Of a stretch of DNA of 64,000 nucleotides, positions 1-64,000 are shown piece by piece. Under the pieces are notes generated by a model. The model saw nothing but the letters and a program-made list of their open reading frames with translations, was not told the DNA's origin and did no database searches. A program made the position numbers and the translations under genes. How positions within the stretch are numbered: position 1 is the first letter of the stretch; every line of letters begins with the position of its first letter. This stretch comes from Hymenochaete sp. R1 (Eukaryota > Basidiomycota > Agaricomycetes > Hymenochaetales > Hymenochaetaceae): NCBI GenBank assembly GCA_019400425.1, contig JAFREE010000034.1, positions 1 to 64,000 of the forward strand. Reading direction: 5' to 3'.

Positions 1-534
1 AGCTCGTTGGTTTTAGGTCTTAGACACTCCGCCCAATCGTCAACATCGCACTACCAATTGTACTGCGATCGTGACATATGCCAAGGATCGTCATTGAAGA
101 TTTAGGGTTTATTGAATTTAATGTTATCATGCACCTGGTTACTGTCATAGGTGGGGACTTGTGGTGCTGAAGTAGGATTAGGCCCTGCTGATACCGTTGC
201 ACCCAAGGTCTGATTGCTGTCATGATCTGGCTTAGTTTCCATTCATTTTCTTGCCAGCGTGCCTCATTACGTTGTTCATCCATCATCGGATGGTCAGGAT
301 TGTTTGGTTGGGAGGTACCTAGGTTCGTCATGTTACTTGGTTCTAAAGGATGTTCCTAATTTCTAAGTTCTTCTTCTAATTTGTTTGTGGCTGAGACAAA
401 CATATCTTCAGCGCCGTTATTCAAAGTGGGTTCTGATTCTGATGTGGAAACCAATCTGTTGTTCTGAGGTTTGAAGACAGAAATTTTGAAAGCCTAAACA
501 AAGATTTATTGGCTGTTGATGAGATTTGACCTGG
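1..534. other. No gene seen; AT-rich flank of an LTR
   Basis: I see no supportable gene here. A 103-codon minus-strand frame at 20-331 reads through low-complexity Asn/Gln/Met-rich sequence with no recognisable motif. It is most likely decayed transposon sequence, perhaps gag-like, beside the LTR that starts at 535. Confidence 0.4.
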
Positions 535-991
535 TGTTAGAGTCTGATCAAGACATTGATCAGGAGTCTGACAAATCAGGGTCATGTGACAGCAATCTGA
601 GATTATAAGAGATCAGGCATAAGCTTCAGCTTAGGTAACTGATTAGACAGAGTTTAAGTAGGATATCTCACTCAGAGATAATCTTATGAGACAGGAGAAA
701 AGAGACAAGATGTTATTGACTAGAAGAGACAAAAGGTCAAATCTGAGGTACAAGGCCTACAAGGTGGAGCCTTTATATAGACCACCCGTCTATAAGGCTG
801 TGTACAAGTACATGAGAAGAAACAGACAAATAAGAAAGGCGTCTTAGTAAGACACTGACTGATGCTGTGCACAGATCACATACAATTATGTGCATGGAAG
901 GTTAAAGAACAATGAAGAATATGATGACAAAAAAAGAAATGAAGTAAGTGAGGTGCTTAACTAAGCGCATGACCAGTGTTGAACCATAACA
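535..991 (-). repeat. Solo LTR, family A, minus orientation
   Basis: This 457-bp block is the reverse complement of the LTRs at 17,723-18,179 and 20,293-20,748. It starts TGTTAGAG and ends CATAACA on the plus strand, so it has the TG...CA ends of a retroviral-type LTR. The shared core includes the stretch around CAGGAGTCTGACAAATCAG. No internal retrotransposon region lies beside it in matching orientation, and the 5-bp flanks (CCTGG and TAAAC) do not match. It is therefore an old solo LTR or a rearranged copy. Confidence 0.75.
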
Positions 992-1050
992 TAAACACCG
1001 CTATCAATACCTGAAAAAGACTTTAGAGTATAGGCTAACTCTAAGCAGAA

Positions 1051-1130
1051 CTGACTTTACTTAACTTGTTGGATTTACTTTACTTAACTTGTCGGATTTA
1101 CTGACTTTACTTAACTTGTCGGATTTACTA
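1051..1130. repeat. Short tandem repeat, three units
   Basis: Three units of about 23-27 bp built on CTTTACTTAACTTGTCGGAT lie end to end just before the Copia fragment. The middle unit lacks four bases. No function is evident. Confidence 0.7.
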
Positions 1131-1141
1131 ATTCCAATAGT

Positions 1142-1580
1142 ATGACAACTCTAGGAAACAGACCTATAATAGGATTTAAACTTAGAACTTCACTTATATT
1201 ATGGTCAAGCAAATATGCAACTATGACTACTCTATCAATTACTGAAGCTAAACTTGTTGTCCTTGCTTACACATCACAAGAGGTAATATACTTAAAAAAC
1301 TTCATCAATAAAGTACTGCAGACTTCAGAGACACTTACTATCATCTATACTAATAACACCTCTACACTTGCTATTATAAGTGCTTCTGAAGACCAATACA
1401 CTCAGAGAACTAAACATTTTAATGTCTAAAAAAACTTCATAAGTGATCATATCCAAAATGGTTACTTTATATTACAACATATTTGTACCAATGTTTAATA
1501 AGCTAACCTACTTACTAAATCACTTGCATCTGACAAATTCAAGCATTTCATAAAACTACTTCACATTCACACTTGAAGGA
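1142..1580 (+). pseudogene. Copia-type retrotransposon remnant (RNase H end)
   Basis: The frame at 1,142-1,429 keeps the landmarks of the Ty1/Copia RNase H C-terminus: an STEAE-like block read as SITEAKLVVLAYTSQEVIYL, then an IYxNNxSxLAI block, then QRTKHFNV in place of the usual RTKHIDI. Past the stop the same frame continues through a LTKSLASDKF-like block typical of the end of Copia pol. A purine-rich GAAGGAGAGT follows and looks like a polypurine tract before a decayed 3' LTR. Integrase and reverse transcriptase are absent, so this is a 5'-truncated fossil. Confidence 0.75.
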
Positions 1581-3956
1581 GAGTATTAAAGTAATAATTA
1601 CTTACTTAATAATATTTATAATTCTCTCATGATCTCCTGCATATATACTTACTATTAGTCCATATAAAGAATATCTTCTTGACTTTATACCACTACCTTC
1701 CTTAAAAGAAAGCTAGGAATCTGTTAAAAGGGAAAGGAACTACTGCATATAGAGTGACAGCTTTGCATTAAGTAAATAAAGCTAAGATATCTAATATCTT
1801 ACAAAATCTTGAAATTGTACTATCTTACACCAAAATGACATTTAGTCAACTGAATGCTGCTTTACTATCACAATCAAGATAAAATTCAGCTATAAATGTC
1901 AGTAAATTCCAACAGCAAAATCATTTCTGCCCTCTACCTTCACCTGCACAGAATTATTTTTTAAGATCATCAATATCACTGTCTCCTTTAGCCAATAATA
2001 CAAGAGATACTGAAACATATAATATCTCAGGGTTGTCTTCTAATCTAAGTAAACATTTAATGTTAATAAGAAACACTGATCAGGGAGTACAGAGATAAAG
2101 ACTAAGAGAAAATCTTCTAAGTCTTATAAGTTACTTATATACTTTATACTTCAAATCTAATATCTTTTCTTATTATAACATATAAAAGCCTTTGTTTTAA
2201 GAATCAAAAGGTCTCTTTCTTAAAAATCAGAGCTTAGATCATAAGAGTTTTGTATTAGAATGTAAGGAGCAAATTAATAAGAACTTGCTTAGACACAGTT
2301 ATTTTCTGTTAGATAGTTCTTTATCTCATCTTGATATTGTTGTTGATTGTGCAAAGAACACTTGCAAATCCCAAAAGCTCAACCTTGATTGCTTAGAGAA
2401 TTCTGAATTCATAGGGCAATAAGACACACTTGTAAGTACTCACTTATATTTAATAGTGTTATATACTAAGTGAATCATACAGTTATCTGCTAATATTAGC
2501 AAGCCCACAATGTACTTCTGAGCCCTTATATACAACACAGTAAAGGAAAGCTATAGACTTCCTCACTTTCTCATCTATATGCTAACTAAAAAAAGAGAGG
2601 AGACTATCTTAGTAGCAGATAGATTCCAAATGATTCTTTATTAGAAGAAGAAGACAAAAAGGCTAATATCAGATGCAAGATCAATGACTACCTTCTAAGA
2701 GAACATGATGACTATACTGATATAGAGAATGAAGATGAGAACTATGAAGAGGTTTCAAGTGATGATGAGAAGAGTGATAGAGACAGTGAAAGTCCTACTA
2801 GTAATGTGTTTAAGTTTGGTCTAAATAAACTTATCACTAACTAATACTAAAAAAGATAGAAACTCATCTAAAAGTAAAGAAAAGGTATACTAGAGTCAAA
2901 GATCCCTAATATTGCCCCTCTTTATTTATTATGACAAAAGCAATCCTACAACAGAAACAGTCTTTGTTCATTCAGCAATTACTCTGGTTTTAAGAGATCT
3001 TTTTTTTTTCAAATCTAATGTATGGAGTAATTCACTATCTGATCATTTCTACAAGCAGTTTTGCTCCTCCGACTTATCTAATTCTGTTCATAAGTTACAA
3101 GGTGAAACTCCATATCATAGGCTTGCATATGTCATCTATCTAGTGAGTTCTTTTATTTTAAACTACATGTCACTCATCTAATACTAATTAAACTTAAAGA
3201 TTTATTGTCATTTTAAAGGGTATACTATTATTAATGACTGCATGTCAATTTGATTTAAGGTCTCTTTATCTATGTTTCAAAAGCAAAGAAGGCACACATT
3301 CTTATATCAAACATCCAAATATTTTGCTCATATCATAAAATTGACTATTATCACTTTTGATTAGCTGCTAGTAACTTGTACTCAAAAGCTAAAAAAAGGT
3401 TAATCTATAGTATCAAAAGACCAGATCTAGTAGAAAAGACAAAGTAAGTCTTCTTTGCATATGTAAATGAAGAAGACTTCAATTGTGATGATGAATAAAA
3501 TATATGTTTTCTTGATTTATGTCTTTGTTATATCCTCTTACTTTTTGCTAATAATGCCAGATTTATTCTTTGTAGTGAAGAGTGACCTTAATTTTCACGT
3601 GTTTATTCTTTTCATTTGTTTTATACTATTACTTCTACTAATATAGCTTTTGTTTATTATCTCTCCTTCTTTTGCTCACAATCTCTCCTTTTTTTATTTG
3701 TTGTCTCTTTTTCTTTTATTATATTTCATATCTTTTCATTTCTACTATATAGCTAATATTCACTTTCTATATCTTTTTTATTCATTATTTCTTAACTCTA
3801 TAGCTTTTTAATACTACACTTTCTTTATTACTCAAAGTTAATCTATTTTAATATCAAACCTAATACTATAATAGCTTGACAATTTATTCTATTGATTTAA
3901 TAAGTATTATCAATCTTACATTTTTTTAAATTCATTGAATCTGAACTTTATAATTC
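1581..3956. other. AT-rich region with no confident gene
   Basis: This is about 2.4 kb of very AT-rich sequence. One plus frame at 2,912-3,181 (89 codons) encodes a hydrophobic, Ser-rich peptide. A frame just before it, around 2,650-2,840, encodes an acidic stretch (EDENYEEVSSDDEKSDRD). Together they could be exons of a decayed fungal gene with an acidic linker and a globular end. In-frame stops and the lack of a familiar motif prevent a call. The sequence looks like transposon debris altered by C-to-T mutation. Confidence 0.4.
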
Positions 3957-4242
3957 TGAGGACATTAGCAAATCACACAGACTGAATTCCATATCTATTA
4001 CTGTTTTCGTTACTATTTCCATCATTGGCTTGGGTAATGAATATCTGAAAGACTAGAAGAAGTGGCTTAGAAGAAATAAAAATTATTGTCAAAATAACAT
4101 AAGAGCTTTGTTAATACTACTATATTAGTTAAAAAATTACATAATTAAGCTATATCAGTAATTGTGCTTACATCACTAAGCTTGTGAACATTCATTTGAA
4201 ATGAGACCATAACCTTACAATTAATAGTTATTATGCAAAATA
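3957..4242. mobile_element. Left end of an older KDZ-type element (E1), split by E2
   Basis: This 286-bp block is an AT-shifted copy of the next 275 bp (4,243-4,517), sharing for example AGGACA at the start, CATTCAT..GAGACCATAA and TTATGCAAAATA at the end. The next 275 bp is the left end of the intact element. The simplest reading is that this block is the left end of an older relative, interrupted by the younger element at GCAAAATA. The right half of the older element resumes at 16,799, where the sequence matches the RING-gene 3' flank. The block carries many C-to-T changes relative to its young copy, as does the other half. Confidence 0.65.
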
Positions 4243-4735
4243 GGAGGACACCGGCAAATTGCGTGGATTAATTTCCATATCCGTCACCGTTTCCATCACC
4301 ACTTCCATCACCAGCTCGGGTAATGAGTAACTAGAAGACCATGCTAAAATGACATAAGAGCATTAGAAATACTACATTAGTTAGAATATTATGTACTACA
4401 TTAGTCAAAACATTTCATTACTCAATTACATCAGTTTGTGTGCTTACATCATCAAGCTTGTGAGCATTCATCCAAAACAAGACCAAAACTTTACAATGGA
4501 TGGTTATCATGCAAAATGGAGCCGTACAGAAGCAAAAGAGACTACAAATTGAGTTGGGAGTGGTGTTGACATTGAAGTACATGAAATAGAGACTGAAATA
4601 AAACAAGAAAATTCTATCTGTAGGTGCCAAACTCTCTCATTATGCGCACGACATTTTTTGCACTGAAACGTGCCATACACTGAAAACGGTATCTCAATGG
4701 AGGCAAAGAAAGAAAAAAAAACAGAACGTACACTT

Positions 4736-5155
4736 TTAAGTTTGAAACTCAGCCCTGCAACACGGGCAGGTGTATGCGAAGCGAGTCCCACGCCATTTCG
4801 TGTCCGTTACGCGCCAATTAACAATGCACCTTAAATGCCGAAGGTCAATATCAAACTTTAAAAATAAGAATAAAAAACATACCCCACGCAAAATGTATGA
4901 CGACAAGGGAGTGTCGTCGAGTTTTGTGCAATGACTGTCTCCAGACAGATCGCACATTCCTCCAAACACGAATAAGAAACAATAAATGATTGAATAGTCC
5001 AAACGCACCTCTTCCTGCTCAGCTCCGACAGCGCCGCCTTCCGCCTGCGCGTCACGCTGCTGCGCACCCCCAACCCACCCTCCCATGACTAAGACTGCGC
5101 TTAACGCAACAGCGGCGACGACGATGTTGTATAACGCGTTAAACAAAGCGTGCAT
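4736..5155 (-). CDS. Small membrane-anchored RING-finger protein (E2 cargo)
   Basis: Three exons (5155-5009, 4959-4883, 4829-4736) join in phase to a protein of about 105 residues. Residues 8-30 form one hydrophobic membrane segment (VVAAVALSAVLVMGG). An Ala/Gln/Glu linker follows, then a complete C3HC4 RING: CAIC, then LPCRH, TFC, VGC, and CPCC near the C-terminus. RING domains of this kind usually recruit a ubiquitin E2 enzyme, so a membrane-bound E3 ligase is likely. It lies near the left end of the transposon. Its promoter side carries TTCATTCGAA (5,322-5,331). A dead, AT-mutated paralogue lies at 17,036-17,446. The substrate is unknown. The intact RING beside a mutated copy suggests that this one is still under selection or is recent. 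Confidence 0.8.
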   Translation of the reverse strand: MHALFNALYNIVVAAVALSAVLVMGGWVGGAQQRDAQAEGGAVGAEQEEVRLDYSIIYCFLFVFGGMCDLSGDSHCTKLDDTPLSSYILRGVCFLFLFLKFDIDLRHLRCIVNWRVTDTKWRGTRFAYTCPCCRAEFQT

Positions 5156-5312
5156 TTTTTTACTGTGAGACTAAGAAAACATTAGTAAAACAAAACACTA
5201 AACTTAAATAACAACTATACACTTACCCGTAACGAGAGGAAGCAAGGTGGGAGAGCGCAAACGACGACAAGATGAAAGGAAGGAGCAAGAGTGAGTCAGA
5301 CAAAAATTTGAA

Positions 5313-5525
5313 CGATCTGCTTTCATTCGAAACCGCATCGCTGGATCGACGTCGGAGTGCAAAACCAAATAGCTATAGAAGGCAACAATAAAATATGTTT
5401 TCCTCGTACATCAATGCTATGCACATTTGTTTCGAACTGCGGAAGCGCAGTCAATCATCTGTGCGTCATATCCAAAATGATCGACGCGACGCGACTTCGA
5501 ATGAAACCAGATCGCGATCGACGCT
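5313..5525. promoter_or_regulatory. Inverted pair of TTCATTCGAA-containing blocks
   Basis: The block from 5,313 (CGATCTGCTTTCATTCGAAA, then CCGCATCGC) recurs in inverted form at 5,480-5,525 (CGCGACTTCGAATGAAACC, then AGATCGCGATCG). The arms flank about 125 bp upstream of the RING gene. The same core occurs upstream of the other genes of the element. This could be a shared operator or promoter element or a transposase-binding subterminal repeat. Only the repetition is seen; the role is inferred. Confidence 0.55.
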
Positions 5526-5691
5526 CACTCAAAGTGATCGACACTTACTTATAAAACACACTCCATGAATCTTCCACATTTAAATTACGGCAAGTAATTA
5601 ACATTTAAATTAAGACGTGTAATTAACATTTAAATTGAGGCGTGTAATTAATAGCGACATGCTTCTAGAACTAGTACTACAAAAGCTTTTA

Positions 5692-7590
5692 TTATATTTT
5701 TAGGCCTTTAGCCTGTCGAGAAGCGTGAAGCATCTCCCATGTAACGTTGTCAATCCCATACAAAGCTACTAACTCATCCGCATTAGCGTCCGTGGTTTGT
5801 TTAACCCTCTCACGATGTACCCGTTCTTGCGTATCTGTAAATATACCAATTGAATGACGGTACGGTTTTTTGTCCGCTTTCAGAAGAGACTTGTACTCCA
5901 GATTTATCTTTCGGGCAGCTGCAAACGATGTTGACGAAGCCCAGAGCAGGCTGTTTGGCTGCGAGGGAAGCTTAGGCATCGGGTGCTTCTGTCAAAGCGG
6001 TCCAATCATTAGTTTGCATCGCATTTCTTATGAATGACAGTCAACACACCTTGTTGGAGTTTGATTGTGCATCGAGCGGAGTCTGTGATGATCCAGCTTG
6101 CGGAGTCAAGGTGGAGGCATCCTGCTGTTTGAACGTACCGGTCAGCAGTGGCACGAGTGACGGTTGTGTTGCTCTGGACCGTGATGAAGCTTGTGACGGT
6201 GAAGGAGTAGGACTGTCATCCGGGATATGAATGATATCGTCTTGAAGCCAGTCCGTAGTGTCTGATCCACTTGATGCGGAGTGCTTGAGCAGCGGGGCTA
6301 TTGCGTTTCCTGGACCTTCATGTGCTGTGAGGTCAATTATTGGGCGGGAACTCGATGAGATGTGTTGCACAGCTGCTTCAGGAAGCTTGGCTGCTATAAG
6401 AGCCAAAGGTGTTCCTCGGATGAGAGTCATAATGTCGGGCGGAATGTGCTGACCGAGTGACACAGGCCATATCGCTATGTGGCTGCACGACGATCGCTGG
6501 AATGGAAAAGAAAGAGAGTGGGCTGCCGGACGCCCGTTCACGAGGTGGAAGAACAATGAGTCAGGGGTGACAAGGGGACCAAACACGTCTTTGAAAGCGT
6601 ATTTCGAACTGTCTGTGAGATACTGTATCGAAACGAACTCCTGTTTGACATAAAAGATGTCAAGCATGAATGCGATGTCTTTTTCCTAAGACGATTGCAT
6701 ATGATTAATTAAGCAAGGAGGCAACAATGATCAGGTAGGCACGTACCGAATGTTTGACATAAAGCCGGCCACTAGTTCGACCCTTTATATTGTTGGCTTC
6801 GGCCATGTTCCGCAGCTGAACTTCATTGTTCCAGTCTGCAATGGCATCGGTCCGTCGGCGAAGGTGATCGGGTCCTATCGGCTCAACGGTGATGTCAACG
6901 AGCTCACCGACATCCAGTTTCTCTTGAATTGCGGAATTCTTCTCTGGATGAACGTCGCATGGCTCCAATGTTGACTTGCAGTGTCGTGCACAGCGTGTGT
7001 TCTTGCAGCTTGCTGCTGCTGTCCAGGTGCACGTGCTGTGGACACAAGTCACTGCGGGAGGTTTACTTTTGGTGCCTTTGGTATTGGTCGACCCTTTGGG
7101 TCTGCCTCGGCCACGTTTGGGCGGAGCAGCAGGGGTCTGTGCGGGTGGCGTGGTAACTGGGGGGTCGATGGTAGGTGTCGACTGAAGGGCTGCTGAAGTA
7201 TTGAGTGCTGAAGGAGTCATATGGGGTTTCCAGTGTCTGAGTGTTCTGCGATAGGGATGGTCGGGGGGTAGCCTGTAAAGAGTTGTTGAGAAGGGGACTG
7301 GGTAGTGGACATTTGAGCTGCGATATAAGTTTATAACGTGTGTCGGATCAACAGTACACTGGATCGCACACGAGGTAGTGAGCGTCTTGAATGTATGATC
7401 GATTAAACGTAAGACGAACTCTTTGACATGCTACATCGCCGCTCTTTCGGATCCAAGGAAGACCTAGCGTTACATGCTCATGCCCCGGATACTTACAGAA
7501 CGTCATAGGGACAAGTCCCGCGAAAGGGTGGTAGGTCAGTGGGTTGCGAGACCACTGGTCAGGAACAAAATGCGCAGGTGGTACGGGCAT
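5692..7590 (-). CDS. AT-hook and Cys-cluster protein of unknown function (E2 cargo)
   Basis: At least four exons join on the minus strand. The first exon starts near 7590 (MPVPPAHFVPDQW...) and splices at about 7375-7330 into a long exon ending near 6,748. Further exons lie around 6,690-6,041 and 5,999-5,692. The N-terminal part holds CKYPGHEHVTLGLPWIRKSG. A Pro/Thr linker leads to an AT-hook (PKRGRGRPKGS), then a cluster of Cys and His (CVHSTC...CKNTRCARHC...CDVH) that should bind zinc. The tail is Ser/Pro-rich with a predicted helical end. AT-hooks bind minor grooves of AT-rich DNA, so a nuclear DNA-binding role in element mobility or regulation is plausible. I do not recognise the family. 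The start and the first intron are uncertain. Confidence 0.6.
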
Positions 7591-8120
7591 GGCGGGCTAC
7601 TGAAATGTTATTGCGTTGACAGAGTGGGGCTTTGGGGTGGATGAAGGGCCCTATTGCCTTTCAAAAGTGCGGCATAAATGGCGTATGAAGGACTTTTTCG
7701 ATCCGACTTGCGGGTGCTTTGCAGAGCAAATATCTTTAGTGCATTCATGAAGCGTACGCTAAAGTCTGTAGGCTTTACCTTAGGCAGGAAATCCCAGTCT
7801 TTTCCGCCCTGAATTGAAAAAAAAACAGGCGTGGGCCGCGATCCGCTTTCGAATGAAGCGGGACCGGAGCGACACGAAAGATAGCCAAACAAGACATGAA
7901 ACATTTGCGTTCGCCTTCGAACGAAGCGATAACGATGCAAATCAAACTTTGAAAATTTATGTTCCTGACAATGTAATCACACCAGTTCGTCATTATATAT
8001 GCTCACAGAAGATAGAATACGGATACAATGAGTTCATGACAGGAAATGGAAAGACCTTGGCGTATGTGGGGAACTACTTGTACATACACGATAGCTGTGC
8101 TTATCTGAGAGGATCGGAGT
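7591..8120. promoter_or_regulatory. Intergenic region with the shared element motif
   Basis: No gene is supported between the AT-hook gene and the large gene. The region holds TTCGAATGAA at 7,848-7,857, the reverse complement of the core seen upstream of the other element genes, set within GATCCGC...GCGGGAC. It also holds a related palindrome, TTCGAACGAA, near 7,917. A minus-strand frame at 7,608-7,940 is open but has no recognisable content and is probably 5' untranslated sequence of the AT-hook gene. Confidence 0.45.
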
Positions 8121-11100
8121 CTATGAGCTTTCGTCGCCCGAGTCCGGGCTCAGCGAATCATACGCTTCTGAATCCGTAGTAGCGGAGGCTGGCTGCGACC
8201 GCCACGACTCTGCCGTCGCTATTGAAAGAGGTTCTTCGCGACCTAAGCGGAGATCCTCCAACGTATACTCGGCGCCCGAGTCAGTCGAAGGTAGCTCTTC
8301 CAAGGCGCGGATGACTTTCACGGCGCTAGTACGCATGCGAGGACCTGCGTCAGTGTCACGGAACGCACGCAGACCGTCAATATTTTCAGTCTGCATGTAA
8401 ATAATAAGCTTTCGCCGCACGAATTAGTAACGAAAACGTACCCGTATGGCTTGCGCGTATTTGTATGGATCGGAGAGGAATGTGGCGATGAAGTGCGAGG
8501 TATACATCCCACAGTTGAACCCGTCCACTTGGCAACGTACATCGGGGAAGAACATCTCTGGGAGTTGGGGATTGTGAACCCCGTATCGCAGAGTCTGCCA
8601 GTACGTGAGTACGCGACTGGCAAGTTCCGACACTATCCTCGTCCCCCCAGCTCTGCCTAATGAGTCCAGGACGTACACGCTTGGGCGAACGAGCGGACGT
8701 TTCATTTGTTCGCGTTCGTTCTTGCTCAACCGCGTGTCGAAAACAACAAGCCATATGTGATTTCCTGCGATGAGTGGCACGATCACGAACCTGTACTTCC
8801 AAGGGTTGTACCCGATGTACACGAGAGTGCGCACAGTAGCCGTAAGACTATCGTCGCCGTCGGAATCCAAGTACCATGGGTTTTTCGCATCCGTGATTAA
8901 CTCCCAGCCGAACGCGTTGTGGTCCAGTCGTATTTCGTCCGCCAGAGCGCGATTAATCGTGCACAGCTGTTCCCATGGCGCTCTGTCGCATAAAGATAAG
9001 TATCGGTAGACTTGATGGGTCTGTGTTATACCAACTCACATTACCGGAACGAAAACGTACTTGAGATAGAGCATCGCGTCCTTTGCAAGACTTGCTGCAC
9101 TACTCGCCTCAAGTTCTAGGTCGTCCCCTTTGTGCCACGCCGCGAGACGTATTGACCACCTATGGTCCATTTAGCTGAGCCGTCAAACGATTTCGAGTGA
9201 ATTAAATACACGTACGAGTCTTTTCGAGTGACTTTTATAATAGTCTTTCGCGACGCGTCGGTGTCTTTCGCCTCCCAAGCCTCCTCCCGGCGCCTGAATT
9301 GTTCTCTTGCGTCGTCTATGTTCCAAGGACCGGTTTTTGACGACGGCCGGTCGATGGCATACGGTTGCAAGGAGCTATGCAACGGGACGCTCGCGCTAAA
9401 ACAGTCTTGCGAGATCCGTAGCCGTTCCAAGCGATCTCGGTGCACTATGAAATCATCGACCGCTTCGCGCAGGGAGGCTTCGAAAGCATCTCGACCTTCA
9501 CTCAACTCTTCGGCATGCATTATGCAGTCGATGGACCGCGGAATGTTATTGCATATAAACTCTAACATTGCGAGGACATCGGGGTCGGAGTGCCACGTCC
9601 GCCCGCCCTCCGGATCGAGATTGTTCAGCGGGGGCATAGCTGCAATGTGGAGTAGAAGGACGAATATGTACGCAACAGCAGAGGGGGGGGCACCCAGCAC
9701 AGTCAGCCGTCGTGCATCGTCTGCAAACAGTGCGTGAGACGATGGATCAGACCGAATAGTGGAATGATAAAGTAGACATACCATCAATAAAGTCTCTAAA
9801 TCTCCTGTTCCACGCCTTTACAAAGTTACAGACAGGCTGCAACGCCTCGGTGCAGCCAACAGTTATTGCAAGACTGTCCATATAATGTTCTGCAAGTACT
9901 GCCTGACTAGTCCACCGCATACGATCGAAGGAATAATAATGAGTGCCTTCGAGCACACTGTCGATCTGGGCCTTCGCGAACCACGGAACGCCGGGGGGTA
10001 AGTGTCTGTAAAGGCAAAGTAAGAACGGATCGAATCTGGCAAATAACACACACATCTTCTTACATTTCGTCTCCTTCCTTTACCACGACAACCTCGTGAG
10101 GCAGCAGGTGCCGACGTGTTTTGTCCATTTCAAGCACTTCAACGGGCGAATCCACCAACGTCACCGACACGCAAAGAATTCCAGACGTGACACGGATCGA
10201 GGTACACAACCCCTGTGGGGCTTGTCTCCAGCCGTGGATGGAAACGTTGGAGGTGAAGGTCAGCCACGACGAAAACGACTCCGTGGGAGGAGTCAATCCG
10301 GTGTTATACCACCACATACTCCCACCGAAAAGGCGTAAGTCATCAAAGTCCCTGTTAAACACGCCGCTGTGTCAGAACACAGACTCGCACGCGACACACA
10401 GGCACGTACCAAATCGTAGGAGATACTGACAACGGCACTTCTGACACCGTGATCGCTGCTGTATACTCCTCGGTCATTTGCGTTCGATGTTCTCGAAGGA
10501 AGCGCTCAGCGCTGCAAATTGACGCTTGCTTGAAAACATTTTCGACGGAGTCGTCGTTTTGTTCATCTGTCGAAAGTGAGATGCGAAAGAAACCGAGCGC
10601 AGTGTCACTTTTACTCACCGATAACCCAAAACTCTCGGAGTATGTCGGCCCCTTGCCGGCAAAAACAGTCACGTAGCTTGGTGGCTGGCTCGATGGACTT
10701 CACTGACTTGTCATCCACGACGAGGACGACGCTCATCCCCTGAGCGTGTCGGACTCGCTCCTCCCGTGACATCCGCAGCCATTGAGGTTTCGCTACGCAA
10801 CACATCTCCGGCGTTGGCGGATTCCTAGCGCTTTCCATTCCTGCGTCCTTGCGTCTTGAATTGCGCACGAGAGTCCTCAAAGACTTCGCGTTCTTCGTCG
10901 CTTCCTTAAATACAAAGTAAGACGCGGAACTGATCTTCCGAAACGAGTCTACTCACCTTTGTGTCATGAACGAGAAGAACGAACTGTTCCTCGGACACGT
11001 CAACTCCAATGCAAACGAGACCGAAACCCTCCTGCGTCGAGTTCAGATTGACGCGAGGAAGTGGAAGGTCAACTCGCCATCGAAACGGCTGCCATCGTCC

Positions 11101-14100
11101 AGACGTAAGATATTGCGTGACGGTGGACATGAAGCAGCAAGGAACTCACCCGTCCACGCTTTCCTGTCCATGTTGTAGAATTCGACGGCGCCTCAAAAGT
11201 TCGGGAAACTAACTCCCGTTTCACTCGGATGTCCTTGGATCCCGCGCTGAAAGTATGTTCGTCGTCGGACTCAGACGACGACGCAGAGACAGAAGTAGCT
11301 GTAACACGAGCAAACGGCTTCAGAGTGAAAAGATGAAGTATAATTGAGCGGAATCTTACTGCGGTGAGGCTCTGCGTTGTCTTGCGTCTGGCCAGTGACG
11401 GCGTCGGCGGGTGGCTCACTAGCAAGAGTCTCTGTCGACACTTGCTCAGACGTTCCAACGTCGACAACGTTTGCACGTCTGCGCCTCGTATCGTTGTACG
11501 GAAAGAGGTTTCGCACATCGTCCTGAGGTGTTTCGACGTCAGCGAACCTGTACGACTTGCCCACTTCTTTTTTTGCACGACCAGGTTGTAACCGCACGGG
11601 GTCAGCCTCATACTTGCCCTTGCCCTTCGAACCTGTCTTCGAAGGTTTACCGTGCGTCTCATGTGAGGGAATCGGTGGATTATCGATTTCCTCCATTTGT
11701 GTGGAGCGAACGTCCGAGGTTGCGTCTGCGTCGTATCCTTCCTCATCCGACCTACGCTCGAGAAGTTCCATCCAGTCTGGCACTTCTCCCTTTTGGTCGA
11801 AGAAGAACCCCTTGGCGTAATTTTTTTTCGACCCGGGCTTGAGATCTTGTGTCAAGACCTTCGAGAATCGATGGGCAACCCGGTACGGATTGAGCAGTCT
11901 TTTATCTTGCTTCTCCTGCGACACTCTAGTCCTCCACAGCGTCTTCATCTGTTCTCGTCGCGCGATCAGTTCTGCGTCTACGTCTCGTGATGCTTTTCCT
12001 CGGGCCTTGGGAGCGACTGAAGCCTTACGTGACGAAGGTAAGGAAACGGTCGGCATTTTCCCTGTGTTATGGCCATCGCCTCCCTGCACGCCTGTCTCCC
12101 CGGGTGCCATATCCTCGATATGAGCAACGGCATCACTTTGCGTCTGGAGCGATGTTCCGGGGTCGCTCCCTATAACGTTGCACCATGTCGCAGTCATAGC
12201 TCCCATACGCACATGATAGTCCTTCGGTCCGCTTATGGCCATATCAATGATCAGGCGGAAAAGGTCCTTCTCCACCTGGCAAATGTTTGACCCCTCCGCC
12301 ATCTTGGGAGCTATAGCTGCCTGAACGAGACCGTGAAGCGGGATTTTCCCTGTGCCGCGCACCGCTGGAAGTTTCCCTTGCAGAATCCAAACTGGACTGA
12401 TTGCGACTGCCGTGTACAGTGGGGTCAGCAGTTGCAGATCGTCGATGCCCTGTAACAATTGGGAAACCTCCCCTCCAAAAGCAGTCCTTCCACGAAACGT
12501 CAGTTATCGCCGAGATTGTAAAGGTTAGTGACGCACCCCAACAGTTCCCGAAGAGGCGTCTCGTCTGAACGCAGTTTGCGAGACTCGCCACCTTCGTCTG
12601 CGTCGTCCTCATCACTCAGGTCAAGCTCGTCCGGAGCGCGGCGTCCTCCTAGTCCGTAGCGCGATGCAGCACGAGCTTGGCCGCGCTGTTGTAATCAGAA
12701 ATATATGTGACGGAGATTACGAAAGTGAGCTATCGAATCCCGCGAGTTTTTTGAGCTTTTGCACGCACCAACATCAGAGCTCGAAGACCAAGCGCGCACA
12801 GGCACATGAGTTCTTCGACGTGCAATGCGAGGGCTTTTCCCTCCACGAATTTCGCTCGGCGCACTAAGCTGCGCACAGCGAGCGAGGATGCTTCATCGCT
12901 CGTTCCCTTCTTGAATTCTGCTGCTTGTTGGCCTGGCAGTACTTCGCCGTGAACATTCGATTGTCCTTCGGTCGCGCGAGCTACAGAGTATTTCTGCAAC
13001 ACGACCTCCCATTCCACCACGTCTCCCACGTTGTCCATTGCTCTGTCGTTAATCATGTACGGTTCCACGCACACTCGGTGGTTCCCGTCTGGGTCTTCGA
13101 ACTGAGCCGTGTCGGAGTCGGCTATGGATGCGTCCACAATGCGGTCCAGCAACAAGAGTTGCAAAAGACCGTGGTGGACGACGGAGTTTTGGCCTCCGGA
13201 TATCGCCGTCGTTTTGAAAGCCGCCTTGGAGAGCCATCTTCGGTCGTGGTGTGAGTGTCTCGCGCTGAGGTCGACGATGCAGTTGAAATGGTGGCAGAGT
13301 GTGTATATGTCTCGGAGACACTCTGCCCGTTTCGCGTCTGCCACAGTCACACCCGGTGCGCTCGTACCCGTAAATTTCAGTGCTTCCTGAATAATGTGTC
13401 TTCGAGTGCTTCGCGGCACGTTATAGCGCAGGGATTGTGCGAGGGGGGACACCAGGAACAGAGCCTTGGATTCTTCAATACCCCCGCCAGCCAGAGTGGC
13501 CAGTTCGTACACGTCGCTCACAGTAACCTGGAAGAGGGACTTATCTTCGTTCCGAATGGACTCCTGCGCAAGTGCAACGACTCCAGACGCTGCAAAGTCT
13601 TCTTTGCGAGTATCGTCGATTCCATTGTCGACGTCGTCGTCTTCGCCCTCTTCTTCGTCATCGCTTTCCCCCTCGCCATCTTCTTCGCTCTCGTCTTCGT
13701 CTATGTCGTCCGCAACCTGATGACCGAAGGCAGTTTTGCCTGCTTTTCCGTGGCCTGAAGACGCTGCAGGCGTTGCGTCGCCACTCGTCCCGCTTGCCGA
13801 CTGAGGTCGGTCCCCATCATCAACGTCAACGTCGCCGTCGCCGTCGAGCTCAGTTAAGTCGGACAGGGTTGATTCGCTGCGTTTGCGCTTCAGTCCATGT
13901 GCTGAGGGCAATCGATCACCCGCAATGTCCTTGCGCACGCTCGATTCTGACGTCGCTGCTGAAGACCCCGCTTCTTCACCACTCCCAACAGCCACGCTCT
14001 TGTCCTCACTTGCTGTTCGTATTTGAAGACGATTGCTTCGCCGCGTAGCAGGCGCCAACTCCACTCGCGATGCGTGCTTTGCTCTCTTCGTTTTCCGCAC

Positions 14101-14271
14101 GTTCATCCCCTTGTTTTCTCCTTCAGCCACTTTTGAGTCGCTGTGAGAGCGAACTGCCGCGTCCTCGCCCAAGGGTCCTTGATCAGTCTTGGAGCCGGAT
14201 TTTGAGGCTGTCGGGACTGGTGTTTTTTGTCTTTTCGCAAGGGGTGGAGACATGGTGGTGGTGAGAAGCAA
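8121..14271 (-). CDS. Very large JmjC-like / Ulp1-protease fusion protein (E2 cargo)
   Basis: About a dozen exons read continuously in phase on the minus strand, giving roughly 1,700 residues. The first exon (14,271-12,769) is disordered with nuclear-type basic clusters, then a long Asp/Glu run, then a folded region. The next exons (about 12,685-11,100) are charged and low-complexity. A beta-rich domain follows (about 10,930-9,750) with SNVSIHGW, GLCTSIRVTSG, VVVKEGDEM, LPPGVPWFA and EGTHYYSFDRM, which resembles a JmjC-type double-stranded beta-helix. The C-terminal domain (about 8,990-8,430) is a C48/Ulp1 protease: NHIWLVVFD (His), YVLDSLG (Asp), and CQVDGFNCGMY (Gln and catalytic Cys). Ulp1 enzymes cleave SUMO-like modifiers. 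The JmjC-like part lacks an obvious HxD iron site. The junction near 12,535 is the least certain, and two genes rather than one remain possible. Confidence 0.6.
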
Positions 14272-14331
14272 AGACGTGGCGCGTCACCCGAGCGCCGATT
14301 GACGATCATGCCGCGCGTCACACACGTGACT

Positions 14332-14371
14332 CGCGATCCACTTTCATTCGAAATCGCATCGCGATTTCAAA
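14332..14371. promoter_or_regulatory. Shared motif upstream of the JmjC-like/Ulp1 gene
   Basis: GATCCACTTTCATTCGAAAT followed by CGCATCGCGATTTC lies 60-100 bp upstream of the first ATG of the large gene. The core TTCATTCGAA is at 14,343-14,352. The block is close in sequence to the one upstream of the RING gene, and ATCGCATCGCGAT is itself nearly palindromic. Confidence 0.5.
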
Positions 14372-14392
14372 GGTCCATTCCTCTAATTCAAA

Positions 14393-16501
14393 CTAAAAAT
14401 ACATGAATTCTTTTATCCCCACTTCATGTGGTGCTTTCCCAGCCTTTCTCAGTGCCAGTATAGTCCCTTCATTTCGTAAGCGCAACATTTCGTCCAAAAA
14501 AAAGTTATACCGTAATTTTTTCATCTCCCTCACTATTGGTAAAAACCTTCCGAACCATGCGTTTGTCTGCTCCGCTGCAGACGAATTCCACCTCCAGGCT
14601 ACTTCGTTTTTGTCATTGATAAACCAAAGATCTCTGAAACGAGCAGGATTGCAGTGTGTTTGACACATTAGGTCTGTTCCTTTGTGCTTTGCAGTGTGGT
14701 GAAAGACATCGACAGGTGTCACCTTCTGGAGCACATGCGAGTTCGGATATCTTTTTGTGACGTACTTCCGCATGGTGCATGCATTGTCGTAGTACATGAC
14801 TGAGGGAAAGGACCTCAATGTTGGATAAAGTTCCATCCAGTATTGCTTTTCTATATGGTCAGATTTCTCTCAAATGTTACTCAAATGCGACTCACGTAAA
14901 CTTGTCTCAATGACTCTGCATGGAAGAGTGTTTTCCTCCCTCGAACAACACCACAGCATCCAATGACCAAAAGATCACAGAATGTTCTATTTCGTTTCCA
15001 GTACCCTCGAACGTGTTTTTTTTCCTCCTGAATAGTCTCGGGGCTTTCTTCAGCTTCATCTACCTCATCTGCATCGATATTACTCTTTGCAGTGACGATG
15101 TCTTCAACTGGTATTGGTAGCATTTTCCTCAGACGTTCCATTGCCTTCTTGTCTTTTTTGTAATTGTCCTCCGCTTCTTTGTGGCTTGGTAATTGACATG
15201 TTTCTCTCCCATTTTCCTTTATGTTGGTACAATCACGTATAGCACATACATGACCTTGATCTTGATGCTGAGGACAGAACTTCTTCTTTGGTGATTCGAG
15301 ATCGATCTCGCAGTATGGGACAGAGCATGCTGGATGCCCAATAACTATTCCATCTGTTACGTCGGCTCGCAAAAAACCAACTTCACACATCAGCCCATAA
15401 GCTTGCACTTGTTGCCGTGGACAAACTTACTGGTTTCCCCGGATTCATTGGTTTTGAACTCATAGCATATGTCACAGGCATGTCGCAAAGCAGGATTGCC
15501 TATGTCAGCTAACCGAAAGTTTCGAGACTGTATTGGTTCATTCAGGGAAGTGGCGATATTCCCATGTGTGTGTTCCAAAGATTCCCCTCGCTGTGCTGCG
15601 TCTTGCAAGAGGGCGTGCAACAAGAAACCCAAGGTGACAATGTGCGGTTTGAGGTCCGCATTCGGAATTCCCATACTCTGAACAAGTATTGATTCTTTGG
15701 ATCCATTATATATGTTTGCGTGGTTTGTGAATGATACCCTACGGATAATTTCATGTTAGTCTTTCCTGCAGTGTTTTCTACAATCCACTTACCATGCATG
15801 CATGGTAGTGCGGGCTATGGAGCTACACAAGCTCTCCTCCATGTAACTTCTTGCTGTTACTTCTATGAATCGTGTCATTCCTCCATAGTATGTTCGCCTT
15901 CCATCTCGAACATAGTAGTTCGGATGATGGGTTATGTTGCAGGCTGCATTATCAATTCATTTTGGGTCTTTTCATAGTATTAGACATAGGAATACCTTTA
16001 TTTCTGCACCGCCGTTTAAATGCTACTGCAGGAACAGGCCCCAAATGTTGGGTGTAAACAATAGGTGTGCTTTTGAAGATTTCCTGCAGTGGGTTATTGC
16101 AGGAAATGCATGTGGAGAATGGTGAAGAGAAGCGGTAGTATGCTATTTTGTGTGGATTAATGTGCTGCTCATTGTAAACTAGGTTTCTTACCGATTCTAC
16201 TTTGAATTCCATACCGGTTGAAGTCATGCAGAAACTCGGGTGCCTCTTGATATTCAGCATTGTAAATAAAGTTTTTATTCTCGTTCCACAGTTTCACTAT
16301 GACTTTCTCGGATTCGACTTCAAGGACTCTGGCTACAAAGAGCTGGATATGTCGCGGAAGCCTTTTGGGTGGCTTGAGATTTGGTAGTGCATGTAGATAA
16401 GGTTGTAAGTGGATCAATAGTTTGAGAAATTGTAAAGATTGCTGCTGCTCTTGAATATGATTCATTTGTGTTCCCGTGTTGTGGTCGTGCTGTTTTCTCA
16501 A
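14393..16501 (-). CDS. KDZ-type transposase-related protein with CxC5/CxC6-like Cys clusters
   Basis: Six exons (16501-16192, 16142-15996, 15943-15793, 15738-15431, 15380-14896, 14845-14393) join in phase to 617 codons with no internal stop. The first cluster reads CISCNNPL, YTQHLGPVPA, CRN, CNITHHPNYYV (CxC5-like). The second reads HPACSVPYC, KKFCPQH, VCAIRDC, TCQLPSH (CxC6-like). The C-terminal part has the catalytic-type blocks MYYDNACT, VDVFHHTAKH, CNPARF and NSSAAEQTNAWFG, then REM..RYNFFLDEM. These are the hallmarks I know from fungal proteins tied to the KDZ (Kyakuja-Dileera-Zisupton) transposase superfamily, and the D/D/E positions seem present. It should move the element by cut-and-paste. 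Its promoter holds TTCATTCGAA at 16,570-16,579, about 70 bp upstream. Confidence 0.75.
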
Positions 16502-16743
16502 TCATCATGTGCAGTCTTATACCTTGCTGAAGGGCAGTAGATGGATGCCCTTTGCCCGCCCGATGTGACTTCATTCGAAGTCGGACCGTACTCAGAGTTA
16601 CATATTTGTATGTAATTCCTATTGCTTTATCTCAATTATGTAATAACATTATTACCTAAATTATGTAATATAATCTTTACCTAAACCAGTCCCGGAACTG
16701 GACTTTATAAGCCCACCAGCCGTCTCTGACCCGGTCGGCTTCT

Positions 16744-16798
16744 TGATGGAAACGGTGATGGATATTAAAATATGATTGGCACTATCCCTGGGTGTTCT
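16744..16798 (-). repeat. Right terminal inverted repeat of E2
   Basis: Read inward on the minus strand this starts AGAACACCCAGGGATAGTGC and reaches ATATCCATCACCGTTTCCAT, matching the left end at 4,243-4,298 in order and spacing. A second copy of the same right end lies at about 26,668-26,724 and stops at the same base (GGTGTTCT), which supports this boundary. Confidence 0.65.
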
Positions 16799-17640
16799 AC
16801 AAAATAGAGAGATAAAGGAACAAAACAGACAGAGCATTGAATTGAGAGTGGTTTTGACATTGGAATACATGAAAAAGAGACTAAGATAAACAAAAGAAAA
16901 CTCTATTTAAAGGTACTAAAATCTTTTATTCTACGCACATCATCATTTGCACCAAAATGTGTAATTCACTGTAAATGGTGTTACAATAAAAGCAAAAAAA
17001 AAGAAGAAAGAAGAAAAGATCATACATTTTCAATTCTGAAACTCAGCCCTACAATATGGGCAAGTGTACACATACTGAGTCCTACACAATTTTGTGTCTG
17101 TTATATGCTAATTGACAATGTACTTTAATTCCTGAGACTGAATATTAGACTTTGAAAATCAAAACAAAAAATGTACCCCACATAAAATGTGTGACAACAA
17201 GGGAGCATCATTGAGTATTGTAGAATAGCCAGCTCCAGGCAGATTACGCACTCCTCTTAAAACAAATGAGAAATAATGAAATTTTGAACAATCAGAATGC
17301 ATATCTTGCTATACTTCTTCAACTGCACTACCCTCAGTCTGCACATTGATCTGTGGTGAACTACTAAACAGCTCCCCAACTACCACTATAACAACTAATG
17401 CAATGGTGGTAATAGTGATGTTATACAGTGTATTAAACAAAATGTTCATTTTTTGAATGTGTTACTAAAAAAATATTAAAACAAAAAAAGACTGAACTCA
17501 AAGCACAATATAACATTCACCGGAAATGCACAAAAACAGTGAGGGAGTGAGATTCAACAATGATAAGATGATTGTAAGAAAGAAGAATGAGTCAGACAAG
17601 AAAAATAATGGTCTGCTTTCATCTGAAACTGCACCTGTCA
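16799..17640 (-). mobile_element. Right part of the older element (E1) with RING copy and flanks
   Basis: From ACAAAATAGAG onward this matches the RING gene of the young element and both its flanks (4,510-5,340), but with pervasive C-to-T and G-to-A changes. Homology stops near 17,640, where the young copy continues CATCGCTGG and this one reads CACCTGTC. It joins naturally to 3,957-4,242 if the young element is removed. Confidence 0.65.
17036..17446 (-). pseudogene. Dead paralogue of the RING gene
   Basis: The start (MNILFNTLYNI) and the membrane segment can still be read, and all three exons align to the gene at 4,736-5,155. The end of exon 1 has gained a TAG and lost its GTGCGT donor. The RING has lost key residues: CRHTFC has become CCHTFY. 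Nearly all differences are transitions, for example TGCAACACGGG to TACAATATGGG. It is not expected to give a functional protein. Confidence 0.8.
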
Positions 17641-17722
17641 GGAATCCCTCCTTTTTCCCCTATCATTTATTCCTTCTATGATTATACTATTCACGTGACT
17701 TCTGCTTTACAGTTCTTGTTCC

Positions 17723-18179
17723 TGTTACAGTTCAACACCGTTCATGTGCTTAGTCAAGTACTCCGCTTACTTCATTTCCTTTCTTTGTCATCTTCTTCTT
17801 TGTATTTCTATGACATTCCGTGCACATGATCGCATGTGATCTGTGCACAGCATCAGTCAGCACCTTACTAAGGCACCTTCCTTATTCATCCATTTCTTCT
17901 CATGTACTAGTACACAGCCTCGTAGACGGGTGGCCTATATAAGGGCCTCATCTTGTAGCTCTTGTACTTTAGATTTGACCTTCTGTCTCTTCCGGTCAAT
18001 ACATCTTGTCTTTACTCTCCTGTCTTATAGAACTATCCCTGGTTGGGATATCTTACTTGAACTCTGTCTAATCAGTTACCTAAGCCGGAGCTTAGGCCTG
18101 ATCTCTTGTAATCTCAGGTCGCTGTCACGTGACTCTGATTTATCAGACTCCTGATCAACATCTTGATCGGACTCTAACA
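17723..18179 (+). repeat. Solo LTR, family A, with perfect 5-bp target duplication
   Basis: The 457-bp repeat runs from TGTTACAGTTCAACACC to GGACTCTAACA. It is flanked on both sides by GTTCC (17,718-17,722 and 18,180-18,184), the 5-bp duplication typical of LTR elements. A TATA-like CTATATAAGGGCC lies near 17,935. No internal region is present, so it arose by recombination between the two LTRs of a full element. It shares its family with 20,293-20,748 and 535-991. Confidence 0.9.
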
Positions 18180-18560
18180 GTTCCCTTTATACATATTACT
18201 CACATCCTGCAATTGAACTCCTTATACTTGACCTCTTATAAAGTTCTCTCACAGGCATGTTTCCTCATGTATATTTACCTTCTACTTGTATATGCTAACT
18301 TGTAAATGTCAAGAAACTGACCCCGTTGAATGTTATAAATAGTGCAAACAACTCAATGTTACTAGCCATAATATTGTGGCCTTTTGGCTCAGTTGGATAG
18401 AGTGCTTGTTTGCCTCTTTTCTGACAGTAAAGTTCTCTCGCAGTGTGCCAGAGTTCTTGAGCTCAGCGTGATCATCTGAGATCTCAGTCGTATCTTCACT
18501 CATCTTTTACTGACGCACATAGTGTTCATAACAGCATGTAGATAAGGTTGTAAGTAGATT
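18180..18560. other. Spacer between LTRs, no gene
   Basis: This spacer holds no reading frame of note. It contains a tRNA-like segment at about 18,378. At 18,533-18,560 (GCATGTAGATAAGGTTGTAAG...) lies the left part of a second copy of the KDZ element end, which continues beyond the gypsy insertion at 25,864. Confidence 0.6.
18378..18475 (+). repeat. tRNA-like segment, possibly a SINE head
   Basis: GGCCTTTTGGCTCAGTTGGA followed by TAGAGTGC has the order of a tRNA 5' half: seven acceptor bases, TG, then a D-arm (GCTC-AGTTGGATA-GAGT) that also serves as a pol III A box. A poor B-box-like GAGTTCTTGAGCTC lies about 75 bp on. There is no matching 3' acceptor strand, so this is not a working tRNA. 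A decayed tRNA-derived SINE is the best guess. Confidence 0.35.
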
Positions 18561-18965
18561 TGTTACAACAATAAAATCCCTAACCTAAATTTTCTTTATT
18601 GTTCTCTTTTGTTGACTCATTTTCTTTTGTATTCTATTATTGTTTCATGTTTCATCTCATGATGATGTCATTTGACTCCACATGACTCACTTCTGGAACC
18701 TTCTCTTGTATTAGTCAGATAGTCCATGCACAGCCTGCACAGCCTCCATATGTAGTATAAATAGAGGGCAAGCTTTGGTGTTAGAACCTCAGCTTGACCT
18801 CTTAGTTCTCAATAACTATTTGGTTACAAGATCTCTGATAAAGCCTCAGCTTTAAGAACTATCTCTCTGAACTCTACTCTGAAGTTATAACCTTTGACTA
18901 CAAAAGGTGTCAATTTGGCTTAGTAATCAAGCCTTAGATAAGCCTTGCACCGAAGTTCCTTAACA
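18561..18965 (+). repeat. 5' LTR of the gypsy element
   Basis: It begins TGTTACAACAATAAAATCCC and ends AGTTCCTTAACA. A TATA box (GTATAAATAGAGG, near 18,757) should drive transcription. The sequence just inside (TTAGGTCAAGCTCTGGAAC) is where a tRNA primer site is expected. Confidence 0.9.
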
Positions 18966-19097
18966 TTAGGTCAAGCTCTGGAACAAGCACTCCATTATTC
19001 ATTAACATTGAGTCTTTTCAGTACCTTACAAAAAGGGAATCGATACTCTAGTTGAAATTGGCAGATAGTGCAATACTAGACAGGATACAGAAGAAAC

Positions 19098-20283
19098 ATG
19101 GCCGGGCCTAGCAAAAATCCACAGAACCCTGAAGGACAGGGAACAAATGTACCTGCAGCAGGAGTTGCTGCCAGCATACATACCCCAAAACAACCAAGCG
19201 ACTATGACTGAGTCTTGGCAGAAACACTCTGAATGACACCTCAGCAGGTGATGCAGATTAGGAGGTTAAAGAGCATACCCATCAGCAGAGCCCTACCTAG
19301 AGAACCAGCAAAGCAAATCATGATCCCGATCAAGGAGGCAGAGCCCTTCGATGAAAACCCTACGAATGCACGCAAATTTTTACAGAGGCTTCAACTAGAA
19401 TTTGACGTGAATCCTCAACTCTATGAGGAATTCGATCCGGTCACTATGATGACAACCTCCGATTGACCCATAGTGAGACATGCACTCTCACTACTGACGA
19501 CTAGCAAGAATCCGACAGTACAAGACTTTGCGGATCTCCAATTGTGCAGCTATAAAGCAAAAGGAATGTGGCCCTCCTTTGAAAGTTTTAAAGCCACCTT
19601 CGAATCTCAGTTTGTCACAACAGACGAAAAAGGGGAAGCTATCAAACAGCTAGTGCAGATTGAGATGAAGGACACTGAAAATGTGGACCAATACACAGGA
19701 CGTTTCAAACTCCTAGCTCAGCAGGCTGGAGTCACTGACAATGAAATGCTCAAATTGCATTACAAAGACGGGCTCATTAGTAGCATCAAGAAGTGGATGG
19801 TCAACTACGGCGGAAAAGACACATTTGACGAGATGTGCAAAGCAGTGCAGCAACAAGATGCTTGCTAGAGGGCAACAAATCAATCTAGGAACCATTACAC
19901 AGGGTTGATTATATGCCAGGATCAGCATTACGTTAAAGACATCGATGGGAACATTGAAATGGCTATGATTCAGTCCTCATACAAGAGGCTCACTCAGGAA
20001 GAATGAGAGCAATACTAGCATGAAGGAAAGTGCTTCCGTTGCGGATGAAAAGGTCATCGTGTCAAGGAATGTACTCAGAAACCCTTTGAAAAGAAGGATA
20101 AACCCAAGAAACAGTCGAACAATCCCTTTAGACAAAGACAGATTGCAGTACAGGGGGCTTCGGAAGCTGGCTCAAGTGACAAAATTGGAAAGCGAGCAGC
20201 ACAGATTATGAAATGGATGAAGGAAGGAACAGAGGAGGAACAGAAGAAGCTGAAAGAGAAGTGTGAGAAGGGTTTTGCTTGAG
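19098..20283 (+). pseudogene. gag of the gypsy element, broken by stops
   Basis: From ATG at 19,098 one frame covers a typical gag: a capsid-like helical region (ARKFLQRLQLEFDVNP, then WPSFESFKATFESQF, QYTGRFKLLAQQAGV) and a CCHC zinc knuckle near 20,030 (CFRCG-KGHRVKEC). The frame is cut by several TGA or TAG codons. Most fall where a Trp is expected, for example inside the knuckle, so they look like TGG-to-TGA/TAG changes. The frame then enters the nested LTR. Confidence 0.8.
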
Positions 20284-20292
20284 GCTACTCAG

Positions 20293-20748
20293 TGTTACAG
20301 TTCAACACCGTTCATATGCTTAGTCAAGCATACCCGCTTACTTCATTTCTTTCTTTGTCATATTGTTCTTTGTCTTTCTTTAACATTCCGTGTACATAAT
20401 CGCATGTGATCGTTGCACAGCATCAGTCAGTGTCTTACTAAGACACCTTCCTTCTTTGTACATTTCTTCCCTTGTACTATTGCACAGCCTTATAGATGGG
20501 TGGCCTATATAAGGGCCTCACCTTGTAACTCTTGTACTTTAGATTTGACCTTTTGTCCTCATTGGTCAATACACTTGTTTCTTGTCTCCTGTCTTAAAGG
20601 ACTATCTCTGGTTGGGATATCCTACTCAAACTCTGTCTGTTAGTCACTTGGAGCCGGAGCTCTGGTGCTAACCTCTTGAACCTCAGGTCACTGTCACGTG
20701 ACCCTGATTTGTCAGACTCCTGATCAATGTCTTGATCGGACTCTAACA
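20293..20748 (+). repeat. Solo LTR, family A, nested inside the gypsy element
   Basis: This 456-bp LTR (TGTTACAG...CTCTAACA) lies between gag and protease of the gypsy element and matches the LTR at 17,723-18,179. The 5-bp flanks CTCAG and CCCGG differ by two transitions, which fits a target duplication altered by the same C-to-T process. Its insertion is younger than the gypsy element. Confidence 0.8.
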
Positions 20749-23700
20749 CCCGGACCAATGACGAGAGTAGCTGCAGAAATACCTGCTGTAATTACAAAAT
20801 CAACTGACGAATCATGAATCTTTGTTCCGGTTGAAATTACAGTGGGGTCAAAAAATGTTGGAGCTAGTACCCTGATTGACTCAAGAGTAGAAGGGTTATT
20901 CATTAACCAAACACTAGTTGATAAACATCGAATCCCTAAAGAAAAAATGACATGCACAGTCACTGCCCAAAATGCAAATGGGACTCTAAATCAAATAGGC
21001 ATTATCACGGAAAAGGCAACAATCCTCATAAATATTGGCTCAAAAATGTCAAAAGAGACATTCTGGATCACAGCTTTAGGGAACTACAATATGATCCTAG
21101 GACATCCATGGTTGGCACGACAAAATCCAATCATTAACTGGAAGGAACAAACAGTCAAACTCTCAGCTATGAGACGAATGAACAAGGCAACCAAACTAGC
21201 ACAGGTACACTATCAGAAGGACAACCGCACATTAAAAGAACAAGTCCCTAAATACCTTCATTCTTACCTAGATGTGTTTGATGAAGAAAAGGTAAAGGTA
21301 TTTCCACCATCAAGATTATATAACCATTGCATTAAACTTAAACCCGGATTTGTCGAAAAGAAGGCTAAGGTTTATCCTATGTCTCTACCAGAAGAAAAGA
21401 TGCTAAATGACTTCATTGATGAAAATCTGGCAAAAGGGTATATTGTACCATCGGAATCCCCACAAGCATCCCCAGTATTCTTTGTTGCCAAAAAGGATGG
21501 GACTGGACATCTATGCCAGGATTACAGACGGCTTAACACATACATGGTGAAAAACTCATATCCATTGCCTCAAATTGGTGAAATCATGGACGTAACCAAA
21601 GACTGGAAATACTTCACTACCATTAATGTCAAAGCAGGATACAACAACATTCGTATGGTAACCAAGGAAGACCAAGAACTGGCCGCTTTCATAACTCATT
21701 GTGGAAGCTTTCAACTAACAGTAATGTTCTTTGGACTATGCAATTCTCCAGCAACCTTCCAGGCTTTCATGGATGACATATATGGTGATATCAAAAGAAA
21801 GATAAAGGGCAGTGTATACATAGATGACATCATTACAGGGGGAAAAGATTTACAGGAATGTATCTAGAGGACGATCAAGGTTATACAGATTATGGATGCA
21901 AATGGACTGCATGTAAAAATATCCAAATGCAAATTCTGTGTAGAATCTGTTCCATATTTGGGAATGATTTCATCTGCTGGCAAAATTGAGATGGATCCTG
22001 TCAAACTTGAAGGAATTTTTGGATGGCCAACACTGGCGAAAGTCAAAGACGTCCAAAAATTCCTAGGCTTTGCCAACTTTTACAGGAAATTTATTGCTCA
22101 TTATGCGGATATCTCAAGACCTCTGACAGACTTGACACACAAGAACATCATTTGGGAATGGCAAAATGACCGGCAGAAGGCTTTTGACACGCTTAAAGAA
22201 GCATTCCTCTCGAAACTAATTCTGCAAATTCCAGATTCTAGTCATCTATTTATACTGGAAACAGATGCATCCAAATATGCGACAGGAGCTGTATTAATGC
22301 AAGAAGACACCAATGGAGACTTGAAACTATGTGGATTTATCTCCCAATGATTTAACAAAGCGGAACAGAATTACCAGATTTACGACTGGGAATTACTAGC
22401 AATTATTAGGGCTTTCAAAACATGGAAACACTACCTCTTAGGGAACAACACGCTTATTCGATGTGACCACAAGAATCTCCTGTATTTCAAAGACCCACAA
22501 GTCCTGATACCAAGACAGGCCCACTGGCAGATATATCTCTTAATGTTTGATTTCCAAATCACATATATTCCAGGACCACAAATGGTACAAGCGGATGCAT
22601 TGTCACAACGACCAGACCACATGGAAGATGATGAAGAAAACCATCCAGAGATGCTACTACCTGACTGGCTTTTCCTATCTGCTATAGGAGTAAGCAGTCA
22701 GGACCAGGACTTGATGAACAAACTACAAATGACAGGACGACAGGACAAAATCCTCTTACAGGCTGTAGAAGCATTGAAGAACAGAAAACTACCACCTCTT
22801 AGATCATCTGTAGGTGACTGGTATATTCATGACGGAATCCTGTTCTACAAGGGATGGATATACATACCAGATGACCTGAACCTCAGATGTGAAATAACTA
22901 GGTGATATCACGATCTTGAATCAGCAGGACATCCAGGACAACATGGAACCTATCTTGCGATCTATTGAACTTATTGGTGGCCCAGAATGGTGGTGTTTAT
23001 TTGTAACTATATTGATGGCTGCACTATTTGTCAACAGAACAAAATTAATACACATCCAACCGCACCTCTGCTTCTTCCTATCAGACCGGATCAAGAGATG
23101 CTTCCATTTTCTAACATCAGCATGGACTTTATCATGCAATTACCAGACTCTGAGGGATATTTGGCCCTATACGTCATTGTGGATTACTTATCTAAAGGAA
23201 TCATTCTAATTCCATGCACAAAGGAAGAAGATGCTCTCTCAACAGCCAAGATGTACCACGATCATGTGTACAAGCGGTTTGGACTCCCCAAAGTGATGAT
23301 ATATGATCGAGGACCACAGTTTGCCTCCAAGGTCTTTCAACAACTGTGCAAAAAGTTGGGCATAGACTCATGAATGTCAATAGTGTATCACCCTCAAACA
23401 GATAAGCAGACAGAATGAATGAACAGGGAAATCAAAGCCTTCCTACGGATATATTGCAGCTCACATCCAGAAGAATGAGCTCAACATCTAGATGATCTGG
23501 AATTCTCATACAACCAATGTGACAATCTGAACAGTGGAAAAACTCCCTTTGAAATTATCATGGGATACAATCCAGATGTAATTCCGACCTTCTCAATTAC
23601 TTCACAGTTCCCAGCCCTGGAGGATCATCTCAGACAGATATGTGATATTTGGAAAGAAGCACTAGCAGCACAGAAAATGGCACGTATCCACATGACTGAA

Positions 23701-24159
23701 AGATACCTATCAGCATATACTCCATTCTGGAAAGGAGACAAGGTTTGGCTAGAAGCAAAGAACCTTAATGTCGGAGGAACTTATCAGAAACTTTGAACAC
23801 TTTGTGAAGGGCCATTTGTCATTGAAGAAGTCATGGGACCCTTAACCTACAAACTCCGGCTACCAGAAGATTGGAAGATCCATCCGGTATTTCATGCTAC
23901 ACTTCTATCACCATTCAAAGAAACAGGAACACATGGTCCATCATTCAGTATGCTACCCCCTAACCTTATCAACAAAGAAGAAGAATATGAAGTAGAGACG
24001 ATCATCTGACACAGAAGGACCAGAGGAAAAGGGGTCCAATACCTTATCAAATGGATGGGATATCCAACGTCGGAAAATTCATGGATCTCCGAAGAAGAAC
24101 TGGGAAATGCCACAGACCTTCTAGAAGCCTATAAAAGGAGAACTGGACTTACCAAATAA
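20749..24159 (+). pseudogene. pol of the gypsy element (protease, RT, RNase H, integrase, chromodomain)
   Basis: Read in one frame with stops: a degenerate retroviral-type protease (TLIDSRVEGLFI, where DSG is expected), RT (VFFVAKKDGTGHLCQDYRRL; TINVKAGYNN in place of the usual LDVR block; YIDDI intact), RNase H (LETDASKYATGAVLMQED), integrase with zinc finger CTICQQNK and core (MDFIMQLP, DYLSKG, YDRGPQFAS), and a C-terminal chromodomain (GVQYLIKWMGYPTSENSW). The chromodomain class usually inserts into heterochromatin. At least six internal TGA or TAG codons lie at Trp or Arg positions, so the product is dead. Confidence 0.88.
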
Positions 24160-24172
24160 ACAATAAATCAAC

Positions 24173-24424
24173 ATGGATGCTCTCACAATCTCCGCCGTTC
24201 TCATTGTCATCAACCTCTCGCTAATCACCCTTACCCTCATGACCTGGTTCATTTACAAGTACCTTTATTATTGCCGACAAGAAGCTATTGATTGGCGCCA
24301 ACCAATTCAAAACTGGAGACAAGCAGTATCCACAACATATCCAATCCTCACAGACATTGAAGCCTCTCATCCCTATGCTGATGAAGAATCTGAATATGTC
24401 ACTGCAAACAGTGGTCAACAATGA
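24173..24424 (+). CDS. Small membrane ORF downstream of the chromodomain (ORF3a)
   Basis: An intact 83-codon frame starts 14 bases after the pol stop. Residues 5-31 are strongly hydrophobic (ISAVLIVINLSLITLTLMTW), followed by a Tyr/Arg-rich patch and an acidic tail. One membrane anchor with a short cytoplasmic tail is predicted. I do not recognise it. It lies inside the retrotransposon, where no gene is needed, and is one of at least two extra reading frames there. Confidence 0.5.
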   Translation: MDALTISAVLIVINLSLITLTLMTWFIYKYLYYCRQEAIDWRQPIQNWRQAVSTTYPILTDIEASHPYADEESEYVTANSGQQ

Positions 24425-24585
24425 ACAGGATGGAACGATATAAATGACCAACAAGCTTGAATTGTTCTAACAGTTCAATATGAGCGACCCCAACACTATC
24501 ACAACAGTTAATGTCTCACTTTATCCCGTTTCCACCACAAACTACTCTGTTGGCCTATCAAGCGAAGGCAACCTCTTCCTGATTA

Positions 24586-25353
24586 TTGATATCTTCTACG
24601 GCATTCCCATTGTCAGCACTAAACGCATCATCAGACTCCATGTTGACAACACCACTCAATCATGAGCCATCCTACACACCCTCTAGACCATCACCAACCT
24701 TTGTGCCACTTCATTCCAAACTCATGGCCCCCATTTGTTCCGTCTCCACACCTCAATCTTCAGCCCTTGTATATCCCACTAGGACGTACAGGCTTATGCG
24801 CTCCTCGCAAGCATCCAATTGGGATATGGGGAGGTCTACATTGATTCCATCATACACTGTACAGGAAGTGTGCCAGGACCTGATTGAAGAAGTTGGCGAC
24901 CAAATGGAAGAAGAGACACTGACAGCACGTATAGATCTGGAATTTATCGAAACATTTGTATGCTCTAATGATCCTGACCACTGCACCCATCTAAATGAAC
25001 CCGGTCCCCACTGGAACCAAGACAACAACTGGACCTTCCTGACGCTTGAACAAGACATGCATACGTACCACGAGGCGGACAAAATAGCCAAGGACCAAGC
25101 GAAAGAGGCACTTCGATTGGAGCAGGAAATTAGATTGATTTGAGATGATGTTGCATTCCAGCGAACACGACAAGGCCGTTTCATCCACTGGTTCTATCAG
25201 AAAAATCTTCACGACCACATTCGTAACATTGAGTCTCACTATGGCATACACCACCCACTATCTGTACTGCCACCAAGACCAGAAAGACCAACACAACCAG
25301 CTGAAACTGAGGACGATGATGCTGAGGAAGTTACAGATAATGACACAGTTTAG
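24586..25353 (+). pseudogene. Large 3' accessory ORF of the gypsy element (ORF3b), one internal stop
   Basis: A frame of 185 codons ends in TGA at 25,141, and the same frame continues open to TAG at 25,351-25,353, so the ancestral product was about 255 residues. It has a Ser/Pro-rich N-terminus, an acidic centre (CQDLIEEVGDQMEEETL), a helical Lys/Glu stretch (EADKIAKDQAKEALRLEQEI), a WFYQKNLHDHIRNIE block and an acidic tail. I do not recognise a domain. The single TGA fits the Trp/Arg-to-stop pattern of the rest of the element. Confidence 0.5.
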
Positions 25354-25458
25354 ATTTTGTTTGATTTTACTTGCAAATTTTTTCTTTTTTTTTTCTCTTT
25401 GATTGTTTCATTGAAATATTTTCGAAAAACAGTGTCTTTCGTCTAGAAGGGGGGGTAA

Positions 25459-25863
25459 TGTTACAATAATAAAACCCCTAACCTAAATTTTCTTTATTGT
25501 TCTCTTTTGTTGACTCATTTTCTTTTGTGTTCCATTATTGTTTCATGTTTCGTCTCATGATGATGTCATTTGACTCCACATGACTCACTTCTGGAACCTT
25601 CTCTTGTATTAGTCAGATAGTCCATGCACAGCCTGCATAGCCTCCATATGTAGTATAAATAGAGGGCAAGCTTTGGTGTTAGAACCTCAGCTTGACCTCT
25701 TAGTTCTCAATAACTATTTGGTTACAAGGTCTCTGATAAAGCCTCAGCTTTAAGAACTATCTCTCTGAACTCTACTCTGAAGTTATAACCTTTGACTACA
25801 AAAGGTGTCAATTTGGCTTAGTAATCAAGCCTTAGATAAGCCTTGCACCGAAGTTCCTTAACA
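25459..25863 (+). repeat. 3' LTR of the gypsy element
   Basis: It starts right after the polypurine tract and ends AGTTCCTTAACA. I count seven differences from the 5' LTR, all C/T or A/G. Confidence 0.9.
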
Positions 25864-26724
25864 GGATTAATAGTTTGAGAAATTGTAAAGATTGCTGCTG
25901 CTCTTGAATATGATTCATTTAGGTTCCTGTGTTGTGGTCATGCTGTTTTATGAATCCTCATGTGCAGTCTTATACCTTGCTGTAGGACAGTAGATGGATG
26001 TCCTTTGCTCAATGTGACTTCATTTGAAGTTGGACCATACTCAGAGTTACATATTTGTACAGTAGTACCTCCGAATAAGCCGCCCCCTCGGTCAAAGTTT
26101 AGGGGCGGCTTATTTGGAGGCACGACTTATTGGCAGACATATGTAATAAAGATCGACGCCTATATATGGCAAGTCTGCCGGCCCTAATAAACATTTTCGA
26201 CTTTTCCTAGCAAAGCAAACCATTTAAAGGTCTTTTTTTGGCTTTATATGGCCTCAATTTTCGTAAAGAATACTTGTTTGGCAAGTATTTGCATTTTGAT
26301 ACTACTTTTGGCTCAAATTCACATGGAATTCTTGTTCTTCAGTGAAGAAAATCTTGAAAATCTGCCCCCAAATAAGTCGGTCCTATGAGAATTTTCGTGA
26401 AAGAGGCGGCTTATTTGTTATTCAGAAGCGACTTATTGACCCTAAAATCTCCCCTTACGGAGGTGGGAAACAGGTACTGGGCAGCTTATTCGGAAATCCG
26501 ACTTATTTGGAGGCGGCTTATTCGGAGGTACTACTGTATGTAATTACAATTACTTTATCTAAATTATGTAATAAAATCTTTACCTAAGTTATGTAATAAA
26601 ATCTTTACCTAAACCGGCCCTGGAAACGGACTTTATAAGCCTGCCGGCCAGCTCTGATCCAGTTGGCTGCTTGATGGAAACAGTGATGGATATTAAAATA
26701 TGATTGGCGCTATCCCTGGGTGTT
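25864..26724. mobile_element. Remnant of the KDZ element right end (copy B), with insertions
   Basis: The flank sequence at 18,533-18,560 plus 25,864-26,059 plus 26,537-26,724 forms one stretch equivalent to 16,396-16,798, covering the KDZ gene promoter through the right terminal repeat. The coding part beyond is missing. The gypsy element sits at GGATT, and a 477-bp TA-flanked element sits at 26,060. The intact sequence at 16,396-16,798 serves as the empty-site reference for both. Confidence 0.75.
26060..26536. mobile_element. MITE of the Tc1/mariner-pogo type, complete
   Basis: A 477-bp element with perfect 25-bp terminal inverted repeats (CAGTAGTACCTCCGAATAAG at the outer end) is flanked by TA on both sides (26,058-26,059 and 26,537-26,538). 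The empty site at about 16,600 (ATATTTGTATGTAATT) shows a single TA. It encodes no transposase. A TA duplication with CAGT ends points to a pogo/Fot1-like transposase elsewhere in the genome. Confidence 0.88.
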
Positions 26725-26732
26725 CTGCAAAA

Positions 26733-27196
26733 TTCTCTGCTTTAGTTAGGAAAATCTTGAAAATTTGCTTCTGAATAAGTCGGTCCTATAAAAATTTTCA
26801 TGAAAGAGGTGGCTTATTTGTTATTCAGAAGCAACTTATTGACCCCAAAATCTCCCCTTACAGACACAGCAGGCATAGTCGAATCATTTAACCAAACATG
26901 TTCATTAAAAAGTGTGAAATATATTCATTATATGTTTTATATGTTTTAGGGGTTTCAAGGTCATTAATTAATATTCGAAAATATATTCTAATCCCCCTGC
27001 CAAAGTAAGGATATATTTTCAGATTTTTGACACAAAAAAACCCCAAAACATATAATGCATACATTTCACACTTTTTGACAAATATGTTCAGCCAAATGAT
27101 TCAACTATGCCTACTGTGAGAGGTGGGAAACAGGTCCTGGGCGGCTTATTCAGAAATCCGACTTATTTGGAGGTGGCTTATTCAGAGGTACTACTG
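26733..27196. mobile_element. Truncated second copy of the same MITE, carrying a nested element
   Basis: From GAAAATCTTGAAAAT onward it matches the right two-fifths of the complete copy and ends AGAGGTACTACTG before TA. Its left part is missing. It is interrupted at 26,865-27,118. Confidence 0.75.
26865..27118. mobile_element. Palindromic CACTA-like MITE, 254 bp
   Basis: The ends are CACAGCAGGCATAGTCGAAT and, reversed, CACAGTAGGCATAGTTGAAT. Pairing continues imperfectly to about 85 bp on each side, so the element can fold almost end to end. The flanking AGA (26,862-26,864 and 27,119-27,121) gives a 3-bp target duplication, and the interrupted MITE copy reads straight through at this point in its intact relative. 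CAC ends with a 3-bp duplication are typical of CACTA elements. Confidence 0.75.
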
Positions 27197-27392
27197 TACA
27201 TTTCTTTTCAAAGGTTTGGATCATACTGGTCAAGACATCAATTATCCCAACAAATAAGGATGAAACATCTCATGGATCATAAGTAAGATTCATCTGCATT
27301 CTCATATGGGATTGAACACCCCTGTCGAATATACCTATTCTAGGTGTTGTTATATTACATACAACAACCACTTATTATACAAGGCAGATTTT

Positions 27393-28208
27393 TTAAGTAC
27401 CCCTCCCCCTACCCCGACCTCTAAAGCTTCCCCTTCCTTGACCACCCCGAGATTGAGTGAATCCACCTCTCGTACCGCCACGACCACCACTCATTCCTCG
27501 TCCGCGTCCGAATCCACGCTGCAAGCCACCACCGCGGCCTCGGCCGAAGGCACCTACACCTGTAGGTTTTCCGCGACCTCGTTCTGAGAAAGGGGAAAGA
27601 TAAGTCTTATAACAATACAACCAGACGAAAGTGCCTAAACTCACTTTGTGTACCTTGAGAGCACACGCACGAAAATTGTAAGTTAAGTGAATCTGGTCCT
27701 AAAGGAGGATGTCAAAACATACCTTTCGGAGCTTTTGGTTTAGGCAAAAATCGTTCAAGCGGCAAGAGTTTATCCCCACCGATGTAGACCTTGTCGCCTT
27801 TCTTGAAGCTATTTGCGACCATCCCTTGCCCCATTTTTATCGAGAAATATACTTCGTTTATAGGCCCCAGTATTTCATCCACTTTCCCAATTTCCGATTT
27901 ATTTTGTAGGTAAATCGGAGCATTGAAATACGGTACTTTGTCCTTCATGGAAGAAGCGCACAACATCTCATCTTCAACGGCGTGAACGAAAGAGCCTATC
28001 TCTGCAAAAAGGTGTTAAAGCAATCTCGACCAACCAAGCCAGGCTTGACCTACCAAGGACACTATCAGGAGGTCCCGCATCGCGCTGTTGAAACCCGCCC
28101 CGTCCTGGATGCTCATGTATGAGTATTCTATATGCTGGGCAAAACATGTGAAAGCGTACCATATCCGCCTCTCCCTCTGCTAAATGAGCCACCCCTTCCT
28201 CGATTCAT
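27393..28208 (-). CDS. GAR1: H/ACA snoRNP subunit GAR1
   Basis: GAR1 is a core protein of the H/ACA particles that guide pseudouridylation of rRNA in the nucleolus. The start at 28,208 gives [15 protein letters not shown], an N-terminal GAR stretch, then exons at about 28,100-28,050 and 27,998-27,713. The central Gar1 fold is clear: [70 protein letters not shown]. The last exon (about 27,587-27,393) is an Arg/Gly-rich tail ([17 protein letters not shown]). The length of about 210 residues fits the family. It is transcribed divergently from PEX6. The last intron of about 125 nt may contain a tiny extra exon. Confidence 0.93.
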
Positions 28209-28475
28209 GGCAGCTATTCAGCCTCAAGAAGAATGTTTGACGGACGTCGAGGTATGCACAGAACGAGTCTCGAATCGGCACAACTTGACGGACTCCCAGC
28301 AAAGTTTAGTTTGAGGCGTGCTTGTCGTCGCTGTCGGCCTTTTAATTTTGTCACTTGTCACGTATAATGCACGTGATATTTAGGATTGATATTTAGAAAG
28401 CTTACAGTTACACTGCTTACACCATCGCGACTTCGTCTCGATACACTCAGTCGCTACTTACATCCAAGTTATAAT
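28209..28475. promoter_or_regulatory. Shared GAR1/PEX6 divergent promoter
   Basis: Only 267 bp separate the two start codons. The region holds a CACGTG box (28,370-28,375) and a TATAAT-like CGTATAATG beside it. No other gene fits here. Confidence 0.5.
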
Positions 28476-32327
<3,852 letters not shown>

Positions 32328-32691
32328 ATACTATATCGTCATATCCCCTATCGACCATAGTATCGTTCAACGCAGAACGCTGCCTTGGAATACATGGTAA
32401 ATGACTTCTTAGATAGAATGTCGCGATGTGATGAGATTGGGAAGGGTTATGGCAATGTTATTGGAGATAGTAAACTGGACTTTCGAAAACCCTATACTAC
32501 GGGGCTAAAAAGATTGCAAACTAGAACAAGGCTTTGAAGGAAAAACTGCAGCGAACGTGCAAAACAAACAAAGCCTTTTTTGTCCTCCCCGCCTCTCATG
32601 TTTCAATATTGATCGACAGCGACTTCTCTGCTCGACTCGCCGACTTCACGCGCTCACCACTTGTTCAACCGCAATCTATCAGAGAGACATC
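32328..32691. other. Intergenic region, PEX6 to DUF202 gene
   Basis: I see no gene here. A CT-rich stretch precedes the start of the next gene. The frame upstream of 32,692 stays open but looks like 5' leader. Confidence 0.5.
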
Positions 32692-33162
32692 ATGTTTGAG
32701 AATTTCCTGAGGAATGCCGTGGTACAAAATACTGGCAGCACTGCCCGCGACTGGTGCATGCTTGAACGAAATATGCTTTCGCATGTCAAACTCTCCCTAC
32801 TGCTCTCGATACTCTCTTCCTCAGTCATCTTACACGCTCGATTGTCCCCGCCACCACACTCCTGTGCTCAGGACCCTTTTCGATTTTCAAGTAGGAGCTC
32901 GGGGGTACCCATGGCGATTATACTCTTTATCTCTTCGTTATTGGCACTCGTAGCAGGCACATGGGAATATTGGTTGAGCAATAGAGACATGAGACATAGG
33001 AAGGCATTCATGGTGGCCAGCAAGTGAGTCGCCTGCTAAGTCGAATAAAACGTCAATCTCAAACCATCATTAAGGTCACACAGTATCATGCTTTCCGTTA
33101 TATCAGCAGTGGTATTTGTCCTTTGCGTCTTACTTTTGTTGGACAATGAAGATGGCTGTTGA
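32692..33162 (+). CDS. DUF202-family small membrane protein
   Basis: Two exons join at 33,026 (AGCAA before GTGAGT, AG before GTCACAC). The product is about 138 residues. It opens MFENFLRNAVVQNTGSTARD, then CMLERNMLSHVKLSLLLSIL. The NTGSTARD-x(3)-LERN-x-LSH-x(2)-L block at the start of a hydrophobic helix is the DUF202 (YidH-like) hallmark. Three membrane helices are predicted (about residues 33-52, 80-96 and, in exon 2, SVISAVVFVLCVLLLL). The protein should lie in an internal or plasma membrane. Its molecular role is not established. I chose the ATG at 32,692 because conserved sequence begins there. Confidence 0.82.
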
Positions 33163-33553
33163 TACATACCAGTAAATGATTCGCCAATCTATGGGATATT
33201 CCTATGAGTCGGACCCCCTCTCCCCTCCCTCCACTCTATTCGGGTTACCTCAGAGATAATGATTTTTTATCTGTACTATAAACTACGTGATAAGCCGGAG
33301 ACGTCTAAGTGACGGTCTAACTAGTCTAACTCTAATGATATGATGTTGGGGTTGAAGTGATCACGTGAAAAATCGTGTTTTACTACATCACGCGAACACC
33401 ATGAGTCTCCGGATTCGTTCTCACTCTCACTCAAACCAGTCTCTTGATTGCAGCAAAACCTAAGACATCGAGTTCACATAGGCCCATACACTACTTACGC
33501 CATCTACCAATCGCTGCAACTTCAAAACGATAGGGACTTAAGTTTCCCCATTC
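33163..33553. promoter_or_regulatory. Upstream region of the Rho gene
   Basis: No gene is seen. The region contains a CACGTG box within GATCACGTGAAA (about 33,359) and a CT-rich stretch before the ATG. Confidence 0.4.
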
Positions 33554-34343
33554 ATGGACTCTGCGTCATTGAGACGGCCGGACACGAAGAAGAAACTAGT
33601 GGTTGTTGGTGATGGTTTGTGACTGTACTTCCATATGGATATAGTTATCAAAGTCTCGCTAATTTTCTTTTTCTCTCAAAGGTGGATGCGGAAAGACATG
33701 TCTTCTAATTGTCTATGCTGAGAATAGATTTCCAGAGGTAGGAAGTTCATCGCGTGTCGGAGTTGGGTTCACGCTCAGTCTATTGGAAGTCCTACGTCCC
33801 TACAGTCTTCGAGAATTATGTCACTCAAGTAAACTTCGAAGGCAAAGTTATTGAACTTGCACTATGGGACACGGCTGGACAAGAAGAATATGACCGATTG
33901 CGACCTCTCAGTTATCCAGAAAGCGACGTCATCCTGATAGTTTTCTCCGTCGACTTTCCGACAAGTCTTGCAAACGTACAGGATAAGGTACGAGCTTTAA
34001 TTGCGGCATGAAAACGCGCGTATTAATTATTAATTAATCTTGCACAACGAAGTGGTTCCCAGAAGTCGCGCATTTTTGTGAAGACACTCCATTGATACTG
34101 GTTGGAACGAAGATTGACTTGCGACGCGATGATCAGACTCGTAGAATGCTAGCGGCCCAAGGTCAGACTCCTGTCTCTACAGAGACTGGAGCCAAAGTGG
34201 CCAAAGACATCGGAGCGCGGTACATTGAGTGCTCAGCGAAACTGGGGACAGCCGTAAAGGACGTGTTTGATCTCGCTATAAGGGAGAGCATGAAAGGAAG
34301 ATGGGGAAAGATGGTCAAGTCTAGGAGATGTGTTGTCTTATAG
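33554..34343 (+). CDS. Rho-family small GTPase, Rho4-like
   Basis: Four exons (33554-33614, 33681-33737, 33790-33987, 34053-34343) give about 200 residues. All GTPase motifs are present: G1 [13 protein letters not shown], switch [12 protein letters not shown]3 [19 protein letters not shown]4 [12 protein letters not shown]5 ECSAK. The C-terminus is basic and ends CVVL, a CaaX box of the geranylgeranyl type, so it should sit on the plasma membrane or septum. The Rho hallmark insert lies after TKIDLR. The P-loop GDGGCGKT and the TPLILVGTK block resemble Rho4 more than Rho1 or Cdc42. Rho4 acts in septation and wall growth. The subfamily assignment is less sure than the family. Confidence 0.9.
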
Positions 34344-34822
34344 GACGAAACACTTACTATATTTCATTCAAAATCACCTTCTGACACTCTTTGACCTCCA
34401 ATCACGGACTATCTTGTATAAAATTATCTTAGCTTGTGTATTTAATAGACCCAGGCAGAGCCTTATACCACGCTAACCACAGTTGCATCGAGCCATTCTG
34501 ATCTTTAGCAAAGCACGCGCATTGTATACGAAAAAAAGGATCGCAGATTTCTGCAAGTAAATGCATTGGTTCCTAATAACTATTTCGACAATCCACTTCC
34601 AAAAAAGGCACATTACATCTAATGTGAAACCAAGGAACCTGGGTATCAAGGTTGATTACTGCTTCGACAAAGTACGAGATGTTGTCCAATAACACAACGA
34701 ACGGATGATACGAAAAAGGGAAAAGCAGCTCAGGGCACGCCCAAGAAAAGACATCGTTGACATTCGTTAAAACCAGTGATGTATCCGATCAACGGGTCTA
34801 CAACACGGATTGACATTGTAGA
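34344..34822. other. Convergent 3' region, Rho to SKT5
   Basis: About 480 bp lie between two convergent stop codons. I see no reading frame or repeat of note. It probably holds both 3' untranslated ends. Confidence 0.5.
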
Positions 34823-36927
34823 TTAGCATATGACACATTCATCCTTTGCTTGCTGACGAGTTGGCCTTGCTGCTGCAGTGCGTTTATTACCCATCCTCTT
34901 CAACTCCGTCAATCGATTCATCGATCTTTTATTTCCTTGAGCTAAGATTGTAAAGGATTAGCATTCTATTCCTTGATAATTGAAGGCAAAACAAACCTGC
35001 TGATCTCATATACCATCGTTTTGCCATTTCGATGTCCTGTTTGACGCCAATACCCATCTCGGTGAAATATCCCACAGCATACTCAGCAGTCGCAAGGCCC
35101 TTATTTGCTGCCCTTCGAGCCCATAAAAAGGCTTCGGAGTCACTTTGTTTCAGGACTCCGTCGCTTCCCGTGAGGTACCATCCACTAAGAGCCAGTTCCG
35201 CTTCGGGGTCGGCCTTTTCGGCTGCTCGCGTATACCAACCAATCGACCGACGAGGATCAACAGTGCATGTTAATGTCCCATATTCGTAGCATTGGCCAAG
35301 CTTGAACTGGGATGGTGTGTAGCCAAGTTGCGCTGACTTCGTGAAAAGATTTTTCGCATATAACGGATCATACGGAACGATTTGAGAGTTCGGGTTCTCA
35401 TGAAGCATGGCGAGTTCATGTAAAGCATGTGGATTTTCTGTATCAGCTTGCTCAGCGGCTCTTCGAAGCCAGGCAACTGCTTCAGCTGGATTTCTTGCCT
35501 GGCCAAGCCCGCCAGCCAAAAGTACCATTCCCAATTTATACATCGCAGATGTATCGCCCAAGGAAGCTGATTTGCGGTAGAACGCAAAAGCCCTGGGAGG
35601 TTCGCGCTTCGTCCCCGCTCCAATTTCGTTGCACACGGCTACCCGATACGCTGCTGCAGAGTGATTCTGTTTCGCAGCTTGCAAGTACAGATGATAAGCT
35701 CGCTCGTGGTCCACAGGCAGTCCCAACATCCCCGTTCCATGACAATTGGCCAGGAAGAACTGAGCCTCCGCGAAAGGTTCCGCGCTCGTTGCCAGCTTTC
35801 GTATGACCTTGAGGGCTTCCTGAACAAGAAGTTCGCGATACTTTCGAACAGCTCTTTGATCGGAAGCGTTGGCACCAATATTCCTGGCTGCATCGATTAA
35901 ATATCGCGCATAGCGGAAATGCGCTTCAGGATCCGGGTCATTTTTGATTTGCTGCCGGTACTGGTCAATGAATTCCTTCGTGAAGGGAGGAGCGCTAAGA
36001 TCCACGGCTTTCATCTTCCGCGTACCCAAACTAACAGATCCCGTAGTTCCAGATCGGTGAAGGGAAGGTCGGGAGGTGTTAATGGATTTCCCATCAATCG
36101 ACGAAGCGTTGTCATCAACCACAGTAGAACCGTCATATATAGGGCTGTTCATCTCCGCAATGTCATCCGTGCTATGACTACCTTCACCATGGGTGAGCAT
36201 AGGACCAGAAGGTTGTCCATTCGGTGGCGCCTCCGACCACATTGTACCATATCCTATTCCTTGAACAGCAGGATCCTGGTTCGGCGGGGGTGCGCCAAGT
36301 ACATTGGATGCTGCACTTAAAAACGGATCATAAGCTCCATTCGTTTGATACCCATTGTATGAGTCGTAGGCATAGTTGGTGGCTTGATCATATGTGGGAG
36401 CATTGGCATAGTATTGGTACGGGTCAAAGTTCTGAGCCTGTTCCGTATCGGAGGTTCGCGAGTACGAATCCTGCAAGGGCGGACCACCTTGATATCCGGA
36501 GCGGGCATCGAGTGAGAGAGAGTCAAGTCTTCCAGATAGACTTGACATGTCATCAACGGCAGGATAGGGGGCATCAGTGACACCTTCAGAAGAATGATTT
36601 TGTCGTGTGACTGAATTTGGATTCCATGCAGCATCGCTGCTGTTCTGTTTGTCGAAATGTTCTACTCAGGATGGAGCACGTTGAGCAACCCAAACGGGAA
36701 GCTGGAGATAAGAAACCAAATACTGACCTCCAACTTCGTATCTCAACCCGTTTGTTGCGCGTACATCTGGCAACCCTCCATGATTCGTCGCGTACGAAGC
36801 TTCCCCGAACCTATCTACATATATAATTGGAGTAAAATCCCTTTCCCGAAATCGATGCATGCTCACTGATTTCCTTGGGATTCGTACTATTAGGCCTTGA
36901 AGCATTGGGAGGAGGGCTTTGATTCAT
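34823..36927 (-). CDS. Chitin synthase activator, Skt5/Chs4-like Sel1-repeat protein
   Basis: Exons 36927-36867, 36814-36728, 36661-34997 and 34941-34823 join in phase to about 640 residues. The N-terminal third is disordered, rich in Tyr, Asn and Gln. From TKEFIDQYRQQIKNDPDPEA onward lie seven or more Sel1 repeats (ANCHGTGMLGLPVDHERAYH, AVCNEIGAGTKREPPRAFAF, KLGQCYEYGTLTC, YAVGYFTEMGIGVKQD). The last exon is basic and ends in CVIC, a CaaX motif. Yeast Chs4 is prenylated at such a C-terminus and activates chitin synthase III at the bud neck. A role in delivering or activating chitin synthase at hyphal tips or septa is likely. The gene is divergent from MOD5. Confidence 0.88.
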
Positions 36928-37108
36928 TATGAGGTGGGATAACAAGGAAGGGAGAGGAAGATGAGCGCGGAGTCGACCGTCTTGACGGTGACCACCGTGC
37001 CTACGGTCGGCACTTGAGTCGTATAAAGTGCCGATCATCAGCTTTATTGAGTCACGTGTGCATGATTTCTCACTTTTCGCTTGGCTTCAGTGTTTCTCTT
37101 TTTCAGGT
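36928..37108. promoter_or_regulatory. Shared SKT5/MOD5 divergent promoter
   Basis: Only 181 bp separate the SKT5 ATG from the first in-frame MOD5 ATG. A CACGTG box lies at 37,053-37,058 and a TATAAAG at about 37,022. Confidence 0.5.
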
Positions 37109-39079
37109 ATGTTTCCTTCGCTCTTTCCTCGCCTGTTCCCATTCTCCCGTGCCAAAGTGCACATGGCTTCAAAACCTTTAATTGTCATATGTGGAACCAC
37201 AGGTGTAGGCAAGAGTAAATTGGCGGTAGAACTGGCATTGGCGCACTCTGGAAAAGTTATAAATGCCGATGCCATGCAAATTTACAGTGGATTGGATGTA
37301 TTGACAAACAAAATGCCGGCTCACGAACGAAAAGGCGTGGATCATAGACTACTGGGCTTTAAAACCCCGGGAGAACAGTATGTGGTAGGCGAGTGGGTCC
37401 GAGACGCACTTCACGAAGTGAGTTTAAAACATACCTTATGTGTATCTCTCCCGAGCGGGTCTTGAGTTCCTTACTTTATTTCAAGATCAAAGAGACGCAT
37501 TCAGAAAAATCGTTGCCCATAATAATAGGCGGGACTACCTACTGGATTAACCATCTCCTTTTTCCAAACTCCCTTCCGGGTCAGGCGAATCGTAAAGAGC
37601 ATCATGTCTCGCAACCGACCCCGGAATTTCTGCAGTCATTAAAACGATTGCCACCCGAGCTATTGCGTCTCTACAATAACCTACCTCTTAATTGCCCATC
37701 AGCTAAAGATGATCCAGAGCTTTCGTACAGCTTGCATAGTCTCTTATCATCTTTGGACCCGGTCATGGCTCAACGCTGGCATTGGAAGGACACCCGCAAG
37801 GTACTCAGAAACATTACGATCATCAAGGAATGTGGTCGCCCGGCTAGTGAAACGATCAGTGAGGCGTTCTCCAGTAGTGAGAGTCGACCGTAAGCCATTG
37901 CGACGCTCTCAGTGGTAGATGTTTTGACGCCGGTCAAAGATATAAAGTTCTTATGTTTTGGTTATACTCAGAGAAGGAGCAGCTCGATCGCCGTCTGGAT
38001 GCTCGTGTTGATGAAATGTTAGATGTCGGGGTTTTTTCACCATATCGTCCAACCTTAAGCTGATAAAAAAAACTCACAGCAAGGTTTATTGGACGAAGTT
38101 AAAGTCCTTCAAAGATTGTTTTCCACCACTCCCGGTGCGCTTTAATGGACATGTTTGTTTTTCGCTTGATTTTCCTGATTCTGTTTCCCATAGACTTCAC
38201 GAATGGAGTCCTACAGTCAATCGGCACGCTTGCATATTATCTGGCTAGCAGATGACGTATTGACATAGGGCACAGGATTTCGAGAATTCTACCATTATCT
38301 CTCGGACACGGAAAGCGATAAGGATCCGCTAATGTACGACCAGGCTGTAGCGGAAATGAAGCACAACACGCGAAAATATGCACAACGCCAAATCAAATGG
38401 ATAAGGAACAAGCTCCTCCCTTCAGTGGTCGTACACAACCAAAGGCACAATGAACATAGGATAGAGACGTATTTACTCGATAGCACAGGTCTGTCTCTGT
38501 TTCATCACTCAACACGAACTTGAGTCTGGTACCAAGATCTAACTTTCCAGCTAAGACATCTCAGATTGGGATTCCCAAGTGCTGCAGACTGCCTTGGATG
38601 TGACTAAAGGTCGGCTGAAAGGAGTTGTTACTGAATGGCTCCTGCTTACGCTCATTTTGGCAGTATTCCTCTCCGATACATCGATGCCTGATCCCAAGTC
38701 ACTGTCAATCAAAGCTGCTGAATTGCTAACAACGGCGGATCGTCCTATTTGGTAAGGAAATGCGATATTGGCTTCAACGGGTACACTATATTTATCACCC
38801 GCTACAGTCCTACTGACGTTCTTTCAACACGTCGGAAAATGGTTTGTCCGATTTGTACTAAAGACGAACGCCAACCGGTAATGATAGAAGAAGGGGGAGA
38901 ATGGGAAAGACATCAACGTACCCGGGCTCACCGTCGTCAGGAGTCGAAGACACGCAAAGACTCAGAGTATCCAGTACGTCTATCGATCTCAGGAGATGAA
39001 CACAATAACCTTAACATTTGTCTAGCGTTTAAAGCTTCCAGTTGCACTGAACTCGGTACTTGAGTCAACGTCATCATAG
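37109..39079 (+). CDS. MOD5: tRNA dimethylallyltransferase (MOD5/TRIT1 family)
   Basis: The enzyme adds a dimethylallyl group to A37 of tRNAs that read UNN codons. Motifs in order: P-loop VICGTTGVGKSKLAVELAL, substrate-site INADAMQIYSGLDVLTNK, HRLLGF, IIGGTTYWINHLL, RKVLRNITI, then RQIKWIRNK. A C-terminal zinc finger CPICTKDERQP...HQRTRAH is typical of eukaryotic members. There are several short introns. Two in-frame starts lie in exon 1: 37,109 (MFPSLFPRLFPFSRAKVH) and 37,163 (MASKPLIVICG). The upstream extension is Arg/Phe-rich and could be a mitochondrial presequence. The last intron (GTACGTC...TTTGTCTAG) gives the stop at 39,077; without it the stop would be at 39,061. Confidence 0.92.
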
Positions 39080-39334
39080 TTTATTCACTGGACTTCTGTA
39101 AGTCGTTTTAGAAGTATTACGCTCTGGAGTTCACAAGTAGTGCATGAACATTGTAATCGCATGCATCAGTGTGAAAAGTCCAAGCCAATACTCTTAGAAA
39201 AACAATAGAAAAAGCAACAAAATACGTCATGTCATTAATGGTATGCGGGTATTACTCGATAAAATGCATTAAAAAGAAAAAAAAAACGGTTGATCCTCGA
39301 CGAATAAAATAAAGTTCATGTTGTAGAACGAAGG

Positions 39335-42300
39335 TCATTTTCCTGCAGCAATCTGTTGTGGAAAAAAATGAGCAATGGCCGAACACACATCAAGGTTGAG
39401 ACTCACACTCAAACCGTTGGATGAAGGGCCGGAATGGTAGGACACGTGGGGAGAGCGGAAACTTTTTGAAGATCGATGCGCGGGGCTCATGAGTGACGCC
39501 AAAGGAGTGGAAGAAATTTGTGACGATGACTGGCGAGACGATCTCGCGGTTAGCGGCGTCGGAGCGCTTATCTGAGATTTCTTCGGTGTTTCGATTGGCT
39601 TGTGGCGGCCAACATTAAGGAGGCTGCTCGAAGGGCTGCCGTGACCACGAGAGGTAATAGATGTTACGTTGTTGACTACTTTCGCCTTGCGTCCTGCCGT
39701 AACGAATGGATGTCGCATCGCAGACTGAGGTTTGATACGCCTCTCGGGATCCCAACTCAAGCACTTCGAAACGAAATCTACGAAAAGCTCATCATCACAA
39801 CGTAAAACTTGCGCAAGCGTTTTCGCCCCAGGGCGCCTTCGCTTTCCTTTCGAATTCACTACAGGCCCAGTAGAGTCTAGAGAGAAATTAATAAGTGTCG
39901 ACTGCAAAGATGAATTCTATCACATACCGAAAAAGAGGCGCTTTCTACTGCTGCGATTCACAAGCTCTTTGTCCGGCACACCTAGAACCTCCATGATGCA
40001 AGCGAGTTGCTCTTGCTCATTTTCACCCGGGAAAATTGGATAGCCGGTATAAAGCTCTGCGAGTATACACCCCAAGCTCCACATATCGATAGCCATGCTG
40101 TAGTTCATTCCCAAAATAACTTCTGGAGAGCGATAGAAACGGCTTTGAATGTACGTATAGACTATAGAAAAGTGAGAAAAAGCCAAGGATACATAACTGC
40201 AGCACATACCTTTCTCGTGTTCCATGCAGCTGCTCCCGAAATCGATGACTTTGATACCACTTTTTGCGGGGTGGCGAAGAAGAACATTCTTATTTAACAT
40301 TCAGTTCGAGGATTCAGACAATCGAAGATCAGAAAAGGGGCTCACCTCAGGCTTCAAATCACAATGCACAACGCGATGCTGCCTCATCAAGCACAACGAG
40401 AGCAACATTTGATTTGTGAAGCGGCGAATTAAAGTTGTAGAAAACCCCGCAAAACTGTTTGCCTTGATCAACTCGTACAAGTTGATACTAAGCAGTTCCA
40501 TCGCAATGCATAAATGATTTCTGAAGTAGAAATGTTCAGTCATCTTGATGACATAGTGCTTTTCTTCCGGATCCTGTCAAATTCATCAGCAAAGTTCAGT
40601 GCAAAAATTGATTTCAACACACCCATTTCCGAAGGTCCTCCAGGATTTTGATCTCAACAAGGGCTTGATGGTGGAAGCGTTTCTTGTTTCTAATGATCTT
40701 GATCGCAACTGATTCGCCTGTGCAATGATCACGACATTGCAGGACTTGCCCGAACGAGCCCTTTCCCAAGACATCGATTACCTCGTAACGGTAGGCCAGG
40801 TGATCATGGTTGATGACAAGGTAATCGCCCCGTTCATCATCGTATCCGTAGTTGTTGGTCGAGACTTCGCGAGTAGCCCGTTTCTTCTCATTCCTATTTC
40901 CGCAATAATACACGGCTGGGTAATCCATGATTTCCTGTCTTTCATAATCCGATAGTTGGAGGACTTGTTCCGAATTGAGAACATCTGAAAGTCAAAGTAA
41001 GCGAAAGTCTACTGTACAAAGCAACGTAAATCATACTCGAAGGTGTGCTAGGCTTCCCAGGAGCGGTAGGCTCGGGGAACTTTAGCATTTCATCCAACTC
41101 ATGCTTCTTCGCTCCATGTGCTAATTTACGAGCTTGAGTTCGCTTGATGTACTGCAACATCTCCTCATCGCCAAGAACTTCATCCTCATCAACCGAGCTC
41201 GGAACGGGGGAAGGAGTGGACAAAGACTGGCGTCTCGGTGTAGGAGGCGTATTGGAAGTATTTGTCATGTTGGGAGTCGTTGCAGAACCTGAGAGGCGGG
41301 AGCTCGGTTTCGAAGCTTTGGGGCTCAAGAGCTTGTTAAATCCCTTCGAAGGGGATAAAACCGCAAACGAGCCATGTTGCTCTGGTGCAACAGCGGAAGT
41401 CATGGAGGAAACGGAACCAGTGGATGACTTGCGCAGTCCCTTCGACGTAGAAGTAGATTGAGGGGGCCTTCTGACTGGAACCGCGGAAGAAGAAGTCGTG
41501 ATGGAGAAACCACCATGACGAGTGCTCCTAGAGCCCAAGTTCGGCGAGATGCGGCTTGAGGCTTTGTGCGTATGAGAAACTGTCGGCTCGTTGCGATCTG
41601 TGCCGTCATCCGTAGGTGGAAGAACGCCGAATTCGTTTGCAATGTCATCCGTACCGTGGTCGATACTGTCGTAATCAAACTCAGAGCTGCTAACAATGAG
41701 CGAAGCTCTCCGTGACGATAAGAACGACGAGGAGCCTTTTAACGCTGGAGAGGTTACGGTAGACGAACGACTTGCAATCCTTGGGATCCGGGTCGGGGTT
41801 TCCTTTGGCAAACTGCTACCCATACTGCCGTAAGGTACATTAGTACTGCTCATCTGGCCCGAAAGTTCTTTTGAGTGCCCCCTTTGACCTGCCCCTGACG
41901 GTTGAGTCGTATGCGTTGAGGGAGAACCAGCGATCGTAGGCAGCTGGTTTCGGTGCGCTCTCAAGGAAGAGTCGGATTGCTTCTGCATAGAACTGATTGT
42001 CTGGGAGGTCACCCTGGAGGTCGACACGCTGCGTGTCGCAGTGGACGGAGATAGAGTCGCGTCCTGGGCTCTGACATTTGCCAAACGCTCAGTAGTAAGC
42101 TGCGGAAGTGCATTAACTTGCATAGGCGGCAATGTGACTGGCTTAACTTTCTTCTGGTCTGCGGAAGAAACGGTCTTATTTGAATGAGTATGATTGCATG
42201 AGAATAAAGAGGATCGATGAAAGTACTTACCTTGCCTCGTCGCCTTCCCATAAGGACAGAGATGCGACTTTCACTCCTATCTTTGTCACCTTCCTTGCGA

Positions 42301-45300
42301 TTTTTCGACACGTCTGTGTCTGAATCTTTCGTAACCCTGGACTTCTCATGATCTCTCGAAGCACTGGCATTTTTCTCATTCTGAAGATTCTTCCTTGAGC
42401 TCGAGCCTTTTAAAATAGAAGGTATTCCCAAAGACAGAACGGAGGACTTCTTCTGTGAGAAGTTTGGAGTCGAAGGCGAAATAGGAGAAGCTTGGTTGGT
42501 AGAGGAAAGATCAGTCCGCAATCCACTGGAGTGGACGTTCGGGGCACTGTAAGTAGGCGAAGACGAGAAACCGTTAGACCCCGATGCCAACGGTGCCTGC
42601 ATTGACTGAGAAGAGGATCGTCTGAAGAATGGGATAGACGAAGGCGTCAAACGCTTTGTAGCCGCCCTCGACGGGCTGCCATGGTTCGACTGGGTATCGG
42701 TGAAATTATAACGCCCAGCGCTTTCGATTGGAGAAAGACCGGTATGGTCTGAAGCAATTCCTTCCCGATGCTGGGGCGGGGATATACCAAGAGGTTGGGA
42801 TGGGGACATGGGAGGAGACGGTTCGGGAAGAGAACTCAAGGATGAAAGGGACGCAAGAGACGTGGCAGATTCCATGGCTCCTTTTTGGATTGCGTTCCAG
42901 GCCTCCCCTGAAGATTTGGGAGACAACGTCGACGTTGGTAACGACGGGGAGTTCTTCGAAGGTATCGGCCGAGAAGATGCCTTTGCGTTCGATGACTGAC
43001 CTGAAGTACCACCAGGGTGCCTCAAGATCGAGCCGTGACGGGATGGAGAAGCCGAGCGCCTGTAGCTCAAAGGGTTCGTGAAACTCCATTTCTTAGAGGG
43101 CGTTTTTGGTACATTCTGAATGACGGGCACGGATGATCCAGAGTTCTGGTTAGGGCTCATGGGCTCGTTCCTTTCTGGTGTACAGCTCGAAGCATTCGCT
43201 GAAAGTTGACCTTTCCCTTGATGCCTATCATAGTCTGACATTGGGTCCGCCTGAGGGAACACAAGGCTCGTCGAAGATTGCGGCGGCGTCTTATACGACG
43301 ATAGGTCCTTTGGCAATGGAGGCACAGGAGGAACGGATGCCATTGCATCTCCGACTAAAAGAGACGATCGATCACGCTGGGAAGTAGCATCGCTAGAGTG
43401 TATGCTGGAGATATCACTTCCTGCACTGTTTCGCCTCGATTTGATTAAAGACAATCGATGTGAGCCTTGTGAGACTGAAGTCGTGCTTGTACCCGCTGAT
43501 AATATAGCTGACTCTCTGGAACTGGAAGTAGGAGTCCCAGTGTATGTCGACGATGTCGAACCACGTTTGGAAGTCACGTTTAATCGAGTGGCAATTGAAG
43601 GCTTCTTCCAATCGCTATCTATAGATGCGACCCTTTCCGCGTCCGCCTGGTTGACAATAGGAGAGTTTTCACCATCATCTTGATAACCAACAGTCTCCAC
43701 TTCTTGACGAGAGTTAGACCTGGACTGTGCCTTTTCCCTTGAACGTTCTTGATGGCCAGTGCTACTCAAGCGATGAGACTTGCTGTTGCTCTCTCCTTCC
43801 GATTTATGTTCTCGATTCGTTCCAGGAGTTCCGGGGCGTGAGTGGTTGCTCACCCGGCTATTCGGCCCGACGCTGGTACGAGAGCGAGGACCTTTGGATG
43901 AAATGCCATCCAATTTTCGTAGGACCTCAGCAGTAGCATCGTCATCGAGACTTGACCACCCTTCTTGGGCTCCTTTTAGTAACGAATGGGCAACACTTGG
44001 TGACGAGTGGACGTCTTTGTCTTTGATAGATAGCCTTTCGGAACTGGGACGCATCGTAGGACCAGAAATACGTCTGGCCGGGATCGAAGCACTTGGTGAT
44101 GACGGGCTCTTCTTTGACTCGCCTATGGACACTTTGCGGGAGAGATTTTGCGTCTGTGCCGATGAGGTAGAAGCAGCGCTCTGTTGCCGGGAATGTTTAC
44201 CACTTCCCTTGAAAGCAGGGGCAGTCTTCGAGTCAACCAACATGGACATCCTCATACTACCGCCTCTCCGTTTTTCGCGATTGGGGGCGTTGTTTGCCGA
44301 AGGGACTACGGCAATTGACTGGTGTCTACTGACCGTCGTCTTCATATCCTTATCAAGTTCTCTATCGTCATGGACAGACGACAACGGTGATCCGACCGAG
44401 GACGAATGCTCAAAAGCAAATTCGTCAGAGCTGCGCTTCTTCGCCTTTCGAGTCGGGGAAAGAAAAGCAGACGGCGGGGAAACGAAGTCTGAAGACGCCG
44501 AGTTATCGTCAATAATGCTTGTGCGTTTTGAGTGTCCGATGGGTTTGTTATTCCCGGATCGCGGTGACTTTCTCGGGTACACTATCTCTTCCTCTCCACT
44601 TTCGTCAGGTAGAGGAATGTCCTCTGGAACAGTGTCGGCGGATTGCTCGTCCAAGATCCGCTAAAGAAACTAGTCAGAGTCGCACTTAAAGACTGAAAGT
44701 TACTACACAAACTTCATTCTCATTGGTTTCTCCATCCACGGCTTCGATCGTCCAAGGACTGCCTCGAGAGTCATTATCATCGTCAGAGTGATCATGATTG
44801 TCACGCTCCCTTCCCGGAACGTCGTCTATGTAAGAGTTCGATCTTCCTTTGTCACGTAGAGAAGGCCTCGATTGTTTGATGTCTGCAACACCCTCTCCGT
44901 CTGCGGGTTCGGGTTCAAGGGGCTCATGCAGCGTACGAGCTGGAATCATCCCCGAATTCGGCAGAGGAGGAATCGGGGATACGTTCTGAGACGATACACC
45001 GAAATAATACGGGTCCAAAGACGATGTTGACGACGTGGAGCGGACCAGGCCGCTATCCGAAGCCGTGGGCGACTCGCGACCAGGCGGAATGAGTAAGGGT
45101 GTTAGTGTGCTCGCCTGTTACAAAAGGTCAGATCAGAACACGTTCATTGAAAAGGCATGCTCAAGACATGAATGATGATATCTGGAAGCAGACAGACTAG
45201 AGCAACGCGTGGTAGGGAGGAAAAGAAAGAAGCGATGGAACGGAGTTTAAACACGCACCCTTGCTGCAGCGCCAACAGAACCACTGAAATTCCCTGGCAG

Positions 45301-45378
45301 CTGAGCTTTACCGTGACTCGCAGGTCCTAGATTCCTTGATCCATCGCTGTTGAAGGCCGAGCTTGGTGACGCCGACAT
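39335..45378 (-). CDS. DYRK-family protein kinase, Pom1-like, with very long N-terminus
   Basis: This is a kinase of about 1,700 residues. The start at 45,378 ([16 protein letters not shown]) is followed by exons at about 45,118-44,700 and 44,664-42,231, then about 42,160-41,035, and five or more short exons for the kinase. The N-terminal 1,200 residues are disordered and Ser-rich. The catalytic domain shows [46 protein letters not shown] and the DYRK activation loop [15 protein letters not shown] (Tyr-Ile-Gln), plus the DYRK box-like [14 protein letters not shown]. DYRKs autophosphorylate the second loop Tyr. Pom1 and relatives regulate cell length and polarity. The order within the class (Pom1 versus Yak1) favours Pom1/DYRK2. 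Confidence 0.9.
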
Positions 45379-45983
45379 GCAGCATATGCCGGTTGGGAGA
45401 GGTGGGGTAGAAAGAGAACGGGCGGAAAGGGGATTGTCACGGTACAAAAACGTGTGCGGTGCCTTTTCGAAGGGGAGGCGTGACAACAGTATATATATAA
45501 GATCTGGATGAGCAAAAGCAGGAGCAGAGAACGAAATAAAGGAGAGAAATAGGAAAGACGAGAGAAAGAGGCTAGTTCGAGAGCGCGAGCAGAGGCGGTT
45601 CCTGGTGGTGTAGTGGTGAAGTGAAGAGGAGGCTGCTGAGGACTCAGAGGAGAATCGCGGCGCGTTCCTTGTTTGTTTCAATGTTTGCCCGCCGCCTAGT
45701 TATACACAGCGCTCCCATTGCAATAATAATAGTAATCGTAATCATGTTGCATCAATACATTACGAAAGACATTCCCCCATTTATTAACACACTCTACTCC
45801 TGTTAGATTCCAGGGCACGATCTCATCCATACATTATTTAGTCTTTAAAAGAGATGATTGACGCAGACGCTGTCTACAAGTACATGCAATGCTATTGGTG
45901 AAGGCGCGGAAATGAACGAATTCAAATTAACGTTGTCCGATCGTAAACGAAATATGAATGGTAGGACGTGGATCGGTGTGGAT
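45379..45983. promoter_or_regulatory. Upstream region of the DYRK gene
   Basis: About 600 bp lie between the kinase start and the VMA1 stop. A run of TATATATATAAG near 45,490 sits about 110 bp upstream of the kinase ATG and could be its TATA region. Purine/pyrimidine-biased tracts follow. No extra gene is supported. Confidence 0.45.
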
Positions 45984-48383
45984 TTAATCTCCTAGTCGTC
46001 GGAATTTGTCCTGGATCTCGGTGTAAAGGTTGTCCAATTTGTCTTTTATGGGATCCTTGCCTTGCGAAGGGCTCTGCAAAAGGAGGATTAGCAACAATGT
46101 AAACGTCTATAGCAACAAGCGTTACTCATACCTCGAACTTCATCTGCGATAGTTTAAACATCAGCTCGCTTGTTTCTTCCTTCACCTTGTTGAATGTGAT
46201 GTCACCCTGCGAAACAGACTTGATCGCAGAGTCGTGGTATGCTACAAAGTTCCGGAGCATGGCGCTCGTCTTGTAGAAGGGGCAGAAGCGATCATACTCG
46301 CTCATACCGTTCTGCTGCAAGAAATCGTCCTTCAACATCCGGGCTACTTCGAGAGTAATCTTATCGCTCTCGCTCAACGCGCTCTTGCCCACAAGCTGGA
46401 CAATCTCAGCCAGATCCTCTTCCTTCTGAAGAATCTCCTTCGTCTTTGACCGCAACTCCACAAAGCCGGGTTCTGTGCTTTCGTAGTGCTTCTCAAGGAC
46501 ATTGAGATATTTGGAATATGACGCGTTCCAGTTAACGGACGGGAAATGCTTTCGCTGCGCAAGTTTCTTGTCCAAACCCCAAAATACCTGAACAATACCC
46601 AAAGTCGAGGATGTAACGGGATCGGAGAAATCTCCTCCAGGGGGCGATACACTTGATGACGCAGTTAGTTCAATGACAGATTGGACACTTTCACTGCACT
46701 CACGCTCCGACAATCGACACTGTGCCATTCCTCTCAGGGTTACCAAGACACGTAACCTTACCCGCGCGCTCATAAAAGCCGGCCAGCTTCGTTCCAAGAT
46801 ATGCAGGATAACCGGAATCTGCAGGCATTTCAGCTAAACGACCAGAAATCTCACGAAGGGCCTCTGCCCATCGGGATGTAGAATCCGCCATCATGGACAC
46901 ATTGCTCCCCTGGTCGCGGAAATACTCTGCCAGAGTGATACCGGTGTAAATGGAAGCTTCACGAGCAGCGACAGGCATGTTCGACGTGTTGGCGACTAGC
47001 GTTGTGCGCTTCATAATGGGCTCTTGACGGTCCCCAACTTCTAAGGTCAATTCTGGGAACTGGTGCTTCATTAGTAATAGCGACAAAATCCTGAAATGCA
47101 TACACACCTCCATAAGCACTTCAGCCATCTAATTTTGCTCGTAAGTATGATTCAGAATTTCGTCATTCTCTAAAGAACACACCTCATTGCCACGTTCACC
47201 GCATCCAACATAAATAATGATGTCGCTATTCGAAAACTTCGATAATGCCTGAGAAATGACGGTCTTTCCGCACCCGAATGCACCAGGGATTGCGGTTGTT
47301 CCTCCTTGGACACAACTACATGCATTTCATTAGAATTTAAAACTTAATGACAAGACCGAACGGGACACCTACGGGAAGAGCGCGTCAAGGATCCTTTGGC
47401 CGGTTAAGAGTGGGTAGTCTGCCGTGAGCTTCGCTGCCACGGGTCGCGGTGCTCGTACAGGCCAAAGTTGCATCATTGTGTGTTCCGTTTTCTTGCCTTC
47501 AAATTCAGTTTCCAGAACGACATCCTGTTTTCAAGACATTTAATCAATATAATTGCATATAAAAGTCCTCTCGAGGAAATCTTACGTCTACAGCATAGCT
47601 GCCATTCTCGGCTATTCGTGTGATTGTTCCAAGTGCGCGGGGCGATAGCATGATTTTGTGCGCGTCAACCAATGAATTCTCGTACACTTTCCCGAAGATA
47701 TCTCCACCAGAGACATGATCACCAACCTAGTTTAAATGAGCTAGAATGTCACACACAATGCTTAGATGAGTCACTTTGTAGTTTAATGGGGTGAAGTCCC
47801 AGTTGATTGAACGATCAAGCGGGACTGTGTTGATACCTCGAGGGATGTAAATGGACTTCGAGCTTTCTTGAATTGACTATTTCTTTCCGTTATTCTCCGA
47901 TATCATATGACAATGGACCATGGACTCACGCGAAGAGGTCGTTGAATGCCGTCCACGATATTCTCCATCAAACCTACGGTACGGGGCAATTACTCGACAT
48001 GTGGCGTAGCATATGAGAAAGTACGTACCAGGACCAAGTTCCACACTAAGAGGTTTCCCTGTTCGAAGAACTGGGTCACCAACAGTGACACCAGATGTCT
48101 CCTCGTAGACTTGGATCGTTGCTTTGTCCGCATCAATCCGAATAACCTCTGTGTGGCGAATATAAATGTGAGCTGTGATGAAGGTCCAACTTTTGATTCA
48201 GTACTCACCTCCTACTAGCTCATCATGGCCCACCCGGACCAGCTCATACATAGCCGAACCTGTCATATTCTCTGCAACGACGACGGGTCCGGAGACGCCA
48301 AACACCTGGCCGTACCGTGATTCCCTATCCTCATCGCGAATCTTCGGAAGCTCTTTCTTTGCATTGTGAAGCGCTCCTGCCAT
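45984..48383 (-). CDS. VMA1: V-type proton ATPase catalytic subunit A
   Basis: The catalytic A subunit of the vacuolar H+-ATPase hydrolyses ATP to acidify vacuoles. It starts at 48,383 with [19 protein letters not shown] and [19 protein letters not shown]. About eight exons follow. Key blocks are the P-loop [49 protein letters not shown] (here [20 protein letters not shown]) and [14 protein letters not shown] [17 protein letters not shown]. The stop at 45,984 follows a small last exon ending DKFRRLGD. Length (about 615 residues) and order are normal. No intein interrupts the YVGC/GERG site where the yeast VDE intein sits. The 5' end is divergent from RPT1, 348 bp away. Confidence 0.95.
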
Positions 48384-48731
48384 CTTTTGTTCTATAATAA
48401 AGTAAGATCGTCAAATATTGGTCTAGATATGTCGGAGAAGTTCGTACGTGCGAGAATAGGAGTGCACGATGAATTGGAAGGACAGATCCAGAGAGTCCAA
48501 GTCCAAGTCCGAGAGGTGAGGCGCATGAAATGGGCGACCGCCCAATCCGATGATCGACAAACGCGTACTACGTAATCGAATTCTGCAGTGACGCGTCCCT
48601 TTGACTTTCACGAAAGTGAGGGTTGCCGCTGCTCTGCCTCCCCGTATTCTTCATCTCTTACCACGACTTCGAAGGCTCGCCCAAAGGCTATTGAATACTG
48701 CATTCAATATCAGTGAACAAGTGATCACACA
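48384..48731. promoter_or_regulatory. Shared VMA1/RPT1 divergent promoter
   Basis: The interval between the two ATGs is 348 bp. It contains a CCAAT box in GGGCGACCGCCCAAT (about 48,533-48,547). No reading frame there looks real. Confidence 0.5.
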
Positions 48732-50692
<1,961 letters not shown>

Positions 50693-51042
50693 TTTTAATA
50701 TGTATTGTACCGCGCACTTTCATTGTCATTTGCATAGCACTCGTATCATTATATTTTCTTCGATATTCACCATTTCATGTCTCGTCTCAGTGGTTCTCTA
50801 CTGCTGGGAGTCTGATCATGAGGGTTGAGATCCTTCAGACTTCACGATACATTTAAATTTGCCAGATCAATCACTGCTAAAGATGAATTTCAGTCTATAG
50901 CCAAAGTATCTGATCTGACTCACTCGAATCCTGGCATGCATGTGATTGTGAAGTCACTGACAGACAAGATGGCTCCGTGCGCGTGCAGATCTCTGTAAAA
51001 GGATGGGTATGTGGGCGTCTCATCGAATTCTCGAATGCTGCC
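50693..51042. other. Intergenic region, RPT1 to kinase
   Basis: No gene is supported. A frame that starts at 50,977 runs into the next gene, but its first 22 codons look like leader sequence. Confidence 0.45.
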
Positions 51043-52553
51043 ATGTCATTCGTTCCAAACACCAGACTCATTCGGCCCTCAACAGATTCATCGCTGCAAA
51101 TATTTGGTCCTCGACGGATCCTTTCGACAAGAAAGCCTCGCATTCTGAAGACAGTATCCCCAGAAGCAACGGCGCTTCTCACAGACTTCCTCGCTCAATC
51201 TCCTAGACCATTAACACTCTCGAAATTTTTATCCTACGGCCGACCTCTCTCACCGGAATCTCTTGCCCAATCGGCAAAATATGTCCTCTCTGAAATACCG
51301 AGACGGCTGGCGAGGCGCATACGTGCCTTGGAAAGTCTGCCCTTCATCGTTGGAACGAACCCGTATGTTGCGCGGACGCTTGAAATGCACAGGAAGAGTT
51401 TCTTGTGGCTAGCAACACATCCTGGCGTGACTGATTTGGAAGAGAACAGCACTTTCGCCAAGCAGCTAGAACAACTAGTTTTCAATCATGCCAATGATAT
51501 ACCAACGATTGCAAAAGGGTGAGTGACCCCATGCCGTAAACTCTTTCGTGCAATATAGCATTTAGAACTCGTCGACACACAGATTCCAAGAATGTGCAAG
51601 ATACATGTCGCAAAAATCTATAACCGATTTCCTGGACTCGACTATTCGCAGTCGCATTGCTGTACGGTTGCTAGCAGAGCAACATGTTGCTTTATCGCGA
51701 ACATTGGACCCGTCTACACCAGGGGAACATTTTGACGGTATTGTCAACCAAAATTGCACACCATCCGAGATGCTGTCCGCGTGCAATCTGGTGGTATCTG
51801 ATATGTGTGAAGCGACGCTGGGAACATGTCCGCGACTTATCATTGACGGACACCGCGATGTAACATTTCCGTGCGTTCCATTAAACTGAACGCTTATTAA
51901 TTGTGCTGACTTTGCTCTTTCTCAGTTATGTCCCTGTACACCTGCAGTACATATTTACAGAAATGTTAAAAAACGCGTTTCGAGCAACTGTGGAAAAGCA
52001 TTGGCAGACGTATGGGCTATCCTCTCCTCGAGAGCCGCCATCTGTGGTAGCGACCATCGCACCTCCGAGCACGAGCTCGCATTCAGGTCGGCCATCTTTT
52101 CTGTCCTTGCGTATACGTGACGAAGGAGGCGGAGTCCGCCGTGCCGATATCGCACATGTTTTCTCCTATGCATATACAACGGCAGGTCGATCTTCTCTCG
52201 ATGACGAGATGGATGGAGGGCCATATGCAGCGCAGCACGTAGGCGGGAGCGCGGCCATAGGCGGAGCTTCCATGGATGGAGCGGGCCAGGCAAACTTATT
52301 TGGAGAAATCACTGGAAAAGGCGTACAAACGGGAGCAGGGACGCTAGCGGGCCTTGGGTATGGACTTCCCATGAGCAGGCTGTATGCCAAGTATTTCGGA
52401 GGATCATTGGATCTTATTAGCCTCGATGGATGGGGTGAGCTCGGATGCTTATTTGAATGGTACTTATGCTGATGTACTTTTCTTTTAGGGACGGATGTCA
52501 TTGTCAAGCTACGATGCCTATCTAACGTAAATGCTGATGATGTGGAAATATAA
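51043..52553 (+). CDS. Mitochondrial PDK/BCKDK-type kinase
   Basis: Kinases of this GHKL class phosphorylate pyruvate or branched-chain dehydrogenase in the mitochondrial matrix. The start chosen at 51,043 gives MSFVPNTRLIRPSTDSSLQI followed by RRILSTRKPR, an Arg/Ser-rich presequence. Motifs: helical N-terminal domain (SVETARRIRALESLPFIVGT-like block ARRIRALESLPFIVG), N box MLKNAFRATVE, G1 LRIRDEGGGV and G2 TLAGLGYGLPMSRLYAKYF, ending in GWGTDVIVKLRCL. A Ser/Gly-rich insert lies between G1 and G2. It has four exons and about 440 residues. The C-terminal DWR of animal PDKs is not evident. Whether the partner is the pyruvate or the branched-chain complex cannot be decided by eye. Confidence 0.9.
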
Positions 52554-53098
52554 GTGTAAAATATTTTTGACGGCGAAATTGGTTTTGACCGATTGCCATG
52601 TAGTGTCAAGCAACGAGGCGGCCTGAATAAGTTAGCGTCCTTTCAAACCTTTGAAGTATCTTCCTTCCATTTATGATGCGCCGAATACTACCCAGCCCTT
52701 TTTAGAAAGAAAAAAAAATAAGAAAGAAATGTATTGGGGCAGCTACGGTGGACATGAAAACACTAAACCTTCATTGGTAAAGTAAAATGGCATATCCGAT
52801 ACTGAATTTTTTTGAAAGTGCCGCAGCTATTGTACTAGATCAATGTGAATCTTGTCACAGATATTCTACAATACATATATTTTCATGCAAGTTGAAGTTG
52901 CAACATTAGTGTTATTACATAAGGATTGTTAGAAACAATCTGTCACGCTCACGTGATGTGACAAGTGACTCGCGTCTTTAAAGCCACTCGCACTCGCAAG
53001 TCGCGCCGCTCTTCCTTTCTCTTTCCATTAAACGTTGTCGTCCCTCGAGAGTCTCCTTGAAGTCTCTCTCTCGATTTGCCCTCCGAAGCGCCGTCGTT
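52554..53098. other. Intergenic region, no gene
   Basis: AT-rich up to about 52,920, then a CACGTG box (GCTCACGTGATG, near 52,950) and a CT-rich stretch up to 53,060 that looks like a promoter and leader for the broken gene to its right. Confidence 0.5.
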
Positions 53099-54955
53099 CA
53101 TGCATCTGGAACACATAAATCCTGCCTATGCAAAACTCGTTTTCCCACTCAATAGGCCCTCATCGCTCCAGGCCACGCCTTCGTTGAACAACCTCGTCTC
53201 CGCGCACCGTTCTTTCACTTGCTATCCCAAGCGAGTGATCTAAGCCCTAACCCTGAGCCTAGTGCGAAATTGCGTGGAGGTTCGGTGTCTTCCTCTTCGC
53301 TCGTGTACCCACCTCTCCCGCGGTTCATCCGGTCTCATCCTCTGGTCACGCATGAAACTCTGCCCGTGTTGCTTCGGGAGCCTGAATCCACCAAGCGACG
53401 CAATCTTGCTGTCAAGCATGAACCCGTTTTGTGTGGTGAGGGAAAGCGACGCCGGGATGGCATGAGTTTATATTTGCTGGAGAGATTCGAGAAAAGGGTT
53501 TTGGTTGAAGGGTTTTCCACCTTCCATGGTGGCCGAGTTACACCAATGAAGACCAGAACCGCCCCAGTCCTTATGGGCAACTTGTTGAGCTATGTCTCAC
53601 ATTTGGTGATTTTATCGTGCATACTGTTCGCCAAGAGGTTCCTTTCGTTCTCAAAGCGCAGATTTGGGCCTCAGGTCGCCTTTGGAATGGAAGGCCTTGA
53701 AGCCTTTACGGGTTTACAAATGCACTTCGGTGTCGGACGTTCGAGTCGACAAGGTCGCAACGCATAGAGTGGATTTCCGTGTTTTGCAGTCAGCTGGACT
53801 ATGGTGATGGATGAGGCACACTGGATGCGGCGCGAAGGGGGTGACGAGTAGGGATGAAGAGACGAAAAGTCGAAGACGGCAACGAAAGGCTTCAGCCTGT
53901 GTGGATCACCTTCGTTGCGGGGGCGAGCCGCCACCACGTTACATCGCATCTCAAGAAGACTTTTCCATACATTTGGATAGTCAACTGCTGGGGGACTCAC
54001 GAAGGTCGCTCGACTCCCACTTTCACTTATCCTTGGTGCTCGCTACCGAGACCATTGCTCACAGGCAGTTCGTGGTGCCTATTCAGTGCATGACAGCGCT
54101 TGCTTCGTCCGACACAGTTGCGAAGATCTTGGCAGAGTGCTTCATCGTCTGGTGGACGAAACATGGTCAGGTAGCTGGGCCAGGCTGATTACCTGCTTGG
54201 TCTTTCCGATGATTCCTCTCAGGATGCCGTCGATCGCTTAACATCCCTTCCCCTTCAGAGTACGCTCTCGAAGATGTCTTGAAGTCCCGTACATTGTCTA
54301 GAGGGTTGATGATACAAGCTCCCGAGGGAGCTTCGTATAGAGTAATACGCTCGCGCTCGCTCAAAGGACTGTGTTTCTGGGTTAGAGAGCATCGGAGAAG
54401 CGTATTCTTACACACAGCTGGGTGTTTCCGATATGTGGCCGAATGGGTTGAGGAGGAGGCCGAGCAGGAAACAGTCTTGCTACCAGGTCATGCGACTTTG
54501 CCAGATTGATTGGTTGTATTTCTAGTCGAGCGAGCGACACTCGGGCTTCTGGAAGCACGTTTTGTCGGTGTCGAATGATACGACGCTGTGAGTATTTGGA
54601 GGAGGGGCTTGAGAACCGAGGTGAAAGGAAGTGGCGGAAAGTGCACTAGCTTCGCAGGATGTCTACTGGATGACCGCGGAGTGAAGCGCGAGTACATGGA
54701 GCAGGAGAAGAGCTTGACATTGTGCGCCTTTATGGAACCTCGGGGAGGTTGCCTCTGCAGGTAGGGATTCCGTTGAGGAAGCAAGTCGATCACGTGTACA
54801 TGGTGTCTCGCATGCATCGCACTTTGAAGGTGTTTGATCCGTCAGGGGCGAGACAGCCTCATAATTTTTGGAAACTCCCAAATGCACTCGCGTATTCTTT
54901 GAACGCCATTAGACTTTCTATATTTAAATTGCACGTGACCGTGCTATATGTATGA
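53099..54955 (+). pseudogene. Probable decayed gene of unknown family, frameshifted
   Basis: From ATG at 53,099 (MHLEHINPAYAKLVFPLNRP) the reading stops at 53,241. An overlapping frame then runs to 53,767, and further coding-like frames follow at 53,811-54,188, 54,279-54,509 and 54,722-54,955. Base composition is coding-like over 1.8 kb, with no good intron ends between the segments. Peptides such as FAKRFLSFSKRRFGPQVAFG, ASRHHVTSHLKKTFP and GIPLRKQVDHVYMVSRMHRT look protein-like but match no family I know. A single gene with several frameshifts, or a young gene with unusual structure, is the likely reading. A promoter-like region precedes it. Confidence 0.45.
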
Positions 54956-55158
54956 CAGTGTATGACGCGCCAATGACGCACAGCGAACTCAAACTGACAG
55001 GACCCCGTCCTCGTTGCTTTTTTCGTGGCGACGATGCGTTCTGCGTGTATTTATATTAATATTCTATAGCTGTGTTTTATATACGTGTCACTTGCATTCA
55101 ATCCCCTCATCGGCGTTCAGTGCATTGTTCAGACTTTCTTTTTTTTTCTCCCTCAAAC

Positions 55159-56520
55159 ATGTTCGGCCGCTCTGCGAAAACAACACAAGGTGTAAATAGC
55201 TCGGGGGGACATGTCCATTCTTCTTTCTCTTTTGGGCTTTGGCTGAGACTGCATGGCGTTGATCTCATCACAATGGCGGCAATGGGCGCAATTGGCTTGG
55301 GCATTTACGAAGCTTGTCAGTTTTTCCCTACTCTCGGTACTGAGACTTGCTAAGAACTTGAACACCATAGCCCCTGCACCGAATCGAAGCTTCCCCATCT
55401 ACAACCTCGATGACTCAATAGTCTATCCACAATTTGCGTACCCTCTGCGAAAGGAAGTCGTCCCAATTTGGCTCGCGGCACTCATTGCCTTCATCGTCCC
55501 ATTCGTCTTCTTTGTGCTCTTTCAAATCAGAAGACGCAGCATTGAAGACCTTCTGACAACAACCATGGGCCTCCTGAAATCCCTAATCACTGCGGCAGTG
55601 TTCCAAGTAAGTCGGTCCCGATTGCACTTGTTTGGCACATCCTGAAGAAATCTTGTGATAGGTATGGCTGAAATGGCTCATTGGCGGCCTGCGGCCACAT
55701 TTCCTTGCGGTTTGCCAACCTAACGTGAGTACCGGTGGGCAGACTGGGAATGGCTTTGGAGGAATCATGTACGATCGCTCCGTTTGGTAAGTTCAGTGTA
55801 AAACTTTTCCTATTCAAATGCTAACCCGAAATAAACAGTACCGGCGATGTAGACGAAATTGACGATTCTTTGGGTCGGTTACTGATTTGAGATGATATAC
55901 AGGATGCTGTACTAATAAAACCGCTAGAATCTTTCCCGTCCGGGCACTCCACTGCTGGCTTCGCCGGGCTGGTCTTTCTTTCGCTGTACATCAACGCGCA
56001 ACTCAAAGTAATGTCGGCTCACAATCCAGCGTACTGGAAGATGGTCTTGTTCTTCGCCCCACTTCTCGGGGCAACGCTCATAGCAGGCGCACTCACCATT
56101 GATGAATACCACAACTGGTACGATGTCGTAGCTGGAGCAGTCATCGGGACGTCCACCGCCCTCGTCGCTTTCAGGCAGACTTTCGCGTCCGTTTGGGATT
56201 TCCGCTTCAACCACATCCCGCTCCCTCGTACTACATCTCTCTTCCACCGATCGCCAGTACAAGCGTTATCGGGTGGACTTGCACCGAATGGTCCGTATTA
56301 CAACTATAGCTGGTTCGCCGCTGACGGCCTTCCGTCTTGGTCCAGGCCGGTTACGAGGGAAGGTGGTTGGGGTGTAGGGATGGAAGGACATGTTGGTGCG
56401 CCGTTTGATGCGACTTCAATGCTCGGAAGTGGTGGTGCTGGAGCAATTGGACAGGCGATGGGAAGGCATACTGGAGGAGGAGGGATGCCCGGTCACCACG
56501 CAGGGGCTGCAGCAGTCTGA
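55159..56520 (+). CDS. PAP2-family lipid phosphatase (DPP1/LPP-like)
   Basis: This is an integral membrane phosphatase that would dephosphorylate phosphatidate or diacylglycerol pyrophosphate. Exon 1 (55,159-55,315) begins MFGRSAKTTQGV; five exons follow. Six membrane helices are visible, including VDLITMAAMGAIGLGIYEA, PIWLAALIAFIVPFVFFVLF and MVLFFAPLLGATLIAGAL. Phosphatase motif 1 is KWLIGGLRP, motif 2 is FPSGHSTAG, and motif 3 ends EYHNWYDVVAG. The Ser-Arg that opens motif 3 in most members is Ala-Leu here. The intron at about 55,850-55,904 places CTGD directly before DAVLIKPLESFPSGH. The tail is Gly/His-rich. About 370 residues. Confidence 0.9.
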
Positions 56521-56886
56521 TAATATATATCTGAATAATAGTCTTCCATTTCATTTAGTGTCCATCTCACATACACGCATCGGACTTTTTTTCAACGCAA
56601 TTTTTACGAGCATACCACATCCATTCTCTGTACAAGTTATCTCTTGGCCAGTGTATTTAGTTTAAGTCGTCTAAATATATATGATTCGAGAAAAAAAGAA
56701 ACTCAACCCGCAATTCCAAGCATTTGGATCGTACGTGAACAAACTGAACAAGGAAGACAACTGTAAATGTACGTAAAAGCACAGGCTTATGTCACCTGAT
56801 TCAGCCGTATATGCGCACCTGCCACACCGCCATCATACTACCAGTATCCATCTTTCCTTACACTACTACCGTTCACATCCTCAACC

Positions 56887-57399
56887 ATGGCATCCCAAAG
56901 GTTTCCATCTACACTAATTTTATATCTCAGTGTACTGACTGAGTGTAAGGTTCACGAAAACCAATCCCGTAGACCTGGCGAAGGAGAAGGATTGGGCCGC
57001 TAACCTCGGTATGTGAAGATGGTATTCAAATAAAGCAGCCCGGTCTCAAGCACTCTTTTTGACAGGCATGATGGTACAACATTGCTTGCTCAAATACCGG
57101 GATGATAATTTAAAGCTTCGTGATAGGACTGGGACTCAACGAAGATCGTATTCACGAAGCGATCGCTACTTGAATTTCTAAAGTAAGAACAAAGGCTCAG
57201 AATTATGCCAACTTTCTCGGGGGTTTCACCTGGTCTAACGGGCACCTTCAGATATACGGGAACGACCGTGGACACCAACTTTACCGCCATTTCCAAGCTT
57301 CCGCGTCAGTGCTCCCGAAGCCTGCAGGATTGTAGATGACAATGACCTTTGACCATACAGGATACGCGACTTTTGGCAAGATCACAGATGAAGCCGTAG
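56887..57399 (+). CDS. Small unknown gene, splice model uncertain
   Basis: ATG at 56,887 (MASQR before GTTTCC) splices to FTKTNPVDLAKEKDWAANLG, then through short exons to WDSTKIVFTKRSLLEFLK and YTGTTVDTNFTAISKLPR. The last exon overlaps the start of the next gene in another frame and stops near 57,399. The joins are in phase with fair splice ends, giving about 77 residues, basic with no membrane segment. I do not recognise it. It could instead be 5' exons of the PGG-repeat gene in a splice form I have not found. Confidence 0.35.
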
Positions 57400-58080
57400 C
57401 TGGCGGTGCCGTCGCATCATCGGAAAGCAACGCGTCAAATGCGCAGAAAGACGCGTTGATATCTGAATCGAAGGAAGAAGTCGTGTTTAAACCGTCTCGG
57501 AGTGTCAGACAACCTCCTGGGGGAGTCAGCTCCAGGATATTCGGTGACGATGAGGAGGAGGATGACGCTCTGTCGAGAGCTCCGGCTGTCTCTCAAACAC
57601 AGGAAAGTATATAAAGTAATAATAACGCATATAATGGTATACTGAAGCTAATTTTGTAGACTGCTCCCTCCACCGAGCCTGCCGCCCTCGAAGCAGAACT
57701 GGCAAAAGCAAACATCGCAGAGTCAGACGACTATCAACCAAATGCTGGAGTCCGCCCTAGCAGGTGAGTGCGATTGAACATGCGCATGAAAAAGTCCGTG
57801 CGGGTGTTTATTTCTATTGCCATCGCAACCAGGCGGGTCCGGACCGCGCCCGGTGGGAAAGATTCACTTGCAGGTGGACTCTGGGGAGATTATGAAGAGC
57901 CAGCGTTCAAGCCGACACGAAAGTAATTCACTTCCTTTTCTGCTTTTGTTAAGTCGTAGTTGCTAATGCATATGAACAGAGTTAGAGATGGTCCTGGCGG
58001 CCAAGATTCTGTGGGCTCTGTAAGTAACTTGGGAAGAGTGTTGTTTGCAATACTGACTGCCCGACCAGCTTCTGGGATAA
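57336..58080 (+). CDS. PGG-repeat protein resembling Jupiter/HN1 microtubule proteins
   Basis: Four exons are read from ATG at 57,336 (MTMTFDHTGYATFGKITDEA). The product, about 155 residues, is acidic and disordered with three spaced copies of one motif: SRSVRQPPGGVSSRIFG, SRRVRTAPGGKDSLAGGLWG, and TRKVRDGPGGQDSV followed by SLLG and stop. The motif PPGG-x-SS-x-IFG is what animal Jupiter/HN1 (JPT) proteins repeat, and JPT2 also ends in a PGG motif. Those proteins bind microtubules. Function here is inferred from the repeat alone. The intron at GTCTCT (about 57,588) and the last intron are my choice because they keep the repeat frame. The start could lie further upstream. Confidence 0.6.
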
Positions 58081-58524
58081 AGAGCTCGAATTCCGAAAGC
58101 CGTAGTTCCAAGAAGGCCAGTCAGAATGTGTATACCATTGGAATATGAAATGGATGGATGATGTGGCAATGTCAATGTCAATGTAATGATTAGGAATACA
58201 CGGTTATTACCATTTTGGGACATGATTAGAAGCGAAGTAATGTTTTGTTTAGAGTGAACCATCGGTTGTCAGTCAGTCAGTCGGTCAGTGGCCAAACGCG
58301 CTTTCGTCCCAAGCCTTCCTCCTTATCCTCTCTCTCCCACTCCTTTGTCCACGACCGCCACCTCTTTCAGCACCCCGGCGTCGCCGGCATTGTTCTCGGC
58401 AGCGGCCACAAGTCTTAGAGCCTTTCATTGCATTCGTTTCAACACCCTCGACGTCGTTTGGAATTTGTATCTGTATCTGTTCTCGCTCTCTTGAATACGC
58501 GGCGGGTCCGTGCTCTACTGTATT

Positions 58525-61500
58525 ATGGACACGTTCTTTGGCCGAAAGAAACCTCGCCAGCGCCAGACCTCCGCTGACCTCACAGAACGCTCAGTTCCCT
58601 ATGATAGACTTGGTCCAGCCACAAAATCTCCTATCCCAGTCGGCACAATCTCGAATGGCCTCAGAACGAGCGCGACCAATGCCTCCGCAATTTCCGCGCC
58701 CACGACCAATCCGACTCTCACAAACGATGGCATGGACCTCAACGTCAACGCCATGCAGCGTAGTAGATCGGAGAGAGAACGTCTATACTCACAATCATCG
58801 TCTCGTATCCAACAAAGGTCGCCTCTCGCGTCCGCGTCGAATTCCTCCGCCACACTGTCCAGCGTGCCATCCTCCTCTAGCAGCTCCTCCTTTACGACTG
58901 TCACAGAGTCGAGCCGTCTAAGACATGGTGAAGCTTCATCTTCCAACGGCCGAAGTCCTTCATCGTTTGACTTTGGAGGCCCCTCTTCCAATACTTCACC
59001 TCCCTCGACATATCACAATTTCGCAAATGCGTATTCCCGACCCATGTCCGTCGCGAGCTCTCGTTCAGATGGCAATAGAGTGTCGAAGTATGCCAACTCC
59101 CTTACCACCTCGGACTCGATGCAATCACACTACTCTCACACATCTCATATATTTCATCACAACAAGAACTCATCTGACGATTTCGAGTTCGACCGCCCCA
59201 GCGACGAGGCCGTCGAGTCTTTATTCCTCGAGGTCCGAGAGAAGCGCAACCTAGGAGAACTTCCAAACCTATCCGTCGACCAGAAATGGCAGATTGTGTA
59301 CAACGACGAGCAACTGCGGTGGAAGGAGGAAAAAGTTCGAGATCAGGCAATGCGGAGAACTATGGACACTGGACAAGGTCAAGGCAATGCTGCCCTTGTC
59401 AAGGATTCGCCCGAATGGTACTTGAAAAAGTTTCTCGATCAAACTATAACTGCAAAGCAGGCAGCCAGTCTGCTTGTATCCCTACGTACCGGCACAGTTG
59501 GGTGAGTTGACCTTCGAAGCTATTGAAATAATTTGGGCTCACGAGTCGCCTCAGATGGTCCAAGCATTTCTTAGATATACAAGGCGCCTCCGTGCTGGCT
59601 AATACACTCAACAACATAAGCAGAAGGGGCGTCAATAGGTAAGGAAATCCTCAAACTAGAAATATATGTTTGCTTATACTACGAAGACGTGACACAGATT
59701 ATGCCCTTGAGTATGAGACGCTGAAGTGCCTGCGACAGATCGTTAACATGGGCGTACGTCTTCCGTAATCCTCCTGTGCTCAGAATGCTAAGTCAAAAAA
59801 TTGTAGCCTGGCGCTTACGAAATTGTCCTTCACCCTCTAATTGTCCAACACATTGCTTCTACGCTCAATTCGACGTCCGTCCCGTCACGGAAAGTAGCTC
59901 TGGAAGTGTTGACATTTCTATGCTACTGGGAAGATGGCGCCAAACACGAGATTGTCATTACGGCTCTTGAGGCTCTGAGCGTAGCTAACGGGACCAAGGG
60001 ACCTTATGAATTTTGGTTCCAGTCAATGGAGCACACGCTCTCTGGTCGAGGGAAGATGGGCAGCCTTGTGGGTGCCAGTGAGGAGGTCCGGAAAAATGGA
60101 GGCTTGGATAGCAATCTAAACGACTACGCAGTAAGTACAATGACAGAGTTACATTGGTATATCTCTAAATTAGCACATAGCAAGCGAATCTTCTCGTCAT
60201 CCATGGTCTCCTAGACCACATCGACGACCTGGACATGCGAATGCACCATCGCTCTATGATGGATGCAGCAGGCCTCAGAGACATCATGTCGATCTGTCGC
60301 GAATTCGGGTACCCGGCGGTAGAGACCCAACTCAACCTCATTGAGGAGCTCATTGCGGCCGATGAGACAGCACTGCGGGAGCTGATGGATGAAAAGATAC
60401 TCAAAAATTTTGGAGAACCTGGCGATGTTTACAATGCGATCGTCTCGAAGACTCAAGGAACCAAGGCCTTCGATTATTTCTTGTCAGCAATGCAGCATTT
60501 ACTCTTAATTCACGAGGATGGGCCAAATCTGGTGCATTATTATCAACTTGTCGATTCTACTGTTACAGACATTGTCATGGATAAGAAGTTGGGTAATGCG
60601 GAGTTTAGACTAGGGACCTCCGTATCCCGAATCATTGCCCAACTCAACGAAGCAGATCGATTCCGTGAAGTGGAAGAAGACGCCAACGAAGCCAAAGCTC
60701 GTGCGCTTCAATTGAAAGTCGAGAAGGATGCCCTCGAAGAGGAAATTTCGCAAGGAGCCGACGGGTTAATTGGACAGCTAAAGGAAAAGGTAGCCAGTTT
60801 AGAGAAGAAGCTCGATGGCTCCAGAGGAACTATCGAACTTCTTCAAGGGAAACTCGAAGAGCAGAAACTAGGGTACGAGGAACAGATCACGCAGCTGGAA
60901 GCTCAGATTATGGAGTTATTCCGTATGCTGAGGGAGCTAGGACGCGGTGTCGATGAGATCGTCGATCGAGGCCAGGCAATGGACCGAAAAGAGTTGATGG
61001 CCACTCTCGAAAAACAAATCCAGCGAAGTAAAGCGATCAGTATGCTTGAAGGCCGTCGGGATTCCAAGAGGAAGACTCGAGCCGGCGTAGACGGTCAGGA
61101 CGGATCGGAAGACTCCGACTTAAATCGTTCAAGTTCTTTGAGGCGAAGCTCAAGGGTACTCGGGAAGGATAAAAAACAAGCCTTTGGTCGTGAATCTCGC
61201 AAACTTCGCGATTCACAGTTTGCCGATGCTGATGAAAGCAGTGTCCAAGAACACATTGAGGAACGGATCGCCGCAGGCGTCCATATGGTGAGCATCATTC
61301 AATTTCGTTTCGTTTCCTAGTCATATCGGAGGCTAATCTACCTATCAGTATCCTCGACGCGAAGGCACTATCCAAAGTCCGCGCAATGGTAAGGGAACGC
61401 TTTTGCGAGGGAACTCTTCGAGACTCGGTATCGATATCGACTCGCCTTCACAAGCCAATGGAGAGTTCGGTAGTCGACTCATCCCCGGAGATTCGGGCCG

Positions 61501-64000
61501 TAATAGAGACTCGAAGAACTCGTCCGATGAAAAGGACTCCGAAAGCGAATACCGTCAATCGACGCGAAGCGGGTTTACAACATCCACCGTAGATACTCAA
61601 GCTACTTCCGTAGATTCTCGTCGCTCTGCAGAACACAAGCCAGGGCCTAATGGACAACTATCGCTAGCTCAAGCATTGCAGAACAAGATGGCTGGCTTGG
61701 GTGGACCACCGCCTATACCGAGAGTAGACGACGGTACGCAATCCTCGCAGTCAGGCGCTACCGCATTTCCTCCTCCGCCTCCTCCGCCTCCGCCTCCTCC
61801 ATTCTCGCCCGGGTCCGGCACGTTCAGCCCTCCGCCACCTCCTCCACCTCCACCTCTACCTCCCGCCGACTTTGTCTCATCACCACCTACCTTCTCCGCA
61901 CCTCCTCCACCTCCGCCCCCTCCTCCTTCTGCTTCAAATCCTCCATCAGCTCCTGGATCCGCTCACCCTTCAATGTACCTCGGCATGAACCTGAATAACT
62001 TGATCATGGCCAGGAAAGACATCCATATCACGCCAAATATCAAGATGAAGCAGCTCCAATGGGACAAGCTTCCCCCAACTCAAGTCGGGAAGACCCTTTG
62101 GAACGAAGAGGAGCCTACGAAAGAGAAGGAATGGATCGCTAAGCTGAAGGAACAACGCATCTGGGAGGAAATGGAAGAGGACTTCAAAGCCAAGCAGCTC
62201 GTCATGAATCTCATGGCCAAGCGAAAGAAGGCTGAACTTCGTAGTGTCTTTGACCCACAGACAAGGAAGCGCATAGGTAAGTGTGGTCACTCTGACCTTC
62301 ATTTCGATGCTAAATGAAATTCCAGAGATTCTTATGAACAGAGTCAAATCTCTACAGCCAGAGGAAATTGCTCTCAAGATCGAGCAATTCGACAAGACTC
62401 TCTGCACGGAAACATTCCTTGGGGAATTGAAGAACCTCTTGCCTAATCCAGAGCAAGTGAGTGCATGCAATAAAATTTCTCTGATACGCGACTTATTTTC
62501 TGTTATGAAGGTCGGGAAGCTCAACATGTATCGCAATGTGGACGAAACTGAGCTGAATGAACTTCACTCTGCCGACCGACTCATGGTCAAATTAATTCAA
62601 ATCGACCGCTTGGAACCACGGATCGGGGCCATGTTATACAGAATAACTTTCGACGAAACTTGGACGCTCCTTGACCAAAGTGCAACGAAGTTGATTGAAG
62701 CAGGCGAGGGGATATTGAATGCCTCCAACTTCAAAGAGCTGCTGAATGTACGGTTTTGATTTCTATTGATCTTCCTTTCAATACTAACATCCGTTGTAGC
62801 TGATCTTGCTCATTGGGAATTATATGAACGGCACTGGTGTGAAAGGTGGAGCCTTCGGTTTTAAGATCAGTAGCGTTAACAAGGTTTGGCCTTTAAACGC
62901 CTTGTAACCTGCTATTTATTCATCTGAGCTTTCTTAGCTGGTTGATACGAAGTCAACAAACAATACGACTCTACTGCATTTCGTAGAGAAGACTGTTTCA
63001 ACCCATTTCCCAGACATGGCACAATTTGTGGAAGAACTCGAAAAACCGGCAGACGCCTACCGAGGTAATGCAATCTCGTCGATTTTTGAGAGAATGGTAA
63101 CTTAATAGCCTATAATAGTTAACCTTCTCGAAACGAGGAAAACTTATGGAGAACTACGGGAGGGTCTCAAGAAGATCAAGAAGGAACTCGACGAACATTT
63201 CTCGGATGCAGACCTTAACTCTCCTTTCGTTTCATCGATGTGGGCATTCATGGGCAAAGCAAGCTCTAAGCTAGAGGATCTGCAGGATGATCTAAACGTT
63301 GCCGATACGAAGTTCAAACAAGCTGTAAGCTACTTCGGTGAAGAGGACGGCGGAATGACATCCTATGAGTTCTATGGGATATTCAAAACGTTTTTGTCCT
63401 CGTACAAGGTGAATGAGCTCCCATTTGGACTCAAATGACAGGACTGAAAGTTTGTTCTCAGAAATGCCAAATGGATAATCGTCACTGGCAAAAGGAGAAA
63501 GAAGCTGCGGACAAATGGCGCAAAGCTGCTGACGAAGCTAAAGCGAATCGACCCGCAAGGGATGCGGAAGGTGATCCGAATGGAGCTGACACTGCGGTGC
63601 TGGATACACTATTGGAGAAGCTCCGCAATGGTGACAGTGTTGGACGCAAGTCACGTCGAAATCGTAAAGCGAATGGAAAACCGGGCACAGCGACACCTCT
63701 CAATATTGGGCCAGCGAAACCTTCCATCCACCCTTCGTTACCGGACCCTGGAGACAAGACTGTGGATCTTGCTCGAGACATGTTGGCGGCTTTGAAATCC
63801 GATGGCTTCGAAACATTCTCGTCTTCAGCCTCCACTTCCACCTCGACCCCGCGACCCGCACGCTCCTCTCGCCGGGCAAGGCAGCGTACTCGTGCATTCT
63901 CCGAGTTTGGAGACGTTTCGCCTTCACCCTTATCCCCCGCTTTCTCAACACTATCTGACGGCCGGGAGCCGTCTGACGTGGAAGCTGAATTTTCTACTAT
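58525..64000 (+). CDS. Formin (Bni1/SepA-like), cut by the window edge
   Basis: Formins nucleate and elongate actin cables at hyphal tips and septa. The start at 58,525 gives MDTFFGRKKPRQRQTSADLT and a Ser-rich N-terminus. A GTPase-binding/FH3 region (DDFEFDRPSDEAVESLFLEV, then helical repeats to about 60,700), a coiled coil (60,660-60,960), FH1 (PPPPPPPPPP runs at 61,770-61,930) and FH2 (NIKMKQLQWDKLPPTQVGKT, later NGTGVKGGAFGFKISSVNK, then LLHFVEKTV) follow in the usual order. Near 63,600 VLDTLLEKLRNGDSVGRKSR with RRNRK resembles the autoinhibitory DAD. The stop is not in the window, but the remaining part is likely short. About ten or more short introns are present. Rho GTPases such as the one at 33.5 kb bind this class. 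Confidence 0.93.

Follow-up and report, generated by a model that had tools for sequence, protein, structure and literature searches.

The window, by which we mean the whole 64,000-nucleotide stretch analysed here (positions 1 to 64,000 of contig JAFREE010000034.1 of Hymenochaete sp. R1), holds a genuine mobile unit, a DNA transposon of 12,556 bp at 4244-16799 with four genes, all on the minus strand. The element is thus real, as the first-pass annotation had it, although its bounds had been given one base off, as 4243-16798; the boundaries used here follow from the target duplication and from six other insertions of the family. The same 8-mer, CAAAATAG, lies on both sides (4236-4243 and 16800-16807) and forms a perfect 8-bp target-site duplication, in place of the flank pair GCAAAATA/ACAAAATA that had been proposed wrongly for this role. 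The outermost bases of the transposon are GAGGACACC on the left and GGTGTTCT on the right. The terminal inverted repeats are imperfect, as had been noted from the letters: their 28-nt arms, at 4271-4298 (plus strand) and 16744-16771 (minus strand), are 89% complementary and both carry the terminal motif CACCGTTTCCATCA, of which a second copy with two mismatches lies at 4297.

A 34-nt pattern from the left end occurs at six places and the corresponding right-end pattern at seven, whereas reversed-pattern controls gave none, so the end repeats exceed chance. Four left contig ends match four right contig ends through the perfect 8-mers TCACACTC, GGAATTAA, CTTGCTTC and CAGGAAAC, the pairing being based on the 8-mers themselves. 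The contig pairs of these young insertions are C275/C109, C90/C117, C183/C293 and C204/C52. The matching ends and 8-bp flanks predicted for further copies are thus found, and the duplication is perfect in five of the seven insertions with both sides visible (the window copy and these four); in the other two it is imperfect, with seven of eight positions matching in the copy on contig C114 and an imperfect match in a relic described below. Inverted-repeat ends and a target duplication of fixed length are features of a cut-and-paste (DDE) DNA transposon. The identity of the 34-nt patterns at the four young sites hints at recent movement of the family. We looked for interiors belonging to these young contig ends and found none, and they may therefore be the ends of short non-autonomous copies.

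The window transposon itself has inserted into an older member of its family, now a relic. The left end of the relic (3958-4243) is 69% identical to the first 274 bp of the element; its continuation (16800-17633, 69% identity to window 4512-5337) includes a decayed RING gene, with pieces at 17036-17449, and its right end (25864-26733, as 25864-26059 and 26535-26733) is 87–90% identical to window 16411-16805, all on the plus strand. A decayed full-length copy at 85% identity, on C114, retains all four genes in the same order, as the first-pass annotation had expected of another copy. Scattered gene copies, which it had held would speak against a single unit, do exist: of the six contigs bearing a relative of the largest gene, only C265 and C114 have the four-gene order, and the relatives on C254, C137, C178 and a contig-end piece in C122 lack this transposase (none lies within 8.2 kb upstream in C254). 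No convincing inverted repeats flank the relatives on C178, C137, C254 and C122. RING or AT-hook pieces are also present in C9, C228 and the relic.

The gene nearest the right end (14393-16465, minus strand) encodes a protein of 605 amino acids, modelled as six exons (16465-16192, 16142-15996, 15943-15793, 15738-15431, 15380-14896 and 14845-14393) in an open frame, with GT..AG introns of 49–54 nt. The CxC5/CxC6 protein announced by the first reading is confirmed by Pfam, which matched an earlier 596-residue model to CxC5 (2.5e-22) and CxC6 (3.4e-20), two clusters that Pfam describes as associated with KDZ transposases. We retrieved 45 relatives; CxC5/CxC6 proteins turned up in many mushroom-forming fungi, and have until now been labelled only as 'KDZ-associated' clusters. 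A structural model of one relative, P0002, which stands in for the window protein at 33% identity, has an RNase H-like core resembling the ISCth4 transposase and retroviral integrases; Foldseek with this model returned 74 matches at E <= 10 and none at E <= 0.001. An acidic triad is conserved within the CxC5/CxC6 family itself, and in the window protein the putative catalytic residues are D303, D475 and E547. Models and homology together point to catalysis by this protein, which is very likely the transposase itself.

The giant gene (8121-14253, minus strand) has 13 modelled exons and encodes about 1,767 amino acids, as predicted by our own gene finder and backed by paralogs. The protein has an acidic N-terminal part, a conserved middle, a cupin-like stretch without metal ligands and a C-terminal peptidase-like domain. 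This last part (8442-8982, minus strand) appears to be an Ulp1/SENP-like domain, as first proposed, on the strength of a weak profile match and of its catalytic motifs: PF02902 matches at E 0.023 with 15.0 bits, under the cut-off of 20.7, and SENP7 matches at E 0.017 with a single sequence and 0.0046 with a three-sequence profile. The H, D and Q-x5-C motifs occur in order in the window copy (NHIWLV, YVLDSL, QVDGFNCG), the Asp and Cys regions aligning to SENP7 and the His being placed by eye. A single-sequence structural model of this exon was discarded at a mean pLDDT of 37.2.

The stretch at 9830-10351 (minus strand), labelled JmjC-like at first reading, does not bear that label out. At what we take to be the positions of the HxD...H metal-ligand motif of JmjC enzymes, the window copy and the paralogs on C137 and C178 have W-R-Q-A or W-H-R-A, and P-W or S-W, so that both the HxD and the second His are absent. 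No JmjC or cupin Pfam entry matches the giant protein at E <= 1. Against the PDB, the single sequence of the stretch gave one match, at E 0.00041, to a bacterial adhesin; no segment of it passed by itself, and we take it as chance. The profile matched only the cupin-4 protein 4csw, at E 1.4. We therefore reject a JmjC enzyme, and no demethylase activity is indicated, because the ligands are missing and no JmjC or cupin match was found. A comparison of the giant protein with protein databases by exact 5-residue words, the best 7,989 and 7,994 candidates being scored, gave no relative, an absence that is weak evidence.

The remaining two genes agree with what the letters had first suggested, a membrane RING protein and an AT-hook/Cys-cluster protein, and complete the set of four same-strand genes. 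The first (4736-5155, minus strand; exons 5155-5009, 4959-4883 and 4829-4736) encodes 105 amino acids, with an N-terminal hydrophobic segment seen by eye and a RING-HC domain that matches zf-C3HC4 at 3.2e-08; its C3HC4 zinc ligands make it a putative RING-type E3 ligase. The second (5692-7220, minus strand; exons 7220-6747, 6685-6050 and 5988-5692, with an uncertain 5′ end) encodes 468 amino acids including a Cys cluster and the AT-hook KRGRGRPKG, read by eye, and matches nothing in Pfam, NCBIfam or the PDB. The modelled frames of all the cargo genes are open in the window copy. Codon-position tests gave p above 0.05 in seven of nine cases, both transposase tests among them, and a bias in two genes.

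A dyad motif of about 28 bp with the core TTCATTCGAA precedes each of the four genes and is absent from the rest of the window: twice before the RING gene (5314-5341, plus strand, and 5486-5513, minus strand), and once each before the AT-hook gene (7838-7865, minus strand, 633 bp from the modelled start, with a further core copy bearing one mismatch at 7916), the giant gene (14335-14362, plus strand) and the transposase gene (16562-16589, plus strand). Because of this distribution the four genes may form one regulon. In C114, the counterparts upstream of the transposase gene and of the AT-hook gene differ from the consensus at 10 positions, no better than the closest match that 34 kb of host DNA offers by chance, and only their location speaks for them.

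Decayed copies of the transposon have lost CpG preferentially, which suggests host CpG methylation of the family. Strict TCG hypermutation is rejected, as the decay affects all CpG contexts; TCG decays only somewhat more in C114 (52% vs 37–43%) and not in C9. Younger copies than the one in the window exist: relative to the young left end on C275, the window copy has changes at 12 of 30 CpG sites, against 0 of 10 in the reverse direction, and in a count by 1-kb bins its leftmost kilobase shows 11 CpG sites decayed and 9 kept.

The CxC5 and CxC6 cysteine clusters and the 8-bp duplication are KDZ-type features, but the KDZ transposase profile PF18758 does not match the 596-residue model at E <= 1 and touches only two of 31 relatives (best E 0.0055), so that affiliation with KDZ proper is not shown by sequence. 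The one PF18758 KDZ gene seen in the genome, on C260, carries stops in its frame and has no match to the CxC5/CxC6 profile. KDZ transposons comprise Zisupton, Dileera and Kyakuja, with KDZ1-3 in Cryptococcus neoformans, and their target duplications are 8 bp in Zisupton and KDZ1 and 7 bp in Kyakuja (PMC12730594, PMC12810828). KDZ1-3 resemble the window element in their size of about 9–11 kb, their inverted ends and their duplications of 8 bp (KDZ1) or 4–8 bp (KDZ2 and KDZ3), and Cys clusters and cargo genes are common to it and the fungal KDZ elements; however, KDZ1-3 have CxC1 and a KDZ domain, the cargo reported for KDZ elements is a TET/JBP dioxygenase, and two TET-bearing Kyakuja families of Laccaria have 7-bp duplications and no inverted ends (PMC12730594, PMC12810828). 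Ginger1 and Mutator-like elements are earlier examples of DNA transposons with Ulp1 domains, according to the passages on them in PMC2836005. The domain in Ginger1 is part of a fusion with a Gypsy-integrase-like transposase, whereas here it forms the end of a separate giant protein beside the CxC5/CxC6 transposase.

The explanation that we favour, and hold to be reasonably probable, is that the window element is a DNA transposon of autonomous type, apparently intact, with a CxC5/CxC6 DDE transposase, operator-coordinated genes and helper cargo. The transposase would recognise the terminal repeats with CACCGTTTCCATCA at both ends, excise the 12.6-kb unit and reinsert it, duplicating 8 bp of the target. 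Co-expression of the four genes would come about through the common operator, bound by one dimeric regulator, which we guess to be either a host factor or the AT-hook protein of the element. Most likely the accessory proteins aid the element: the Ulp1-like domain would strip SUMO (or a similar modifier) off the transposase, or off the chromatin and repair proteins present there, and the membrane RING protein would ubiquitinate a host target. An anti-silencing role of the cargo is plausible, and the original idea that it edits ubiquitin or SUMO marks to control movement or silencing is compatible with the operator common to the four genes and with the loss of CpG.

Instead of chromatin silencing, the peptidase and RING protein could affect transposition itself or the repair of DNA, for instance by stabilising or releasing the transposase complex. 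Such a role would be a variant of the favoured explanation, compatible with it, and we give it somewhat less than an even chance: a role in transposition or repair is proposed for the Ulp1 and OTU domains in the passages on Ginger1 (PMC2836005), and the membrane-like segment would keep the RING protein away from chromatin, while the CpG bias in the decay of C114 and of other copies suggests that the family is under pressure from silencing by methylation.

Transposons often carry foreign genes, and the three cargo genes might be passengers, or leftovers of genes from the host or from other transposons, that became trapped between the ends and move with the transposase without serving it. Giant-gene relatives without this transposase (C254, C137, C178, the piece in C122) and the seven non-significant codon-position tests fit such an origin. 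We nevertheless think it rather unlikely, as all three genes are kept in order in the diverged C114, RING or AT-hook pieces recur in C9, C228 and the relic, the dyad is common to the upstream regions of all four genes, and the cargo frames are open, with codon-position bias in two genes.

Target duplications of Copia elements are about 5 bp, at odds with the 8 bp seen here. This mismatch, the RNase H-like core and conserved acidic triad predicted for the CxC5/CxC6 family, and the stops in the C260 frame make it quite improbable that the CxC5/CxC6 protein has an accessory, DNA-binding role while a true KDZ or retroelement enzyme moves the unit in trans, despite the presence of that KDZ gene, the lack of a significant Foldseek match and the proposal of cooperation with Copia by authors who, in their section on a Pleurotus insert, saw no KDZ gene near CxC5/CxC6 genes (PMC7641404). 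That 6.8-kb insert in MSH4 of Pleurotus ostreatus is, as described there, alike in being multi-copy, mobile-looking DNA with a CxC5/CxC6 frame of comparable length (660 and 739 aa), and unlike the window element it is tied to a Copia retrotransposon, the 2020 paper linking CxC5/CxC6 proteins to Copia elements and reporting 44 and nearly 60 copies of these proteins in two Pleurotus genomes (PMC7641404). The main text does not use the word transposase or terms for inverted ends and target-site duplication, and its section on the insert mentions no Ulp1, RING or AT-hook genes. Among the titles and abstract starts of the top-ranked literature matches, we found none that names CxC5/CxC6 proteins as transposases or describes the four-gene set.

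A bolder extension of the favoured explanation, which we offer tentatively and as rather doubtful, is that CxC5/CxC6 proteins form a transposase lineage of their own and that the element is a self-regulated four-gene regulon, in which a dimeric regulator at the dyad operator switches on the transposase, the SUMO-type peptidase, the AT-hook targeting protein and the RING ligase jointly against CpG-methylation silencing. The element gives CxC5/CxC6 proteins a likely function as transposases, and its defined ends and target duplications provide signatures to look for in other genomes. With one upstream dyad common to the genes of a transposon, self-regulation can be tested directly, and the combination of a SUMO-type peptidase with sister copies that show CpG decay allows a concrete test of whether silencing is countered by anything other than TET/JBP enzymes.

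The assembly covered 27.8 Mb in 336 contigs, with the window forming 64 kb of contig C265. The richness of its genes in introns, together with the named relatives of the transposase, suggests a fungus resembling the Agaricomycetes. The four-gene transposon lies at positions 4244–16799, bounded by GAGGACACC and by GGTGTTCT plus one base. The imperfect terminal inverted repeats noted in the first-pass annotation are borne out by 28-nt inverted arms of 89% complementarity, and CAAAATAG is present on either side of the element. The insertion is nested, the element lying inside a more ancient relic that belongs to the same family. The relic's left end (3958–4243) is a 69% match to the element's first 274 bp, and its continuation (16800–17633) has 69% identity to positions 4512–5337; next in order come a Ty3-type LTR element and then the relic's right end (25864–26059 and 26535–26733, 87–90% identity). 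The uninterrupted form of the target sequence is visible in the element's own left part. The Ty3-type retrotransposon within the relic (18561–25863) has 405-bp LTRs that are 98.3% identical; its reverse transcriptase and RNase H survive as fragments in interrupted reading frames. Three copies of a repeat of ~460 bp (524–997, 17717–18179 and 20293–20759; 81–85% identity, one inverted relative to the other two) are perhaps solo LTRs, and overlapping direct and inverted repeats lie at 26327–27198, inside and just past the relic's right end.

The four-gene set recurs elsewhere in the genome, as the annotation had proposed should be checked. On contig C114, positions 2631–17247 are collinear with the element (12,478 aligned bases, 85% identity) and all four genes are matched, several of the matches containing stops. 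Shared ends were also found: an identical 34-nt left pattern occurs in left ends at the contig ends of C275, C90, C183 and C204, and an identical 34-nt right pattern in right ends at C109, C117, C293 and C52. Perfect 8-mers pair every left end with exactly one right end (4/4), the pairing being based on the 8-mers themselves. These young copies may be short, because the interior between the four paired ends is absent from the assembly. Partial copies are present on C9, C228, C254 and C308. On C228 only ~0.8 kb separates the AT-hook gene from the transposase start, so this copy lacks the giant gene. On C254, similarity to the element begins abruptly at ~8195, with no transposase; a partial ubiquitin-like frame (3710–4030; PF00240, 1.3e-14, positions 1–42 of 72) lies ~4 kb upstream of another giant-gene copy.

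Two of the predicted proteins were read much as before: the RING protein has a C3HC4 motif and a hydrophobic N-terminus, and in the AT-hook protein KRGRGRPKG and a Cys cluster were recognised by eye, this protein having no match in the domain and structure libraries searched. The giant protein is ~1,767 aa long in our own gene prediction. Its C-terminal domain matched SENP7 at E 0.017 as a single sequence and at E 0.0046 as a three-sequence profile, the next matches being unrelated (E 0.28–0.31), and NHIWLV, YVLDSL and QVDGFNCG occupy the catalytic places. This favours the proposed SUMO-type (Ulp1) domain, although the PF02902 profile scored under cut-off. The catalytic places vary among relatives, with Ser for Cys in C137 and Asn for Asp in C114. 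The suggested JmjC-like fold is not supported: metal ligands are absent from the window, C137 and C178 sequences, and profile and structure-database sequence searches gave no significant JmjC or cupin protein match. C178 carries a TET/JBP-like dioxygenase frame (1449–2135; PF12851 E 0.007, 2OG-FeII_Oxy_3 E 0.001, both under cut-off) in tail-to-tail arrangement with a divergent paralog of the giant gene, modelled at 4340–9089.

A putative operator is shared by the four genes. Its core, TTCATTCGAA, is present in five copies within the element against 0.05 expected (first-order Markov; maximum 1 in 60 simulations) and is absent from the remaining 51 kb of the window. Copies lie 95–346 bp upstream of the start codons of the RING, giant-protein and transposase genes; the copy ahead of the AT-hook gene is 633 bp from that gene's modelled start, the 5′ end of this model being uncertain. 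The surrounding 28 bp form a partial dyad: each of the five copies with a perfect core matches at 7–9 of its 12 flanking pairs, against about 3 of 12 at random centres (at least 7 in 366/20,000). Since three of the pairs lie in the common core, these copies are not independent. A one-mismatch core copy at 7916 matches at 5/12. Scanning the genome for the extended motif with up to three mismatches recovered three sites, all within the element (3/5 of its copies). At corresponding places, allowing up to 11 mismatches, there were 5 in C9, 6 in C254, 7 and 8 at the C114 RING gene, 8 at the relic RING gene, 9 at the C228 transposase gene and 10 at both the AT-hook and transposase genes of C114; these last two are placed by position alone, because 34 kb of host DNA holds matches just as good, with 10 mismatches at best. 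Upstream of the C114 giant gene the core is kept with one mismatch.

In comparison with C254, the giant gene has an excess of non-CpG differences at third codon positions (110, 92 and 165 by position; p 7e-6), as does the AT-hook gene in comparison with C114 (36, 34 and 63; p 0.003), with p >0.05 in the other seven of nine such tests. Decay falls preferentially on CpG sites. C114 has T at 741 of the window copy's 1,705 CpG sites (43%), compared with 6–15% in other contexts and 16/314 in the reverse direction, and CpG observed/expected is 0.31 in C114 and 1.12 in the window copy. The window copy's left end has itself lost CpG at 12 of 30 sites relative to C275. CpG-specific C-to-T differences affect 42–47% of the window copy's CpG sites across C114, C9 and C228, although hypermutation is reported as undetected in Agaricomycotina (PMC12730594). 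The CpG-specific T in C114, together with its low CpG ratio, suggests that CpG methylation and deamination act on the element's family.
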